This document shows positions 1-64,000 of a DNA stretch of 64,000 nt, piece by piece. Position numbers and translations under genes: made by a program. Source of the stretch: a virus. A model generated the notes under the pieces. The model was given only the letters and a program-made list of their open reading frames with translations, was not told the origin of the DNA and searched no databases. Location of the stretch: positions 1 through 64,000 of the IMG/VR virus record IMGVR_UViG_3300046170_000322, one strand, 5' to 3'. Position 1 is the first letter of the stretch. The number at the start of each line of letters is the position of its first letter.

Positions 1-237
1 CGTTGAAAATAAGTAAAGGTAGCACGCTTGCCAATATAAGAATCTACATTCTTGAGCATTGTTTTAAGATCCTTGTACGAGTAGCCTTTGCCCGGAGGAC
101 AACCGAACACTACGCCGTCGTCATCTTGCATAATGAACTTGCCAAGCGTGCCAGTCCGTTTACCTTTACCAGTAACATAATCGATGATAGTAGCTTCGGT
201 GTCGCTGAAGTCTTTGAACTTCATTAGATCGTAAGAT
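1..237. repeat. Left copy of terminal direct repeat
   Basis: These bases recur at 63762-64000 in the same orientation. The two copies differ by one substitution (G here, A in the right copy, in the TAC[G/A]CCG context) and two single-base insertions of C in the right copy. The ligase frame is intact through this copy and broken in the other, so this one is probably the correct version. It marks circular closure of the assembly or a real terminal redundancy; the sequence alone cannot separate these. Confidence 0.9.
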
Positions 238-779
238 CTACCGTGCTTGTATATACCATCGCCATTTCTTATGATTGAACCTTCGTAGCCGAGTGATAAA
301 AACTCTTCGTGCTGAACTCTAGCGTAGTTGTAGCTATCGACTAGTAGTGCAGGGACGTGCTTGATTTGTGCATCGTAGAAACCTGCATTTGCAAGCAGTT
401 GCATGCGTGCTTGATAGCTATCATATACAACACCATCGAAGTAATCGTATACGTGAAACTGTACAAGATTTTTAGCTTCTAACCTGTCTTCGTCTGTAGG
501 CTTTTGCTTACGCACTAGTGATATAATCTTTTCGAAATCATCTTTTAGTTCATGATTATAAAGCTCGCCATCGAGTATTACATCTGGTTGCTCAGCAAAG
601 AAAGGCTTGAGCGCTTTTTCAATGTGATCAATATTCATAAATCTCTTGTTGTTGCGCGAGAACGCGCCGTACTTTGTAAACACACAGCGCACGCCATCTA
701 GCTTTGCTTGTATATACACTGGTCTTGTAAAGTCGACTCTTGATCGGTCGAACTTATGGGCTAACATTGGTTGTATCAT
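1..779 (-). CDS. ATP-dependent DNA ligase, N-terminal 259 residues (continues at 63762 across the junction)
   Basis: This enzyme seals nicks during phage replication and recombination. Read on the minus strand from ATG 777-779, residues 26-31 are KLDGVR, the nucleotidyl-transfer motif with Lys26 as the AMP acceptor. FHVYDYF, EGSIIRN and LMKFKDF follow as motifs III, IV and V. The frame runs off base 1 and resumes at 63762 to a stop at 63704-63706, giving about 278 residues. T7 ligase has 359, so this is a compact form with almost no N-terminal extension. ATG lies five bases past a GATAATAA promoter element (784-818). The family call is firm; the exact length depends on joining the ends. Confidence 0.93.
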   Translation of the reverse strand, partial: MIQPMLAHKFDRSRVDFTRPVYIQAKLDGVRCVFTKYGAFSRNNKRFMNIDHIEKALKPFFAEQPDVILDGELYNHELKDDFEKIISLVRKQKPTDEDRLEAKNLVQFHVYDYFDGVVYDSYQARMQLLANAGFYDAQIKHVPALLVDSYNYARVQHEEFLSLGYEGSIIRNGDGIYKHGRSYDLMKFKDFSDTEATIIDYVTGKGKRTGTLGKFIMQDDDGVVFGCPPGKGYSYKDLKTMLKNVDSYIGKRATFTYFQ

Positions 780-783
780 ATTA

Positions 784-818
784 TTATTATCTTTCTTGTT
801 TCGTATTTGTTTTGTATT
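784..818 (-). promoter_or_regulatory. Bipartite leftward promoter element, copy 1 (ligase)
   Basis: Minus strand: a TACAAAACAAATACGA block, exactly nine bases, then GATAATAA. The GATAAT hexamer ends six bases before the ligase ATG, so transcription could start at the ATG itself. The block lies inside the last codons of the upstream gene and encodes its YKTNTKQ tail. Confidence 0.75.
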
Positions 819-1239
819 TTTTTAACACTGCATCTGGCTTACCTACAAATATAACAGTTCTAGTAGAAACTTTATATATAGACATATAAGTGTCGTGATC
901 TGCTTTAGGGTATAAAGTATATATATACTCAGCCCAACCGATCTCGTTGTCTATTGCTTGTAGATACATTTGACCTGCTCGATCTTTGAACTTAGCTATG
1001 AACTGGGCTGCAAAGCAACCTGCTCCATTAGCTATCTCATTAAGATTTTTATTATTACCTAAGCCATTAATGATCTTTATATCTTTCAACCACTCTGCAT
1101 ACTCAACAGCCATATACTCTGGATAACCATCGTACTGTTGGTATATGTTTACTAGCGCTAACTCGGCTCTAGTATGACCTTCACTGTAAGACAAACCTTC
1201 TTGTCTTGGTATTATTCTTGTTAAACTTCTTGTACCCAT
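787..1239 (-). CDS. Conserved phage protein starting MGTRSLTR
   Basis: 150 residues. The MGTRSLTRI start and the YQQYDGYPEYMAVEYAEWL stretch are recognisable from a family common in marine phages, of unknown function. No catalytic motif is visible. Its last codons (YKTNTKQER) are also the promoter for ligase. It overlaps the upstream deaminase as TAATG, implying translational coupling. The protein at 3481-3933 begins with a similar TRSxTR and ends with the same YKTNT. Confidence 0.8.
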   Translation of the reverse strand: MGTRSLTRIIPRQEGLSYSEGHTRAELALVNIYQQYDGYPEYMAVEYAEWLKDIKIINGLGNNKNLNEIANGAGCFAAQFIAKFKDRAGQMYLQAIDNEIGWAEYIYTLYPKADHDTYMSIYKVSTRTVIFVGKPDAVLKKYKTNTKQER

Positions 1240-1649
1240 TATATTTTAATTATTTTTATTCCTGATTCTTTCATAAGATCTAGCCCTTCGGTTGATCCTT
1301 CATAAACTTCTTTGTATACTACCTTGACTATGCCTGCTTGTATTATTAGCTTACTGCAATCTCTACAAGGAGACAACGTGCAGTACAATGTAGATCCGCT
1401 TGAGCTATTAGTAGACTTAGCTACTTTAACTATAGCGTTAGACTCTGCGTGTAGTACAGACCATTTTGTCTTGTTATCTTCTTCACAAGTATTACAGAAG
1501 CCAGAAGGCGTACCGTTATAACCAAAGGATAATATATTATTATCTTTAACTATAATGGCACCAACCTTCTTTCTACTGCATTTACTTAGCTGGCTAACTT
1601 CACCAGCTATGTTCATATACACTATGTCAAGTTCTTTGATATTAGGCAT
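1239..1649 (-). CDS. Deoxycytidylate (dCMP) deaminase
   Basis: This enzyme deaminates dCMP to dUMP in the pyrimidine deoxynucleotide pool. The zinc-dependent deaminase signature is present: His67-Ala-Glu69 and, after SPC, Cys95 and Cys98 (PCRDC). At 136 residues it is a usual size for ComEB/T4 Cd-type enzymes. CSRKKVGAIIV and GYNGTPSGFCNTC match the family's N-terminal part. It overlaps its neighbours on both sides. The phage also carries a dCMP hydroxymethylase-like enzyme (56237-56878), so dCMP appears to be a branch point. Confidence 0.93.
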   Translation of the reverse strand: MPNIKELDIVYMNIAGEVSQLSKCSRKKVGAIIVKDNNILSFGYNGTPSGFCNTCEEDNKTKWSVLHAESNAIVKVAKSTNSSSGSTLYCTLSPCRDCSKLIIQAGIVKVVYKEVYEGSTEGLDLMKESGIKIIKI

Positions 1650-2106
1650 CTACTACTACGTCGTTTTGAAGTATCCAACCTTGATCTAGTAGTTCATCTT
1701 GCATTTCTTCTACTTTGTCTTCGAAGTAATGCTCATATGTTTCATTGATAGAATCTATAAATACATAGCTTTCAGTTTCTAACTCTGAGAAAAATATATT
1801 AGCACCGTCTTTAATACAGTTAGGTAGCTCTTCTAGCCAACTGTTTTCGTAGTAGTATACATTTTCACATATACTAACATCGTTAGGCTTGCCATATGTA
1901 GCCACGTATACTTCGTAGCTGTCGGCTGTTGATTCCATATAGAACCATCTGTTACAGCGGTCGTCCCAGTCGCCTGTTATGCTAGCGTCCCAGTGATCTA
2001 ATACTTTAGCTAATTGTTCTTCATGATCTGTGTCGTATGGTTGCTTGATACCTTTTTCTTCAAGCTTTTCCCATAGTATTTCTTCTGTTATAATTTTGTT
2101 TGACAT
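1642..2106 (-). CDS. Hypothetical acidic protein
   Basis: 154 residues, strongly acidic, rich in Trp and Tyr, with no recognised motif. It overlaps the deaminase gene by eight bases and is the first gene behind promoter copy 2. The GATAAT hexamer ends six bases before its ATG. Function unknown. Confidence 0.75.
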   Translation of the reverse strand: MSNKIITEEILWEKLEEKGIKQPYDTDHEEQLAKVLDHWDASITGDWDDRCNRWFYMESTADSYEVYVATYGKPNDVSICENVYYYENSWLEELPNCIKDGANIFFSELETESYVFIDSINETYEHYFEDKVEEMQDELLDQGWILQNDVVVDA

Positions 2107-2110
2107 ATTA

Positions 2111-2145
2111 TTATTATCTTACTTGTTTCGTATTTTATTTGTAAA
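2111..2145 (-). promoter_or_regulatory. Bipartite leftward promoter element, copy 2
   Basis: Minus strand: TTTACAAATAAAATACGA, nine bases, GATAATAA, then AATATG with the ATG at 2104-2106. It has the same spacing as the other copies and fills the gap between two genes. Confidence 0.72.
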
Positions 2146-2385
2146 TTAATCTAGTAGCACCATATATGCTTCAGGATTAGCTTTTCTAAACCAATCACAG
2201 CCTTTTTGAACTATGCTCCAGTTTTTAGTCATGTTTGCACCCATAATTAGATCGTACATAGCAGCTTCATCTGCGCTGCAGTCGTAACTCTCGCCTGAGA
2301 ACGGGTTAGTGATCGTTTCACCTTCAGAGTATTTGATACCATCAAACCACTTTGGTAGTTCTACTTTTTCTTTTGTTTTGCTCAT
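2146..2385 (-). CDS. Conserved small phage protein (WFRKANP type)
   Basis: 79 residues. The core FSGESYDCSADEAAMYDLIMGA followed by a WFRKANPEAYMVLLD end resembles a small protein common in cyanophages and other marine phages, of unknown role. It overlaps the upstream gene by four bases (ATGA). Confidence 0.78.
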   Translation of the reverse strand: MSKTKEKVELPKWFDGIKYSEGETITNPFSGESYDCSADEAAMYDLIMGANMTKNWSIVQKGCDWFRKANPEAYMVLLD

Positions 2386-2645
2386 AATGTTTCTATTGTT
2401 AAATCGTTATCTTCTAAGAATAAATTACCACCCCACCTGATATCATACACGTCAGTTTCATACATATCTATGCTACCGAATAGGTATATAGAATAAATAG
2501 TTGACATTTTAAGGTCTTGGTATAATACTACTTCATCTAGCTCTTTGTAGATAAGGTCGATAGAGAAATCATACTCTGTTTTGTTTTTGTCTAATACTGC
2601 TTTGATTTCCGGCTTTAGCCTGTGTAATAATGTAATTCTTTTCAT
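2382..2645 (-). CDS. Hypothetical protein
   Basis: 87 residues, mixed helix/strand composition, no motif recognised. It is the first gene behind promoter copy 3, with a 22-base A/T-rich gap between the element and the ATG, unlike the leaderless-like copies. Confidence 0.65.
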   Translation of the reverse strand: MKRITLLHRLKPEIKAVLDKNKTEYDFSIDLIYKELDEVVLYQDLKMSTIYSIYLFGSIDMYETDVYDIRWGGNLFLEDNDLTIETL

Positions 2646-2667
2646 ATATTTTTATTTAATTTTATAC

Positions 2668-2702
2668 TTAATATCCTACTGTCATCGTATTTGTTTTGTA
2701 AA
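2668..2702 (-). promoter_or_regulatory. Bipartite leftward promoter element, copy 3
   Basis: Minus strand: TTTACAAAACAAATACGA, nine bases, GATATTAA. The GATATT differs by one base from the usual GATAAT. It sits directly downstream of the tRNA-like element at 2706-2823. Confidence 0.7.
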
Positions 2703-2705
2703 TTG

Positions 2706-2823
2706 TAGGCGCGGCAGGAATCGAACCTGCCTACTATAGCTTTATTACTTATCCGCGTAGCTTCATTGCCTGCTGGTCGGGTGTCATCACTGTAACAGAT
2801 AAGTTTAAAATCCACTTGCGCCT
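2706..2823 (-). other. tRNA-like element (T-arm plus distant acceptor complement)
   Basis: On the minus strand the 3' end has a good T-arm (GCAGG, TTCGATT, CCTGC) followed by CGCGCCT and A. A matching 5' AGGCGC lies 118 bases upstream. AAGT/ACTT could form a D-like stem. The element is about 45 bases too long for a tRNA, no normal anticodon arm is convincing, and it overlaps the 3' part of an interrupted small gene. It could be a degenerate tRNA or chance. Confidence 0.3.
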
Positions 2824-2941
2824 ATGTACCCAGTCATTTGCTACCTTTGTTTTTGAAACAATTCCAGAGGAAGGAACGCTTGCCTTGATTTGCTTCAAAG
2901 TGATCTGGTTACAATCTTTTTTTCAAGCTATGTGAGTCCAT
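2749..2941 (-). pseudogene. Small protein of about 63 residues, frame broken by one extra base
   Basis: From ATG 2939-2941 the frame reads MDSHSLKK, breaks in a run of seven A, and resumes to a TAA at 2749-2751, ending in MTPDQQAMKLRG. Removing one A gives a continuous 63-residue basic protein. No family recognised. More C-ending codons than its neighbours. The break is probably a sequencing insertion, as in nearby genes. Confidence 0.45.
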
Positions 2942-3009
2942 GTGAAACACTGTGCTACTTGCTACTGAGATCACCACCGCGGTTTGTTATTTATTCGCTG
3001 GGTGTGTCT

Positions 3010-3168
3010 TTAGCTTATTAAGCTTTGTAGTTTTTCTACAGATAGCTTAATTAGCTCTTGTCTTTTTTCGTGTTGTAGATCATCCATCTGCCAATCCACC
3101 GTGTCTAGTAGCAGCTCGTGCATGTGTATAGCAACGCCGCTAGCAATATCTTCAATTTTCTTCTGCAT
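3010..3168 (-). CDS. Small helical protein, 52 residues
   Basis: Reads MQKKIEDIASGVAIHMHELL and ends in LQSLIS. Mostly amphipathic helix by composition. It starts inside the 3' end of the preceding gene, typical of tightly packed phage operons. Function unknown. Confidence 0.6.
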   Translation of the reverse strand: MQKKIEDIASGVAIHMHELLLDTVDWQMDDLQHEKRQELIKLSVEKLQSLIS

Positions 3169-3292
3169 CTCTTTCTTCTCTGATTAATAATTCTTCAATT
3201 TCGCACCATAGCATATCATCTATTTGATCTTTGCTGTAGTGTTCTTTTAATTTTGTGTAGGCTAATTCCCACGGTGACATAATTCTACTCAT
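3152..3292 (-). CDS. Small acidic protein, 46 residues
   Basis: Reads MSRIMSPWELAYTKLKEHYS with an acidic tail REERDAEEN. It overlaps both neighbours by 8-17 bases. Function unknown. Confidence 0.6.
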   Translation of the reverse strand: MSRIMSPWELAYTKLKEHYSKDQIDDMLWCEIEELLIREERDAEEN

Positions 3293-3473
3293 AATCGTAC
3301 TGTACTATTGGTTTTTCTGTTATCATATACTCTATAGACATCAATCTATGTCCTGCTTCTTCTATGAAGTCTGTTATTCTACCCATAGATGTGTCATAGT
3401 TATATCTGTAGCAACATCCATCGTCGAAGTCAAGTACAAATATGTAAGTCTTTTTATTAAATATATTTTTCAT
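3285..3473 (-). CDS. Small hypothetical protein, 62 residues
   Basis: Starts MKNIFNKKTYIFVLDFDDGC. Tyr- and Asp-rich, with no motif. First gene behind promoter copy 4; six bases separate the GATAAT hexamer from the ATG. Confidence 0.65.
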   Translation of the reverse strand: MKNIFNKKTYIFVLDFDDGCCYRYNYDTSMGRITDFIEEAGHRLMSIEYMITEKPIVQYDYE

Positions 3474-3477
3474 GTTA

Positions 3478-3512
3478 TTATTATCGATTGCTATTCGTAT
3501 TTGTTTTGTAAT
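3478..3512 (-). promoter_or_regulatory. Bipartite leftward promoter element, copy 4
   Basis: Minus strand: ATTACAAAACAAATACGA, nine bases, GATAATAATAAC and ATG. The block forms the last codons (RNYKTNTNSNR) of the upstream gene at 3481-3933. Confidence 0.74.
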
Positions 3513-3933
3513 TTCTAAGGTAGAACTCTAACATATACTTCATACGTGCGAGTGGACTTAGTATTAGCTCACGCTCCCAGCACATAGATCTTCTAGTACT
3601 AAGATCACCATTGCTGTTCATTACAGTCCACCTAGTTTCTTTCAGGTATTTCTTGTTTAGTTGATACCATCTACTCGTAGGAGATACTTTTCTTACATAA
3701 CCTGATTTGTAGCAAGCAATGCGTTGACCTGTTGGCATAAGAAATGATCTTGTACCATTGTTACGCTGCCGAGTTGTAGTTATTTCTTGTATACCATATA
3801 CTATTTCCATTGACTTTGCGAAAGCATCTTCTACCTTGTGGCGATCTTCGAATTTTACGTTATTGTAGTTATACATAAGTGTTACCGTTGATTGTGTACC
3901 ATTGAGAGTACGAGTTATACTTCTTGTCTGCAT
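3481..3933 (-). CDS. Hypothetical protein, MQTRSITR start
   Basis: 150 residues, basic, no recognised domain. The MQTRSITR start resembles the MGTRSLTR start of the 787-1239 protein; the rest is not clearly alike. The C-terminal YKTNT is encoded by promoter copy 4. Its start lies inside the end of the upstream small gene. Confidence 0.68.
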   Translation of the reverse strand: MQTRSITRTLNGTQSTVTLMYNYNNVKFEDRHKVEDAFAKSMEIVYGIQEITTTRQRNNGTRSFLMPTGQRIACYKSGYVRKVSPTSRWYQLNKKYLKETRWTVMNSNGDLSTRRSMCWERELILSPLARMKYMLEFYLRNYKTNTNSNR

Positions 3934-4048
3934 AAAAGTAAGTTGTGTTTACTTTGTTTAACACTCGTGGTTTTTGATCGGTGTAAGTAATTTGTATTTT
4001 ACTTGGTACTCCGAAGTCGTTTAATTCTAATGTTTTAATTTTGTTCAT
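3869..4048 (-). CDS. Small hypothetical protein, 59 residues
   Basis: Starts MNKIKTLELNDFGVPSKIQI. An upstream ATG at 4078 is in frame but lies inside the preceding gene, so the 4048 start is preferred. The overlap with the 3481-3933 gene is 65 bases, longer than usual, so one of the two starts may be wrong. Confidence 0.5.
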   Translation of the reverse strand: MNKIKTLELNDFGVPSKIQITYTDQKPRVLNKVNTTYFYADKKYNSYSQWYTINGNTYV

Positions 4049-4065
4049 ATAGTGTATTTTATTTA

Positions 4066-4285
4066 TTATCTTAAGCATGTTCCATAGCCTTTGCGCCTTG
4101 CAGCTTTATTAATACTATCCGCTTGTGACTTTGGCATGAACTGAAAGTTATTACCTGTTTTGTGATTAGTGATCGGTACTGCGCCATAAGGTTCAGTTGT
4201 ACTACACTTGACACAAGTTTTGTATGATAGTTTTATTCTTACTGGGTGATATTGGCCCGCCGCATTTGCAAATTTGTATATTCAT
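4066..4285 (-). pseudogene. Zinc-ribbon protein, about 72 residues, broken by one extra base
   Basis: The N-terminus reads MNIQICKCGG; after the GGCGGGCC stretch the frame shifts and continues through YKTCVKCSTTEPYGAV to KGYGTCLR and TAA. Dropping one G restores a single protein with a CxC...CVKC metal-binding pattern. It begins right behind promoter copy 5. Likely a sequencing insertion in a G run; a real frameshift cannot be excluded. Confidence 0.6.
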
Positions 4286-4289
4286 GTTA

Positions 4290-4324
4290 TTATTATCTTA
4301 TAGTGTTCGTATTTGTATTGTAAA
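4290..4324 (-). promoter_or_regulatory. Bipartite leftward promoter element, copy 5
   Basis: Minus strand: TTTACAATACAAATACGA, nine bases, GATAATAATAAC, ATG. Six bases lie between the hexamer and the ATG of the zinc-ribbon gene. Confidence 0.72.
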
Positions 4325-4326
4325 TT

Positions 4327-4513
4327 CTAATACATTTCTCTTATCCACGATGGCATTTCACTTGATGATGCGATCTCTACACGATCATCATAGAATTTTA
4401 AATACTCTTCTTCTTTTACTACGATCGATTGACCTGTTTCTTTGACATGCACTACATCAAATATTGATGCGTGGAAAAAATTCTGGTGCTACTCTTTTAC
4501 TTTTGCTCTTCAT
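4327..4513 (-). pseudogene. Small protein of about 61 residues, broken by one extra base
   Basis: MKSKSKRVAPE then a run of six T; with five T the frame continues as FFHASIFDVVHV to WIREMY and TAG. The span is a multiple of three plus one. No family recognised. Confidence 0.5.
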
Positions 4514-4631
4514 ATTTAAATTTTATTTTTTCTATTTCGTTGTTAACTCTTCTTACAATACTTGTTTCTCCAGCGTCATTTGCTTGTTCTCTTAGGGTTT
4601 CAAGTGCCCATATTAGTAGTGATTTATCCAT
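4497..4631 (-). CDS. Small helical protein, 44 residues
   Basis: Reads MDKSLLIWALETLREQANDA and ends KFKYEEQK. Likely all helix. Intact frame; overlaps both neighbouring interrupted genes. Function unknown. Confidence 0.58.
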   Translation of the reverse strand: MDKSLLIWALETLREQANDAGETSIVRRVNNEIEKIKFKYEEQK

Positions 4632-4888
4632 ATATTCTATCTTCTTCAGCTATTGAAAACTTAATTGACTCACCTGACACTGCTCTATGACCTGCATATA
4701 CTGTATGCTTCTGTCAACTCTTCTACTTTATCTATCAATTCATGTTTACTATAACCTGATCCACTTGGTATATTCATATAGAAACTTGTTTGACCTTGCT
4801 CAGCACATTGCTTTGCCATGTAGATAGTTGCATCTACTTTTGTTTTAAAATTCTTATCCATTGCTTTTTTACTTACTACTATTTTCAT
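4624..4888 (-). pseudogene. Hypothetical protein of about 87 residues, broken by one extra base
   Basis: MKIVVSKKAMDKNFKTKVDA runs through KVEELT, then the frame shifts near ACAGAAGCAT and continues as VYAGHRAVSGESIKFSIA to DRIYG and TAA. Length is a multiple of three plus one. No family recognised. Confidence 0.5.
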
Positions 4889-5048
4889 TTTCTTTTTCTT
4901 CTATTATATACATGTTAGTTAATTCTAGTATTGATGGTATTGCGATCACCGCAAAGATATAACCCATCGCTGGTTCTTCGACTAAGAAGCAACCTACTGA
5001 CTCGATCGATCCTACTATTGCTAGTACTTTTAATATTGATTTCTTCAT
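4869..5048 (-). CDS. Small membrane protein, 59 residues
   Basis: Starts MKKSILKVLAIVGSIESVGC and has a second hydrophobic stretch, GYIFAVIAIPSILEL, so two membrane segments are likely, with a charged C-terminal tail. Function unknown. Confidence 0.6.
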   Translation of the reverse strand: MKKSILKVLAIVGSIESVGCFLVEEPAMGYIFAVIAIPSILELTNMYIIEEKENENSSK

Positions 5049-5050
5049 GG

Positions 5051-5167
5051 TTATCTTGTTATTATAGTGTACATTGCGAATACGATCGCTGTTATTATTG
5101 ATAGTGTGACAAATCGCTGCGTGTATAGCATTGCTTTACTTATTTTCGTATGTGAATGTTTCTTCAT
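5051..5167 (-). CDS. Small membrane protein, 38 residues
   Basis: A basic N-terminus (MKKHSHTKISK) precedes one hydrophobic segment, FVTLSIITAIVFAMYTII. Single-pass membrane peptide of unknown role, next to another membrane protein gene. Confidence 0.5.
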   Translation of the reverse strand: MKKHSHTKISKAMLYTQRFVTLSIITAIVFAMYTIITR

Positions 5168-5169
5168 AA

Positions 5170-5323
5170 TTATCCTTTACCTACTGTTTTGATTGATGTT
5201 ATATTACCTTTTTCGTTATGGTACGCTTTGATTATATCAAGTGCTACCAGTTTCTTCGTTACGCTTATACATTAGTTTGTATGGATAAGCTACTTTGTTC
5301 CAGTGTGGTATTCTTCTATTCAT
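5170..5323 (-). pseudogene. Small protein of about 50 residues, broken by one extra base
   Basis: MNRRIPHWNKVAYPYKLMYK runs to NEE, then the frame shifts in GAAGAAACTGG and continues as LVALDIIKAYHNEKGNITS to TVGKG and TAA. Multiple of three plus one. Behind promoter copy 6. Confidence 0.5.
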
Positions 5324-5332
5324 ATTGTATTA

Positions 5333-5367
5333 TTATTATCTTACTTTATTCGTATTTGTTTTGTATT
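5333..5367 (-). promoter_or_regulatory. Bipartite leftward promoter element, copy 6
   Basis: Minus strand: AATACAAAACAAATACGA, nine bases, GATAATAA. It overlaps the last codons (NTKQIRIK) of the 5341-5484 gene; the ATG follows 11 bases after the hexamer. Confidence 0.7.
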
Positions 5368-5484
5368 TCTAGCTTTGTTTATTAACTCTTGTACTTGCTC
5401 GCGAGTTAGTTCACCCGCCATTTGCTTCAGTATTACTTGAGTGAAATCGATCGTTTCTTCACCGTTATTTAATATTACTTGCAT
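5341..5484 (-). CDS. Small acidic protein, 47 residues, with strong Shine-Dalgarno
   Basis: Reads MQVILNNGEETIDFTQVILK and ends NTKQIRIK, the tail being promoter copy 6. It is preceded by AAGGAGGCGATCAC and ATG, an unusually strong ribosome-binding site for this genome, which supports this start. Confidence 0.65.
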   Translation of the reverse strand: MQVILNNGEETIDFTQVILKQMAGELTREQVQELINKARNTKQIRIK

Positions 5485-5706
5485 GTGATCGCCTCCTTTA
5501 ACTTTACATTGTTAATATGAGTGATACCTACTCGTGACCAAGTGAACATTTTGGTAGCTTCATCTAGTATCTGCCATGCTTCATCTGAAGAGAATGCGAG
5601 TACAGTATAGTCATCGAAGTCAATGTCACCGTAACTCGGTACGAAGCGCAGTACCTTGAAAGTAATACCTGTTTTTTCCTGTAGTGTTTTTTAAATTTCT
5701 ATTCAT
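5475..5706 (-). pseudogene. Hypothetical protein of about 76 residues, broken by one extra base
   Basis: MNRNLK then a run of six A; with five A the frame continues TLQEKTGITFKVLRF, SYGDIDFDDYTVLAFSS, to KLKEAITCK and TAA. Multiple of three plus one. No family recognised. Confidence 0.52.
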
Positions 5707-5731
5707 AATATTTTTATATTTTAATTGTTAG

Positions 5732-5852
5732 TAGTTATGGTGAGAATCGAACTCACATTTAAGTGCCAACATAACTGGTTTCTGTTCAACTTTATTTATA
5801 GTGTAGAGAACACATTTCAACGCACACTTTAGTTTACTCACACTATATAACT
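5732..5852 (-). other. Second tRNA-like element
   Basis: Minus strand: the 3' end has GTGAG, TTCGATT, CTCAC, then CATAACT and A; AGTTATA lies 121 bases upstream and pairs at six of seven positions. As in the first element there is an A-C mismatch next to the T-arm, a TAGT/ACTA D-like stem, and about 45 extra bases in place of a normal anticodon domain. No anticodon can be assigned with confidence. Confidence 0.33.
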
Positions 5853-6080
5853 TCTGCGTTACGTAGTGGAGTTGGAACAGATGTGCTAGAAGTATAGCTT
5901 TTGTACTTTTCCCAGCAGTTCATTGCTTCGAGTTTATCTTTCATTACTTCGAACGCTTTGTCGTGATTGTAAGTCGAATGTTTTACCATTTTTGAACTCG
6001 ACTTTGATTACAGTGTTTTTACCGATTAGTGATTTTCTGATTACGAATCTTTTGCTAGTGATTGAATTTTGATTTTGCAT
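5843..6080 (-). pseudogene. Hypothetical protein of about 78 residues, broken by one extra base
   Basis: MQNQNSITSKRFVIRKSLIG runs to KNGK, breaks in GGTAAAACATT, and with one A removed continues HSTYNHDKAFEVMKDKLEA to LRNAEVI and TAG. Multiple of three plus one. The stop overlaps the 5' end of the tRNA-like element. Confidence 0.52.
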
Positions 6081-6128
6081 AAGTTATTTTATTTTATTAG
6101 TTATTATTAAGTTATTTATTTTGTATTA

Positions 6129-6163
6129 GTATTATCTAGTTTGTATCGTATTTTGTTTGTAAA
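6129..6163 (-). promoter_or_regulatory. Bipartite leftward promoter element, copy 7
   Basis: Minus strand: TTTACAAACAAAATACGA, nine bases, GATAATAC. About 50 bases of A/T-rich leader separate it from the ATG at 6080. Confidence 0.7.
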
Positions 6164-6237
6164 AGTATGTACTTTGTTTTGTTATTGTTTTGTTGTAGTA
6201 TGTATTACTCTCACTCTCAATCTATTTATTTACATTT

Positions 6238-6272
6238 ATATTATCGAAAGTGTATCGTATTTACTTTGTAAT
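6238..6272 (-). promoter_or_regulatory. Bipartite leftward promoter element, copy 8
   Basis: Minus strand: ATTACAAAGTAAATACGA, nine bases, GATAATAT. Followed by ATG-TAA, a start directly followed by a stop, so it drives no obvious protein; 6164-6232 holds nothing else I can recognise. Confidence 0.68.
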
Positions 6273-6285
6273 ATCTTTTTGACTA

Positions 6286-6423
6286 CTAACAGCCTCGAGA
6301 GAATATTACTTCTGTGCCATCTGCGTATCGTCGTAGTCGATCGAAGCTTTGAGTGTTATCATTCCAGCGTAGTATTGTTTCAAATTCTTTATTCATATTG
6401 TTATTAGTTAAGTTGTTATTCAT
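6286..6423 (-). CDS. Small protein, 45 residues, MNNN start
   Basis: Reads MNNNLTNNNMNKEFETILRW and ends VIFSRGC. Behind promoter copy 9, four bases after the hexamer. Its first codons match those of the mini-ORF behind copy 10, indicating a tandem duplication of promoter and start. Confidence 0.55.
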   Translation of the reverse strand: MNNNLTNNNMNKEFETILRWNDNTQSFDRLRRYADGTEVIFSRGC

Positions 6424-6425
6424 AT

Positions 6426-6460
6426 GTATTATCTTTAATGGTTCGTATTTACTTTGTATA
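6426..6460 (-). promoter_or_regulatory. Bipartite leftward promoter element, copy 9
   Basis: Minus strand: TATACAAAGTAAATACGA, nine bases, GATAATACAT, ATG. Confidence 0.7.
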
Positions 6461-6471
6461 TTCTATTGTTG

Positions 6472-6495
6472 TTATTGTTTGTAGTTGTTATTCAT
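6472..6495 (-). other. Seven-residue mini-ORF (possible leader peptide)
   Basis: MNNNYKQ and stop, four bases after promoter copy 10. It may be a leader or simply the remnant of a duplicated promoter-start unit; see 6286-6423. Confidence 0.3.
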
Positions 6496-6497
6496 AA

Positions 6498-6532
6498 GTA
6501 TTATCTATATAGTCTCGTATTAAGTATGTAAA
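6498..6532 (-). promoter_or_regulatory. Bipartite leftward promoter element, copy 10 (outermost)
   Basis: Minus strand: TTTACATACTTAATACGA, nine bases, GATAATACTT, ATG. It is the most upstream copy, at the edge of the divergent control region. Confidence 0.66.
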
Positions 6533-6843
6533 GTGCTATACATGTATTGTATATAGTAATATGTGAAATGTTCTATAGAATTATATTATATGTAAGAGTA
6601 GTTGTGTAGGTAATCGTATAGGAAAACGCCATAAAATTATCTGGAACGAATATAAATAGGGTGGGGCTGGTAATAAAAAAAGGTTTTTACTTTTATAAGT
6701 GGGCGGCGAGGTGTATAGTAGTAACACAAAACCCCTATATATCTAACGTGCCAAAAAAGATGACATTAGCCTATAAGAGTATATAAGTAACAGCCTATTG
6801 TCACCCTTTTTAAATAGTAACACTTACATGTGATTATTCTAAC
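6533..6843. promoter_or_regulatory. Divergent control region without genes
   Basis: About 310 bases separating the leftward and rightward units. It holds A/T-rich stretches, a G-rich patch (TAGGGTGGGGCTGG) and three copies of AGTAACA (6720, 6786, 6816) leading up to the first rightward gene. No bipartite element faces right. A rightward promoter is expected here, but I cannot name its boxes. No tRNA or recognisable origin repeat was seen. Confidence 0.5.
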
Positions 6844-7086
6844 ATGGCAATAAAAAGAGCAGGTAACTCACAAGGTCTATCACCAGTCGCGCTACGACGT
6901 AAGCGTGCAAGGGACAAGGCAGCGGCAATGACGCCGAAGAGACGTAAGCGAAAAGCCGAGAACCAACGCTATGGCCAAAGGTCAGATTCCGACATCCACC
7001 ATGAACCAAACGGAACATTGCGTAGAACCTCTATAGCCTATAACCGAGCTACTCACACAAGGGGAGAAGTTAACAAATCCGCGTAA
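6844..7086 (+). CDS. Small, very basic protein
   Basis: 80 residues, rich in Arg and Lys (LRRKRARDKAAAMTPKRRKR), likely nucleic-acid binding and mostly unstructured. First gene of the rightward unit. Function unknown. Confidence 0.65.
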   Translation: MAIKRAGNSQGLSPVALRRKRARDKAAAMTPKRRKRKAENQRYGQRSDSDIHHEPNGTLRRTSIAYNRATHTRGEVNKSA

Positions 7087-7140
7087 CTAGGGTCCGTGGA
7101 ACCAAATGCACCCTAGAAAAACCAATTAACCTTATAAACA

Positions 7141-7389
7141 ATGACGTATTATTATTACAGGACCAGCAATACGTGGAGTGGTCAACCACAAGTATCAGAG
7201 GACACAATTAGCTTCTGGAAACACCTATCTGACAAATCAAACTGGAGGATAGTTCAATTACCAAATGGGTACTACCAAACAGAGTACAAACACATCGATG
7301 ATAGTTGGTGTGACGTAACACGCCGAGAGACCATCGAGTCTGCGAGGCTGCAATTGATGGTAGCATCGAACACTACAATAAGAAACTAG
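7141..7389 (+). CDS. Hypothetical protein
   Basis: 82 residues, rich in Tyr and Trp, starting MTYYYYRTSNTWSGQPQ. No domain recognised. It lies between the basic protein and GroEL in the first rightward operon. Confidence 0.65.
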   Translation: MTYYYYRTSNTWSGQPQVSEDTISFWKHLSDKSNWRIVQLPNGYYQTEYKHIDDSWCDVTRRETIESARLQLMVASNTTIRN

Positions 7390-7457
7390 ATTATCTAGAA
7401 GGACCCAAAGTAGTTAAAACATTTGATAAGTAAAAACCAAAGAAACAATTTAATTTA

Positions 7458-9050
7458 ATGGAATATAATTTACCAAGTCAGATAGTCAAGAATTTAGATT
7501 TTGGCACTGACGCAAAAACGAAAGTTATAAGTGGAGTTGAGAAACTAGCTAAGGCAGTTAAATCAACATTAGGCGCTTCAGGAAAATGTGTCATCTACGA
7601 AGATGGCATGGGTAAACCGGTGATCACAAAAGATGGTGTAACCGTTGCGGAAAGCGTAGTCTTACATGACCCGGTTGAAAACATAGGTGCCACACTTATT
7701 AAGGAAGCCTCTAAAAATACAGTGAAAGAAGCAGGTGACGGTACCACTACGGCTATCGTCCTTGCTGAAGCACTGATAAAAGAGGTTAATAAAGCAGCAT
7801 ACAAAGGAGCTACGATACGAGAGATTAAAAATGGCATCGACGTAGGCCTTGAACAAGCTACAGCAATATTGAAGAAGATGAGTGTTAGGGTCAAAAACTC
7901 TACATTAGATCACGTAAGCTCTATTAGCTGTAACAATGACAACCAACTTGGCAGCATAATAGCCAAGGCTTATAAAAAAGTTGGCAAAAATGGTGTGGTT
8001 TTGATGGAAGAGTCACAAACAGATGAAACATACGTTGACGTAGTCGATGGTGTACAAATAGAATCTGGGCTTACATCGCCATACTTCGCCACTAATACTG
8101 AGAAAAACAGGTGTGAACTTGAAAATCCGGTCATTTTGATCGTTTCAAGCAAGATACCTAACCTTAGGAAAATACAAAGCGTGCTAGAGTACGTTATAAA
8201 AACTAAAAAACCACTACTTATTGTAGCAGAAGTTGACCAGCAAGTAAAATCGGCACTTCTAATGAATAAAGTAAAGGGTAATATCAACGTAAACATCATA
8301 GATCCTCCAGGTTTTGGGCCAACGCGTAAAGAAACCATAGATGATCTAGCTATTTTAACAGGTGCAGAGGTTATAAATGAAGAATTAGGTGATGATTTAG
8401 ACCTAATACAGCCAGATTCGCTTGGTCAAGCCAAGTTTGTGGTAACAGACAGCAAGAATACTGTTATAACTACGCTACCGATTGACGAAAGTTTAGCTGG
8501 TAGAATAAAAGAAGTTAAAGAACAGATTAAAACTGAGAAAAATGGCTACATAAAGCGCAAACTAGAGCAAAGATTAGCTATGCTATCAGGTTCTGTTGGT
8601 GTTATACGTGTAGGTGCAAACTCAAAAGTTGAGTTGAAAGAGAAAAAAGACAGGGTGGAGGATGCAATATATGCAGTCAAGGCGGCTCTGCAAGAAGGCA
8701 TAGTACCTGGTGGAGGCGTAGCCCTGATGGACACGGCTTCTGAGCTTGAAAATATTCATGCAAACCTAGAAATGAGTGACAACGCTGGCTTACAAATATT
8801 TTGCAACGCTATAAGAGCACCATATGCTACAATACTAGATAATGCTGGTATAGAAGTAGAGGAAAAAGGTGGTATTGGTATTGGTTGCAATGTAATAACT
8901 GGTAAAAATGTTAATATGATTGATAATGGCATCGTAGATCCATTATTAGTAACTAAGACAGCGCTTAAAAATGCAGTGAGTGTTGTTTCAACTATAATTT
9001 CTGCAGATTGTGTAATATCTAATATAAGAGTACCAAATGCAAGCAGTTAG
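7458..9050 (+). CDS. groL: Phage-encoded chaperonin GroEL (Hsp60)
   Basis: 530 residues, near the bacterial length of about 548. It forms the ATP-driven folding chamber, probably for phage structural proteins. Family marks: VITKDGVTVA, GDGTTTA at residues 93-99 (ATP site), KDRVEDAIYAVKAALQEGI with the catalytic-Asp region, PGGGVAL, and MIDNGIVDP. The flexible GGM-repeat tail of bacterial GroEL is missing; the protein ends in PNASS. It is followed by a GroES gene eight bases downstream, as in bacteria. Chaperonins are known from some giant phages and from virioplankton but are uncommon. Confidence 0.96.
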   Translation: MEYNLPSQIVKNLDFGTDAKTKVISGVEKLAKAVKSTLGASGKCVIYEDGMGKPVITKDGVTVAESVVLHDPVENIGATLIKEASKNTVKEAGDGTTTAIVLAEALIKEVNKAAYKGATIREIKNGIDVGLEQATAILKKMSVRVKNSTLDHVSSISCNNDNQLGSIIAKAYKKVGKNGVVLMEESQTDETYVDVVDGVQIESGLTSPYFATNTEKNRCELENPVILIVSSKIPNLRKIQSVLEYVIKTKKPLLIVAEVDQQVKSALLMNKVKGNINVNIIDPPGFGPTRKETIDDLAILTGAEVINEELGDDLDLIQPDSLGQAKFVVTDSKNTVITTLPIDESLAGRIKEVKEQIKTEKNGYIKRKLEQRLAMLSGSVGVIRVGANSKVELKEKKDRVEDAIYAVKAALQEGIVPGGGVALMDTASELENIHANLEMSDNAGLQIFCNAIRAPYATILDNAGIEVEEKGGIGIGCNVITGKNVNMIDNGIVDPLLVTKTALKNAVSVVSTIISADCVISNIRVPNASS

Positions 9051-9057
9051 TTATTAC

Positions 9058-9294
9058 ATGATAGTTAAGACTATCAAAGAGAAAAAGAAAATAGCTGGTC
9101 TTGATATTGCAGATAGCATAGACAGTGAAAATAGGTACTTAAAAGGCGAGATCATCAGCAATGGCGATCTTGTGCCTGATACATTAAACGAAGGTGATAT
9201 TGTATATTATGACAGACACGCTGGCCATAGTATAACTAAGAACGATGTTATATATCAGGTCATACAAGTAAAAGATGTGGTAATAGTAGAGTAA
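9058..9294 (+). CDS. groS: Co-chaperonin GroES-like
   Basis: 78 residues from MIVKTIKEKK; a further ATG 21 bases upstream overlaps the GroEL stop and is less likely. GroES caps the GroEL ring. The order of strands fits Cpn10: a mobile-loop region (KKIAGLDIADSIDSENR), then KGEIISNGD, LNEGDIVYYDRHAG and a final VKDVVIVE. The mobile loop is divergent in sequence, as in other phage co-chaperonins. Pairing with GroEL makes the call firm. TAATG overlap with the next gene. Confidence 0.85.
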   Translation: MIVKTIKEKKKIAGLDIADSIDSENRYLKGEIISNGDLVPDTLNEGDIVYYDRHAGHSITKNDVIYQVIQVKDVVIVE

Positions 9295-9734
9295 TGAGGA
9301 TTACTGCATCTGACTTAAAACAAATACAATTATTCAAGTATTACAGGCTCGTTAGGAAATGGGCCTGTAAAACTTATAACCTAACTGATGCAGAACTTGA
9401 GTTGTTAATAGCTTTAGATTGCATCGGTAGATTTACTAGACAAGAATTTATAGAAGGGACGTATACTATGTCTTGGAACAAACAGCGGTGGGATAAGCTT
9501 AGACAAGAGGGTTGGATAGAGACATGGAGACACCGTAATCGCACTACAATCAAATACAGCATTTTTAAGACATCATTCAAATGCCAACAACTAATAAGCA
9601 GAATATATAGGATATTACTGGCTGAAGAAGACTTACCTACTTCTGAACGTAGTGTGTTTTTCAAAAACGAATCTTACACAGACAAGGTATTCAATGCAGC
9701 CATTGATAGAATGATCAAAGACAAAACAAGATAA
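9294..9734 (+). CDS. Winged-helix DNA-binding protein (MarR-like)
   Basis: 146 residues. YNLTDAELELLIALDCIGRF, then WNKQRWDKLRQEGWIETW and a basic HRNRTTIKYSI wing match a MarR-type winged helix. A regulator of the late unit is plausible; the family assignment rests on pattern only. Tightly coupled to GroES and the next gene. Confidence 0.65.
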   Translation: MRITASDLKQIQLFKYYRLVRKWACKTYNLTDAELELLIALDCIGRFTRQEFIEGTYTMSWNKQRWDKLRQEGWIETWRHRNRTTIKYSIFKTSFKCQQLISRIYRILLAEEDLPTSERSVFFKNESYTDKVFNAAIDRMIKDKTR

Positions 9735-11266
9735 TGGCAAAACCAATAACAAACAGAGTAAAAATGGGTCAAACACCTGTGATTAGAAAAGATCTAGAGG
9801 GAGGTGTTATAGCTGAAGCAAATAATGATGGATCTATATACGTTGATAAAGGCGTTAAAAAAGGTTCACCTCTTGAAAAAGAAGCCATTGCTCACGAAAA
9901 AGTTCATTTAAACCAAATGAAACGTGGCGATTTAAACTATGACGATAATAACGTTTACTGGAAAGGTAAAGCATACTCTAGATCTTCTATGAATGAAGGT
10001 GCTAAGAATTTACCTTGGGAAAAGGAAGCGTACAATAAAACTAAGCACATGAATAAAAGTAAAAGCAAGTCACCGGCAAAAATGTCAGATGCTGATCTAG
10101 TAGCAAACAATGCACAGACACATAAAAAATTTACAAACTATGGCAGTGGCGTAGACTCTGGTAGTAGCAACAGCGGTACGAAGGTATCTAACATTAGAAG
10201 AAAAAATAAAAAAGATAAGAAATTAATAAAGGGCTTATTAGAAGATAACGAATCAAAAAGTGTGTCATTAGACTCAGGCACTTCTTCGGGACCAACAGAT
10301 CTGCCAACATTTATATCGCCTTTAAAATCAACACCTATAACATCTAAAGCATCAGCACTAAAAAAATTAAGTACAGCTCAAAAAGCATATACACTTATGA
10401 GTGGCTACGACGGCGGCGGTACCGAAACCTTTGTTGGCAATAGAGCCTCTAGCGGCGATACTGGTACATTCAAAGTAATTACAAATAGAGACATAGCTGG
10501 TGGTTTTAGAGGAGAAGATATAGGCGAAGCGCCAGGTGGAGAACAAACAAAAGATCCAAGAGGCTATATGATAGGTTTAAGGAAAAAATATCCGTATACA
10601 ACAGCCAAAGAGTTCGCAGCTAAAAAATACATATCACAATCTGCAGTGTCAGAAATGGATAAAGTAGCACCTGCATCTGATCCGCCTAGTAGTGGTAAAG
10701 AAACTAGAGAAGTGAGCTACACGCCAGATACTGAAAAAGTGCCGGGTACACCTAACGAGCCAGGTACTTATAATATGCCGCACCTTGAAGCGCGTAACCT
10801 TAGGTTAGCTGCTGGTGAAAAAAGAAGGCAACAAAATCAAGAACTTAGAAGAACTCAGAGAGATTTCTACAAAGGCACTGATACAAAAAGAAAAGATAGG
10901 CAGCAGATAAACCCAGAGACTGGAAAACCTTTTGCTAACAGAGCCGAGTTTATGGAATATAGAAAGAAAGGTCAATCTAGCATCTCTCATAGATCAGGCA
11001 AAAATTATGATGGTAAACCAGCAACATTACCAACTACTAAAAAAGCAGGTCCTGATTCTAGTCGAAAAACTTATGACGATCAAGGAAGAGAAATTAAAAA
11101 ATCTTCAGGTAATAATGATTTTAACGTAGATAAAAACGCTTTATCTACATCACAGCAAATGAAGCTCGACGCTGCAAGAAAAAAATTCTCACCTGCTAGT
11201 ATGAATACAAGCAATAAAAACAAAGCACCTTTTAAAATGGGTGGTTATGGATCAAAAAACAAATAA
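9734..11266 (+). CDS. HExxH metallopeptidase-like protein with SPxK motifs
   Basis: 510 residues. Residues 54-58 are HEKVH with further Glu at 96-98 (PWEKEAY), the layout of a small zinc metallopeptidase domain. The rest is low complexity, Lys/Ser/Gly-rich and probably disordered. It carries SPAKM near residue 114, SPLKS near 195, and ends SPASM...APFKMGGYGS, the same short motifs found in six other proteins of this genome. It is probably virion-associated. Whether the HExxH is active cannot be told. Confidence 0.6.
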   Translation: MAKPITNRVKMGQTPVIRKDLEGGVIAEANNDGSIYVDKGVKKGSPLEKEAIAHEKVHLNQMKRGDLNYDDNNVYWKGKAYSRSSMNEGAKNLPWEKEAYNKTKHMNKSKSKSPAKMSDADLVANNAQTHKKFTNYGSGVDSGSSNSGTKVSNIRRKNKKDKKLIKGLLEDNESKSVSLDSGTSSGPTDLPTFISPLKSTPITSKASALKKLSTAQKAYTLMSGYDGGGTETFVGNRASSGDTGTFKVITNRDIAGGFRGEDIGEAPGGEQTKDPRGYMIGLRKKYPYTTAKEFAAKKYISQSAVSEMDKVAPASDPPSSGKETREVSYTPDTEKVPGTPNEPGTYNMPHLEARNLRLAAGEKRRQQNQELRRTQRDFYKGTDTKRKDRQQINPETGKPFANRAEFMEYRKKGQSSISHRSGKNYDGKPATLPTTKKAGPDSSRKTYDDQGREIKKSSGNNDFNVDKNALSTSQQMKLDAARKKFSPASMNTSNKNKAPFKMGGYGSKNK

Positions 11267-11270
11267 AACA

Positions 11271-12257
11271 ATGAAAGCAACAAACATTTATCAAACGTTA
11301 AAAACTAAGGGTTATGGTACTGATGGTACTAAACCTCAACTACCAGGAGTAGGATCTCCTTTAAAAAAGTCTCCTTACAAATTTAACGCGGGCCTTAAGA
11401 AGGCTGCAGCTGAAGGTAAGCTAGATAATAACCCTAAGTTTAAAGACGCAGTAGAGTCTTCTCCAGCTAAGTTAGCCCCAGTTGTAGCAGCTGTAGGTAA
11501 AAAATTATTAGTGGGTGCAGCTAAAAAAATGATGGCTAAGAAAGCAGCTGAAAAATTACAGCAAAAGCAAGGCTCACCAGCTATGATGAAAGGTAAGCCT
11601 AAAAAGAAAGGTCCTAAAAAGATAGCTATAGATAAAAGGTCTGTTGCAGATGCCGACGCAAAAAAAGCTATAATAAATAAAACACCTAAAAATTATGATT
11701 ACCCTACAGGATTAAAAGGAGAGTTTTATCCTAAAACAGAATCTAAAAAAATAAAAAAATACCCTAGTGGTGTAAAAGGAGATAAGTACAAAGCTTCTCC
11801 AGCTAAAAAATATAAAAGTGATGCTCAAAGAAAAGCTGTACATGCTAGCAAAGCTGAAAAGTCTTCGCCAGCTAAAAAAACTATAGATCCTCCTAAAGGT
11901 AAGAAGAAAAGTAAAAGCAAGGATATTGATCCAGGTTTCTACACAAATTTTCCTACTGTAAGTGGAAAAGACTTAACGCTACAAAAAAGAAATATAGAAA
12001 CTAAAAAAGCAAATGCAGAAAGAAGACGCAATGAAACCCTCAAAAATGCGACCGAAAACGCCAAAAAAAGCATGAAAAATTTTAGCTCTTCTCCAGCTAA
12101 AAAGAAAGTAGATGGCAAGAAAGCAAAACTAATAAGCGAGAAGAAAGATCCTAAAACTGGTATCACTACTAGAAAGTATGATGTAGGTACTAACATGCCT
12201 AAAATAGTTAAAACTAAATCATCTCCAGCTAAGAAAAGCTGCGGATACAAAAAATAA
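11271..12257 (+). CDS. SPAKK-repeat basic protein
   Basis: About 328 residues, extremely Lys-rich. SPLKKSPYK is followed by ESSPAKL, GSPAMMK, ASPAKKY, SSPAKKT, SSPAKKK and a C-terminal SSPAKKSCGYKK. Start at 11271 is chosen because ATNIYQTLKTKGYGTDG matches the N-terminus of the 50282-50473 protein; an in-frame ATG at 11241 overlaps the previous gene. The repeats resemble SPKK motifs of histone H1 tails that bind A/T-rich DNA, so DNA condensation is one idea; a virion-targeting or processing tag is another. Function unknown. Confidence 0.75.
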   Translation: MKATNIYQTLKTKGYGTDGTKPQLPGVGSPLKKSPYKFNAGLKKAAAEGKLDNNPKFKDAVESSPAKLAPVVAAVGKKLLVGAAKKMMAKKAAEKLQQKQGSPAMMKGKPKKKGPKKIAIDKRSVADADAKKAIINKTPKNYDYPTGLKGEFYPKTESKKIKKYPSGVKGDKYKASPAKKYKSDAQRKAVHASKAEKSSPAKKTIDPPKGKKKSKSKDIDPGFYTNFPTVSGKDLTLQKRNIETKKANAERRRNETLKNATENAKKSMKNFSSSPAKKKVDGKKAKLISEKKDPKTGITTRKYDVGTNMPKIVKTKSSPAKKSCGYKK

Positions 12258-12259
12258 AT

Positions 12260-12718
12260 ATGGATAACAAAAAGAAATTTAAAGACACCAAAGTCGGTAA
12301 GTTTCTAGTGCAAAAAGGTCCTAGCATAATAGAAGCAGTGGGTGACGTAATACCTGATGCTGGTGTGCTAGGTATAGTTAAAAAACTAATAGAAAAAGAA
12401 GATCCTGTAGTTTTACCACCTCAAGATAAAGAGACTGCACTAAAGCTACTAGAACAAGACGTAATAGAGATGCAGGAAATATCTAAGCGCTGGGTTAGTG
12501 ATATGCAATCAGATTCTTGGTTGTCTAAAAATACTAGACCTATGGCTTTGATATTTCTTACTGTATCTATGGTTGCGTTAATACTACTCGATAGCACTGC
12601 ATTAAATTTCGATGTAGATATAAGTTGGGTCGATCTATTAAAATCTCTACTCATAACCGTATATGTTGCTTACTTCGGTTCTAGAGGAGCAGAAAAATTT
12701 AAATCAATAAGTAAATAA
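12260..12718 (+). CDS. Holin (GTA-type three-TM-like family)
   Basis: 152 residues. After an amphipathic N-terminal half come WLSKNTRPMALIFLTVSMV with a hydrophobic run and then LLKSLLITVYVAYFGSRGAE, the pattern of holins related to gene-transfer-agent holins. It would permeabilise the inner membrane at lysis. It sits in front of the tail-fibre genes, about 36 kb from the endolysin gene. Confidence 0.75.
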   Translation: MDNKKKFKDTKVGKFLVQKGPSIIEAVGDVIPDAGVLGIVKKLIEKEDPVVLPPQDKETALKLLEQDVIEMQEISKRWVSDMQSDSWLSKNTRPMALIFLTVSMVALILLDSTALNFDVDISWVDLLKSLLITVYVAYFGSRGAEKFKSISK

Positions 12719-13426
12719 ATGGCTAGAATAAGTACATACTCAACAGATACTTCTTTACAGAAGAACGATAGGCTATTAGGCTCTAACGCTAATGGTGCTA
12801 CCAGGAACTTCACTATAGAAGATTTAGGCGAGTTTCAAGCTAGCATCAACGCCTCTGCTATCATAGGGCAAATTCCTTATATATATCATAACAACACTTT
12901 TGGTGGTAATGCCACTAGACAAGATGGATCTATAACAACTAACACATCTAATACTTCTACAAACTTTAGCGCTATAAACACAGTTAAAGTTAGTAAGAAG
13001 CCTTATGGTAGTGAAAATACAATTGTTAATGTTATAGAAACTTTCGTAAATAAAGAAATAATTATCGCTGGTCAAGAAGATCAAGATAACTTTGGTGTAT
13101 ACGTATGCACCGCTGTAGCGCAAGATACATCTGAAACAGACTTCTACGATATATCAATTACCTATGCTAAAGGTAATGGCGTTATAGAAACAAATAAATT
13201 TTATTCAATAGTATTATATTCAGGAGCTCAAGACAAAGATTTTAAACATAATCAGACATCGGCAAGTTCTACTTGGGTGATAACCCACAACTTAAACAAA
13301 TACCCTAATGTAGTGGTGTTTGACTCAGCAGATAACCAAGCATTCGGTTCTGTAGAGTTTAATAGTAAAAATCAATTAACAATAACATTTTCTGCTTCAT
13401 TTAGTGGAGTAGCACATTTAAACTAA
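12719..13426 (+). CDS. Tail-fibre-associated structural protein
   Basis: 235 residues. The N-terminus MARISTYSTDTSLQKNDRLL with NFTIEDLGEF is typical of small proteins at the start of marine phage fibre modules. The C-terminal WVITHNLNKYPNVVVFDS and ITFSASFSGVAHLN fit a β-rich fibre tip domain. It abuts the holin gene and leads into two fibre genes. Confidence 0.65.
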   Translation: MARISTYSTDTSLQKNDRLLGSNANGATRNFTIEDLGEFQASINASAIIGQIPYIYHNNTFGGNATRQDGSITTNTSNTSTNFSAINTVKVSKKPYGSENTIVNVIETFVNKEIIIAGQEDQDNFGVYVCTAVAQDTSETDFYDISITYAKGNGVIETNKFYSIVLYSGAQDKDFKHNQTSASSTWVITHNLNKYPNVVVFDSADNQAFGSVEFNSKNQLTITFSASFSGVAHLN

Positions 13427-13441
13427 AAAAATATATAAACT

Positions 13442-15085
13442 ATGTCTCTAGAATATTACGCTAGTATTGATCTTAATAAGAACGAACTACAAAACGCAGT
13501 AATCCACCCATTAGGCTCAGCGCCATCCACACCCGCAGAAGGGCAAATTTATTATGACAGCACGGCTGGTGATAAACAAATATACCTATATAACGGCAGT
13601 AGCTGGATAGCTTTAGGTGGTGATAAGTTTAACACAATAGCTGTATCAGGCCAAAGTAGTATAGTTGCAGATAGCGGAAGTGATACATTAACATTTGCTG
13701 CTGGATCTAACGTAATTATAACTACTGACATTAATACAGATACATTAACTATATCTGCTACTAACACGACACTCACTCAAGAGCAAGTTGAAGATTATGT
13801 AGGTGCAATGCTAGTTGGTACTGAAACAGGTATAACAGTTAGTTATGATGATACTAATGGTGAAATCGATTTTGTAGTTAGTGATACTACTGTAGCTGGT
13901 GACACAGGTTCTACAGGCATTACGCCAGGAGATACTTTAACTATAGCAGGTGGCGAGGGAATAGACACAGCAATGTCAGGTGATACTTTAACTGTATCTG
14001 GCGAGGATGCTACAACATCTAATAAAGGTATTGCATCATTTAGCTCGGCTGACTTCTCTGTATCATCTGGAGCCGTTTCTATTAAGTCTGGTGGAGTTTC
14101 TAATAGTCAACTAGCTAATAGTAGTTTAACCATAGGAGATAGCACGATATCACTTGGTGGCACAGATACAACATTAACTGGTTTAACAGATATAGATTTA
14201 ACAGCAGGTGCTAAAACTATATTTGATGGAGTTGGTGCAAACAACTTAACAATAGGTGCTGCAAGTACAACAATAGTAATACCTGGTGATTTACAAGTAA
14301 CTGGTACTACTACTACAAATAATGTTGAGACAGTAAGTACATCTAATGGTGTAGTATTTGAAGGTGATGTAGCAGACGCGAACGAGTTAACATTAATAGC
14401 TGGAACACTAACGGGCGATAGAACAGCTACGCTAGTAGATTTAACAGGTTATGTAGCTATATTTGATGCAGTACCTACTACTACAATAACTGCAACTGCA
14501 GCTGAACTTAACTATGTTGATGGTGTAACTTCAAACATACAAACACAATTAAATAATAAAATAGAAACATTATCAGATTTAAGTATAACAGCAACAGCTG
14601 CTGAGTTAAATACTTTAGATGGTATAACAGCTAATACAACTGAATTAAACTTACTTGATGGCATAACAACATTAAGTGGATCTAATACTGGTGACGAACC
14701 AGATGCAAGTACTACAACTAAAGGTATTATAGAGATCGCCACATCTACAGAAGTTAGAACTGGTACTGATACTGCTAGGGCTATAACAGCTAGTGGACTT
14801 GCAGCAAAATCTGTGACTGCACAAATAGATGTAAGTCAAGCAAACTTTATATCGAATAAATACGCTGAGATAACACACAACTTAGGTACAGAAGATGTAC
14901 TAGTTCAGCTATTTGATTCGACAACGAAACAAACAGTATATGCGGATGTAGCTAGAACAGATAAAGCTGATACAGCTTCTACAAGCAAAGTAAAAATATC
15001 TTTTGGTGTTGTACCAGGTAATGACGTTGATGTTATTATTACTTCAGTAAAAGGTGCTTCTGCTGGATCTGTAGCATACGCATAA
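13442..15085 (+). CDS. Tail fibre protein
   Basis: 547 residues, Thr/Ser/Gly/Asp-rich. It contains repeated TATAAELNYVDGVT-like units (ITATAAELN, about residues 340-410), a known fibre-shaft repeat, and EGQIYYDSTAGDKQIYLYNG near the N-terminus. The C-terminal KYAEITHNLGTEDVLVQLFD resembles that of the preceding protein. It probably forms part of the host-recognition apparatus. Confidence 0.8.
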   Translation: MSLEYYASIDLNKNELQNAVIHPLGSAPSTPAEGQIYYDSTAGDKQIYLYNGSSWIALGGDKFNTIAVSGQSSIVADSGSDTLTFAAGSNVIITTDINTDTLTISATNTTLTQEQVEDYVGAMLVGTETGITVSYDDTNGEIDFVVSDTTVAGDTGSTGITPGDTLTIAGGEGIDTAMSGDTLTVSGEDATTSNKGIASFSSADFSVSSGAVSIKSGGVSNSQLANSSLTIGDSTISLGGTDTTLTGLTDIDLTAGAKTIFDGVGANNLTIGAASTTIVIPGDLQVTGTTTTNNVETVSTSNGVVFEGDVADANELTLIAGTLTGDRTATLVDLTGYVAIFDAVPTTTITATAAELNYVDGVTSNIQTQLNNKIETLSDLSITATAAELNTLDGITANTTELNLLDGITTLSGSNTGDEPDASTTTKGIIEIATSTEVRTGTDTARAITASGLAAKSVTAQIDVSQANFISNKYAEITHNLGTEDVLVQLFDSTTKQTVYADVARTDKADTASTSKVKISFGVVPGNDVDVIITSVKGASAGSVAYA

Positions 15086-15101
15086 GATTTAAATACAATT
15101 A

Positions 15102-18100
15102 ATGGGAGATATTAAATTTTACTCACCGGTAGATTTCGACGACACCTCGTCAGGCGTAACAATAGAAGGCGATATACAGCTAGGGTCTTTTAATAAAATA
15201 AGTGGAGTCGCTAGCGACAACTTAGTTATTGCTGTAGACACTGGCAATACGAGTGGAGGCTCATCTATAGATTTTCAAATAGATGGTGCTAATTCTGCTA
15301 TGTTTATAAATAACAGTAGAAACGTAGGTATAGGTACAACTAGTCCAGGATCTAAGCTAGAGGTAAATGGAGATATTACTATACTCGATGGCAATAGACT
15401 TAACGTAAAATCAACAGGTGGTACATATACGGGTTATATTGAAAAAGATGGGTATAACGGTATAATTGGACTTGGGAATAACACTACATTTACATCAGCA
15501 AGAAGAATATACATAAACGATGGAACTAATCAGAGATGGGAGTTTGGTGGAAATTCAACAGCAGCCTCAGACAATATCATAGCGCCAGGAGGCGGATATA
15601 CAGAATCTTCAATATATGCTGGGCATCTAGGTAATATAGGTTTCTTTACAAGAGCATCAACAGTAGCTGCAAACGTAATGCAGTTATTTGACCGTGCTGA
15701 TAACAATAACCACGGTGTAAAACTTATATATAAATCAGGTGGTACTTATAGCGACGGTCTTGTGCTTGATAATACAGGTAACGTTGGTATAGGGACAACT
15801 AGTCCTAGCACAAAGTTAGAAGTTTCCGCTGCAACTTCGGCTATAACAATAAGAACATCTTATCCTACTGATTCAAGCCAAAGAGGTGCGTTATTATGGA
15901 AAGACTCTACAAATATAACTGGAGCTATTGACACAAGGTACGATGGAAGTACGGTTGACATGCACTTTGGAAGTCTTTATAACTCTGGATACAACTCAAC
16001 AACTAGGTTAACCATTAAGGGTGATGGCAACGTAGGTATTGGAACGACGAGTCCAAGCGAGAAGTTGGAAGTCGCTGGAGCAGTTGGTAACTTTAAAACA
16101 ACAGGACATCAAATATTTCTTACAAGAAATGGTAATAATGAAATATACGCAGTCGGCGCATCTTCAGTATTAGCTTTAGGTCAAAATGGCTCTGAAAAAA
16201 TGCGTATACATTCTAACGGCAACGTAGGTATAGGTACTACAAGTCCAAGTGAAAGGTTAAGCGTAGATGGTAATGCTATTGTATCTGGAATCGGAGTAGG
16301 AACTTCAACTCTATATTCTAACTCAATAAACATAACAAACTCTGGTACGTTGCGTATTGGCAACGCAGAATTCCTGTCTAAATCAAGTAACGACTTATCT
16401 ATATATCAACAAAAAATAAACGTAACATCAGCCGGTAACGTAGGTATTGGAACCACTAGTCCTGGGGCTAAGTTGGATGTTAAGGTATCTTCAGCAAACC
16501 TAACAAACGTTATAAAATTCGGAGACGCAACACCAGGGTATTTAGCTTCTGGCACTACCGGTGTCTACCTTAGTGACAGTAGTGGGAATGCAAGGATTAT
16601 GTTTGAACATACTGGCAACGTAGGTATAGGGACGACTAGTCCAAGTAAAAAATTGCACGTTGCTGGTTCTTTCAAGGTTACTAGCGAAAGTGTTTTTGAA
16701 GGATATATTGATGTAGAAAACACAATATATCATAGAGAAAACATTCGCGTACTAAACAAGCTAGCCACTAACTGGGTTACCTGGGCTACACGCGACACTT
16801 CTGGGTCTGATTCTGTTATAAATTTATCAAATATCGGCACAATTACTGCCACAGGCAACGTAGGTATTGGTACGACTAGTCCTGCAGAAAAACTAACAGT
16901 TTCAGGTGATGCAAACGTTACAGGTAAATTTGCGGTAGGAGCGGCTTCTGTTCACGGAACTTATGATTTTTACAATCAATTAACTTCATACTTCAACGGA
17001 GCTATGACTGTAGATGCTTCCTTTACTCAAACAGGAGGAGCAGATTCGACCTTCTCAGGCGACGTAGGGATTGGTACGACCAGTCCAGGGACAGCACTAC
17101 ATATCCGCGGAGATAATACTAGTGTAGCCCGAATGCTTATGATAGACCAAGGCAGTACTGGTGATGCAAGCATGTCTTTTAGGCTCGCAGGATTACAAGA
17201 ATACGCAGTAGGTATAGATAATAGTGACGGTAATAGATTTAAAATTTCAAACAGTAGCGGAGTAGGTACTAACGATTTATTAACAATAGAACCTGGTGGT
17301 GATGTAGGTATAGGAACTAATAATCCGGAGAGTATACTTCATATATCAGACGCAAATCCTGAGTTTATACTTGAAGACACTACTAATCCAAACAAATGTA
17401 AAATACGTAACGTTGATGGAAGCTTAATTTACGACGCAGACTACAATAGTGAATTTGGTAATTCAAGACACCGATTTTTCATAGACGGCTCTGAAAAATT
17501 AAGAATTGAAGCTGGAGGCAACGTTGGTATTGGTACAACTAGTCCTACATCGCCTTTACACGTAGTAAACACAGTAGGAGGATGGAGTGCTTATATAAAT
17601 AATGACGTTGGTACAGGCACGCAATCAGGATTATTATTAGACGCAGGTTCAAGTTCATCAGACTTTGCTATGTATGTTAGAAATGCAGCAGGGTCAAGTG
17701 ATTTATTTTCAATAAAAGGGAACGGCAACGTAGGTATTGGGACTCCGTCGCCTGGACAGAAGCTGGAAGTAGCTAATGGTAGAATAGCTGTTGATTCAAA
17801 TTACGGTTTTCAACTCGCACTTACCAGTGCTACCCAAATAGGCAGATGGTTTAATTCTTCAGGAATAAATTATTTGCAAGGGGATTCAACAAGAAGTTGG
17901 CAGATTGGTAGCACTACCAACGGTGTAAATACATATTTTGACAACATAAATAACAGAGTAGGTATCGGGACGACTAGTCCTGACGTAAAGTTACACGTTA
18001 GTGGTAACGCAAAGGCAACCAATATATATGTAGCTGATAGCATTATACATACAGGTGACACAAACAATTACTTTAAATTCGATACTGACACACAGATATT

Positions 18101-19874
18101 TGCAACATCAGGTGCAGAACGTATGCGTATCAACTCAAGCGGCAACGTAGGAATTGGAACCACTAATCCTGCTTACAAACTCACAGTAGCAGGAGATACT
18201 TATGTTTTTAACTCTAACTTGCATTTAAATAGTGGTTACGGAATAGTCAATGCAGGTAATACAAGTCATAAAGCAGGATTCCCATCGCTTGGAAACTTTG
18301 CATTTGAGAACGTCAACGTAGGTATAGGGACTACTAGTCCTGCAAGTAGATTTCATATTTACCAACCTTCTGGAGCAACAGGTTTTAGGTTAACAAGAAG
18401 TAATAATATTACAGGAGTAGGATTAAACATTACTGTAGATAGTAGTAAAAATATCATAAGCGGATATGGAGGCCTAACCTTTAGAACAGCAACCACAGGA
18501 AATGGTACAAACGCATCAGAAAAAATGCGTATTGATACCTCAGGCAACGTAGGTATTGGTACTACTAACCCAACAGCAAGACTACGGGTAAAAGGATCTG
18601 GAACAACATCTTCAACAACAGCACTACTTGTAGAGAATAGTTCCGGTACGGATTTATTAAAAGTAACTGATGACGGTAAGGCAACGTTTGAAAACGGATT
18701 AATACTTGATGGAACCGCAAGAATATTTAACGGCAATACAGTGTGGTTGCAAGGTAATAGTCAAACAGGAACGCAAGTTTTAGTTAAAAATGACATTGGT
18801 GCAAGTAAAACCTCAGGAAACATACTGTACATAAACAAAGGCGGTGCAACAACATCTTCAGTAAATGTCTTAAACGCTGGAAATATCCTACATGTAAAAG
18901 TAGATGGCAATATAGGTATTGGGACTACGAGTCCTGCATATAAATTACAAGTTGGTGACAATGGAGTAGCTGACGGTAATATAACAATGAAAGCAAACGG
19001 GACTGGAATTGATGCAGGAGCTGAGCTTACTTTCAATATGACTGTAGGAGGAGGGAACGCTGATTCGCATATAGCCCAAATAGTACCTATCTCATATGAT
19101 TCATTATCTACAGGAACTCATAATAGTCTAAATTTTAAAGTAGGGGTATGGAACAACAACGCAGATGCAGGTGTATCCAGAATGACTATTTTATCTAACG
19201 GTAACGTAGGCGTAGGAACAACTGATCCTTCTAACAGACTGCAAGTCACAGATGGTTCTATAGGTATTGATTCCCAGTATGCTATAAGAGACAATAGAAA
19301 TAACACCATACTTCAGCAATCAGCTGATACATTAGCTTCAAATAGAACATTGACAATCGGCAATGCTACTTATAGTAACATTATAATACCTAACGGCAAC
19401 GTCGGTATAGGAACAACTAGTCCTCAGCAGAAGCTAGATGTAGTAGGATACACAAGGACTACAACTTTAGAAGCTAATGGATTAACTGGTAGCATAAACT
19501 TGGGTTACGGTGCTAATTTTAAAGGAGGTTTATTTAACGACCAATACTTAACAGGAGACCCAGCTAACTCTGTAAATGATTTTGTTACTTATGCACCATA
19601 TAAATATCACATAACAGTAGGAACTGCTACTAACAAGGTAATAACTGTAGATAGTAGTAACAACGTAGATATAGATGGAAACATCCACGTTACAGGTACA
19701 ACTAGATTAGATTCAGGTGGAGGTTCGCAGCCTGGTTTTTTACAAAATCAAACGCCTGTAGATGCGATAGTAAGATCTGGTGGAGCGCCAGAAGTATATT
19801 TATCAGAACCTGATGAGTGGTTAACAATTAATATAGCCGGAACAGATTACGTAATACCAGCATATATACCATAA
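15102..19874 (+). CDS. Giant repeat-rich tail fibre
   Basis: 1590 residues built from about 18 variants of NVGIGTTSPxxKLEV, each separated by 40-100 variable residues. This repeat is common in marine phage fibres and adhesins and is usually followed by an S74 intramolecular chaperone domain; I see none here, the protein ending in WLTINIAGTDYVIPAYIP. Likely the long receptor-binding fibre. The conserved repeat DNA may allow recombination and length change. Confidence 0.85.
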   Translation: MGDIKFYSPVDFDDTSSGVTIEGDIQLGSFNKISGVASDNLVIAVDTGNTSGGSSIDFQIDGANSAMFINNSRNVGIGTTSPGSKLEVNGDITILDGNRLNVKSTGGTYTGYIEKDGYNGIIGLGNNTTFTSARRIYINDGTNQRWEFGGNSTAASDNIIAPGGGYTESSIYAGHLGNIGFFTRASTVAANVMQLFDRADNNNHGVKLIYKSGGTYSDGLVLDNTGNVGIGTTSPSTKLEVSAATSAITIRTSYPTDSSQRGALLWKDSTNITGAIDTRYDGSTVDMHFGSLYNSGYNSTTRLTIKGDGNVGIGTTSPSEKLEVAGAVGNFKTTGHQIFLTRNGNNEIYAVGASSVLALGQNGSEKMRIHSNGNVGIGTTSPSERLSVDGNAIVSGIGVGTSTLYSNSINITNSGTLRIGNAEFLSKSSNDLSIYQQKINVTSAGNVGIGTTSPGAKLDVKVSSANLTNVIKFGDATPGYLASGTTGVYLSDSSGNARIMFEHTGNVGIGTTSPSKKLHVAGSFKVTSESVFEGYIDVENTIYHRENIRVLNKLATNWVTWATRDTSGSDSVINLSNIGTITATGNVGIGTTSPAEKLTVSGDANVTGKFAVGAASVHGTYDFYNQLTSYFNGAMTVDASFTQTGGADSTFSGDVGIGTTSPGTALHIRGDNTSVARMLMIDQGSTGDASMSFRLAGLQEYAVGIDNSDGNRFKISNSSGVGTNDLLTIEPGGDVGIGTNNPESILHISDANPEFILEDTTNPNKCKIRNVDGSLIYDADYNSEFGNSRHRFFIDGSEKLRIEAGGNVGIGTTSPTSPLHVVNTVGGWSAYINNDVGTGTQSGLLLDAGSSSSDFAMYVRNAAGSSDLFSIKGNGNVGIGTPSPGQKLEVANGRIAVDSNYGFQLALTSATQIGRWFNSSGINYLQGDSTRSWQIGSTTNGVNTYFDNINNRVGIGTTSPDVKLHVSGNAKATNIYVADSIIHTGDTNNYFKFDTDTQIFATSGAERMRINSSGNVGIGTTNPAYKLTVAGDTYVFNSNLHLNSGYGIVNAGNTSHKAGFPSLGNFAFENVNVGIGTTSPASRFHIYQPSGATGFRLTRSNNITGVGLNITVDSSKNIISGYGGLTFRTATTGNGTNASEKMRIDTSGNVGIGTTNPTARLRVKGSGTTSSTTALLVENSSGTDLLKVTDDGKATFENGLILDGTARIFNGNTVWLQGNSQTGTQVLVKNDIGASKTSGNILYINKGGATTSSVNVLNAGNILHVKVDGNIGIGTTSPAYKLQVGDNGVADGNITMKANGTGIDAGAELTFNMTVGGGNADSHIAQIVPISYDSLSTGTHNSLNFKVGVWNNNADAGVSRMTILSNGNVGVGTTDPSNRLQVTDGSIGIDSQYAIRDNRNNTILQQSADTLASNRTLTIGNATYSNIIIPNGNVGIGTTSPQQKLDVVGYTRTTTLEANGLTGSINLGYGANFKGGLFNDQYLTGDPANSVNDFVTYAPYKYHITVGTATNKVITVDSSNNVDIDGNIHVTGTTRLDSGGGSQPGFLQNQTPVDAIVRSGGAPEVYLSEPDEWLTINIAGTDYVIPAYIP
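15324..19440 (+). repeat. Dispersed NVGIGTTSP-coding repeats (about 18 copies)
   Basis: At DNA level each unit centres on GGCAACGTAGGTATTGG followed within a few bases by ACTAGTCC, with mostly silent differences. Units are irregularly spaced, so this is a coding repeat array and not CRISPR. Confidence 0.8.
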
Positions 19875-19993
19875 TGATAAAATTAACATCTGAATTAAGA
19901 AAAAAAATTGAAGCTAAAGGTAAAAAAATAATACCTATAACTTTAGAGCAATTAAGCAAAGCAAAAACAACTAATAAAAAACAAAAACAATGA
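19874..19993 (+). CDS. Small basic protein, 39 residues
   Basis: Reads MIKLTSELRKKIEAKGKKII and ends TTNKKQKQ. It overlaps the fibre stop (TAATG) and the next ATG (ATGA), so it fits the operon. Function unknown. Confidence 0.6.
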   Translation: MIKLTSELRKKIEAKGKKIIPITLEQLSKAKTTNKKQKQ

Positions 19994-20310
19994 TCACTTA
20001 CAACTGGGACTGTAAAACAGTCGACGTAAAACCAACAGAGGGAGACTTGACTAACGTAGTGTACAACGTACATTATAAAGTAGAAGCTACAAAAGGAGAC
20101 CATAGTGCAACATCTATTGGTACTCAAACAATAACTTTAGACGAAGACGCTACTTTTGTTTCGTTTGACGATCTAACCAATGCTACTATAACCACTTGGG
20201 TTAGGGCTGCAATGGAAGATGGACAACCTGCTGCAATAGAAGCATCTTTAGCTGAAGTTATTACAGAAAAAGAAACACCTACGTCAGTAACTATGACAAT
20301 AGAGGACTAA
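19990..20310 (+). CDS. Conserved fibre-neighbour protein
   Basis: 106 residues. TYNWDCKTVDVKPTEGDLTN, VVYNVHYKVEATKGDHSATS and TWVRAAMEDGQPAAIEASLA match a small protein family found beside tail-fibre genes in cyanophages and other marine phages. Probably structural or assembly related; exact role unknown. Confidence 0.72.
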   Translation: MITYNWDCKTVDVKPTEGDLTNVVYNVHYKVEATKGDHSATSIGTQTITLDEDATFVSFDDLTNATITTWVRAAMEDGQPAAIEASLAEVITEKETPTSVTMTIED

Positions 20311-20370
20311 TATTAGTAAAAAACGTTAAATTAGCGTAATAATACAGAAGTAAACAAATTAAATTTTATT

Positions 20371-20619
20371 ATGGACTTAAAAATTAAAGACGAAGAATTA
20401 GTAAAGCTACAGGCTTTAGTAAACCAAATTAGCCAAGCACAAATGGAGCTTGGGCAAGTTGAATCTAGAAAATTTGACTTAATAGCAGCTATCCCTGCTT
20501 TTAGAAAGGATTTAGAAACTTTTCAAAAGGAGCTTGAAGACGAGTACGGCAAAGTTACTATTAATGTACAAGACGGAACAATCAAGCAAAATGAAGATGG
20601 AGCTAATAAGGAAGATTAG
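20371..20619 (+). CDS. Small coiled-coil protein
   Basis: 82 residues, largely heptad-like helix (ELVKLQALVNQISQAQMELG...), acidic C-terminal tail. Similar short coiled coils occur beside structural genes in marine phages. Function unknown. Confidence 0.65.
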   Translation: MDLKIKDEELVKLQALVNQISQAQMELGQVESRKFDLIAAIPAFRKDLETFQKELEDEYGKVTINVQDGTIKQNEDGANKED

Positions 20620-20815
20620 TATAGGTAAAGATTATAAAAACGAAGCAATGCATTACTCCGTAGGCCAAGAGGTTTACGGAGGACATGTAATAGATTCTAT
20701 ACTCGAAGAAGATGAGAAATATAGAATTTACATTACAAAAGAAAATGAAGTTTTGCCATGGAAAGATTTTAATAAAAACATGGCTATTGCAGTTGAATAT
20801 AATTTAGAATATTAA
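20591..20815 (+). CDS. Small hypothetical protein
   Basis: 74 residues from MKMELIRKISIG; an upstream in-frame ATG at 20534 lies deep inside the previous gene. YSVGQEVYGGHVIDSILEED suggests a small β fold. It overlaps the preceding gene by 29 bases and the following one by one. Function unknown. Confidence 0.62.
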   Translation: MKMELIRKISIGKDYKNEAMHYSVGQEVYGGHVIDSILEEDEKYRIYITKENEVLPWKDFNKNMAIAVEYNLEY

Positions 20816-21411
20816 TGCACGGTTGGGATAGTTTTATAGTGTCGCCAGTAAGGTCAAGGTACGACAACACTAAAAAAGTTGGTGATGTTGATCTTATATT
20901 GAACACTAATATATTTACTCATAAAAACGTAAGCAATAATGCTATAGTCGTTGGTTTGCCGAAAAATATAAAAACTAACATACAAATTGGTGATGAAGTT
21001 ATCATACACCATAATGTATTTAGAAGATGGCATGACGTTAGAGGTAAGGAGCAAAACAGTAGAAGCTTCTTTAGCGAAGATAAATACTTCGTAGGAGAAG
21101 ATCAATTATACATATATAAGCATAAAGACGAATGGAAGTCTTTAGATGATTATTGTTTTGTTAAGCCTATAGTTAACAACGATATGTTTTCGTTAGAAAA
21201 AGAAGAACCTCTAGTTGGTATAGTTAAGTACTCTAATGATGTTTTAGAGAGCAGAGGTATAAAAGTAGGAGACAAAGTAGGGTTTATACCTAATAGCGAA
21301 TTTGAGTTCGTTATAGATGGCGAGCGTGTTTATAGGGTAAGAACAAAAGTAATTACAATTAAATATGAATACGAAGGAGAAGAAAGAGAGTATAATCCAA
21401 GCTGGGTATAG
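20815..21411 (+). CDS. Tandem GroES-like-fold protein (tentative)
   Basis: 198 residues with two similar halves. Half one has VVGLPKNIKTNIQIGDEVII and then DKYFVGEDQLYIYK; half two has LVGIVKYSNDVLESRGIKVG and then NSEFEFVIDGERVYRVRTK. Each looks like the Cpn10 order: strand, G-D-x-V, then a D-G-E/xx-x-Y strand. This suggests two GroES-like barrels in one chain. It sits directly before the terminase genes. Evidence is pattern-level; other small β-barrel folds are possible. Confidence 0.45.
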   Translation: MHGWDSFIVSPVRSRYDNTKKVGDVDLILNTNIFTHKNVSNNAIVVGLPKNIKTNIQIGDEVIIHHNVFRRWHDVRGKEQNSRSFFSEDKYFVGEDQLYIYKHKDEWKSLDDYCFVKPIVNNDMFSLEKEEPLVGIVKYSNDVLESRGIKVGDKVGFIPNSEFEFVIDGERVYRVRTKVITIKYEYEGEEREYNPSWV

Positions 21412-21640
21412 AGCGGTGGAAGAGCTAATTAAGGTAGCACAAGAAAAGATCATCACAAACACTGAAGATGATGTTTCGGCCGATAGGCTTAAAAATGCTG
21501 CTGCCACTAAAAAGCTAGCTATATTCGACGCTTTTGAAATACTTACTCGTATTGAAAACGAAAAAGCTGTACTAGAAAATAAACCTGTTAAAGAAAAAGA
21601 AGCTGCTTTTAAAGGCTTTGCTGAAAGGAGAAGTAAGTAA
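21365..21640 (+). CDS. Probable terminase small subunit
   Basis: 91 residues, helical. DDVSADRLKNAAATKKLAIF, DAFEILTRIE and a basic tail FKGFAERRSK. It sits immediately upstream of TerL with a one-base overlap, the usual place for TerS, which would bind the packaging site and load TerL. No clear HTH; the call rests on position and size. Confidence 0.6.
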   Translation: MNTKEKKESIIQAGYRAVEELIKVAQEKIITNTEDDVSADRLKNAAATKKLAIFDAFEILTRIENEKAVLENKPVKEKEAAFKGFAERRSK

Positions 21641-23844
21641 TGTACGAGCAGAGTTTATATAAAATAGTAGACGACCACATACCTATAAATGCTATAAAAA
21701 GATTAAATAAGTCTAAGCGTTGGGAGTATGGTTATAATAAAGAGCACGATGTTGTAGTTATTAGTAAGACTGGTAAAATAGGTGATATATACGAAATACA
21801 GAATCTTAAAATAGCATTACCACCTGAAAATAACGTACACAAATTTAAAAGTGATAAATGGGAGGTGACTCCTTATCCTAAGGAACTTAATAGAGTAAAG
21901 ACTATATTCGACTGGAAAGATCTTCCAAATGAATTTAAAAACGAATATATAGACTACATTGAAAAAGAATTTAAAAAACGAGAGGAGGGCTTTTGGTTTT
22001 ATAACAAAGGCAAACCTACTTATATTACTGGTACTCATTATATGTACCTTCAGTGGTCAAAAATTGATGTTGGCCACCCAGACTTTAGAGAAGCAAACAG
22101 ATTATTCTTTATATTTTGGGAAGCATGTAAAGCGGACAAGCGGTCTTATGGAATGTGCTATCTTAAAAATCGTCGATCAGGATTCTCATTTATGGCGTCA
22201 GGAGAAACTGTTAATCAAGCAACTATTAGTTCAGATGCACGATTCGGAATATTGTCCAAATCTGGACCAGACGCCAAGAAAATGTTCACAGATAAGGTTG
22301 TACCAATATCAGTCAATTATCCATTCTTTTTTAAACCAATACAGGACGGGATGGACAGACCAAAGACCGAGCTCGCGTACAGAGTACCCGCTTCAAAACT
22401 CACAAGACGGAACATTACTAGCACCGACAAACCTGAGGAACTCGATGGACTGGATACAACCATAGATTGGAAAAACACTGGTGATAACAGTTATGATGGT
22501 GAAAAACTAAAACTACTAGTACACGATGAGAGCGGTAAGTGGGAAAGACCAAATAATATATTAAATAACTGGAGGGTAACAAAAACAACACTAAGGCTTG
22601 GTAGTAGAATAATAGGCAAGTGTATGATGGGATCAACTAGCAATGCGCTAGATAAAGGTGGTAACGAATTTAAAAAACTATATAATGATTCAGATGTTAC
22701 AAAGCGAAACAGAAATGGACAGACAAATTCGGGCCTCTATTCTTTGTTCATACCTATGGAATGGAACTACGAGGGATTCATTGATTCTTATGGATTACCT
22801 GTGTTCGAAACACCTGAACAAGAGGTTCTTGACCCACACGGAGATTTAATAGATGTTGGTGTACTAAGTCATTGGCAAAACGAGGCTGAAGGTTTAAAGT
22901 CTGATCAAGATGCTTTAAATGAATTTTATAGACAGTTTCCTAGAACTGAAGAACATGCTTTCAGAGACGAAACTAAAAATAGTATATTTAACTTAACTAA
23001 GATATACGAACAAATAGATTATAACGAAGAAACTGCAGAATTAGCTGTCGGTAATTTCCAATGGTTAAATGGAGTTAAAGATACTAAGGTAATGTTTTTG
23101 CCTAATCAAAAAGGTAGATTTAAAATTAGCTGGGTACCTCCTATACATTTGCAAAATAAAATAGTTATTAAAAATGGCGTTAAGCATCCTGGTAATGAAC
23201 ACGTAGGCGCATTTGGTTGTGACTCTTATGATATATCAGGTACAGTAGATGGTAGAGGTTCTAAAGGATCTTTACACGGCTTAACTAAGTTTAGTATGGA
23301 AGATGCGCCAGCAAGCGAGTTCTTTTTAGAATACATAGCAAGACCTCAAACAGCTGAAATGTTTTTCGAAGATGTATTAATGGCACTTGTTTTTTATGGT
23401 ATGCCAATACTAGCGGAGAACAACAAGCCAAGGTTATTGTATTATTTAAAAAGAAGAGGCTACAGAGGCTTCTCAATGAACAGGCCTGATAAAGTTTGGA
23501 ATAAGTTATCTGTAACAGAAAGAGAAATAGGTGGTATGCCTAACTCTAGCGAAGACATAAAACAAGCTCATGCTGCTGCAATAGAAATGTACATAAATGA
23601 CCATGTAGGAGAAACAAACGCAGGCTTTGGCACTATGCCTTTTAATGATACATTAAATGATTGGGCAAAATTCGATATAACAAGGAGAACGAAGTTTGAT
23701 GCATCAATAAGCTCAGGTTTAGCTATCATGGCTTGTAATAGGCACTTATACTCACCTAAGCAAAATATAGAAAAACAAAAAATTAACTTAACAATAGCCA
23801 GGTATAAAAACAAAGGCTACAATTCAAAATTAATAGAAAGATAA
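21640..23844 (+). CDS. terL: Terminase large subunit
   Basis: 734 residues; packaging ATPase and nuclease. The ATPase half has CYLKNRRSGFSFMASGE as a deviant Walker A, and LKLLVHDESGKWERP as Walker B with DE. The C-terminal half has FGCDSYDISG, EMFFEDVLMAL and AENNKPRLLYYLKRRGY, the order seen in the nuclease domain of crAss-like and uncultured marine phages. Longer than T7 gp19 (586). Directly followed by the portal gene. Confidence 0.9.
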   Translation: MYEQSLYKIVDDHIPINAIKRLNKSKRWEYGYNKEHDVVVISKTGKIGDIYEIQNLKIALPPENNVHKFKSDKWEVTPYPKELNRVKTIFDWKDLPNEFKNEYIDYIEKEFKKREEGFWFYNKGKPTYITGTHYMYLQWSKIDVGHPDFREANRLFFIFWEACKADKRSYGMCYLKNRRSGFSFMASGETVNQATISSDARFGILSKSGPDAKKMFTDKVVPISVNYPFFFKPIQDGMDRPKTELAYRVPASKLTRRNITSTDKPEELDGLDTTIDWKNTGDNSYDGEKLKLLVHDESGKWERPNNILNNWRVTKTTLRLGSRIIGKCMMGSTSNALDKGGNEFKKLYNDSDVTKRNRNGQTNSGLYSLFIPMEWNYEGFIDSYGLPVFETPEQEVLDPHGDLIDVGVLSHWQNEAEGLKSDQDALNEFYRQFPRTEEHAFRDETKNSIFNLTKIYEQIDYNEETAELAVGNFQWLNGVKDTKVMFLPNQKGRFKISWVPPIHLQNKIVIKNGVKHPGNEHVGAFGCDSYDISGTVDGRGSKGSLHGLTKFSMEDAPASEFFLEYIARPQTAEMFFEDVLMALVFYGMPILAENNKPRLLYYLKRRGYRGFSMNRPDKVWNKLSVTEREIGGMPNSSEDIKQAHAAAIEMYINDHVGETNAGFGTMPFNDTLNDWAKFDITRRTKFDASISSGLAIMACNRHLYSPKQNIEKQKINLTIARYKNKGYNSKLIER

Positions 23845-23845
23845 T

Positions 23846-26272
23846 ATGGCTGAGTCAGTTACATCACATTATTTTCCTAGTCAAGTTGTTAGTGATATAG
23901 AGAAAAGCTCGAAAGAGTATGGACTTAAAGTTGGTAAAGCTATTGAGTATGAGTGGTTCAAAAGAGACACTGGTACCAATAGATTTGCTAGTAATCAAAA
24001 CAACTTCCACAAACTACGTTTGTATGCTAGAGGAGAACAATCAATACAGAAATACAAAGACGAGTTATCAATAAATGGTGACTTGAGCTATTTAAACTTA
24101 GACTGGAAGCCTATACCTATTATACCTAAATTTGTTGACATTGTAGTTAATGGTATATCAGAAAGAACTTTTGATATAAAAGCATACTCCCAAGATCCAT
24201 ATGGAGTTTCAAAAAGAACTAAGTATATGGAATCTATACTAGCAGACATGAAGACAAGAGATCTCAATGAGTTTGCAGAACAAGAGTTTGGTATAACTAT
24301 AGCTAGTACTCCGCCTGAGCAATTACCAGATAGCGAAGAGGAATTACAATTACATATGCAGCTAAACTACAAGCAAGCTGTAGAAATAGCTGAAGAGCAA
24401 GCTATAAACGTTATATTAGAAGGCAATAGATACGAGCTAATAAAGAAAAGGGTAAACTACGATTTAACAGTATTAGGTATTGGAGCTGTTAAAAACACAT
24501 TTACTAAATCAGAAGGTATAAAAGTAGAATATGTAGATCCAGCTAATATAGTATATTCTTATACTGAGTCTCCATATTTCGATGACATATATTACATAGG
24601 TGAAATAAAAACTGTACCTATAAACGAGCTTAAAAAAGAGTTTCCAGATCTTACAAACGAAGATCTTGAAAAAATGAGTAAGCAAGGTTATCAGTCTACA
24701 GGTTTCTATAATAGAAGCTTAGCTGAATCAACCAACTTAGATAGAAACCAAGTACAAGTACTTTACTTTAATTTTAAAACATTTGCAAACGAAGTATACA
24801 AAGTAAAAGAAACAGCAACTGGAGCTAGTAAGGTTATAATAAAAGACGATCAATTTAATCCACCTAACGAATTACTTGAGGAAAGATTCGGTAAAATGGC
24901 TAGGCAAATTGAAGTATTATACGAAGGAGCTTTAGTGCTAGGTACTAGCCAGCTATTAAAATGGGAGTTATCTAAAAATATGATGAGACCTAAGAGTGAT
25001 TATACGAAAGTTAGAATGAACTATTCGGTTGTAGCACCTAGGATGTATAAAGGCAAAATTGAATCACTAGTTAGTAGAATAACTACTTTTGCTGATATGA
25101 TACAGCTCACACATTTAAAGCTGCAGCAAGTTATGTCGCGCATGATACCTGATGGTATATATTTAGATGCAGATGGACTTGCTGAAATAGATTTAGGTAA
25201 TGGTACTAATTATAATCCTCAAGAAGCTTTAAACATGTTCTTCCAAACTGGTAGTATAATTGGTAGATCAATGACAGCTGATGGAGATATGAATCCTGGC
25301 AAAGTGCCAATACAGGAGATACAGAGTGGCTCAGGAGGAGCTAAATTAGCTTCATTGATACAAACATACAACTACTACCTACAAATGATCAGAGATGTCA
25401 CCGGATTGAACGAGGCGCGTGATGGTAGTACTCCTGATAAAAATGCTTTAGTAGGTATTCAAAAAATGGCTGCGGCTAACTCTAACACAGCTACAAGACA
25501 TATATTACAAAGTGGATTATTCTTAACATCGGAATTAGCTGAGTGTATTTCACTTAGAATATCTGATATAATAGAATACTCGCCAACTAGAGATGCTTTT
25601 ATACAAAAAATAGGTGGACATAATGTAGCAACATTGTCAGAAATGTCTAGCCTTCACTTATATGACTTCGGTATATTTATAGAACTAACGCCAGATGACG
25701 AGCAAAAACAAATGCTTGAAAATAATATTCAAGTAGCGTTGTCTAGAAATGGTATAGATTTAGAAGATGCTATTGATGTAAGGGAAATAAAGAATATAAA
25801 GCTTGCCAACCAAGTTCTTAAAATAAGAAGAAAAAAGAAGGCAGAAAGAGATCAGCTAGCTCAACAGCAAAACATACAAGCACAAGCACAAGCCAATGCT
25901 CAAGCACAACAAGTTGCAGCGCAAGCTGAAGTTCAAAAGAATCAAGCTTTATCTCAAAGCAAGATACAAGTAGAGCAAAGCATGATGCAGATGGAAATGC
26001 AAAAAATGCAACAAGAGGCTATGCTTAAGAAAGAGCTTATGAATCACGAGTTTCAGTTAAACATGCAAATAAAGCAAATGGAAACTGAAATATTAAAAGA
26101 ACGTGAAAACCAAAAAGAAGATCGAAAAGACGAAAGAACTAAAATTCAAGCGTCACAACAGTCTGAATTGATAGATCAAAGAAAAAAAGAAACTCCACCT
26201 AAAAACTTTGAATCATCAGGCAACGATATAATGGGTGGAGGCTTTGGATTAAATGCGTTTGATCCAAGATAA
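23846..26272 (+). CDS. Portal protein
   Basis: 808 residues, the dodecameric DNA entry vertex. The order of genes (TerL, portal, scaffold, capsid) and the body fit a crAss-like/podovirus portal: DWKPIPIIPKFVDIVVNGIS, VTGLNEARDGSTPDKNALVG and a helical C-terminal part. The last 150 residues are a Gln/Ala/Met-rich coiled coil (QAQANAQAQQVAAQAEVQ), as in portals with a barrel extension. Longer than T7 gp8 (536). Confidence 0.88.
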   Translation: MAESVTSHYFPSQVVSDIEKSSKEYGLKVGKAIEYEWFKRDTGTNRFASNQNNFHKLRLYARGEQSIQKYKDELSINGDLSYLNLDWKPIPIIPKFVDIVVNGISERTFDIKAYSQDPYGVSKRTKYMESILADMKTRDLNEFAEQEFGITIASTPPEQLPDSEEELQLHMQLNYKQAVEIAEEQAINVILEGNRYELIKKRVNYDLTVLGIGAVKNTFTKSEGIKVEYVDPANIVYSYTESPYFDDIYYIGEIKTVPINELKKEFPDLTNEDLEKMSKQGYQSTGFYNRSLAESTNLDRNQVQVLYFNFKTFANEVYKVKETATGASKVIIKDDQFNPPNELLEERFGKMARQIEVLYEGALVLGTSQLLKWELSKNMMRPKSDYTKVRMNYSVVAPRMYKGKIESLVSRITTFADMIQLTHLKLQQVMSRMIPDGIYLDADGLAEIDLGNGTNYNPQEALNMFFQTGSIIGRSMTADGDMNPGKVPIQEIQSGSGGAKLASLIQTYNYYLQMIRDVTGLNEARDGSTPDKNALVGIQKMAAANSNTATRHILQSGLFLTSELAECISLRISDIIEYSPTRDAFIQKIGGHNVATLSEMSSLHLYDFGIFIELTPDDEQKQMLENNIQVALSRNGIDLEDAIDVREIKNIKLANQVLKIRRKKKAERDQLAQQQNIQAQAQANAQAQQVAAQAEVQKNQALSQSKIQVEQSMMQMEMQKMQQEAMLKKELMNHEFQLNMQIKQMETEILKERENQKEDRKDERTKIQASQQSELIDQRKKETPPKNFESSGNDIMGGGFGLNAFDPR

Positions 26273-26303
26273 AAACAATTAATTAATTATATAATATCTT
26301 ATT

Positions 26304-27503
26304 ATGGCTAAAAAAAAGACGGCAGAAGTGGTCGAAGAGATCGTGGAACCAAAAGAAGAAGTAGTAGTCGAAGAGACTCAACAAGAAGAACCTAAAGTAA
26401 AGAATGAAGTTCTTGAAGATGGTACAGTCAAAGTAGACTTAAGACAGAACCTAGAAACTGAGGTTGAAGAAGAAGTAGTAGAAACTACAGAAAACACAGA
26501 GGAACCTCTAGTAGAAGAAGTTGTAGATCAACCAGAAGTCGAAGAAAAAACTGAAGAACCATTAGTACTTGAAGAAGTAACAGAAGAGATTCAAGCAGAA
26601 GCTGATCAACTAAACGAAGATATAGTTGACGCCATTGAAACTGCTGAAGAAAAAGGTACTAATCTCCCAGAGAACATACAAAAAGTTATAGACTTTATGG
26701 ATGACACTGGAGGAACTTTAGAAGATTATGTTCAATTAAATAAAGATTACTCAAAAATGAGTGATAATGAATTATTGAACGAGTACTTTAAACAAACAAA
26801 ACCTCATTTAACAGACGATGAAAGAGTTTTTGTTATGGAAGATCTATACTCTTACGATGAAGAGCTAGATGATGAAAGAGATATAAGAAGAAAGAAATTA
26901 GCATTAAAAGAGCAAGTTGCAAATGCTAAAAACCACCTAGACGGGTTAAAGTCTAAATATTATGATGAAATCAAAGCAGGTTCAAGATTAAATCCTGAAC
27001 AACAGAAAGCTATGGATTTCTTCAATCGATACAACAAAAATCAGACAGTAGCTGAAGAAAACACTAAGTTTTTCCAACGTAAGACTAATGAAGTTTTCTC
27101 TAATGAATTCAAAGGTTTTGAATACAATTTAGGAGATAAAAAATTTAGACTTAATGTAAAGGACACAGACAGTGTTAAAAACAACCAAATGGACATTAGT
27201 AATTTTGTAAACAAGTTCTTAAACAAGGACACTGGCAAAATTGGTGATGCTAAAGGTTACCACAAATCTTTATTTACTGCGATGAACCCTGATGTAGTTG
27301 CTAATCATTTTTACCAACAAGGAAAAGCAGATGCTTTGAAAGAAAGTATGTCAAAAGCGAAAAATGTCGATATGTCGCCTAGAGGTACTTTATCAAGCGA
27401 AAGTAATCCTAACAGTATGAAGGTTAGAGCTATTAGTGGTGAGTCATCTTCTGATTTTAAAATTAAAATTGGTCGAAATGGACCAGCAAACAGAATTACT
27501 TAA
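26304..27503 (+). CDS. Scaffolding / capsid assembly protein
   Basis: 399 residues. The first 130 are Glu/Val-rich and acidic, the middle is helical (DERDIRRKKLALKEQVANAK), the end basic and Ser-rich. Composition and position between portal and major capsid protein are those of a scaffolding protein. No protease domain seen. Confidence 0.75.
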   Translation: MAKKKTAEVVEEIVEPKEEVVVEETQQEEPKVKNEVLEDGTVKVDLRQNLETEVEEEVVETTENTEEPLVEEVVDQPEVEEKTEEPLVLEEVTEEIQAEADQLNEDIVDAIETAEEKGTNLPENIQKVIDFMDDTGGTLEDYVQLNKDYSKMSDNELLNEYFKQTKPHLTDDERVFVMEDLYSYDEELDDERDIRRKKLALKEQVANAKNHLDGLKSKYYDEIKAGSRLNPEQQKAMDFFNRYNKNQTVAEENTKFFQRKTNEVFSNEFKGFEYNLGDKKFRLNVKDTDSVKNNQMDISNFVNKFLNKDTGKIGDAKGYHKSLFTAMNPDVVANHFYQQGKADALKESMSKAKNVDMSPRGTLSSESNPNSMKVRAISGESSSDFKIKIGRNGPANRIT

Positions 27504-27530
27504 ACTTTTAAAATTTAAAAAAACAAAATT

Positions 27531-29018
27531 ATGGCTTTAGCAGGAACTGGTGCTGAGTTAAATCACATAACTCCGCGCCCAACAAAATCCCTATGGGGAG
27601 ACAATTACCTTTCTTTTGACTCAGCGTCAGGAGGAGGAACATTTGCAGCTCAATTCTTACCAGAAATCTATGAGAAAGAAGTTGAAAGATACGGAAAACG
27701 TACAATCAACGGATTCTTAAGAATGGTTGGAGCTGAAATGCCTTTAGCTTCAGATCAAGTTATTTGGTCAGAGCAAGGAAGATTACACGTTGCTTACGAT
27801 GATGCTCTTACAGGGGAAGACGTAAACATTTTAAGCGTAGCCGCGGGAACAATTACTGTTCCAAGTGGGCATTTAATTAAGGATCACGATACTATTATTA
27901 TTTCAAACGCTGACAGTTCAAAAGTACTTAAGTGTATTGTTATTGACAACGATACTACAAGCACTAGTATTACCGTTGCTCCTTACACTCAAGCAACATT
28001 AGGAACAGTGTCGCCAGCAACACCCGAAGCAGTCAACTTTGCAGATGGTGATAATCTTAAATTATTCGTATATGGTACTGAATACAAAAAAGGATCTTCT
28101 GGAATCGTAGGTTCTATCGATGCTTCTTTCACTCAGTTTTCAAATCGACCAGTTATTATGCGTGACAGATACCAAGTTAATGGTTCTGATACTGCTCAAA
28201 TTGGTTGGGTTGAAGTAACTACTGAGAACGGTGCTTCTGGATACTTATGGTATATGAAGTCTGAGCACGAAGCTAGACTACGTTTTGAAGATCAAATCGA
28301 AATGATGATGGTTGAAGGTGAGAAAGTTGATGCAAACTACGCTGGAACTGGTAACTTCGCTATTCAAGGTACTGAAGGTTTATTCGCCGCTGTAACTTCA
28401 AGAGGTATCGTTTATAACGACACTGATTTTGATACAGTTAATACTGCTGGTACAAGCAACCAAGTAGCTGCAGGAGCTCACACTGGTCTTGATACTTTCG
28501 ATACTATCTTACAAGAGCTCGATAAGCAAGGTGCTATTGAAGAAAACATGATGTTCTTAAATAGAGCTACAACTCTAGAAATTGACAAAATGTTAGCTGC
28601 TCAAAATAACTACGGTGTTGGTGGTACTTCTTACGGAGTATTTAACAACTCTGAAGATATGGCGCTTAATTTAGGTTTCTCTGGTTTCAGACGAGGTTCT
28701 TATGACTTCTACAAGTCTGATTGGAAATACTTAAACGATGCTACTACTCGAGGATTAATCGGAGACATTGAAGGTATTATGGTGCCAGCTGGTACTTCTA
28801 CCGTTTACGATCAGTCTTTAGGTAAGAACATCGCTAGACCTTTCTTACACGTACGTTACCGAGCTTCTGAAGCTGATGACCGAAGAATGAAATCTTGGAT
28901 CACTGGATCTGTAGGTGGAAACTTCACGTCTGACGCTGACGAGATGGTAGTAAACTTCTTGTCAGAAAGATGTTTATGTGTTCAAGCTGCGAACAACTTT
29001 GTATTGTTCAAATCATAG
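27531..29018 (+). CDS. Major capsid protein
   Basis: 495 residues. Position after the scaffold gene, its own strong terminator, and sequences such as YEKEVERYGKRTINGFLRMV, QVIWSEQGRLH and FLHVRYRASEADDRRMKSW are typical of crAss-like/marine podovirus HK97-fold capsid proteins. It uses more C-ending codons (TTC, AAC, TAC) than its neighbours, a sign of high expression. No Shine-Dalgarno; an A-rich leader precedes the ATG. Confidence 0.9.
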   Translation: MALAGTGAELNHITPRPTKSLWGDNYLSFDSASGGGTFAAQFLPEIYEKEVERYGKRTINGFLRMVGAEMPLASDQVIWSEQGRLHVAYDDALTGEDVNILSVAAGTITVPSGHLIKDHDTIIISNADSSKVLKCIVIDNDTTSTSITVAPYTQATLGTVSPATPEAVNFADGDNLKLFVYGTEYKKGSSGIVGSIDASFTQFSNRPVIMRDRYQVNGSDTAQIGWVEVTTENGASGYLWYMKSEHEARLRFEDQIEMMMVEGEKVDANYAGTGNFAIQGTEGLFAAVTSRGIVYNDTDFDTVNTAGTSNQVAAGAHTGLDTFDTILQELDKQGAIEENMMFLNRATTLEIDKMLAAQNNYGVGGTSYGVFNNSEDMALNLGFSGFRRGSYDFYKSDWKYLNDATTRGLIGDIEGIMVPAGTSTVYDQSLGKNIARPFLHVRYRASEADDRRMKSWITGSVGGNFTSDADEMVVNFLSERCLCVQAANNFVLFKS

Positions 29019-29037
29019 AATAACAACTAAAAGAGTT

Positions 29038-29068
29038 AGGGTGCCTTCGGGCACCTTGACCTTTTTTT
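29038..29068 (+). terminator. Intrinsic terminator after the capsid gene
   Basis: GGTGCC, TTCG loop, GGCACC form a perfect hairpin with a stable tetraloop, followed by TTGACC and seven T. It lies 20 bases past the capsid stop. Confidence 0.92.
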
Positions 29069-29095
29069 ATTTTAACTTTTAAATTATATTATATC

Positions 29096-29851
29096 ATGGA
29101 ATTTACAAAACCCAAAGATTGGGAAATAAAAGATAGAGTTTATATACTCAAAGAAGGAATGTCACCAGTAGCAGCAACTATAGCTTCTAGACATTCGAGA
29201 AGAAAGCCACTAATGTGGTTTGATGAAACTAAAGGTTACCAAAGAGAGCTTAGGTATGCAACCAACCATCCTTCACCTTTTAAAGATGAACAAAAAGGTA
29301 CTGCAACACTTGGTCACATTGTTTTTAGAAACGGTCAATTAAACGTTCCAAAAGAAAACCAAGCATTGCAACTACTACTTTCAGTTTATCATCCAAGGTT
29401 GAATAAACTTTACAAAGAGTTTGCACCTGAAAAAATTGCTGACAATCAAGTAGATTGGATAGAATTAGAAATAACGGCATTAAATCTAGCGCAAAGCTTA
29501 GATATAGATGCTTCTGAAGCTATATTAAGAGTAGAGCAAGGATCTAAGGTATCTAAGATGAGTTCTAAGGAGATAAAAAGAGATATTCTAGTATTCGCTA
29601 GAAACAATCCTGGAGCCTTTATAGAGCTGGCGCAAGATGATAATGTTCAATTAAGAAACATTGGAGTTAAAGCCGTTGAGGCAAACATTATAAAACTAGC
29701 TGACAACAACAGAGTGTTTAAGTGGGCTAGTAACGGTAGAAAATTATTTACCGTACCATTTGAAGAACAACCCTACTCAGCTCTTGCCGCATGGTTTAAG
29801 ACAGACGAAGGTGTTGAAGTATTCAATGCTATTGAAAAGAAACTAAATTAA
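29096..29851 (+). CDS. Structural-module protein of unknown role
   Basis: 251 residues: a basic N-terminal half (MSPVAATIASRHSRRKPLMW) and a helical C-terminal half (LAQSLDIDASEAILRVEQGS...). Located right behind the capsid gene, where head-completion or decoration proteins are common. No recognised motif. Confidence 0.65.
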   Translation: MEFTKPKDWEIKDRVYILKEGMSPVAATIASRHSRRKPLMWFDETKGYQRELRYATNHPSPFKDEQKGTATLGHIVFRNGQLNVPKENQALQLLLSVYHPRLNKLYKEFAPEKIADNQVDWIELEITALNLAQSLDIDASEAILRVEQGSKVSKMSSKEIKRDILVFARNNPGAFIELAQDDNVQLRNIGVKAVEANIIKLADNNRVFKWASNGRKLFTVPFEEQPYSALAAWFKTDEGVEVFNAIEKKLN

Positions 29852-29866
29852 TAGTCACTTATAGGA

Positions 29867-29892
29867 TGTGGTCATCTGTATAGGTGGCCACA
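29867..29892 (+). terminator. Hairpin between structural genes
   Basis: TGTGGTCA and TGGCCACA form an eight-pair stem (one G-T pair) with a ten-base loop. No T run follows, so it may be a processing site or weak attenuator and not a true terminator. Confidence 0.45.
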
Positions 29893-29911
29893 AACTATAT
29901 AAAAAGAAATT

Positions 29912-30613
29912 ATGGCAGTAAATATAAATACAGTTTATTTAAGAGTTTTAGCTATAGCCAATAAAGAACAGCGTGGCTATATAACTCCACAAGAGTTTAA
30001 CACTCTTGCTAATCAAGCACAATTAGATATATTTGAACAGTATTTCTATGATCTTAATCAATTTTTAAGGTTACCAGGTAATGACACTATTCATTCCGAT
30101 GCTGTCGACATGTTAGAAGAAAAGATAGGTATATTCGAAGTATATGATGCACCTATTACTTCATCTGATACATTGTCAGAGCAAAATGTTCACAAGCTAG
30201 GTGCTGTGTACAACTCAACAACTATAAACGGCGTTCAAACTAAAGTAGAAGCCGAAAAGTTAAATCCTAACGAATTAAGGTATTATTTAAACTCTCCATT
30301 AACTGCTCCAACAGTTAAAAGACCTATATTCATAGTCCAAACAGATCTAATAACGGTATTACCAGCTGAAGCAGATTCGCTAAGCATGAATTATATCAAA
30401 AAGCCCGCAGACGTTTATTGGGGCTATGTTATGATTAATGATGAGGCTTTATACAATCCATCTACATCAACAAACTTTGAGCTGCATGCTTCTGAAGAAA
30501 CAGAGTTAGTGTTAAAAATATTAACTTTAGCTGGTGTTACTATAAGAGATCCGCAACTATACCAAATAGCCGCAACAGAAGACGCTAAAAACATTCAACA
30601 AGAAAAACAATAA
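29912..30613 (+). CDS. Head-tail connector / ring protein (probable)
   Basis: 233 residues. NKEQRGYITPQEFNTLANQA and LDIFEQYFYDLNQFLR are recognisable from marine podovirus structural modules, where the protein precedes the tail-tube genes. Probably an adaptor or ring between portal and tail. Confidence 0.62.
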   Translation: MAVNINTVYLRVLAIANKEQRGYITPQEFNTLANQAQLDIFEQYFYDLNQFLRLPGNDTIHSDAVDMLEEKIGIFEVYDAPITSSDTLSEQNVHKLGAVYNSTTINGVQTKVEAEKLNPNELRYYLNSPLTAPTVKRPIFIVQTDLITVLPAEADSLSMNYIKKPADVYWGYVMINDEALYNPSTSTNFELHASEETELVLKILTLAGVTIRDPQLYQIAATEDAKNIQQEKQ

Positions 30614-30616
30614 GAC

Positions 30617-31699
30617 ATGGCATTATTCAAGGGCACACAACAACAATATTACGACAATAGTCAGACGTTTACAGGTACTGGATCCCAAGTTAATTTTACG
30701 TTAACATTTGTTCCTGCACCATCTGTTGAAGCAGACTTTGAAGTATTCGTAAATGGTTCAGAAGAAAATAGTGATAACTATTCTTATTCAGGTGGTGTAT
30801 TAACTTTTGATACAGCACCTGCTGATGGTGCTCTAATATTGGTAAGACAACTTAACAATGAAGATCAGCTAGGTAATTATCAATACATAAGCATAGATGA
30901 TCTAGCTAACAACTTTAGAGTTGGGTATGTTGGTGAAGGAAAAATAATATCAAAAGTAAAAATACCAGATATAAACTTTCATATTCAAAGAGCAATGCAA
31001 GAGTTTAGTTATGATACTTTAAAATCTGAAAAAGCTCAAGAAATAGAAATACCTCCATCGTTGAAAATGAAACTGCCGCATGATTATGTTAACTATGTTC
31101 AGTTTTCTTGGAAAGACAATGCTGGAGTAGAAAGAATAATATATCCAGCTAGAAAAACTAGTAATCCTTCTGCGCTTCTTCAAGACAGCGATTACAAATA
31201 CACCTTTGACAACGATAACACGTTACTAAAAGCATTTGAGTCTGAAACGTGGAAAGCTTTTAAAGCTAATTCAGATAACGATAATACCGTAGAAAATGTA
31301 AGTGGACCAGACACAGATGCTACTTTAGCTGAAGGTAGAAGATATGGTTTAATGCCAGAGAATGCTCAGTTTAATGGAGTATTTTTTATAGATAACTCTA
31401 CCGGATATGCTTTCTTCAGTTCTGATCTTGCTGGTAAAATAATAACTATAAAATATATAAGCGATGGGTTAGGTACTGAAAGTGAAATGCGTGTTCATAA
31501 GTTTGCTGAAGAAGCTATATACAAACATGTAGCTTACGCAATACTTGCATCTAGAGTAAATACACCAGAGTATGTAGTTGCTAGATTTAAAAAAGAAAGA
31601 AGAGCAGCTCTAAGGTTAGCTAAGCTAAGATTATCAAATCTTAAAATAGAAGAGATTAATCTTATAATGAAAAACAAATCTAAAATAATTAAACACTAA
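30617..31699 (+). CDS. Neck/tail protein with T7-fibre-like N-terminal domain
   Basis: 360 residues. Residues 15-75 (QTFTGTGSQVNFTLTF, VEADFEVFVNG, GVLTFDTAPADGALILV) match the small β domain at the N-terminus of T7-type fibres. The C-terminal part (AMQEFSYDTLKSEKAQEIEI, LPHDYVNYVQFSW) is the body of a connector protein seen in marine phages. Likely links portal and tail. Confidence 0.65.
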   Translation: MALFKGTQQQYYDNSQTFTGTGSQVNFTLTFVPAPSVEADFEVFVNGSEENSDNYSYSGGVLTFDTAPADGALILVRQLNNEDQLGNYQYISIDDLANNFRVGYVGEGKIISKVKIPDINFHIQRAMQEFSYDTLKSEKAQEIEIPPSLKMKLPHDYVNYVQFSWKDNAGVERIIYPARKTSNPSALLQDSDYKYTFDNDNTLLKAFESETWKAFKANSDNDNTVENVSGPDTDATLAEGRRYGLMPENAQFNGVFFIDNSTGYAFFSSDLAGKIITIKYISDGLGTESEMRVHKFAEEAIYKHVAYAILASRVNTPEYVVARFKKERRAALRLAKLRLSNLKIEEINLIMKNKSKIIKH

Positions 31700-31701
31700 A
31701 T

Positions 31702-34700
31702 ATGCCAGAGTTGAAAAGAACTTTTAGCAAAGGGGTAATGAATAAAGACCTCGATGAAAGACTACTTCCTAACGGTCAGTATAGAGACGCTTTAAACGTT
31801 CAAGTATCTACATCTGAAGGTGCTGATGTTGGTTCTTTGCAAAATGTATTAGGCAATAAGTTACCATACACAAACGCTATTGGAACTGCTAACTTAGGTA
31901 ACTATGCTTATGTGGTAGGTGCTATAAGAAGGGATGAGACTGAGTGTATATATTGGTTTGTAACTAGCCAAACTAAAAACTTAGTAATAGAATACAATCA
32001 AACTAACAATACAGTAACGCCTGTTGTTGTAGATACATTAAATGTTCTTGGCTTTAAAAGAGATAACTTAATAACTGGTATAGAGATATTAGATGACTTT
32101 TTAATCTGGACTGACGACAACTCAGAGCCAAAAATGATAAAGGTAACTGATTGGAAAGATTATACTAATGGATTATGGACACATACTCAAGTAGATGGTG
32201 GTGACTTTGAAGAAAAGCATTGTACCGTTATAAAAGAAGGACCAAAATCTGCTCCTGTGCTAAAGATGTCTAGAACGACTAGAGAAGGTCCTATATCTGC
32301 TACATTGATAGGTAAGTCATTCACCTATTTAAATGACGATAATGATTGGGTGCCAGTGCCATCGGGCGAATATACAGATCAAGATGGTAATGGAACTGCT
32401 GATGCTGCAGCTGGTAGACCTTCTGCTAACCCTGTAGATAGTGAAATTATATTCTCTGGAACTGCACCTGATTTTAGAGAAGGTGATAAACTAAAAATAA
32501 CACTACTAACAGCAGATCAAGATGATGTTGATGAAGATTCGGCAGTTATAGTTTCTGTAACTGAAACTTACCAGGCGTTTCCTAAAATATTCAAAATAAA
32601 TATAGATTCAGTAAATGAAAATATAGAACAAAACGTGCAAAACTGGAGAGTAGAGCTTATACAAAAGCCAGCTTTGTTCGAAACTAAGTTTGTTAGGTTT
32701 GCTTACAGATATAAATATAAAGATGGAGAGTATTCAACTATCTCACCATTTAGTAAAGTAGCTTTCTTAGGTGATGAATTTGATTACGATCCTAAGAAAG
32801 GTTATAACCTAGGTATGGTAAACCAGCTTAGAAAATTAGAAGTAAGAAATTGGGCACCAGATTCTAGTACAGGTGTGTACGAACCTTATAACGTAGAAGA
32901 AATAGATATATTATATAAAGATTCTGTATCTAACAATATATACGTAGTAAAAAGTATTAAGACTACAGATTCAGAATATAATGACATAGGCACTCTCTTA
33001 GATCCATATTCTGGTAGATTAGAGATAACATCTGAATTAATATATAAAGTAATACCATCTAATCAAATATTGAGACCATATGACAATGTACCCAGAAAAG
33101 CTAAAGCTTTAGCAGTGTCAGGAAATAGATTAATGTTTGGTAACTACGTAGAAAATTACAACCTAACAAATAACGATATAGATATAACACCTAAGTTCGC
33201 CCTATCAGTTACTAGCAAAGACTATCCAAGTAAATTTGCTATTGCATCGTTAAAATCACAAAGAACATATCAAGTTGGAGTAGTATACAGAGATAAATAC
33301 GGCAGAGAAACACCTGTATTAACCGATACTAGCGGATCCGTGAAACTTAATAAAGGTTTTGCTCCAAGCAGAAATGATTTAAGTATAAGAATTAAGAGCC
33401 CTATGCCTTACTGGGTTGATAGCTTTAAGTATTATATAAAAGAAACTTCTCAACCTTATTATAATTTATCAATGGATAGGTATTATCCAGCTGAAGATGG
33501 CAACGTTTGGATTTCATTTCCGTCATCTGAAAGAAATAAAGTTCAAGAAGAAACTTTTATAACGTTAAAAAAGAAACACGACTCGGATGATTTTGTAGAA
33601 GATGAAGCCAAGTATAAATTACTAGCTATAGAAAACGAAGCACCTGACTTTATAAAAGAAGAGAAAGTATCTAAAGGTAAGCTAAATAGAACTTTAGCGC
33701 CTGGCAGTGGTGGTGGAACTGTATTTGCAGGGTCAGGTTGGCCTACTCAAGAAGGCAGTTATGTAGACATTAAGTCTTGGGATTGGCAGAAGATATATGG
33801 TGGAACTGGAGACGAAAGAGCGTCTTCTATACCTGTTCATCAACTTAATGATCTAACTTTAGTTTTATCTAATGGTAAAAACAAAACTAAACATTATGAT
33901 ATAGCCAATATACAATACAAACCTGATTTAATTCCTAGTGCATATAGGGTTTCTTTAGATGGAAAATTTGACGCACTAGATGTAGCTTTTATAGGTTCAT
34001 TTAATGCCAATGATGGTGATTTAACTATAGAAGTATTTCAAAAGCAAGTAAAAAGAAAACCTGAATTTCAAGGAAGATTTTTTGCTAAAATACAAAAAGA
34101 CGATACTTTAGAGAAAGCTATATTAGTAAAAGACAATGCAGATGAGTATAAAATAGTAAATACTCAGCCTATATACGGATATAAAAACAACGCTAAACAA
34201 GGATACACACCTTCTGATGAAAAAAAATATTGGAAAAAAGACAAAGGTACTTATCCAGGCGTAGCGCCTGATGCAGATGGTAAGGAAGCCATTAGTGCTG
34301 AGTGGTTTATAGATCACAATGCTTACTATGACTCTCAACAAGCAGGAGGTAATATGATTACTAATGGTAGAAATTGGAGAGGTGGATTAGTAAGCCAGCA
34401 ATCGCACATGCACACCACATATGGTTATGGTGTTGAAGAAGGTAATGACTTTATAGAAATTGCATACCACTTTTTTGGTCCAAGCGATGATAAAGGGGCT
34501 AGATGGGGCGTTTGGGGTCAATTTGGAGTTGCAGACGATACTAGCAGGCAAGCTGCCATGGTTAGCTTGTTGCAAACACCTGGCACTAAATTTAGATTTG
34601 CTGGCGATGATGATAAAGAAGAAAACGTATATACTATAACCGCTTGGAGTAGAACTAATTTAGTAGCGTACAAAGATGCAGATTTAAATAAAAACAGAGG

Positions 34701-36150
34701 TAAAACTTCCGGAAGTAGAGTAGTTAGGTGGACATTGAAGCTGGATAAGCCTATAAAATGGTCACCTGTTCAAAGAGGACATACTACTAAAGCTACTGCA
34801 ACTAATATGGAGTTTTTAGCTTCATCTTATTCTGGAGAAACGTTTACATCTAGCAATCCAGCTATATGGGAAACTGAACCTAAGGAAGTAGCAGAGCTAG
34901 ATATATATTACGAAGCAAGTGATGCTTACCAAAAATCCGTGCACGGTTCTACGCAAAGACTTTCATATAGTAATTGCTTCAGCTTTGGCAATGGCGTTGA
35001 ATCAGATAGAATTAGAGATGATTTTAACGCACCTACAATTGGTAAAGGTGTTAGAGCATCTACAGTATTAGAAGAGCAATACAAAGAGGTTCGCAAAAAG
35101 TCAGACATTATATTTTCAGGTGTATACAACTCAACATCGGGAACTAATAACTTAAATCAATTCATACAGGCAGAACAAATAACTAAATCTATAAATCCAT
35201 CTTATGGATCAATACAACTCATGCAGTTTAGGCTAGGTGATTTAGATGTTTATTTAGAAGACAACGTAGTAAAAGTTTTAGCTGATAGAGATGCACTATT
35301 TAACGCTGATGGAAGTGCTAATGTATTATCAAGCACTAATGTTTTAGGCTCAATACAGCCTTATGCTGGTGATTATGGCATAAGTAAAAATCCAGAATCA
35401 TACGCTAGGTATGGAAATAGAGCTTATTTCTCAGACAAAAATAGAGGTGTGATACTAAGGCTATCTGGTAACGGACTAACGCCGATATCAAAATATGGCA
35501 TGTATGACTATTTTAGAGACAAATTAGCTAAGGTAGAAAAAGTAGTAGGTAGTTATGATGAAAATAAAGACGAGTATAACTTAACGTTAACTGTTAAAAA
35601 CAATCACCCAACTATAAGTGCTAAAGACTATAATGATACAGCAGCATTCAAAGAAGATGTAAACGGCTGGAACTCTAGAAAAAGCTTTATACAAGAAAAT
35701 GGTTTATCATTAAATAATATATATTACACTTTCAAAAATGGTGAGCTATGGTCACATGATAATGAAACTAGAAACAACTTTTACGGAACTCAATATGAAT
35801 CGTCTGTTAAGTTTATTTTTAACGATGCACCTGGATCTGTTAAGTCTTTTAAGACTATAAATTATGAAGGATCACAAGCTAGGGTTTTTGTAGATGATCC
35901 TGACACAGATAATAAATTTGAAAACAGATTAGCAAAAACAGGTTGGTGGGTTAGTTCTATAGAGTCAGATTTACAAAGCGGACAAGTTAAGACTTTCAAA
36001 AATAAAGAAGGAAAGTGGTTTTACAATATACTTGGAACTGAAACTACAGTGGCAAATCTAGACACTAAAGAATACTCAGTACAAGGTTTAGGATATATAA
36101 GTGCAATTACAGGATCTCAAGGTCAAGATATACAAATAAGATTAGAATAA
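31702..36150 (+). CDS. Large tail protein (tail-tube B / stabilisation-like)
   Basis: 1482 residues. The N-terminus (MNKDLDERLLPNGQYRDALN, VQVSTSEGADVGSLQNVLGN) is a hallmark of a large tail protein in uncultured marine podoviruses and resembles the start of crAss-like stabilisation proteins. The remainder is β-rich with fibronectin-like stretches. Probably the nozzle/hub. Confidence 0.7.
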   Translation: MPELKRTFSKGVMNKDLDERLLPNGQYRDALNVQVSTSEGADVGSLQNVLGNKLPYTNAIGTANLGNYAYVVGAIRRDETECIYWFVTSQTKNLVIEYNQTNNTVTPVVVDTLNVLGFKRDNLITGIEILDDFLIWTDDNSEPKMIKVTDWKDYTNGLWTHTQVDGGDFEEKHCTVIKEGPKSAPVLKMSRTTREGPISATLIGKSFTYLNDDNDWVPVPSGEYTDQDGNGTADAAAGRPSANPVDSEIIFSGTAPDFREGDKLKITLLTADQDDVDEDSAVIVSVTETYQAFPKIFKINIDSVNENIEQNVQNWRVELIQKPALFETKFVRFAYRYKYKDGEYSTISPFSKVAFLGDEFDYDPKKGYNLGMVNQLRKLEVRNWAPDSSTGVYEPYNVEEIDILYKDSVSNNIYVVKSIKTTDSEYNDIGTLLDPYSGRLEITSELIYKVIPSNQILRPYDNVPRKAKALAVSGNRLMFGNYVENYNLTNNDIDITPKFALSVTSKDYPSKFAIASLKSQRTYQVGVVYRDKYGRETPVLTDTSGSVKLNKGFAPSRNDLSIRIKSPMPYWVDSFKYYIKETSQPYYNLSMDRYYPAEDGNVWISFPSSERNKVQEETFITLKKKHDSDDFVEDEAKYKLLAIENEAPDFIKEEKVSKGKLNRTLAPGSGGGTVFAGSGWPTQEGSYVDIKSWDWQKIYGGTGDERASSIPVHQLNDLTLVLSNGKNKTKHYDIANIQYKPDLIPSAYRVSLDGKFDALDVAFIGSFNANDGDLTIEVFQKQVKRKPEFQGRFFAKIQKDDTLEKAILVKDNADEYKIVNTQPIYGYKNNAKQGYTPSDEKKYWKKDKGTYPGVAPDADGKEAISAEWFIDHNAYYDSQQAGGNMITNGRNWRGGLVSQQSHMHTTYGYGVEEGNDFIEIAYHFFGPSDDKGARWGVWGQFGVADDTSRQAAMVSLLQTPGTKFRFAGDDDKEENVYTITAWSRTNLVAYKDADLNKNRGKTSGSRVVRWTLKLDKPIKWSPVQRGHTTKATATNMEFLASSYSGETFTSSNPAIWETEPKEVAELDIYYEASDAYQKSVHGSTQRLSYSNCFSFGNGVESDRIRDDFNAPTIGKGVRASTVLEEQYKEVRKKSDIIFSGVYNSTSGTNNLNQFIQAEQITKSINPSYGSIQLMQFRLGDLDVYLEDNVVKVLADRDALFNADGSANVLSSTNVLGSIQPYAGDYGISKNPESYARYGNRAYFSDKNRGVILRLSGNGLTPISKYGMYDYFRDKLAKVEKVVGSYDENKDEYNLTLTVKNNHPTISAKDYNDTAAFKEDVNGWNSRKSFIQENGLSLNNIYYTFKNGELWSHDNETRNNFYGTQYESSVKFIFNDAPGSVKSFKTINYEGSQARVFVDDPDTDNKFENRLAKTGWWVSSIESDLQSGQVKTFKNKEGKWFYNILGTETTVANLDTKEYSVQGLGYISAITGSQGQDIQIRLE

Positions 36151-36153
36151 AGT

Positions 36154-38631
36154 ATGGCGTTAATAAATTGTAGTATGGAAAGTAGGACTGTGGTTACAAC
36201 CTCAGGCCAAAACGATGTAACTAGTGTTACGTTAGAAATAATACCTGACTCTGGTTATGTTGTGGCAGCTAGAGATTTTACTGCTGGAACTAATCCAGAC
36301 GCTGCTAAAATACAAAGCATTACTTTGTCTGATAGCGAAACTACTGGAGGTCCTCAAAACGATGGATCTTATACAGCTAGCAACAAAGTTAATGTTGTTG
36401 TAGATTTTGTCGATAGTTATGCACCGACAGAAAACATAACGCTAGATATAGATCCTAGCGGTAGTGCAACGCCTGAGAATCTAACACCTGTAAAACTTCA
36501 AGGTACATTTGCAGTACCAGGCACGCCTGATAAAGTAACTTTTGTAGCATCTAACGTTGAAGATTTTGCATCGTCAGCATCTACTACAGATTTTTACGCT
36601 TATGACAATCCAGGTGATTTAGTGACTATAATGGTTATGACAATAGCTGCTACTACTAATGACTTTATAGACGAAGATCCTACAGTAGTTATAACAAATT
36701 CTGGCAATGCAAACGCTAGTGATGATTATACGATAAGTAGAGTAGATACGTTAGACAGCTCTGATAGATTAACTCAAGTAGTATATACTATAAAAGCAAC
36801 AATACCAAATGTAGATAGGAGCGGTGACGTTATAACATTTACTGGCGCTGGTGAAGATATTCCAGGTTTAGACAAAAAGATATATGGCTACAGGATGAAT
36901 ACTGGTGACGCAGGGCTTAATGGTATCAATAGAAGACTTGAAATATTTGGCGATGAGTATGCTCAGTTTAGAATAAAAATGCAGAGAGGTACATTAGACA
37001 CTTCTGATCCTCCAGTTTTTACTATAGATTCTACAGATGGAATATATGTCTTTGACAACTCTCAAACAACCATAAGTGACATATTTGAAGCATCTACATC
37101 TACAACAACGTATCCATCAGAAATACAAAGCGATGGAAGCTATGACCCAGCTACAGATCCTCACACGTTAGATAACACTGGTATATTTTTTAAAAATATA
37201 TTAATACCAGAAGATGTTGCAGATAAAGTTTACAGGTTTACTATAATACCAGAGACTGGAACTACAATAGATGCTAACGCGCCGGGTATAGATGTAGTAC
37301 CTGACCCTGACGTTATAACTTTTGATATAACTAGGAAAGGATTTGCCTTTTTTACATCTACTTATGATGGAAGATCATCAACTACAAATACGATAGAGTA
37401 CTTCGATCACGAAGGCGTTACAAAAGGTATCGTAGAGCCAAGAGGCAGAAAGAACTCAATACCAAATAAGCCAGCTGATGAATATGATTACGAAATAGTT
37501 ATAACTCATGCTTCTGATTTTCATCTACCTAACCAAGCTAACGAATTTACTTTAACTGACTTAAACTATACAAAAACACTTAATAGTGGCTCAATAACAG
37601 ATCCAAAAATAGTTGCATCGGTTAGAAGCAACGCTGATGGATACAATATAGCAGAAATACAATCAGGTGATCTGTATGCAAGTCATGCATTGGCTGAAGC
37701 AGGGACAGAACCTAACGTTACAGTAGCATTAACAGAAGTTCAAAGAGAAGCATTAACTAACAAATCTGGTTTTAGTCTTGCTAGTATAAGCGATGATATA
37801 ATTATAGTTGGTGATTCACAGTTTCTTAAAATAAAGTTTTTTACAACAGACGAAACTCCAGTTTACAAAAGTCAAACTATAGAGGTAAGTTCAGAGTTTT
37901 TTGTATCTGGCGGAATTGCAACAGATGGCACAGTCAACCAACAAAACACAACAACTGTGTCTGCGCCTGCAATAGATAGAACTAAGCTATATTTAAAAGG
38001 AGAAAATATGCTTATAGATAAATGGGGCACAGATGATATAACGCTTACGCACAATTTAAGTACGTTTGCTTTTACATCTGCTCCAACTGCAACTACACTT
38101 AATTTATCATTCAATATATCAGAGGTAGTTAAAAAGTTTGTTAACTCTATATCTAGAGGAGCAGGATATACTTCTGACATAGGATATTCTTCATCTATGG
38201 AGGTATCAGACAATGGCGGGGCATATAGCAAGCAAAACATAACTACAACAACCTCGTCTGTTAAGATAACAATTACTGGTGCATTTTTAGTTGCAGAAGA
38301 TGGATTGCCTTCTGGGTACACTACAGGTAATTATGAATTATTATTTCTACCAAGATTAAATGATTCTACTTTTGCTAATACTACTTTAACTGTAGACAGC
38401 ACTCCTACGTTAACACTAACAGACAGTAGCAACGTGAATAGAAAATTAGCTTTATCTAGCTTCTCTGTGATTATAGATTTTGCAAGTGATTTATCTGGAC
38501 TTTCTGCATCGAACTCTTATGTATACAATGCAGACATAATACATCGATTCAATAACACTTACGAAGATATATCAGACATAGAAGACGCAATAGGTGGCAC
38601 AGGAGGTTCACCAGGTTTAGCATCATATTAA
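36154..38631 (+). CDS. β-rich virion protein
   Basis: 825 residues, Thr/Ser/Asp-rich, repeated strand-loop pattern suggesting several Ig-like domains. It lies between the large tail protein and the internal virion genes. Possibly a tail or capsid appendage; no family recognised. Confidence 0.62.
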   Translation: MALINCSMESRTVVTTSGQNDVTSVTLEIIPDSGYVVAARDFTAGTNPDAAKIQSITLSDSETTGGPQNDGSYTASNKVNVVVDFVDSYAPTENITLDIDPSGSATPENLTPVKLQGTFAVPGTPDKVTFVASNVEDFASSASTTDFYAYDNPGDLVTIMVMTIAATTNDFIDEDPTVVITNSGNANASDDYTISRVDTLDSSDRLTQVVYTIKATIPNVDRSGDVITFTGAGEDIPGLDKKIYGYRMNTGDAGLNGINRRLEIFGDEYAQFRIKMQRGTLDTSDPPVFTIDSTDGIYVFDNSQTTISDIFEASTSTTTYPSEIQSDGSYDPATDPHTLDNTGIFFKNILIPEDVADKVYRFTIIPETGTTIDANAPGIDVVPDPDVITFDITRKGFAFFTSTYDGRSSTTNTIEYFDHEGVTKGIVEPRGRKNSIPNKPADEYDYEIVITHASDFHLPNQANEFTLTDLNYTKTLNSGSITDPKIVASVRSNADGYNIAEIQSGDLYASHALAEAGTEPNVTVALTEVQREALTNKSGFSLASISDDIIIVGDSQFLKIKFFTTDETPVYKSQTIEVSSEFFVSGGIATDGTVNQQNTTTVSAPAIDRTKLYLKGENMLIDKWGTDDITLTHNLSTFAFTSAPTATTLNLSFNISEVVKKFVNSISRGAGYTSDIGYSSSMEVSDNGGAYSKQNITTTTSSVKITITGAFLVAEDGLPSGYTTGNYELLFLPRLNDSTFANTTLTVDSTPTLTLTDSSNVNRKLALSSFSVIIDFASDLSGLSASNSYVYNADIIHRFNNTYEDISDIEDAIGGTGGSPGLASY

Positions 38632-38639
38632 TATAAAAC

Positions 38640-39011
38640 ATGCCAAATATAACATTTACACTAACTCATCCATTAAATCAAGCGATACAGGAAGACACAA
38701 CAGACGTACTGTATTACGCAGATACTAGTACTTATACGTTCTCTGACACTAGCACTGTAGACTACGCTAACGCATTTATTAGATTAGGTCTTATAACTGG
38801 AGTTAATTATGCTAATAAACAAGTTACGTGCGACGTAGCAAGCAATACTGTGCTACCAGCTTCTAATGACTTTTTGTTTTTTAGCAAGGATAATAGAGCT
38901 AATATGGCAAGTTTACTTGGGTATTATGCTGAAGTTGAAGTTAAGAATAATTCCACTGAAAAAGCAGAGCTATTTGCAATGGGATCTGAGATATTTGAAA
39001 GTAGTAAATAA
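38640..39011 (+). CDS. Hypothetical structural-module protein
   Basis: 123 residues. YYADTSTYTFSDTSTVDYAN and FFSKDNRANMASLLGYYAEV recall small proteins in the same place in other marine phages. Function unknown. Confidence 0.62.
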   Translation: MPNITFTLTHPLNQAIQEDTTDVLYYADTSTYTFSDTSTVDYANAFIRLGLITGVNYANKQVTCDVASNTVLPASNDFLFFSKDNRANMASLLGYYAEVEVKNNSTEKAELFAMGSEIFESSK

Positions 39012-39038
39012 TGTGTAACTATATAGATATTAAATAAA

Positions 39039-39701
39039 ATGAACAAGAAAAATTCACCATTAAAATTTGACCCATTAACATTACTAACGTCGCCTAGTAT
39101 GATTTCTGGAGTAGCTGGTATTGCTAGCGGAATAATAGGTAGTAAAGGTAGAAGACAAGAGCAGAGAGCTGCTCAACAAGAATTTAACAAGTATAAAGCT
39201 CAATTAGAAGCTAGAGATACATCAAATCCATACGCTAATATGGAAAACGTTTACGAAGATCTAACAGTAAACACACAAGCTGCTGATTTTGCTGCTCAAC
39301 AACAAGCCCAAGGTCAAGCAAATATAATGGATCAGTTTGCAGGTGCAGCTGGTGGTAGTGGTATTGCAGGCTTAGCGCAGTCTATGGCTCAGCAACAAGC
39401 TGCTAACGCTCAAAGAGCTTCTGTAGATATAGGTCAGCAAGAAAGATCTAACTTAATGGCTGAAAGAAGTATGGCGGGTCAATTACAAGCTCAAGAAAGA
39501 GAAGGTGATCTAATCTCTAGACAAATGCAAAATCAAAAAACAAATACACTTTTAGGTATGGCTCAAGGTAGGCTTGGCGCTGCTAACTTAGCTAGGGAGC
39601 AAGCAAAGCAAGCAGTTATTGGAGGTATTGGACAGCTAGCTGGTGGAGTATCGCAAGCAGTAGCACCAACGGTAGAAGGCACAAATTTTTACGATAAATA
39701 A
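39039..39701 (+). CDS. Internal virion protein (Ala/Gln-rich)
   Basis: 220 residues. MNKKNSPLKFDPLTLL carries the SPxK motif, then a hydrophobic Gly-rich stretch (ISGVAGIASGIIGS), then a long Ala/Gln helix. The pattern of short size, Ala/Gln helix and position before much larger virion proteins resembles T7 gp14, an ejected inner-core protein. Confidence 0.65.
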   Translation: MNKKNSPLKFDPLTLLTSPSMISGVAGIASGIIGSKGRRQEQRAAQQEFNKYKAQLEARDTSNPYANMENVYEDLTVNTQAADFAAQQQAQGQANIMDQFAGAAGGSGIAGLAQSMAQQQAANAQRASVDIGQQERSNLMAERSMAGQLQAQEREGDLISRQMQNQKTNTLLGMAQGRLGAANLAREQAKQAVIGGIGQLAGGVSQAVAPTVEGTNFYDK

Positions 39702-39702
39702 A

Positions 39703-40923
39703 ATGGATGATTCACAATTAGTAAAAAACGCACAAAATAGATACCTGTATGGAACTTTTTTAGATGCATCTGAAGCGTTTAATAAAGGTTTAATGCAAGC
39801 TAGTAAAGGTCAACCTTTGCAAACTAGTGATCCTGTAGGTGTAGTTAAAAACAACTATGAACAACAGTTAGAAACATATCTCAATAAGTTGCCTCAAGAT
39901 GTTGATCTTACACAAGTGCCAGATAAATATAGAAACAATATAGCAAACTTCTTGTCTGTGCAGAAGTCTAAGTATGTAGATTTAGCAAATCAAGTTAACG
40001 ATTATGAAGTAGGTAGTGAGATGTATATGAGCCTAAGTAATCAAATGAATAATATAAGGAACTCATTTGAAAATTTAAGTACTCAAATGAAAAACTATGG
40101 TGCTAATAAAAAAGAAATAATAGATAATATTAGGGATCAGTCTACATCTTTATCGCCAGAGAACCAAGTTAACGTTAATTTACTTAGATCAGTTTACAAT
40201 GAAGAGTTTGACTTAAATATAGATGAATACGGTAACGTTGGTTTCATAGGTGATGATGGTATGGTCAGTATGAATGATCTGCCTGGTTATGAACTAAAAG
40301 ACTATGGCGCTGCAAAAGGCTTAATGTCAGCTGCTGAAAATGTATATAAGAATGGCGTGATATTGAAGCAAGGTGATTTTATGTACAATAAATACAGAAA
40401 CGACCTAAGGCTTGGTATAGATAAAGGTGGTAGAAATACATTAATGTCTTTAATCTATGATGATTTAGTAGGTGACACTAGATTAGCAGATGATCCATAT
40501 ATAGCGCAAAATGTAGAAGCTTATAGAAATGGAAACATGACATTTGAAGCTTTAAAAGACATAGTAGTAGACAACTACATGGACGTTCTAGTTAATCATT
40601 CTAAAACAGGGTATAGAGTGAAGCAAAGTCCTAGAGCAACGCGTGGAGGTAATGGCGGCGGTACTAGTGGCCTTAGCCCAGAACAAGTACAGCTAGTAAG
40701 AGACATGAGGTCAGCAAAAAATCCAGATGGAAGCCGCAAATATACAGAGCTTGAGATAGGTACAATGCTTCAAAGTATGAAAAAAGGAGAAGATGTTAGA
40801 TACACTGGAGATATGACTAAAGTTGATTTTTTAAGTTCACCGGAATACAAAGCAGATACAAAGGATGCAAATAGCAGAGATATAGAAGAAATAAATCCTT
40901 ATGCTAAATATAAAGTTAAATAA
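39703..40923 (+). CDS. Internal virion protein (probable)
   Basis: 406 residues, helical, charged, no recognised domain. It starts one base after the previous stop and is followed six bases later by the giant polyvalent protein, the arrangement of podovirus inner-core genes. Confidence 0.6.
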   Translation: MDDSQLVKNAQNRYLYGTFLDASEAFNKGLMQASKGQPLQTSDPVGVVKNNYEQQLETYLNKLPQDVDLTQVPDKYRNNIANFLSVQKSKYVDLANQVNDYEVGSEMYMSLSNQMNNIRNSFENLSTQMKNYGANKKEIIDNIRDQSTSLSPENQVNVNLLRSVYNEEFDLNIDEYGNVGFIGDDGMVSMNDLPGYELKDYGAAKGLMSAAENVYKNGVILKQGDFMYNKYRNDLRLGIDKGGRNTLMSLIYDDLVGDTRLADDPYIAQNVEAYRNGNMTFEALKDIVVDNYMDVLVNHSKTGYRVKQSPRATRGGNGGGTSGLSPEQVQLVRDMRSAKNPDGSRKYTELEIGTMLQSMKKGEDVRYTGDMTKVDFLSSPEYKADTKDANSRDIEEINPYAKYKVK

Positions 40924-40928
40924 TAAAT

Positions 40929-43900
40929 ATGTTTGAAACAGAAGACGGAGTATATGATTTAAGCGGATTTAGTGCAGAGCAATTTGTATCATTTTTTGAA
41001 AAATATCCAGAAGCTAAAGCAGTTAGCCAACCTGAAACTACTGATTATAGTCTTTATAGAGAAAAAGGAGCTATTAGGAAGCCCGAAGGCGTAGAGTTAG
41101 AAAAGGTAGAGAAAAAAGTAAGAGTTGACGCTGGTGGTTCTAGTTTAGGAACTCTAAGACCTAGAGTAAAAACTGTAGAAACGCTAAGCAAAGAATATAC
41201 AGCAGACATAGAGGTAGAGCTAGAAGATGGGTCTTCAATATATTTAACTCCGTCTGAAATGTTAGACGCTAATATTAATCCTAATTTAAAATCTAAAAAC
41301 AAAGAAATAAAAAATAAGTTTTTCTTGCCAGATGGATCTGTAAACAAAGAAACATTTAAACCTTACGAAAAAAAAGTATCGGTTAGTACTGCAGGTAGTA
41401 TTCAAGGACTTGAGTTTAATATTCCTGAAATAAAATCGGAGTTAGTTAAACCTTACAGTGAAAAATTAATATACAACAAAAACTTACTAAAAGAGCTCAA
41501 GCAAGAGGGGCATCTAAATAGGATACCAGAAGAGTATAGGTATTGGGAAGGTGAAGAGCCGCCAGAAGATTATGTTTTAGGATATACCGCGTATTCACAA
41601 AGTGAAATAGAGATATCAAAAGCAGCAGCGAGTGAGTATGATAAAGCTGTTGCAACGTTCACTAAAGAAGAGCAAGCAGCCACAAGAAAGCAGTCAGAGA
41701 TTGATAGAGCCAAAGCGCTAGAGTTTTTAGAAAGCGATAACATTAAAAGTATCGATGCTAGAATAGAATCTTACGAAAATGATCCTAGATATATACAAAA
41801 CTTAAATATAATAAATAAGAAAGAATATGGAGATGAGCTAAGCGCGTCTGAAATAGAAACTTATCAAAAAAATCTTATTGACTTAGGTACAGTTAGAACG
41901 AGTCTTTACGAAGATTACGAAAAAATGGGTGTGGCTATAGACGAGCTATCTAATGCAGACTTAAAATTAGATTTATTGAAAAGAGACTATAGCTTGTTGA
42001 ATAAAGTTGGTTTTCTTGCAGAGTCTACACTAGGCAATTTAAGTTTTGGGTTAGCTGAGTTTTTAGCCCAAACAGACAATATTCCTGGATCTAGTAACGT
42101 TATGGAGCAAATATCCATAAAGCGAAGAAAAGAACTAGACAAAGCTCGCGAAAAATATAGAGCCGATGTTGGCTTTGAAGAAGCTTTTAGTAGTTTAGAT
42201 AATTTTGGTAGATTTATTGCAGAAGAAGCAGGGAGACAATTACCTATATTTGCATTAATAGCAGCTTCAGGTGGCGCAGCCACTGCATTAGGCGCGAGTG
42301 AGCTAGGTGCGGCTATGGTTTCAGGTTTAAGTTTAGGATCTATGAGTGCTGGTCAACAAATTGGCGACATGAGTTACCAAGAGTTTCTCAGCAAGTACAA
42401 TGATATACAATCTTACGGAGTAAATTTAGAATTTAACGACAAAGAATATAGCGATTTAAATAAGTTTCTAACAGGCGTAGGTTTTGGAGCAGCTGAAGGT
42501 CTTCTAGGCGCGGCTCCTACGTTTTTGCTTGGATCAAGATTTTTCAAAAGTGGGCTTAATTTGTTCAGTGCTACAGAAAAGAAATTAGCCGAAAGAGTTG
42601 GCTCTAACGCTTTGCAAAGAGCTTTAAATTTTGGTAAGCCCATAGGCAAGGCTTTTGCTATAGGTACAGGAGAAGAAGCAATAACAGAAGGTTTAACTAC
42701 CCTCACTCAAAATATTATAACTAGAAACCCTAATATTTTTGAAGGAGTAGCGCATGCAACATTTTCTGGAGGATTTTTTGGTGGTATAATGGGTGGTGGT
42801 GCTGTATCTATGGGCGTAGCTATGAACGCATCTATGAACTCTAAAGAACGACTAGAGCTCCAAAACTTTTACGATCAAAGAGAAAAGATAAAGACAGAGT
42901 TACAGTACAAAGGTTTAAGTCCTGAGATTAAAAAACGCCTTGAAGCCTCTCTTGCTGATATAGATAAGAAAATAGATGATAAAACCATAGAAGTAGAAAA
43001 AATGTGGTTGTCTAAAATGAGTAGAAGAAACTTTGAGCAATATACTGAAGTGCTGGGCAAGCAAGCTGATCTAAAGCAACAGTATCTTGAAGTAACTAAT
43101 AAAAATTCTGGTCTTACAGAACAACAAAAGAAAGATAAGATTGCAGAGCTTAGCAAAGATTACCAAGCTAACCATGCAAGAATAGAAAAATTTAGAAACC
43201 CTCTTGATTACGCTAATAGATGGCACTTGTTAGAAACTATTGACAAAAAAAGATATGATAGAATAAGAACTCAAGCATCTCAGAAAATATTAAGCGAAGG
43301 ATTTGAAGCAACAGAAGCTAAAATAAAAAAAGAGGCTTATGACATATATTTACTAGAAGAAATAAAAGTTAATAATGAAAATGCTAAAAAAGCATTAAAA
43401 AATGTAGGTTTAACATTTGAAGCTTTTGAATTTAAAACTGAAAAAGAAGCTAAAGCTTTTGCCGTTAAAAAAGCAAAAGAAGAAGGTGTAGATCTTAGCA
43501 AAAATTCAAAAAATAAAAATAATTTTTGGTATGGTTTAGCTAATGCTGAAATAGGCGGGCTCAACGGTCAAGCTGGTCGCGTTGGAGATTCATACATGTA
43601 CGTAACAACAGAAGAAAATCAATTAAAAAATGAAAGAGAGGGTACGGCGACACACGAGGTTGGCCATTTGATTTTTTGGGATTGGATTGAAAAACAAGGT
43701 TTAAATATAGATTTAATAGCTAAAGAAATAACACAATTTCTTAAAGAAACAAATCCTAAGATCTACGCTGAAATGTTTGGCGATTTAAAGACTCAAAGAG
43801 TTGAAGTAAGTAAAAAGACTGGCGAATTTATACCTGAAGAAATAATAATGGGTTTTGTTGAGCGTATTGGCAGAATCAATAAAGACAAAAAGGTAACCAA

Positions 43901-46900
43901 AACCTTTATGTACAGATTAGGTGAACTATTCAACAAAGACGTTGGAGTGCCTACAGACTTGTCTACACAATCAGCTGTTGTTGATTTTATATCTAGCATG
44001 GCCGAAAAGATCAAAGACGGAACACTATCTAAATCAGATATAAAAGCCGCGGAAGCTAGCGAAGTTTTTAAAAGCTTGCTATCTAAAGATAAAGCAGCTA
44101 GCATAAAAGACATAGAAGCAAAGCCAGAAACTAAAAAATCTTCAAGTATATTAAATACTATAAATAATTTAGTACCAAAAGATGTAAAAACAAAAGCAGA
44201 ATTTCAAGGAGCTAAAATATTTAATCCAATATTTAATGCCACCCAACCTGGCGGTGCTATATACAATTACGTAAACTCTAGAGCATTGTCTAGAGAAGAA
44301 GCAGAAAAGATGATTGAAGGTGTAGTTGATAGATTAATAAACTACGATCCAGCAGCAGTTAGAAAAACTAAAAGTGGTGAACCAATTACTTTTGGTGAGT
44401 TTATATTTGCTAACACTAGGTTTAGTAAGCTAGATGCTAAGAAACAATTAGCTATAGAGTCTGAAAGACGAGCTGAAAGCTTAGATACTGAAGAAGCTAG
44501 ACAAGTTGCAGAACCTGTAGCTGAAACTACAACTACAGAAGCTCCAAGAGTTGAGTATAAAAACTTAGTAGAAAGTAATGTACTACCCGCGGAAATGGTA
44601 GCTAAAGTAAAAGACAAAATACTACTTATAACTAAAACACTTAAATCGCGCATCGATGCTGCAGTATCTATAAACAAGACTGTAACACCTTTAATGTCTG
44701 AGATTAAAAAAGAAATAGGCAAGCAAGCAGATATTGAGTTTAAGAAAATGCTAGGCGCTAAACGTGGTGGTGAACTTAGGAACAACTTCTTAAAACTTAA
44801 AAAACCTATACTTGAAAACATGACTACAACTTGGCTTATGCAAGGTATGCCTTTTGCTATTCAAAAGTCTGTTGATGGTAAGTTCACATCTGATTGGGAA
44901 GGTAAGAAAATAGATCGTGAAAGTGTTGGTACTGACAAAGCAGGTAGAACAGCTGGCGCACAATTGGTTAGAAGACTACCTAATGCTGCTAATAAAATTA
45001 CTGACGAACAATTCCTAGCTTACATGTTTAAAGGTGACGAGGTTATTAGAGGCAGAAAAGAAGCATTAGCTAAAGCACTAGCTGAAGAATACGCTTTTGA
45101 CGTCTATGGTCAAGAGCTTTTAAATCCAAATAGCGAAATAAGAAAAGCATTTGAAGAAAACCAAGAAAGAGTAGGCGCTGTTTTAGCAGATAATTTTGTT
45201 CAAGAATTCAATAAACAAGCGGAAAGAGGTAATGTAAAAAGATCTGTATCAAAACTATATGATGCTGCTAAGAATGATCCTACTATAGTAGACAATTTTA
45301 TTGAAGGAATAAATACTGAAACATTTATAAATAGATTAGTAGCTGAAGATGGAGATCTAGCAAGAGCAATAGTAGGCCATTTTGAAGAAAATGAAATACC
45401 AGGATTGACAAAAGGTAAACTAAAACAAATTGCTAACGAAATAAGCAGTAATGCTTTATTTAATAACTATCAGTTTCAAATACAAAGTAGGGATAAAAAT
45501 AGCGTAGCTATAGATCTGTCTCTAGATATCACTAGAGAAATAATGTCTCCTATAGAATATAAAGATATTTTTGCTCAAGCTGGTATTGAAAGAAAGTTTG
45601 ATCTTAAAAATATAGACCTTATCAATGAAACTAGATTAGCTTCTAAAAAGCTTTTCGATTTTTTAGGAGAAGATAAGTTTATAAGAGGTTGGTATGACGG
45701 TCTTCAAAAACCAGGAGGCTTAGCTGGGTTTTTAATGAAAAAACAACCTGATGGATTAATCTTAACATCTGAAAACGTAGAGTTAAGACCAAAAGGTAAA
45801 TCTAGTAGAAACGGTAATTTTGGCAACGTGGCTGACATGAATAACAGCTTAGGTATTGAATCGACTAAAGGCAAAAAAAGACCGGCGGATCAATCTAGAA
45901 AAAATTGGTACGTTAGTAAGAAATTCCTTGAACTTAGCGAGCAAGGAAAAATAGATAAGGTTTTAGATCTTTATAATGAAGGAGAAGTAGATAAAGCAAT
46001 ATTTTTAGAATCTTTAGAATTTTTAGCTAATTCGGTAGAAGATGGTAGTATATCGTTAGCAGCAGCTGAATTTTTAATAATAAGCCAGTTCGCCGACATG
46101 AGCGGAGTAGGAAAAGCAATGGCTGCGCCTAGATTTGTTCCGGTTAAAAGTGATGGAACAATAGCTACGGTTGAAGAGCTTGCTGAAATGGGATTAGCTT
46201 TTGACAAAGACAAACTAGTGCTTGAACACGTCATTACGGCTAAAACTATGGCGACCAATAGTGTAAAGTATCTTATTAATAAAGACGCTAATGTTTTAAA
46301 AGATATAAAAACACTTTTAAAAGATTATGACACAGCTATTTTGCCTGATAAATTAGATAAGATATTAAGAGAAAGAGGTACTCAAGAAAAAATGGGTATA
46401 GGTTATAAACCTGGAGATCCAATATTTGACGTTAGATATAAAGATCTAGGCATTATGTTCTTAGATGTTAAAACTGGAAATTTTGTAGGATCCTTGTTCT
46501 CTAAGACTAATCCAGAAGCTGCTAAGAAAAATAGCGACTTAGACAAAGCTTTAAATAACGCAACCAAAAGATCTTACTCTGAAAACCCTAAAGGTATAAG
46601 TGTATATGACTTTGATGACACGTTAGCGTTTAGCAAAAGTCAGATCATAGTTAAAAAAGATGGTAAGACATTTAAAATCAACCCAGCTGAGTTTGCTGCT
46701 CAAGGTGAGACACTACTAGCCGAAGGAGCTGAGTTTGACTTTAGTGAATTTAACAAAGTAGTAAAAGGTCAGCCAGGGCCATTGATTCCAAGAATACAAA
46801 AAGCAATAGATAAATTTGGTAACAAAAATATATTTATACTAACTGCTAGACCATCGGCTTCGGAAAGTGCTATACACGCGTTTATGAAAGGTTTAGGTAT

Positions 46901-49265
46901 AGATATTCCGCGCGCTAATATTACAGGGCTGGCGAATAGTACTGCTCAAGCTAAAGCTGATTGGATGGTTGGTAAAGTTGCTGAAGGCTTTAATGACTTC
47001 TACTTTGTTGATGATGCTATTAAGAACGTACAGGCAGTTAAAGATGTTTTAGAAACTTTCGATGTTAAGAGCAAGGTCCAACAAGCTATAGCTAAAACTA
47101 AACGAAGCATGTCTTCTGATCTAAACCAAATGATCGAGCGTAACAAAGGCGTCAGAGCTGAGACTACGTATTCGAAAGTGTTAGCTAGAAAACAAGGTGC
47201 TAAGAAAGGTAAGTTTAAATTCTTTGTTCCATATTCAGCTGAAGACTTCAAAGGATTAACATCATACACGCTATCTGGTAAAGGCAAGCAAGGAGAAGCT
47301 GATCAAAAATTTTTTGATAGAACTTTAATATTACCTTACACTAGAGGTATCGCCGCTATGGAAGGAGCAACTCAAGCATTGAAAAATGATTATAAGAACT
47401 TGCTTGACATGTTTGGTCTTAAAAAAGAATTACCTAAAAAAATTGGTGATACAGATTTTACTACAGATCAAGCTGTTAGAGTTTACTTATGGGATCAGCA
47501 AGGTTTTGATATACCTAACATATCTAAGCGAGACCAAAACAAACTAAGCAAGCTAGTAGCAAACAATCCTGATTTAGTAGGTTTTGCAGAGGGTTTAATG
47601 GCAGTATCTAAAAAAGATAATTGGGTTAATCCAAAAGAATATTGGGATGTAGGTAGTATATTAAAAGATCTTAACGACATAACAGATAATGTTAATAGAA
47701 AAGAGTATCTAGCTGAGTTTATTGAGAACGTTGACGAAATGTTTGACCAAACTACTTTTAACAAGTTAGAAGCTATATATGGCACTAACTATGTTGAAGC
47801 TTTGCAAGACTCAATACGTAGAATGAAGTCTGGTAGCAACACTCCGAGATCAGCAGGTAAAATAGAAAGAAAATGGTTAAACTGGGTTAACAACTCGGTT
47901 GGTACGATAATGTTCTTTAATAGAAGATCGGCGCTACTTCAGATGTTATCATTCACCAACTTTATAAACTGGAGCGATAACAATCCTGCTAGAGCAGCAG
48001 CAGCATTTGCTAATCAACCTTTGTATTGGAAGAAGTGGGTTGAAATATTTAACTCTGATAAATTAAAAGAAAGACGCGGTGGCTTAAAATCAGATATACA
48101 AGAATCTGAAATAGCTAACCAAGCTAAAAACTCAAAAGACAAAGCTGCAGCAGTAGTTTCATACTTACTTAAAATAGGTTTTACACCAACTCAAATAGCG
48201 GATAGTTTTGCTATTGCAACTGGTGGTGCTACGTTCTTAATAAATAGAACTAAAAAGTATGAAAAGCAAGGGCTTTCAAAGAAAGAAGCTGAAGCAAAGG
48301 CTTTTGAAGATTTTGGTAGAATATCAGATGAGACGCAGCAGTCTGGTGACCCAATGCTTATATCACAACAACAGTCTAGTCATTTAGGTCGTTTAATATT
48401 AGCTTTCCAAAATACACCTATGCAATATACTAGGTTGATGAAGAAAGCTGGTAAAGACATTGTAAATAGAAGGGGTAGTGATGTAGAAAACTTAAGTAAA
48501 ATAGCTTATTATGGCTTTGTACAAAACTTAATATTCTCATCTTTACAATCAGCGTTGTTTGCATTGATACCTGGCTTTGATGATGAAGAACCAGATGACG
48601 CTAAACTAGAAGATAAAGCGATAAGAACTGCAAACAGTATGGTTGACACTATATTAAGAGGTAGTGGTCTTGCCGGCGCTGTAGTTTCTACATTGAAAAA
48701 CGCTATTATGCGTTATCAAAAAGAAGCTAAAAAAGCAGAAGAAAGATATGGTGCAGGTGATCAAACATATACTATGCTTGAACTTGCAAACATATCTCCA
48801 CCTATAGGATCTAAGCTTAGAAAAGTTTACTCAGCAATACAAACCAAAAGGTTTAATCAAGCGGTTATAGATGAAATGGGTTACGACTTGACTACTTTTG
48901 GCAAATTTAATCCTTCGCCAAACTACGAAATAATAGCTAACATAGCTTCAGCAGCAGGTAACTTACCTTTAGACAGATTGTTATCAGAAATAAAATCTAT
49001 AAACGAAGCATTTGACAGTAGGAACACATCTTACCAAAGAATAGCTTTAGCACTTGGCTGGAGAACTTGGGATGTTAATGTTAGAAATGAAGAGCAAGAT
49101 TTAATAAAATCAGCAGCCAAAGCAAGTAAAAAAAGAGCTTCTGCACAAAGAGCCAAAGACAAAAGAAAAGCAAAAAGCTTGGATAGAAAAATAAAAAAAG
49201 AAGCAGATAAGTTAGAAAAAGCTGAATTGCAAAAAATAATGAAAAGTATTAAGTCGATAAGGTAG
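40929..49265 (+). CDS. Giant polyvalent internal virion protein with HExxH protease and HAD domains
   Basis: 2778 residues, probably ejected into the host with the DNA. Visible parts: a Gly/Ala hydrophobic stretch near residues 435-475 (ALIAASGGAATALGASELGA); HEVGH at 909-913, a zinc-metallopeptidase motif; DFDDT at 1894-1898 with FILTARPSA and YFVDDAIKNV following, the motifs I, II and IV of a HAD phosphatase; and a C-terminal segment with QTPMQYT-like LAFQNTPMQYTRLMKKAGK and hydrophobic helices, common in marine phage giant proteins. It ends very Lys-rich. Such many-domain proteins are known as phage polyvalent proteins. Confidence 0.85.
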   Translation: MFETEDGVYDLSGFSAEQFVSFFEKYPEAKAVSQPETTDYSLYREKGAIRKPEGVELEKVEKKVRVDAGGSSLGTLRPRVKTVETLSKEYTADIEVELEDGSSIYLTPSEMLDANINPNLKSKNKEIKNKFFLPDGSVNKETFKPYEKKVSVSTAGSIQGLEFNIPEIKSELVKPYSEKLIYNKNLLKELKQEGHLNRIPEEYRYWEGEEPPEDYVLGYTAYSQSEIEISKAAASEYDKAVATFTKEEQAATRKQSEIDRAKALEFLESDNIKSIDARIESYENDPRYIQNLNIINKKEYGDELSASEIETYQKNLIDLGTVRTSLYEDYEKMGVAIDELSNADLKLDLLKRDYSLLNKVGFLAESTLGNLSFGLAEFLAQTDNIPGSSNVMEQISIKRRKELDKAREKYRADVGFEEAFSSLDNFGRFIAEEAGRQLPIFALIAASGGAATALGASELGAAMVSGLSLGSMSAGQQIGDMSYQEFLSKYNDIQSYGVNLEFNDKEYSDLNKFLTGVGFGAAEGLLGAAPTFLLGSRFFKSGLNLFSATEKKLAERVGSNALQRALNFGKPIGKAFAIGTGEEAITEGLTTLTQNIITRNPNIFEGVAHATFSGGFFGGIMGGGAVSMGVAMNASMNSKERLELQNFYDQREKIKTELQYKGLSPEIKKRLEASLADIDKKIDDKTIEVEKMWLSKMSRRNFEQYTEVLGKQADLKQQYLEVTNKNSGLTEQQKKDKIAELSKDYQANHARIEKFRNPLDYANRWHLLETIDKKRYDRIRTQASQKILSEGFEATEAKIKKEAYDIYLLEEIKVNNENAKKALKNVGLTFEAFEFKTEKEAKAFAVKKAKEEGVDLSKNSKNKNNFWYGLANAEIGGLNGQAGRVGDSYMYVTTEENQLKNEREGTATHEVGHLIFWDWIEKQGLNIDLIAKEITQFLKETNPKIYAEMFGDLKTQRVEVSKKTGEFIPEEIIMGFVERIGRINKDKKVTKTFMYRLGELFNKDVGVPTDLSTQSAVVDFISSMAEKIKDGTLSKSDIKAAEASEVFKSLLSKDKAASIKDIEAKPETKKSSSILNTINNLVPKDVKTKAEFQGAKIFNPIFNATQPGGAIYNYVNSRALSREEAEKMIEGVVDRLINYDPAAVRKTKSGEPITFGEFIFANTRFSKLDAKKQLAIESERRAESLDTEEARQVAEPVAETTTTEAPRVEYKNLVESNVLPAEMVAKVKDKILLITKTLKSRIDAAVSINKTVTPLMSEIKKEIGKQADIEFKKMLGAKRGGELRNNFLKLKKPILENMTTTWLMQGMPFAIQKSVDGKFTSDWEGKKIDRESVGTDKAGRTAGAQLVRRLPNAANKITDEQFLAYMFKGDEVIRGRKEALAKALAEEYAFDVYGQELLNPNSEIRKAFEENQERVGAVLADNFVQEFNKQAERGNVKRSVSKLYDAAKNDPTIVDNFIEGINTETFINRLVAEDGDLARAIVGHFEENEIPGLTKGKLKQIANEISSNALFNNYQFQIQSRDKNSVAIDLSLDITREIMSPIEYKDIFAQAGIERKFDLKNIDLINETRLASKKLFDFLGEDKFIRGWYDGLQKPGGLAGFLMKKQPDGLILTSENVELRPKGKSSRNGNFGNVADMNNSLGIESTKGKKRPADQSRKNWYVSKKFLELSEQGKIDKVLDLYNEGEVDKAIFLESLEFLANSVEDGSISLAAAEFLIISQFADMSGVGKAMAAPRFVPVKSDGTIATVEELAEMGLAFDKDKLVLEHVITAKTMATNSVKYLINKDANVLKDIKTLLKDYDTAILPDKLDKILRERGTQEKMGIGYKPGDPIFDVRYKDLGIMFLDVKTGNFVGSLFSKTNPEAAKKNSDLDKALNNATKRSYSENPKGISVYDFDDTLAFSKSQIIVKKDGKTFKINPAEFAAQGETLLAEGAEFDFSEFNKVVKGQPGPLIPRIQKAIDKFGNKNIFILTARPSASESAIHAFMKGLGIDIPRANITGLANSTAQAKADWMVGKVAEGFNDFYFVDDAIKNVQAVKDVLETFDVKSKVQQAIAKTKRSMSSDLNQMIERNKGVRAETTYSKVLARKQGAKKGKFKFFVPYSAEDFKGLTSYTLSGKGKQGEADQKFFDRTLILPYTRGIAAMEGATQALKNDYKNLLDMFGLKKELPKKIGDTDFTTDQAVRVYLWDQQGFDIPNISKRDQNKLSKLVANNPDLVGFAEGLMAVSKKDNWVNPKEYWDVGSILKDLNDITDNVNRKEYLAEFIENVDEMFDQTTFNKLEAIYGTNYVEALQDSIRRMKSGSNTPRSAGKIERKWLNWVNNSVGTIMFFNRRSALLQMLSFTNFINWSDNNPARAAAAFANQPLYWKKWVEIFNSDKLKERRGGLKSDIQESEIANQAKNSKDKAAAVVSYLLKIGFTPTQIADSFAIATGGATFLINRTKKYEKQGLSKKEAEAKAFEDFGRISDETQQSGDPMLISQQQSSHLGRLILAFQNTPMQYTRLMKKAGKDIVNRRGSDVENLSKIAYYGFVQNLIFSSLQSALFALIPGFDDEEPDDAKLEDKAIRTANSMVDTILRGSGLAGAVVSTLKNAIMRYQKEAKKAEERYGAGDQTYTMLELANISPPIGSKLRKVYSAIQTKRFNQAVIDEMGYDLTTFGKFNPSPNYEIIANIASAAGNLPLDRLLSEIKSINEAFDSRNTSYQRIALALGWRTWDVNVRNEEQDLIKSAAKASKKRASAQRAKDKRKAKSLDRKIKKEADKLEKAELQKIMKSIKSIR

Positions 49266-49313
49266 ATTTTAATTATAACAAGTGATATTACTAATTATAC
49301 ACACTACTTAAAA

Positions 49314-49454
49314 ATGAAAGAAATAATTTTAGCCTTACTTATTCTGTTGTTTATAATCGCTTGCGGAAAAGAGCAAGTACAAATAAAGCCGTGGAGCTTC
49401 AATAAACACATTGACTCTTCTTGCTTAGATACGTTCTATAATGATACACTATGA
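49314..49454 (+). CDS. Small lipoprotein, candidate outer-membrane spanin
   Basis: 46 residues: MKEIILALLILLFIIACGKE. A signal peptide ends in the lipobox IIAC with Cys17 as the lipidated residue, followed by a short periplasmic tail. It overlaps the endolysin start (ATGA). Size, lipobox and place fit an Rz1-like o-spanin. Confidence 0.72.
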   Translation: MKEIILALLILLFIIACGKEQVQIKPWSFNKHIDSSCLDTFYNDTL

Positions 49455-49861
49455 GAAAAATAGATAAGATAATAGTACATTGCTCTGCAACAAAGGAAGG
49501 ATTCAACTATAGTGTAGAAACTATAAGAAGCTGGCACAAGATGAGAGGGTGGAGCGATATTGGTTATCATTATTTAGTGCATTTAGACGGTAGCATATCT
49601 TATGGTAGAGATATAAATAAAATAGGCGCTCATGTTAAAGGGCACAATACAGGATCTATAGGCATATGTTATGTAGGTGGTGTTGAGACTGACGGTAAGA
49701 CACCTAAAGATACTAGAACACCTGAACAAAAAGAAAGTCTGTTAGACTTAATAAAAACATTAAAGAGGTTAAACTCTAACGCAGTAGTTTATGGGCATCG
49801 AGACTTCTCGTCTAAAGCATGCCCTAGCTACGATGCTACAACAGAATATAAAGACGTATGA
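49451..49861 (+). CDS. N-acetylmuramoyl-L-alanine amidase (T7 lysozyme type), endolysin
   Basis: 136 residues. Zinc ligands His10 (VHCSA), His116 (GHRDFS) and Cys124 (ACPS), with Tyr39 and Lys122 in the places of the T7 lysozyme catalytic pair. It cleaves the amide between muramic acid and L-Ala at lysis. No signal peptide, so a holin is needed. Starts within the lipoprotein stop. Confidence 0.93.
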   Translation: MRKIDKIIVHCSATKEGFNYSVETIRSWHKMRGWSDIGYHYLVHLDGSISYGRDINKIGAHVKGHNTGSIGICYVGGVETDGKTPKDTRTPEQKESLLDLIKTLKRLNSNAVVYGHRDFSSKACPSYDATTEYKDV

Positions 49862-50271
49862 AATTTCAAGGATCAGCTGGATATAAAATGAATAATCCAT
49901 TCACAAAAACTTGTGGGTGCGTAGGTAAGTGCAATTGTGGAGATAACTGTAATTGTGGCATGTGTGCTAAATGCACGAGTTCACCTATGAAGAAAGCTGA
50001 CCCAAGAAGAACTATAGGTAAAGGTAAAAACTTTAACAAAGCTAATCCTACTGGTACAGGTGCTGCCGCTGGTGGTGGTATGACTCAGAAAGGAGTAGAC
50101 GAATATAAAAGAAATAATCCTGGTAGCAAGCTAAAAACAGCTGTTACTAAAGATCCAAGTAAATTAAAGAAAGGCAGTAAAGCTGCTAAAAGAAGAAAAT
50201 CATTCTGCGCTAGATCAAAAGGTTGGACTGGAGAAAGAGGTCGAGCAGCTAGACGCAGATGGAACTGTTAA
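49858..50271 (+). CDS. Cys-cluster (metallothionein-like) protein with conserved basic tail
   Basis: 137 residues. Residues 19-39 hold eight Cys in a regular CxC-x3-CxC-x3-CxC-x2-C-x2-C pattern, like a small metallothionein. SSPMKK follows. The second half (MTQKGVDEYKRNNPGSKLKT, KRRKSFCARSKG, ARRRWNC) matches a conserved domain of unknown function in cyanophages and other marine phages. An internal Met11 could also start it. Metal binding is likely; the role is unknown. Confidence 0.72.
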   Translation: MKFQGSAGYKMNNPFTKTCGCVGKCNCGDNCNCGMCAKCTSSPMKKADPRRTIGKGKNFNKANPTGTGAAAGGGMTQKGVDEYKRNNPGSKLKTAVTKDPSKLKKGSKAAKRRKSFCARSKGWTGERGRAARRRWNC

Positions 50272-50281
50272 TAATAAAACT

Positions 50282-50473
50282 ATGAACATTTATCAGAAAC
50301 TAAAAGAAAGCGGTTACAATACAGATGGATTAGCATCACCGTTGAAATATGACGGACCTAAAAAACGTGTAAAAAAGAAAAGTCTTACTCCTGAGCAAAA
50401 AGAAAAGATGAAAAGGGAAGAATTTGAGAGAAGAGCTAGTCACGCACAAGGTATGTCACGTAAACGTAAATAA
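50282..50473 (+). CDS. Small basic SPxK protein, paralogue of the 11271 gene
   Basis: 63 residues: MNIYQKLKESGYNTDGLASP then LKYDGPKKRVKKK. The N-terminus matches ATNIYQTLKTKGYGTDG...SPLK of the SPAKK-repeat protein. C-terminus ends RKRK. Unknown role. Confidence 0.7.
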   Translation: MNIYQKLKESGYNTDGLASPLKYDGPKKRVKKKSLTPEQKEKMKREEFERRASHAQGMSRKRK

Positions 50474-50477
50474 AACT

Positions 50478-50651
50478 ATGAGTCCTTTTAAAATGAAACC
50501 TAAGTCGCCATTATTGGCAGCTATAAGTCCAGCATGCAAAACTGCTGCTAAAAAGAAATTTGATGTATGGCCTAGTGCTTACGCCTCTGGTTGGGGTGTG
50601 AGATGTACTAAAGCCGGTGGCCCAGGTAAAATGGGTAAAAAGAAAAAGTGA
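50478..50651 (+). CDS. Small basic SPFKM protein
   Basis: 57 residues from MSPFKMKPKSPLLAAISPAC; an upstream in-frame ATG at 50424 overlaps the preceding gene. KFDVWPSAYASGWGVRCTKA is a recognisable conserved motif of a small marine-virus domain of unknown function. Ends GKKKK. Confidence 0.72.
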   Translation: MSPFKMKPKSPLLAAISPACKTAAKKKFDVWPSAYASGWGVRCTKAGGPGKMGKKKK

Positions 50652-51031
50652 TGAGAAAAAGAGGTTTAGCAAAAGTTAAAGAATTATTTTGGTACAGCGA
50701 CAGTGAGCCTAATGAAGTGTTAATAGCTTTTTGTCACTTAATATGCTTACCGTTAGCACTTGTGGTAGAGTTTGACAATCCATCTATATGGCTAGTCTTA
50801 GGAGGTATGGGTGCAGGCGCGTTTCAATTGTGGGCTGTAGTATGGAAAGGTTGTTTAAAATATAGATTAATGGCAGTTCAAATAGCTACATTGGTTGCTA
50901 TCATGACTGTTGAAAATCTATATATGGAAGACTTATTAGTAGGTAGCAGAACAGGTTGGGTTATAATACTAGCATTTGCTGCTTGGAATACAATTAGAGT
51001 TTTTAAAGAAAAAATTGATAGAAATGGGTGA
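50651..51031 (+). CDS. Membrane protein, three to four TM segments
   Basis: 126 residues. Hydrophobic stretches: EVLIAFCHLICLPLALVVEF, IWLVLGGMGAGAFQLWAVVW, LMAVQIATLVAIMTV and GWVIILAFAAWNTI. TGATG overlap with the upstream gene; a GTG three bases earlier is a weaker alternative. It lies in the lysis region; a second holin or antiholin is conceivable but unproven. Confidence 0.65.
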   Translation: MRKRGLAKVKELFWYSDSEPNEVLIAFCHLICLPLALVVEFDNPSIWLVLGGMGAGAFQLWAVVWKGCLKYRLMAVQIATLVAIMTVENLYMEDLLVGSRTGWVIILAFAAWNTIRVFKEKIDRNG

Positions 51032-51335
51032 TTATGTACAAATAATAGTTACCATAGTAGGTGTTCTAGGATCTGCCTCAATATGGAAATACTTAGAAGC
51101 TAGGTTAAAAGCTAGATCTGAAGATAAAAAAATTAACATTGAAAACAACGACGGCGTGCAATATAGAGATGACTTAAAAAACAGGGTGAGAAACTTAGAA
51201 TCTCTACTAGCAACAAGTAGCGATGAAAAAGAAGAGTTACGTAAGCAAGTTTTAGGACTTGTAGAAGAAGTGTCTGCACTACGTATTAAGGTTGAATTCC
51301 TTGAAAAAGAAAATCAAAGATTAAAAAATGTATAG
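51024..51335 (+). CDS. Single-TM coiled-coil protein, candidate inner-membrane spanin
   Basis: 103 residues from MGDYVQIIVTIVGVLGSASI, one N-terminal TM, then a charged coiled coil with leucine spacing to the end (LGLVEEVSALRIKVEFLEKE). This is the topology of Rz-type i-spanins, and a lipoprotein candidate partner lies 1.6 kb upstream. The in-frame ATG at 50976 is inside the preceding gene. Confidence 0.6.
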   Translation: MGDYVQIIVTIVGVLGSASIWKYLEARLKARSEDKKINIENNDGVQYRDDLKNRVRNLESLLATSSDEKEELRKQVLGLVEEVSALRIKVEFLEKENQRLKNV

Positions 51336-51603
51336 TTCAAGTGCGCCTTTTAAAATGAAAAGGCAAAAAGGTGGAGGTACAACTAAAACTTGTTTGCCTG
51401 CAGCTAAAATAAAAAGTTTATCACCTGAAAAAAGACGTCAGCTTGTCAACGCTAAAAAGTCAGCTGGTTCTAAAGGTAAATATAGAAGATCATCTAAAAC
51501 TAATGTAAAAGGAGCTCGAAAGAAAGGAGCTACGCTTAGAGACTGGTTTGAAAAAGAAGACTGGAGAAGAGTTGATGATCCAAGTAAAAAATGTGGAGAA
51601 TAA
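51328..51603 (+). CDS. Small basic protein with APFKM start
   Basis: 91 residues. MYSSSAPFKMKRQKGGGTTK shares [S/A]PFKM with two other proteins. KTCLPAAKIKSLSPEKRRQL, KKGATLRDWFEKEDW and a Cys near the end (KKCGE) recall small proteins of marine phages with unknown role. Last gene of the rightward unit. Confidence 0.68.
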   Translation: MYSSSAPFKMKRQKGGGTTKTCLPAAKIKSLSPEKRRQLVNAKKSAGSKGKYRRSSKTNVKGARKKGATLRDWFEKEDWRRVDDPSKKCGE

Positions 51604-51606
51604 AAA

Positions 51607-51628
51607 AAAGGGGCAATTAAGCCCCTTT
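51607..51628. terminator. Bidirectional terminator between converging units
   Basis: AAAGGGGC, AATTAA loop, GCCCCTTT: an A-flanked, T-flanked hairpin that works for both strands, placed between the rightward stop at 51603 and the leftward nrdA stop at 51635. Confidence 0.9.
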
Positions 51629-51634
51629 ATTATT

Positions 51635-53332
51635 TTAGCCGTCACAAGCCATACAGTTTTCATCTAATGCTTTTGCAGCTATATCACCGCGTAGCACAGA
51701 TTCAGTGCGCATATAATACAAAGTTTTTATTCCACGTTTCCAAGCTTCCATATGAACTTTATTAATCCATTTTGGCGTAGCTTCTTTTGGAAAAGCTAAA
51801 TTCAAACTAACACTTTGATCTATAAACTGCTGTCTTATTCCAGCTTGTTTTACTAGTTCTAGTTGGTTGATCTCTTTAAATGTTTTAAATACGTCTTTCT
51901 CTTCATCTGTCAAGAAATCTAAGTCTTGAACAGAACCTCCATCTTCCAATATTTTATTCCAAACATCTTTATTATTCTTACTTTTTTTACGTAACAACTT
52001 TTCTAGCGTTGGATTTTTTCTAATGAAAGTACCTTTGGCAGACTGCTCTGTAAATACATTAGCAGCCCAAGGCTCAATACCAGGACTTACATTGCCTGAT
52101 AGCTTAGAGTTGCTGACAGTTGGCGCTATAGCTCTTAAGTGCGTATTACGTAAGCCAGTACCTGCGCACCAAAGTGGCTCGCCGTAAAGCTCAGCTAAAT
52201 CCATACTAGCTCTAGTAGACTCAACCATCATTGTAGAGAATATCATACGAGTTTTAAATTGTGCAGTCAAACTTTCAAACGGTATATTGTTTTCTTGTAA
52301 GTAAGTATGCCAACCTAAAACGCCTAGACCTAATGCTCTACCCTTCTCAGCAGATCTAACTGCATTTTCAAAACCTATTTTGCCTTTTGCTTTTTGTATA
52401 AACTCTTCAAGTACTCCGTCTAAAAACCATATAGAATCATATACTATATTAGAATCTTTCCATTCATCATACTTGGCTAAGTTCAAAGAAGATAAACAGC
52501 ATACAAAGCTATGTGACTCATCTGTATGTAATGTAATTTCACTACATATATTAGTCATATGAACTTTTAATCCGTTTTCTTTATATGCTTCTGGATTTGC
52601 TTTGTTTGTATTTCCTTTAAAGAGGATATACGGCTCGCCAGTTGCTTTTCGTTTTCTAATAAGTTTACTCCACTTAGTTCTAGCTTCTGGATCTCCGAGC
52701 TCAAGCTTTCGCATAAACTTGTCGCCAACAACTGCGCATTGATGTAAGTTAAGGCTTTGTCTGTTAACATCCCCTTTAGGTTCTCGTATTTCAAGCCACT
52801 CGTCAAAATCTGCGTGGTCAATGTTAATGTTGACTGAAGCAGCTCCTCTTCTAACTGCTCCTTGGTTTGTAGCAAGGATTGTAGAATCATAGATCTTGCA
52901 GAAAGGGACAACTCCGTCTGATGTTCCATTTTGTTTTATTTTACTTCCGGCAGGTCTAATCATATTAACTCCGATACCAACTCCGCCGCCGTGTTTCGCG
53001 AGTAGCATCATCTCTAAATTTTTATTTCCTATATCATATATGCTATCACCTACGTCAATACCAAAACAACTGATCGGTAGACCACGTTCTGTACCTGTAT
53101 TAGACAACACTGGAGACGCTAGACAAAGCCAACCCTTCCATATATATTCATAAAATGTTTCGGTGAGTTCTGGGCGTCCTAAACGCATCCCAACAGTCTT
53201 ACAAACTCTCATGTAAGCATCAGCTGGACTTTCACCAGGTAGCAAGTATTGGCCACCTATAGTTTTCTTATATACATCGTTGTCACCCCACTCAGGGTAA
53301 TCAACTCCTTTTTTCCATTCTTTATTCCACAT
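51635..53332 (-). CDS. nrdA: Class I ribonucleotide reductase, large (alpha) subunit
   Basis: 565 residues; reduces ribonucleotides to deoxyribonucleotides for phage DNA. Active-site Cys89 (PISC), Asn261-Cys263-Glu265 (NICSE), Cys278, the radical-path pair YY (TLYYMRTES), and C-terminal redox pair CMAC are all present. The N-terminal ATP-cone of about 100 residues found in E. coli NrdA is absent, so dATP feedback control is probably lost. Next to nrdB, six bases apart. Confidence 0.96.
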   Translation of the reverse strand: MWNKEWKKGVDYPEWGDNDVYKKTIGGQYLLPGESPADAYMRVCKTVGMRLGRPELTETFYEYIWKGWLCLASPVLSNTGTERGLPISCFGIDVGDSIYDIGNKNLEMMLLAKHGGGVGIGVNMIRPAGSKIKQNGTSDGVVPFCKIYDSTILATNQGAVRRGAASVNINIDHADFDEWLEIREPKGDVNRQSLNLHQCAVVGDKFMRKLELGDPEARTKWSKLIRKRKATGEPYILFKGNTNKANPEAYKENGLKVHMTNICSEITLHTDESHSFVCCLSSLNLAKYDEWKDSNIVYDSIWFLDGVLEEFIQKAKGKIGFENAVRSAEKGRALGLGVLGWHTYLQENNIPFESLTAQFKTRMIFSTMMVESTRASMDLAELYGEPLWCAGTGLRNTHLRAIAPTVSNSKLSGNVSPGIEPWAANVFTEQSAKGTFIRKNPTLEKLLRKKSKNNKDVWNKILEDGGSVQDLDFLTDEEKDVFKTFKEINQLELVKQAGIRQQFIDQSVSLNLAFPKEATPKWINKVHMEAWKRGIKTLYYMRTESVLRGDIAAKALDENCMACDG

Positions 53333-53338
53333 AATTAA

Positions 53339-54298
53339 TTACCATATATCTTCAAAGTCTTCACCTTCATTAGCTTTAGAGTAGTCAGTAGGTCTCATAG
53401 CAAAAAAGTCTGTATGAGTGACACCGCCTGTTAAATGGTAGAACCAATCAAGGTTGTCTGCCGCAGCAGAGTCGTAATGTACATTTCCTTGATAACCTAA
53501 TTCTTGAATCTTCTCATTAGTTCTTTTTCTTACAAACTGTTTTAGATCGTATGCTTTTAAGTTTTCAATATCACCCATCTCAAACATTTTATCTATATAC
53601 TTTTCTTCAAGTGCTACCATAGTATTAGCAGCTAAAAGTACATCTTCTTCACATTCATCCCTAAGTGTAGGTATTTCATCGCACATGTGGTTAAATAATT
53701 TACAACCCATGCGTGAGTGCAGGCTTTCATCTCTTACAGACCATTTCATTTGCTGGCCAATACCTTTTAGTAGGTTGCGAAGTTGAAAGCTGTATAGCAC
53801 TGCAAAAGCAGAGTACAACGAAACGCCTTCTGCAAACGCACTGAATATAGCTAAAGACTTACCAATGCCTACAGGATCGTTTCCTTCGTACGCAACTAAG
53901 TTTTCAAACCTTTCAGCGGTTGCAGGCTCGTGCAGAAATGCTTCAAAGTCTTCAAGACCTAATGTTTCATTTAAATAGCTATAAGCTACTGCGTGTATTG
54001 TTTCTTGTGATCCAAACATCATGGCCATTTGCTGTATTTCGTGCTTAGGAAACCAGCCAACTACTTTTTGTGTCCAATAGTCAGACACTGCACACTCGGT
54101 TTGAGCAAAGCCTAGCAGGATATTTCCTACTAGGTTTTTCTCTTTATCAGTTAGTTTCTCGTTCCAGTCTTTTACGTCGCCAGACATAGGTATTTCAGTG
54201 TGTAACCAAAATGCTTGAGCTTGTTTTAACCAACCCTCTGTATAATACTCAGGGTACTCAAAAGGTTTGTATGCTATTCTTTCTTTAAATAAACTCAT
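53339..54298 (-). CDS. nrdB: Class I ribonucleotide reductase, small (beta) subunit
   Basis: 319 residues. Metal ligands by pattern: Glu68 (QTE, where E. coli has Asp84), Glu99, His102, Glu157, Glu191 and His194; Tyr106 sits four residues after His102, as in tyrosyl-radical enzymes. The first-ligand Glu recalls class Ic, but the Tyr is kept. No ATP-cone. Overlaps the small upstream gene. Confidence 0.94.
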   Translation of the reverse strand: MSLFKERIAYKPFEYPEYYTEGWLKQAQAFWLHTEIPMSGDVKDWNEKLTDKEKNLVGNILLGFAQTECAVSDYWTQKVVGWFPKHEIQQMAMMFGSQETIHAVAYSYLNETLGLEDFEAFLHEPATAERFENLVAYEGNDPVGIGKSLAIFSAFAEGVSLYSAFAVLYSFQLRNLLKGIGQQMKWSVRDESLHSRMGCKLFNHMCDEIPTLRDECEEDVLLAANTMVALEEKYIDKMFEMGDIENLKAYDLKQFVRKRTNEKIQELGYQGNVHYDSAAADNLDWFYHLTGGVTHTDFFAMRPTDYSKANEGEDFEDIW

Positions 54299-54432
54299 CT
54301 TCCTTGTCCTCTATATTTTTTAACGTAATTTTTACTGTTTTTAGATCTTGATGTTTTTGTTTTAGCGTGAACACCAGGTCTTTTAATTTTAGGCTTATCT
54401 AATCGATAAGTTGAAACTAATAGTTTTGCCAT
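54295..54432 (-). CDS. Small basic conserved phage protein
   Basis: 45 residues: MAKLLVSTYRLDKPKIKRPG then VHAKTKTS... and ending KKYRGQGR. A KRPGVHAKTKTS core is conserved in small proteins of many phages; function unknown. Its stop overlaps the nrdB start. Confidence 0.7.
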   Translation of the reverse strand: MAKLLVSTYRLDKPKIKRPGVHAKTKTSRSKNSKNYVKKYRGQGR

Positions 54433-54602
54433 TATTCTTCTTCTTCTATATTGTGATATACTTCTAATGCTAAGTCTATAAAAGGAATATAAGCTACGTG
54501 CGTAGTTCTATCTTCTTGTTCGTAAGATCTAAATCCTAGTACTATTCCAGGATATAAGCCTATGCTCAGAGCCCATGATTTCTTTTCTTTTTCTTCGTTC
54601 AT
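54432..54602 (-). CDS. Small conserved acidic phage protein
   Basis: 56 residues. SWALSIGLYPGIVLGFRSYE and VAYIPFIDLALEVYHN are recognisable from a small family in cyanophages and other marine phages; function unknown. Acidic tail EEEE. TAATG overlap with the next gene. Confidence 0.72.
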   Translation of the reverse strand: MNEEKEKKSWALSIGLYPGIVLGFRSYEQEDRTTHVAYIPFIDLALEVYHNIEEEE

Positions 54603-54760
54603 ATATTGTATTTTTCTAATTGTTTTATTAATTCTTTATATTTAATGTAGCCGTGCGTCTCCCATTTCCATTTAACCCATCTATCAAACTGACGCTCTGC
54701 GTATTTTTCTCTAGCTAGCTGTTTCTGCTGCTCAGTATTAAGTTTATTGTTTCGTCGCAT
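54599..54760 (-). CDS. Small basic protein, 53 residues
   Basis: Starts MRRNNKLNTEQQKQLAREKY; Trp- and Lys-rich middle (FDRWVKWKWETHGYIKYK). Its start lies 46 bases inside the 3' end of the nuclease gene. Function unknown. Confidence 0.6.
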   Translation of the reverse strand: MRRNNKLNTEQQKQLAREKYAERQFDRWVKWKWETHGYIKYKELIKQLEKYNI

Positions 54761-55170
54761 TCTCTTTGATTTTGAGGTTTATATAATGTGAAAGGTCCGA
54801 TCTTGCTATTAGCTATCAAGCCTTTAAATATCTTCCATCTTAATGGAAAAGATTCGTTAGCCCTACCTTTTGTTTCTATAATAAAGCCTTTGCCTATAAA
54901 ATCTGGTGTATACTTTATATTAAGTATCTTGCTGTTGCCTCTGTTTTTATAATCGCCTTTACCGTTAGCGCATCTTTCGTAGCAGTCAAAAGGAAAATTA
55001 AATCCTTCAACAAGCTCAAAAGTTTCTCCTTCGTAAATAGCATCTATGCCAGCTTCTTTTAAAGCTTTATACATATACTTTTCTAAACCAGATGCAAAGG
55101 TTATCCCGTCATATGTAACCTTTTTAGATCTGACGGGACCTTTACTTTTTCTTTTATAAGACTTCTTCAT
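54715..55170 (-). CDS. Holliday-junction resolvase, T7 endonuclease I-like
   Basis: 151 residues. PD-(D/E)xK fold: SGLEKYMYKAL (Glu30), YTPDF (Asp90), IIETKG (Glu99, Lys101). This matches the catalytic set of T7 gp3 and related phage endonucleases. It would resolve branched DNA before packaging and may degrade host DNA. Confidence 0.8.
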   Translation of the reverse strand: MKKSYKRKSKGPVRSKKVTYDGITFASGLEKYMYKALKEAGIDAIYEGETFELVEGFNFPFDCYERCANGKGDYKNRGNSKILNIKYTPDFIGKGFIIETKGRANESFPLRWKIFKGLIANSKIGPFTLYKPQNQRECDETINLILSSRNS

Positions 55171-55432
55171 CTACATCTTTCATTGCTCTAGCTAACATAG
55201 CATCTTCGATCTCATCTTGTAAGCAATGCCTTGCTGATTCTAAATACAATATTGCATCCATTAATTCTTCTTGTACATCAATTATAAACGCACCAAGATC
55301 TTTCTCTCTGTTTATAACTTCTTCCATCATTGATTTGCCATACTTTTTCATGCCAAACTCACTGCGTTCATCGATCTTCTTAATTATTTTCTGTACAATA
55401 GGGTCTTCAGTTTTTATTCTATAATCTTTCAT
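55154..55432 (-). CDS. Small MazG-like protein (tentative)
   Basis: 92 residues, all helix. RSEFGMKKYGKSM and IDVQEELMDAILYLES have the ExxxD helix spacing of all-alpha NTP pyrophosphatases. Similar small proteins are common in phages. It could hydrolyse a dNTP such as dCTP; this is inference. Confidence 0.5.
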   Translation of the reverse strand: MKDYRIKTEDPIVQKIIKKIDERSEFGMKKYGKSMMEEVINREKDLGAFIIDVQEELMDAILYLESARHCLQDEIEDAMLARAMKDVDEEVL

Positions 55433-55433
55433 A

Positions 55434-56237
55434 TTAGTTATCTTTTACAAATGTTCCGTTAATCATTTTACCTGTTCGTTTACTTATTACATCGTATGCT
55501 GACTTAATGCATGATTCGATTGTAACTCCTCTTTGATGCGCTAGGTTAGTTAATACAACAACCATATCGCCAATAGCATCTATAACTTCTGGTTGATCAT
55601 CTTGCAGTAATGCTTTGCCAAGCTCGCCAAACTCTTCAGCAAGTTTTACGTACTGCGTTTTTGTATCACCTTTATCGTATATGCCTTTGTCTTGTGCCCA
55701 TTGTCTTATTAGGCCAAAGTAGTATTTAGCATCATCAGGCTCTTGCACCACATAAGTACCATTGCTTGAACTAGGTATCCATCCTGACTTAGGATCTTTG
55801 TTATTAAATAAATTCCAATATGCTTTATTATATATGTAGCATCTTTCTGTGTTAAACATGGACGTCTTTGCATTTTCTACTATCCATGGTATTGTTTGTT
55901 CGTTTATTTCAAACTGGCCAAACTCTGTCTGCCATGTCTTACCTATATTATCCATAAGCCTACCTTTTAATTTATTAAGTGGGCATGGAAAAGTTGAGGT
56001 TTGTTCTGTTGCGTTTATTTTCATTTTATTAAATAAGTTTTTATAAGGTTGTATGTCTTTACGATAGCCATAAGACTGTTGAAGTTCTAACTCCAAGTCT
56101 GATATATAATCTATATCTTCTGACTGGTCTAGAACTTCGTACTCTCCCTCCTTGTAGCCTTGCACAAGGGTAACTCTGGTATCAAGATCACGTGTTACGC
56201 CAATCTTTTTACCAGGAATGTGATATAAATAGTACAT
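55434..56237 (-). CDS. GIY-YIG-like domain fused to MazG pyrophosphohydrolase
   Basis: 267 residues. The N-terminal 70 (MYYLYHIPGKKIGVTRDLDT then RV) look like a GIY-YIG nuclease core. The C-terminal 90 contain AEEFGELGKAL and EVIDAIGDMVVVL, the metal-binding EExxE and ExxDAIGD of MazG. The middle (NIGKTWQTEFGQFEINE) is unassigned. MazG parts clean nucleotide pools or lower ppGpp; the fused nuclease part is unusual. Whether GIY-YIG is active is not clear. Confidence 0.72.
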   Translation of the reverse strand: MYYLYHIPGKKIGVTRDLDTRVTLVQGYKEGEYEVLDQSEDIDYISDLELELQQSYGYRKDIQPYKNLFNKMKINATEQTSTFPCPLNKLKGRLMDNIGKTWQTEFGQFEINEQTIPWIVENAKTSMFNTERCYIYNKAYWNLFNNKDPKSGWIPSSSNGTYVVQEPDDAKYYFGLIRQWAQDKGIYDKGDTKTQYVKLAEEFGELGKALLQDDQPEVIDAIGDMVVVLTNLAHQRGVTIESCIKSAYDVISKRTGKMINGTFVKDN

Positions 56238-56878
56238 TAAATTTTATTATTATATAAGTGTAAATTGTGCGCGTGGTGGTAATACCAACCAACTTGCATA
56301 TTAATTCTATCTGCTACCATTTTATGTAGCATACTAAACTGATACTGATCATTACAGAAGCCGTACCATAGATCATTTGATCGCATATACACTGACATAC
56401 ATAACTTATCGTCTACTATAGTAAACTGTACTGCATAAGTACAAGGTGTATCGTTATCATATTTGTATATTTCTTTACCATCATATATACTTATAGCTGC
56501 TTTCCTTGTTTGTTTATTCTTAGCTAATTGATTAACTATTTTATCTAGCTGATCTTCTCGTTGCCATTGATAACCATAGTTTGAATTAACTTTTCCAGTA
56601 GCATCTGCCATTCGTTTCCATATTTCAGGAACTTTGCCATATATATCTCCTAGTGTCTTTATACTAGGATCTCCTGATCTATACCATTGCCATTCAGCAT
56701 CAGCATATTCTTTGCTCCACTTTCTGAAGCCTGATTTTATTCCATTGTTTAATGGATCAGCCATATAAAAACCTACATTAAATAAAGCTTTGGTGCCATC
56801 AAAATCAACACCTTGGTCTTTTATTTTTATGTAAAAGTAATCAAAGGCTTCACTTGCGTTTTTAAACTTTGTTCGCAT
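56237..56878 (-). CDS. dCMP hydroxymethylase / thymidylate synthase family
   Basis: 213 residues from MRTKFKNASE; an in-frame ATG at 56959 overlaps the upstream gene and is less likely. Family marks: NSNYGYQWQ, catalytic Cys146 in DTPC, and MRSNDLWYGFCND at 165-177. The last residue, Asp177, stands where thymidylate synthases have Asn and T4 dCMP hydroxymethylase has Asp179, which selects dCMP over dUMP. GWYYHHAHNLHLY is the usual end of the core. It would make 5-hydroxymethyl-dCMP, or a related dCMP product. A dUMP enzyme cannot be fully excluded. Confidence 0.8.
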   Translation of the reverse strand: MRTKFKNASEAFDYFYIKIKDQGVDFDGTKALFNVGFYMADPLNNGIKSGFRKWSKEYADAEWQWYRSGDPSIKTLGDIYGKVPEIWKRMADATGKVNSNYGYQWQREDQLDKIVNQLAKNKQTRKAAISIYDGKEIYKYDNDTPCTYAVQFTIVDDKLCMSVYMRSNDLWYGFCNDQYQFSMLHKMVADRINMQVGWYYHHAHNLHLYNNKI

Positions 56879-57128
56879 ATTTATTATAATAGTATTTTGT
56901 ATATTCTGCTGCTTTTTGTTTTGCATCGTAGTAGTTATAAACGTCGTCGGTTTGGCCAACTAGCTTTCTGCTAGGATACCTACCGGTCTCTATAAGTACT
57001 CTATATAATTTAGATCGCCAAGCTATTTCTCTGGTTGTTATACATATATTATTTCTAACACACCACATCCAAGCTTGCATCTCTTCATCGTCCATGGCAT
57101 AATGTTTTAATTGCTTTTTTACTCCCAT
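56862..57128 (-). CDS. Hypothetical protein
   Basis: 88 residues: MGVKKQLKHYAMDDEEMQAW then MWCVRNNICIT. Rich in Tyr, Lys and Trp; a Tyr-rich C-terminal tail. Overlaps both the primase-helicase and the hydroxymethylase genes. Function unknown. Confidence 0.62.
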   Translation of the reverse strand: MGVKKQLKHYAMDDEEMQAWMWCVRNNICITTREIAWRSKLYRVLIETGRYPSRKLVGQTDDVYNYYDAKQKAAEYTKYYYNKYANKV

Positions 57129-58822
57129 GGAAGATCATCTTGCTTTATAGACATTTCAGGTACAAACCTGCCTGATGCCCTATCCCAAGTAAAATGTGCT
57201 TCAGCTCCATTCTCACCGAGGTTTTGAAACTTAACTTTAAGTACTTTTACTTTAGTAGTACCTGCATCGTAATCACGATGTACAAGAAGGCCGTGGTAAC
57301 TAGCATCATACCATTCACCACCACCTTTTATATTGTACATTGTAGGTTCTTGGATTTTACCATCTTGACCCTTCATCATTTTAGTAGGGTGCGCAACTAT
57401 AAAAACTAGGCAATCATACTTCTTTGCAAACGTTTCGATCTTCATTAAGTAATCCATCGTATAACGGTTTACATCATCAGTCTTAGCGTTTATGTCTCTA
57501 ACCTTATTATAAGGATCGATGACTAAGCATTTTATACCTTTTCGTTTTACAAGCTCTGCACCTTTACGTAAGACAGAGTCAAGATCGTACTTATCCATAT
57601 CTATAAAATAGAAATGATCGTTAACGTGCTCCGCAACTTCGTTCCACTTAGCACCACCAATATCACCTACATTGGGCATATCGCCCCACACTTTACGCAT
57701 AAGCTTATGTGCATGTAAGTATGTTGGTTGATTCTCAGGACTTGCGAATGCAGTCTTCCAACCATATTGTTGATTATAACCTACAACCATTTGATCTACA
57801 AAATCTGATTTACCACTACTAGGTATACCTGTTACAGTTATAAACTGCTTAGTATACGTAGAAAATATTTCATCAAAATTAGGTAGACCAACTTGGAAGC
57901 CAGGTTTAAAACCATTTTTAACAAAGTCTGTTATCTCATTCTCTATATCTTTAAATGTTGTTACATTTTCTAGAGGATAAGGCCTAGCCTTTGCTATAGA
58001 TTCAGCTAGTTTTTCTTTACCATGCTCTAGTAGATACTCATTAGCATCTTTACAATCATCAAAGTCTACTATAAAGCAAGTTTCAGCACCTAACCTACGT
58101 ACAAGCTCTTGCTGTAGCATTTGGCCAGGTTCGTCTTTATCTATTGCTAACAGTATTCTTTCTTTATCTTCAAAGTAATCAATACAATTATCTAAATAGT
58201 CTAGGTTATTATTAGTAAGTGTAGCACCGTTAGGTACTGATACTACGTTTTTAATACCAGCTTCATGAAATGCTAATACATCCATTTCGCCTTCGGTTAT
58301 AACGCAACTGTCATAACCTATTATACTATTTATATTGTAAAATACTTTTTCAGCACCTTTATACAGTTTAAAGTTTTTACGACCATCTCTATATTTAACA
58401 TTGATTAGTTGGTCACCCATTACATAATTAAACTGTATTGTGTTTTCTGTCTTACCTGTCTGCGGCATATACTCAGGACCTTGTCCGACTTTTAAATCAT
58501 CTAAGGTCTTTTGAGTTATACCTCTTGTTTCAAACCATTCGGTAACTTTGTCTTTAACTGGTAAAAACTCTGTAACCTCAGGTCTTGCATAAACACGCTC
58601 ACTAGCACCCTTTCTTTGATATGTATGTAATTGAAAAGATGTGCTACAGTTGTGGCAAGTGCCGAGACCACGATCCCAATCATATGAAGCACATTTTGCT
58701 TTCTTATTTTCAGGTTTTCTAGTGTGGGAACAAAGAGGACATACGCCCTGACTTTTGCCGCTTTCTAGACCGTACTGATTGAACTTTTCAATAGTAAACC
58801 CGTTGATCTCATTTGTTTGCAT
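57119..58822 (-). CDS. Primase-helicase (T7 gp4-like)
   Basis: 567 residues, the size of T7 gp4 (566). A Cys zinc site (Cys28, Cys31, Cys56, Cys59), TOPRIM with EGEMD (177-181) and DKDEPG (228-233), then a RecA-type helicase with Walker A GIPSSGKS (332-339), Walker B CLVIDPYN and FIVAHPTKM. It primes and unwinds DNA at the fork. No partner DNA polymerase gene is visible. Confidence 0.95.
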   Translation of the reverse strand: MQTNEINGFTIEKFNQYGLESGKSQGVCPLCSHTRKPENKKAKCASYDWDRGLGTCHNCSTSFQLHTYQRKGASERVYARPEVTEFLPVKDKVTEWFETRGITQKTLDDLKVGQGPEYMPQTGKTENTIQFNYVMGDQLINVKYRDGRKNFKLYKGAEKVFYNINSIIGYDSCVITEGEMDVLAFHEAGIKNVVSVPNGATLTNNNLDYLDNCIDYFEDKERILLAIDKDEPGQMLQQELVRRLGAETCFIVDFDDCKDANEYLLEHGKEKLAESIAKARPYPLENVTTFKDIENEITDFVKNGFKPGFQVGLPNFDEIFSTYTKQFITVTGIPSSGKSDFVDQMVVGYNQQYGWKTAFASPENQPTYLHAHKLMRKVWGDMPNVGDIGGAKWNEVAEHVNDHFYFIDMDKYDLDSVLRKGAELVKRKGIKCLVIDPYNKVRDINAKTDDVNRYTMDYLMKIETFAKKYDCLVFIVAHPTKMMKGQDGKIQEPTMYNIKGGGEWYDASYHGLLVHRDYDAGTTKVKVLKVKFQNLGENGAEAHFTWDRASGRFVPEMSIKQDDLPWE

Positions 58823-58839
58823 TTAATTTAATTTAATTG

Positions 58840-58932
58840 TTAATACTCTTGTTCTCTACAATCTGAACACGTGTCACAGTACTGATATTCTTCTTGTGAC
58901 ATTTCGTGTCCGCACATTTCACATAGCTCCAT
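58840..58932 (-). CDS. Tiny zinc-ribbon peptide, 30 residues
   Basis: MELCEMCGHEMSQEEYQYCD then TCSDCREQEY. CxxC...C-x2-C-x2-C suggests one zinc site. Between SSB-like and primase-helicase genes. Below usual gene-size cut-offs. Confidence 0.6.
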   Translation of the reverse strand: MELCEMCGHEMSQEEYQYCDTCSDCREQEY

Positions 58933-58933
58933 G

Positions 58934-59245
58934 CTAGAATGGTAGATCTTCTTCTACCTTGCTAGTGACTACGTTACCTTGAGCAGCCATACCATCTCTA
59001 GGTGCTGGTGCTACATTGTCTCCGTTAGACCACACAACTTTAACATTGCCTAGATAAACTTTTTCAGTCTTGGCCTCACGTTCCTCTTTACTCTGTTGTA
59101 CAGATACTGGACCTTGATTTCCAAACTGATCTACTTCATCATTTAACGTTATAGTTATTGGTAGATACTTACCCTTTTTTCCATTTATGATCTTATCTTT
59201 GGGTATCTTAGTAAGATCAATACTTGTTGCTATAATACTTGCCAT
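58934..59245 (-). CDS. Single-stranded DNA-binding protein-like
   Basis: 103 residues. KIINGKKGKYLPITITLNDE, QSKEEREA, YLGNVKVVW fit an OB-like strand order, and the acidic tail EEDLPF is the protein-docking tip of SSBs. It sits between replication and recombination genes. Sequence similarity to bacterial SSB is low, so the call rests on pattern and context. Confidence 0.7.
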   Translation of the reverse strand: MASIIATSIDLTKIPKDKIINGKKGKYLPITITLNDEVDQFGNQGPVSVQQSKEEREAKTEKVYLGNVKVVWSNGDNVAPAPRDGMAAQGNVVTSKVEEDLPF

Positions 59246-59247
59246 AA

Positions 59248-59424
59248 TTAATATTGTTTCAATTGATTAAACATATGCTTAAGCTGTTCTTTGCTAGCGC
59301 CTGTGTTACGCCTTATGTTATCTACAGCTTTTACGTGGTTTTGGTTTTTGTAAAAGTTACTTTCACTTGTTAGCATGCCTGTTACTGTGCATACTCTTGT
59401 TGGGGTTTTTCTGGTTCTTGCCAT
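59248..59424 (-). CDS. Small basic protein, 58 residues
   Basis: MARTRKTPTRVCTVTGMLTS then ESNFYKNQNHVKAVDNIRRN; C-terminal helix ends NQLKQY. First gene behind promoter copy 11. Function unknown; possibly nucleic-acid binding. Confidence 0.65.
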   Translation of the reverse strand: MARTRKTPTRVCTVTGMLTSESNFYKNQNHVKAVDNIRRNTGASKEQLKHMFNQLKQY

Positions 59425-59445
59425 AAATTTAATTTTTATTTTTAA

Positions 59446-59480
59446 TTATTATCTAAAGGTTATCGTATTTATTTTGTAAA
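59446..59480 (-). promoter_or_regulatory. Bipartite leftward promoter element, copy 11
   Basis: Minus strand: TTTACAAAATAAATACGA, nine bases, GATAATAATT, then about 20 A/T-rich bases to the ATG at 59424. It would drive the SSB and primase block. Confidence 0.74.
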
Positions 59481-59481
59481 A

Positions 59482-60213
59482 CTAAAGAGTTTTATTAATA
59501 AAATATTGTTCAGCGTCAAAGTCTTCTGTATTGTAGAATAACTCGTATGCTTCTGTGGCTTTGTTAACCTTCTCAATGCCACGCTCTATAAATTCTGTAG
59601 AGCAATCAAATAGACCTATTTGGTGTGTGTTTTTATCTATTGCTATAAATATTAACTCATAACCAAATATTTTGCTATAAATATATGCTTGGCTATCATA
59701 ATTGTATTTCCAAGCCGAAGTTTTAAATTTACTTATGTCGTTAGTAGTTTTTAGATCAACAATCAGCTTTTCGCTATGATTTATTATATCTGCTTTACCT
59801 TTCCACATATGTCTATTTATCTCCGTAATGCCAGGTTCTTCATAAGTTATATCTCCTTTACGTATAAGATCTCTACAAATATCGTTAGACATTATCTTGT
59901 CCGATAGTAATTCTATGTTGTCGACCTCTTGTTGCAATAGACATAACTCGCCACCTGACATCTCTTTATACGCTTTAGTATTTCTAGTAGAAGCTTCAAT
60001 GACTTTATACTTCTTAAGCTTGTGTGGCTCAAGTATTGCAGTATGAAAGTAACCGCCAACTAAAAAAGCTGGTGAAGGTTTACTAGGTGTACCTAGCGCT
60101 AAAGGATTTTTTAATAATGTGCTAATGTCACTATTACTTAAGTATTGTTTGCCAAACTTACCGTAGTAGTGTTCATCTTCACGTAGCTGTTCTATTATCT
60201 GTTTTTTATCCAT
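59482..60213 (-). CDS. RecB/Cas4-type PD-(D/E)xK exonuclease
   Basis: 243 residues. GGYFHTAILEPHK, MWKGKADIIN and LIVDLKTTND give the His, Asp and D-x-K residues of the RecE/Cas4-like nuclease family, then YDSQAYIYSK (QxxxY). It is a likely 5'-3' exonuclease. It is adjacent to the ERF annealing gene, the usual pair for phage homologous recombination. Confidence 0.82.
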   Translation of the reverse strand: MDKKQIIEQLREDEHYYGKFGKQYLSNSDISTLLKNPLALGTPSKPSPAFLVGGYFHTAILEPHKLKKYKVIEASTRNTKAYKEMSGGELCLLQQEVDNIELLSDKIMSNDICRDLIRKGDITYEEPGITEINRHMWKGKADIINHSEKLIVDLKTTNDISKFKTSAWKYNYDSQAYIYSKIFGYELIFIAIDKNTHQIGLFDCSTEFIERGIEKVNKATEAYELFYNTEDFDAEQYFINKTL

Positions 60214-60750
60214 TTATAATGTTGTCAGTGCCTTCTCTATCTCAGCACTTAATTTGTATTTTGCCTTGATGGCATCAACCTTGCCGCCGTTTCTAACATA
60301 GGCTTTAGCTTTTGCAAACGCAGGATCTTTTGTAGATGTTAGCGTATTTGCAGCACCTTTGCCGTGCGTATTTGCAGCGTCACTGTCTTGAGTGTCATCA
60401 ATTAAAAATAAGTTACCTAACGCATATTTTTTAGCATAACTCGAGGCTGATCCAAACTGCTGAGGAGTTTGCATACCTTTTTGATTAAGATCAACACCTA
60501 CAATGGCGGTTGCGTGTATAGCACTTTTGCCGTCATTTACTGATGCTGTTGTCTTTAATACAGGCATAGGACTATCAGCTATTAATTCTTCATTAATTGT
60601 AACTGTTACGCCTAGCTCCTTTAAAAAGGGTTTTGTTGCTTCGAGAATGTCTTCGGCACTGCGAAAGTGGTATTTGCCGAATGAGTTGAACCTAGATTTT
60701 TTAGATTTAAATCTGGTTTGGATTTCTGTTAATTTGTCGTTTAACGTCAT
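60214..60750 (-). CDS. ERF-family single-strand annealing recombinase
   Basis: 178 residues. Family signature FGSASSYAKKYALGNLFLID with a following DTQDSDA, and YHFRSAEDILEATKPFLKEL near the start. Anneals complementary single strands exposed by the neighbouring exonuclease. C-terminal part is a small helical domain. Confidence 0.88.
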   Translation of the reverse strand: MTLNDKLTEIQTRFKSKKSRFNSFGKYHFRSAEDILEATKPFLKELGVTVTINEELIADSPMPVLKTTASVNDGKSAIHATAIVGVDLNQKGMQTPQQFGSASSYAKKYALGNLFLIDDTQDSDAANTHGKGAANTLTSTKDPAFAKAKAYVRNGGKVDAIKAKYKLSAEIEKALTTL

Positions 60751-60809
60751 AGGTATGTTGGTTTGATATTATTATAATTACACATTTATTTTAGTATTTA
60801 ACATTTAAC

Positions 60810-61565
60810 TTAAAGATAATCAAGCACTTGCGAGTGATCTACATTATCAATTAGTTTCTCTACGGCTTGCCTTTTTAACTGCGAGACACGTACATAAGCG
60901 GACGTACCCTTTATGTCTAGTTGCTCTGCAATTTCTTTGGCACTGTGTTTATCACAGTCTAAACCATAGCTTAATCTGAGTACATTGTACTCTTTATCAT
61001 TTAGATGTTTCTTTAGCAAACCTATTAAGTACATATTGAGTAGATCCATATTGTACGGCTCTGACTCATCTGCTATTTGGTATGCCATATTTTCATCTTG
61101 ATTTGGCTTTGCATCGATACTTAAAAATATACTATTAAAAAACATCTCTACCATTTGCCTGTTCTTACCAAAGTCTTTTCGTATTTCATTAAGCTTGTGT
61201 TCTGGTATACGTATATTACCTCTGTTTATATCAACAGCTCTTCGTATTGCACCTTTTATTCGTTTGCTTAAAAAAGACTTTATAGTTTTTTCTATGTCAT
61301 CTGATTCACATAGCTTTGCCCAGTCGATCCTGTCAACAGCTGCTACTAAACCTACAGATCCTTCTTGTATAAGATCGTTAATGCTTAATACACCAGATGC
61401 TTGCTGAGATGTAGAAAACTTACGTGCTAGATTTTCTACCAAAGGCAAGAACTTTACTATAAGTTCATCTCTAGTTAGTAGCGCGTAATCTTTTTCATCG
61501 TCAGGCATAGATCTATTAAGATCTTGTTTGTACTTTATATAGTTACTTACGTTATAGCTCTTCAT
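60810..61565 (-). CDS. Sigma-70 family RNA polymerase sigma factor
   Basis: 251 residues. Region 2 spans about 37-112 (FLPLVENLARKFS, INDLIQEGSVGLVAAVDRID), a region 3 start is NIRIPEHKLNEIRK (118-130), and region 4 is 188-236 (LNDKEYNVLRLSYGL, SAKEIAEQLDIKGTSAYVRV). It would redirect host RNA polymerase. It is the best candidate reader of the twelve bipartite elements, or else of the late rightward unit, where no such element is found. Confidence 0.92.
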   Translation of the reverse strand: MKSYNVSNYIKYKQDLNRSMPDDEKDYALLTRDELIVKFLPLVENLARKFSTSQQASGVLSINDLIQEGSVGLVAAVDRIDWAKLCESDDIEKTIKSFLSKRIKGAIRRAVDINRGNIRIPEHKLNEIRKDFGKNRQMVEMFFNSIFLSIDAKPNQDENMAYQIADESEPYNMDLLNMYLIGLLKKHLNDKEYNVLRLSYGLDCDKHSAKEIAEQLDIKGTSAYVRVSQLKRQAVEKLIDNVDHSQVLDYL

Positions 61566-62172
61566 TTAATATTTGTTTTTCTTTTCTTAGTGTATCGCAC
61601 ATATGGCGATATATTGTTCTCTGTGTTACGTTTAGCAGTTCTGCTAACTTTTTAGTTGTTATCTTTTGGCTTGCATCGTTTATATCTAACATGCTTTGGT
61701 ATAACATTTCTTTGTTTAATCTGTTTCTACCAATTAGCTTACCTACAATACTTAGCTTTTGACTTAATGTTAAATGCCAAGCTGCAGGTTTAAATATAAC
61801 TTTACGCATTTTGTTTACCGGCGGTGTTGCGTGTGGTATACTAAATACATCTTTTATCATGCTATCTAAAACTTTTTGTTTTATAAAGAATGTAACGAAA
61901 CCATTTTCTTTGTTAGCTATGAATCTAAATATAGATTCCATAAACTCTTGTGTTTCGCCATCATTTAAAAACTGTAAAGTTAAAAAATGCCATTTTAAAG
62001 ACTTATATGTAGTAATCTTAGCTTTACTTGCAAACAATGTATAACATTGATACGTGCCACCTTCATAGTACATATACAGGTTTGTCTCCTTACTAGGTAG
62101 ATCTTCCCATGGCCAACAGCGTGTAATAACGCGTTTGTCATGTAACCAATTTATATTTCTATCATGTGACAT
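61552..62172 (-). CDS. Helix-turn-helix regulator or initiator
   Basis: 206 residues. The C-terminal 45 (KITTKKLAELLNVTQRTIYR then HMCDTLRKEK) form a clear HTH. The N-terminal 150 are unassigned, with many aromatic residues. It precedes the sigma factor gene with a 14-base overlap, suggesting early regulation; a replication-initiator role is possible. Confidence 0.7.
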   Translation of the reverse strand: MSHDRNINWLHDKRVITRCWPWEDLPSKETNLYMYYEGGTYQCYTLFASKAKITTYKSLKWHFLTLQFLNDGETQEFMESIFRFIANKENGFVTFFIKQKVLDSMIKDVFSIPHATPPVNKMRKVIFKPAAWHLTLSQKLSIVGKLIGRNRLNKEMLYQSMLDINDASQKITTKKLAELLNVTQRTIYRHMCDTLRKEKQILNEEL

Positions 62173-62223
62173 TAGCTAGTTACTTATTAATCCTTATAGG
62201 CTATTGTCATAGCCATGTTATAT

Positions 62224-62358
62224 TTACTTTTTATTTTTATTATTTTGTTTTACTTGGTTTTCATATGCTGTTGCCTCAAGTGCTGCAATTAATCCATTTA
62301 TAAAATGGTTTAAGCCTTTAAGCAAGTTTTGTATAATTTTCTTCATAAATTGTTTCAT
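62224..62358 (-). CDS. Small protein, 44 residues
   Basis: MKQFMKKIIQNLLKGLNHFI with NGLIAALEATAYEN and a Lys/Asn tail. One amphipathic or membrane-associated helix. It overlaps the 3' end of the upstream gene by 41 bases. Function unknown. Confidence 0.55.
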   Translation of the reverse strand: MKQFMKKIIQNLLKGLNHFINGLIAALEATAYENQVKQNNKNKK

Positions 62359-62797
62359 TTTTATTTGCTACTGTGTGTTTTTCTGCAATATAATATCTCC
62401 AATAAGACTTTATACTGCATTCGCTCTTGTACTCGTCTGGCATAGCCTGCGGAGGTTGAACAAAAGGACTTGTTTTCATACCAATAGGAGGCTTTTTAAG
62501 CACATCCTTGCATTTAATTATTGTAAGATGAGTTTTCATATAACGATTAGTATATTCATCTCCTAACGCGATCATATGAGCATAAAGCCAATCATAATGT
62601 TTAGTATTAGAACGAGTCCAGATGGTACTAGGATGGTTAATGTGGCTTACTTTGTATGGTACATTGTCACCGTTTCCATAGAAATGATGCGCTGAGCATA
62701 GCATTTGGGCTGACTCAAGAACCATTTTAACAACGTGCTTGTTGTACTGTAACCTAGCAGCCGTATCTGGATCTGCGTCTAAATAAAATATGTTCAT
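62318..62797 (-). CDS. Conserved phage protein (MNIFYLD family)
   Basis: 159 residues. MNIFYLDADPDTAARLQYNK, HVVKMVLESAQMLCSAHHF and HINHPSTIWTRSN are recognisable from a family widespread in T4-like and cyanophages, of unknown function. First gene behind promoter copy 12; six bases separate the hexamer and ATG. Confidence 0.8.
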   Translation of the reverse strand: MNIFYLDADPDTAARLQYNKHVVKMVLESAQMLCSAHHFYGNGDNVPYKVSHINHPSTIWTRSNTKHYDWLYAHMIALGDEYTNRYMKTHLTIIKCKDVLKKPPIGMKTSPFVQPPQAMPDEYKSECSIKSYWRYYIAEKHTVANKNETIYEENYTKLA

Positions 62798-63316
62798 ATA
62801 TCTGTTATCGATTGATCTTCGTATTTATTTTGTAAATGTGGTTTAACTTTTTTCCAATATTTAATTGTTGCTTTCTTTTCTGTCTCCGCGAGGACCGCCA
62901 TTCCATCTTCTTGCTACGATCTCTGCATACTCCATAAATGTAACTTACTCGCAGCATCTCCAATAATGCTCTGTTATAATACTAAATATTTGTATAGATT
63001 TAACTCTGCTTGTAACGATCTTGTAATGAGTACCTTACGTTTGACTTACGCTTACGTAGTATTCTATTAACTTCTCTTATACATATAGGTTGTATTTGTA
63101 AACAGCCTACAGCCTTTACCTCGATCACCGAATCGCAGAGTCGTTACCTCTACTTTCTACATAAATGATCTGCGTTGATTATATCTTCCCATGATGGCTT
63201 CGATCGTTACCGTTAACCTGCTCGTCTGCTGGAGCGGATCTGTGTATAGCATTGCTTACATTGCTCTTTGGCATAACTAAGCCAGTTACTATAGTTGCTA
63301 TTAATAATTTGTTCAT
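62794..63316 (-). pseudogene. Lytic transglycosylase (SLT type), interrupted by several extra bases
   Basis: The start MNKLLIATIVTGLVMPKSNV is a signal peptide. In shifting frames come PSWEDIINA, IIYVESRGNDSAI with the catalytic Glu, GDRGKAVGCLQIQP, REVNRIL, ITEHYW, ARRWNGGPRGDRK and KYWKKVKPHLQNKYE to a TGA. Each join needs one or two bases removed, about seven in 520 bases. The restored protein, near 170 residues, would cut peptidoglycan glycan strands. Sequencing insertions are the likely cause. Confidence 0.7.
62802..62836 (-). promoter_or_regulatory. Bipartite leftward promoter element, copy 12
   Basis: Minus strand: TTTACAAAATAAATACGA, nine bases, GATAACAGATAT, ATG. It lies inside the last codons (HLQNKYEDQSITDI) of the upstream transglycosylase gene. 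Confidence 0.72.
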
Positions 63317-63329
63317 AAGTTTGTTTTGC

Positions 63330-63538
63330 TTAAAAATATTCGTATACTTCAGGTATATGTTTCTTGTAGTATGGTTGCTCTGACTTAACCCATTCTTTTA
63401 ATTGTTCTTTAGATTTAAAACCGGCTTTATTCCTATAAAACCATCCAGATCTTTGAATTGTATCAAAGGTTGGTTTCTAATTCATCGATAAAATCTCCGA
63501 CTGTCCAACCCTTCCCATATGTGTTTATCTTTATTCAT
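63330..63538 (-). pseudogene. Small conserved protein of about 68 residues, broken by two extra bases
   Basis: MNKDKHIWEG, then WTVGDFIDELET, then FDTIQRSGWFYRNKAGFKSK and HIPEVYEYF to TAA, in three frames. Length is a multiple of three plus two, so removing two bases restores it. Aromatic-rich; function unknown. Confidence 0.58.
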
Positions 63539-63711
63539 TTATTACTCCTTGTTCTATTAAGTTTGACTGCTGCTCTTCCGAACCAGCCTTGTAACGTATA
63601 AGCTAAGCCAGTATCGTGTAGATGTTGCCAAGCTTCAATTATTTCTTCTTTAGTGCCTTCTTCAAATCCTTCAGCAAGGCCAACTGCTCTGTAATCTGTT
63701 ATATTATTCAT
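63535..63711 (-). CDS. Conserved small marine-phage protein
   Basis: 58 residues. ITDYRAVGLAEGFEEGTKEE, IIEAWQHLHDTGLAYTLQGW and FGRAA match a small family common in cyanophages and T7-like marine phages. Start at 63711 overlaps the ligase stop. It ends with AGGAGTAATAAATGA, where AGGAG serves the next gene. Function unknown. Confidence 0.78.
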   Translation of the reverse strand: MNNITDYRAVGLAEGFEEGTKEEIIEAWQHLHDTGLAYTLQGWFGRAAVKLNRTRSNK

Positions 63712-64000
63712 AATTTCTAATACATTTAAATAGTGGGTGTCTGTAGCTGTTAGCTTTAGTACGTTGAAAATAAGTAAAGGTAGCACGCTTGCCAATATAA
63801 GAATCTACATTCTTGAGCATTGTTTTAAGATCCTTGTACGAGTAGCCCTTTGCCCGGAGGACAACCGAACACTACACCGTCGTCATCTTGCATAATGAAC
63901 TTGCCAAGCGTGCCAGTCCGTTTACCTTTACCAGTAACATAATCGATGATAGTAGCCTTCGGTGTCGCTGAAGTCTTTGAACTTCATTAGATCGTAAGAT
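63704..64000 (-). CDS. DNA ligase, C-terminal end plus repeat copy
   Basis: From 63762 down to 63704 this completes the ligase begun at 1-779 with QRTKANSYRHPLFKCIRNYE and a stop, where RHPLF is the usual ligase end. The part 63762-64000 repeats bases 1-237 but has two extra C, which break the frame, and one substitution. In this copy the frame is intact only up to about 63845. Confidence 0.85.
63762..64000. repeat. Right copy of terminal direct repeat
   Basis: Same orientation as 1-237. Two inserted C (in GTAGCCCTTT and GTAGCCTTCGG contexts) and one G to A change. The insertions suggest lower base quality here than at the left end. Confidence 0.9.

Follow-up and report, generated by a model that had tools for sequence, protein, structure and literature searches.

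A family of predicted leftward three-box promoters in an uncultured marine phage, probably read by a phage-encoded sigma factor

Which polymerase reads a set of near-identical elements that all point leftward in a phage genome? The window analysed here, 64,000 nucleotides long (G000:C1:1-64000), is part of a 70,691-base virus record whose final ~6.8 kb (63765-70691, L001) is a diverged repeat of window positions 1-6800. Because the end of the record repeats its start, the genome is probably a circle of ~63.8 kb; the overlapping ends disagree in substitutions and frameshifts, as would result from joining two strains or reads left uncorrected. The plus strand carries structural genes (terminase, portal, crAss-type muzzle domain) and the minus strand replication and small genes (ribonucleotide reductase, thymidylate synthase, primase/helicase, exonuclease-like). 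The phage's terminase shares 63.5% identity with its counterpart in MW202828 and about 47% with those of the Flavobacterium elemo phages. It is matched by 87 records, among which the named organisms are nearly all phages of Flavobacteriaceae genera, so that the host is probably a marine flavobacterium. A GroEL-like chaperonin is encoded at 7458-9050 (+), and GroEL is also found in the relatives MW202828 and elemoF. Near the end of the structural arm, positions 40929-49265 (+) encode a 2778-aa protein of a family not recognised; the protein at the matching position in relatives has about 3700-3860 aa.

The initial annotation described twelve leftward copies of two boxes followed, after exactly nine bases, by GATAATA. 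Searched as TTTACAAA-NN-AAATACGA-N9-GATAATA with up to 3 mismatches, the motif matches the window 12 times and only on the minus strand (Table 1), against a chance expectation of 0.00 in 100 dinucleotide shuffles, which bears out the set. Equal frequency on the plus strand would argue against it, and a scan of that strand of the window found no comparable site. The sites are as annotated, with every left end one higher than first given. Only 3 of the 12 copies are exact: AAATACGA is kept in 11 (copy 6499 carries TAATACGA instead) and GATAATA in 10. The nine-base gap is indeed invariant in 12/12 copies. The first box is looser than first written, with a core of ACAAA. The site at 59447..59480 also precedes the primase/helicase gene 57119-58822, and the HTH and sigma genes of Table 1 lie downstream of the site at 62803..62836 on the same strand. 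The site at 2669..2702 comes directly after a tRNA-like 3′ end; such ends (GGTTCGATTCCTGCC..., GTTCGATTCTCACC...) occur upstream of promoter sites at 2703-2730 and 5755-5800 (minus) in the window and near 4700 in a relative's locus (L207), and ARAGORN found no tRNA genes in the window. In the structural plus-strand arm, 6844-51603, these promoters are absent, and no promoter class was identified among its genes.

Table 1. Predicted promoters and the two candidate regulatory genes in the window; +1 positions are predictions
Feature	Coordinates	Strand	Details
Promoter	785..818	-	-10 G at 791; +1 at 779, the A of the ATG of gene 3-779; leaderless
Promoter, exact copy	2112..2145	-	+1 at 2106, the A of the ATG of gene 1642-2106; leaderless
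Promoter, GATATTA variant	2669..2702	-	+1 at 2663, upstream of gene 2382-2645
Promoter	3479..3512	-	+1 at 3473, the ATG of gene 3285-3473; leaderless
Promoter	4291..4324	-	+1 at 4285, the ATG of a small ORF; leaderless
Promoter	5334..5367	-	+1 at 5328; ATG 5 nt further downstream
Promoter, exact copy	6130..6163	-	+1 at 6124
Promoter	6239..6272	-	+1 G at 6233; overlapping ATGTAA not a start codon
Promoter	6427..6460	-	+1 G at 6421; in-frame ATG further downstream
Promoter	6499..6532	-	+1 G at 6493; first of the leftward arm
Promoter, exact copy	59447..59480	-	+1 at 59441, upstream of gene 58934-59245
Promoter, GATAACA variant	62803..62836	-	+1 at 62797, the ATG of gene 62318-62797; leaderless
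Phage sigma factor, 251 aa	60810..61565	-	sigma-70 family regions 2 and 4; proposed promoter reader
206-aa protein, C-terminal HTH	61552..62172	-	overlaps the sigma start; candidate reader of the -24 box

Whether the spacing is real was examined in 80 IMG/VR loci, retrieved solely through their sigma protein. In these, ATACGA and GATAA are separated by nine bases in 240 instances, nearly all on the strand of the sigma gene, compared with 0-7 instances for each other gap between 0 and 30. The commonest gap is four bases between ACAAA and ATACGA (198 instances) and 19 between ACAAA and GATAA (323). Since the loci were chosen without reference to the motif, they are unbiased evidence for a rigid three-box element. 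By its position, GATAAT is the putative -10 element (-12..-7), and (T)TACAAAnT, at about -37..-30, the putative -35 element at normal spacing, with 17 bp between CAAAnT and GATAAT; AATACGA would then be a third box, at -28..-22, within that 17-bp spacer. The initial annotation had held that the boxes do not fit sigma-70, which is geometrically mistaken: the gap of nine bases does not separate a -35 from a -10 element, and the repeated sites show -10 and -35 elements at sigma-type spacing with a purine +1 about 7 nt past the -10. Its companion claim, that they do not fit the Bacteroidota TAnnTTTG promoter, was correct, as GATAATA stands at the -12..-5 position; a scan of the window for the host-type TTG-N-TAnnTTTG gave only scattered, uninformative matches.

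The predicted start of transcription rests on 538 distinct sites, indexed from the G of GATAATA. Index 12 is where +1 should fall if GATAAT acts as a -10 element spanning -12..-7, and ~99% of the sites have a purine there, across every class of downstream sequence. Where no ATG overlaps, 239/243 sites have a purine there, compared with 66% at neighbouring positions (p about 3e-38, a value that overstates independence, the sites being partly related, although the pattern is present in every group). Of these 243 ATG-free sites, 62 have G at index 12, where about 9 would be expected, and none has C. Start codons respect the same point: 82/398 sites with a downstream ORF have theirs exactly at index 12 and 1 at index 13, start codons before index 12 are avoided, and 386/398 ORFs are able to start at or after it. 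At ~12/398 sites the only in-frame ATG of the ORF precedes the predicted +1, which counts against the model. An ATG at index 10 was rejected as a start codon, as most such sites read ATGTAA. We therefore place the predicted +1 at the index-12 purine, 7 nt past GATAAT. All 12 sites in the window have a purine there, and 5 of them an ATG. With AUG exactly at +1 in about a fifth of sites, leaderless mRNAs should be expected. While we infer promoter function from sequence, the initial proposal of a phage-specific promoter class is strongly supported by the fixed purine initiator, the start codons at +1, the one-strand bias and the rarity of the motif in Flavobacteriaceae genomes (see below).

A candidate reader is encoded in the same arm. 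The 251-aa sigma factor matches PF04542 (7e-6) and PF04545 (5e-6), both above cut-off, as is TIGR02937; searches of the PDB by sequence and by fold matched it to bacterial sigma factors, including a near full-length FliA alignment. Among motif-bearing virus records, 30/38 encode it, all 8 without it being fragments of less than 54 kb, and every record of at least 55 kb has it. The two sigma-less relatives examined, MW202828 and elemoF, have neither sigma nor motif, and nor does T7, used as a control. This co-occurrence could stem from shared ancestry within a single phage lineage, and residue-level covariation between sigma and motif was no stronger than for unrelated phage proteins (exonuclease, helicase and other controls). 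When seven sites were compared with their counterparts at the other, diverged contig end, neither the -10 nor the -24 box had changed, while the upstream flank differed by 24%.

The presence of the sigma factor in all long motif-bearing records, together with the absence of a T7-type polymerase, favours reading by the host core RNA polymerase with the phage sigma-70-family factor, which we consider likely. Observed directly are the motif with its spacing and strand bias, the initiator base, the placement of start codons and the joint occurrence with sigma; sigma binding, transcription and its timing are inferred. In this scheme, the phage would supply its own sigma, and the host core polymerase would then read the replication-side sites. 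Region 2 of sigma would melt and read GATAAT, region 4 would read (T)TACAAAnT, and transcription would begin at the purine 7 nt after GATAAT, with the AATACGA box contacted either by sigma itself, in some other region, or by an accessory protein. The set would constitute an orthogonal phage regulon covering the leftward arm of replication and small genes, switched on once sigma is made; it would be orthogonal because the promoter of the main host sigma, TTTG/TAnnTTTG, is of a very different sequence. The replication-side location would fit a middle or delayed-early class.

What the sigma factor leaves unexplained is the -24 box, with which, to our knowledge, standard sigma factors make no contact. 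We compared per-genome consensuses, in which GATAATA, having served as the search anchor, is constant. The -35 box varies by lineage (TACAAA, TGCAAA, CACAAA or CACGGACT; as per-genome consensus TTTACAAA, TTTGCAAA, CACAAA and CACGGACTT) at a fixed distance from GATAAT. The -24 box varies separately, as ATACGA, ACACGA or AAACGA, is a degenerate ATTAGA in L128 and is missing from L201. This independent drift suggests that the two boxes are separate contacts, and it weakens the idea of a direct repeat (TACAA/TACGA, 11 bp apart). Promoters of the relative L201 (G027), with CACGGACTT at -35 and no -24 box, offer a natural test of the pairing between box and protein.

An activator-dependent promoter, at which one or two phage DNA-binding proteins such as the HTH protein recruit the holoenzyme (with a host or a phage sigma) in the manner of MotA, would account for a box placed where sigma has no known contact. 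It would also suit two boxes that lie 10-11 bp apart on the same helix face and drift independently, and an HTH gene that overlaps the sigma gene and is conserved alongside it. However, that gene adjoins sigma in most relatives' loci, including loci without the -24 box, and is kept in L128 and L201 although the box there is degenerate or gone, so that the protein is not singled out as its reader. Covariation between motif columns and the HTH protein was not above that of control proteins, and a fold search with the HTH model gave no confident structural match. We regard dependence on such an activator as unlikely.

A host alternative sigma factor, whose promoter the phage merely copies, is very improbable. 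A few Bacteroidota chromosomes do carry the full element upstream of genes, but 397 Flavobacteriaceae genomes contain only 8 sites with up to 2 mismatches (2 for the reversed control), too few for a general host promoter, and an exact scan of 85,000 species genomes gave 15 hits, several of which fell on phage contigs that had been binned into MAGs. None of the sigma motifs reported for Flavobacterium psychrophilum, namely sigma-A variants, sigma-54, TAnnTTGY and an ECF CGT box, is this element (PMC9723704). Scarcely credible is a T7-type single-subunit phage RNA polymerase that would start at the G of GATAATA and leave a short leader: TACGA stands as far from a G as in the T7 promoter core, TAATACGA-N9-G, and copy 6499 reads TAATACGAGACTATATAG, but neither the complete 70.7-kb record nor any of 35 virus records contains PF00940 (T7 control positive at 1e-109), that model gives no reason for the purine and start-codon spike at index 12, and the TAATACGA core is not kept across relatives, where TACGA turns into CACGA or TTAGA or disappears although GATAATA and the -35 box persist. 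On these grounds we reject such promoters and take the T7 likeness for a coincidence.

The host copies have a setting of their own. In G074, G076 and G161, the full element, with two changes in one box of the G161 copy, lies just upstream of a gene for a small exported protein with a GLW/GYW motif; these proteins are only 20-29% identical and form a loosely related family. In G077, the element precedes a truncated copy of the exported-protein cassette, and G076 and G077 each contain repeats of the cassette, truncated at differing points. Bacteroidota chromosomal loci that combine the full phage-type promoter with a small exported-protein gene downstream are L221, L222, L226, L223, L227 and L234. 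That such genes are placed under the phage sigma promoter to sense phage and respond to infection is a doubtful reading given few genomes and weak homology; if true, it would describe a defence tripwire or a satellite hijack, and host copies that were real phage-responsive promoters would represent a new way of sensing infection.

The promoter-bearing phages form a large and widespread family, uncultured and marine, for which these sites provide a sequence-level regulon map that needed no transcriptomics and includes base-exact predicted +1 positions. The map also yields a sigma/promoter pair that may prove orthogonal in Bacteroidota, along with a three-box sigma promoter whose conserved spacer element is not explained by known sigma contacts. 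The literature searched yielded no account of this promoter. Phage sigma factors that have promoters of their own are a known kind, represented also by SPO1 and by T4 gp55; within the reach of our search, what is new is the arrangement in three boxes, the proportion of leaderless sites and the phage family concerned.

Several known systems resemble parts of this arrangement. T4 middle promoters, served by MotA/AsiA, combine an extra box near -30 with a -10 element, and MotA replaces the -35 contact. The sites described here likewise join an extra upstream box to a -10 element; unlike in T4, they still have a -35-like box and the phage encodes a sigma factor, and the candidate HTH gene is linked to the extra box by covariation no better than controls. 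FliA/WhiG (sigma-28) promoters read TAAA-N15-GCCGATAA. They share the GATAA core of the -10, and the phage sigma profile aligns to FliA over residues 29-241, but here no GCC precedes GATAA, the -35 box is another one and the -24 box is extra; with 47 bits against a TIGR02479 cut-off of 189.6, the phage sigma falls outside FliA/WhiG. As in phiEco32 and 7-11, structural and functional clusters lie on opposite strands and the phage encodes a sigma (PMC4331800). In those phages, the phage promoters of the functional cluster are used after host-type promoters, the promoter is a short 9-bp motif, tAATGTAtA, in contrast to three boxes at fixed spacing, and sigma promoters serve the structural cluster too (PMC4331800); in our window none was found in that cluster. 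The Bacteroidota sigma-A promoter, TTTG/TAnnTTTG (PMC6847099; PMC9723704), similarly has a box starting at -12 ahead of +1, with a different -10 sequence. Finally, the predicted leaderless share of 21% (82/398 sites) compares with 5.5% of F. psychrophilum mRNAs (PMC9723704), and such messages bear on how translation starts in Bacteroidota, which are without Shine-Dalgarno leaders.
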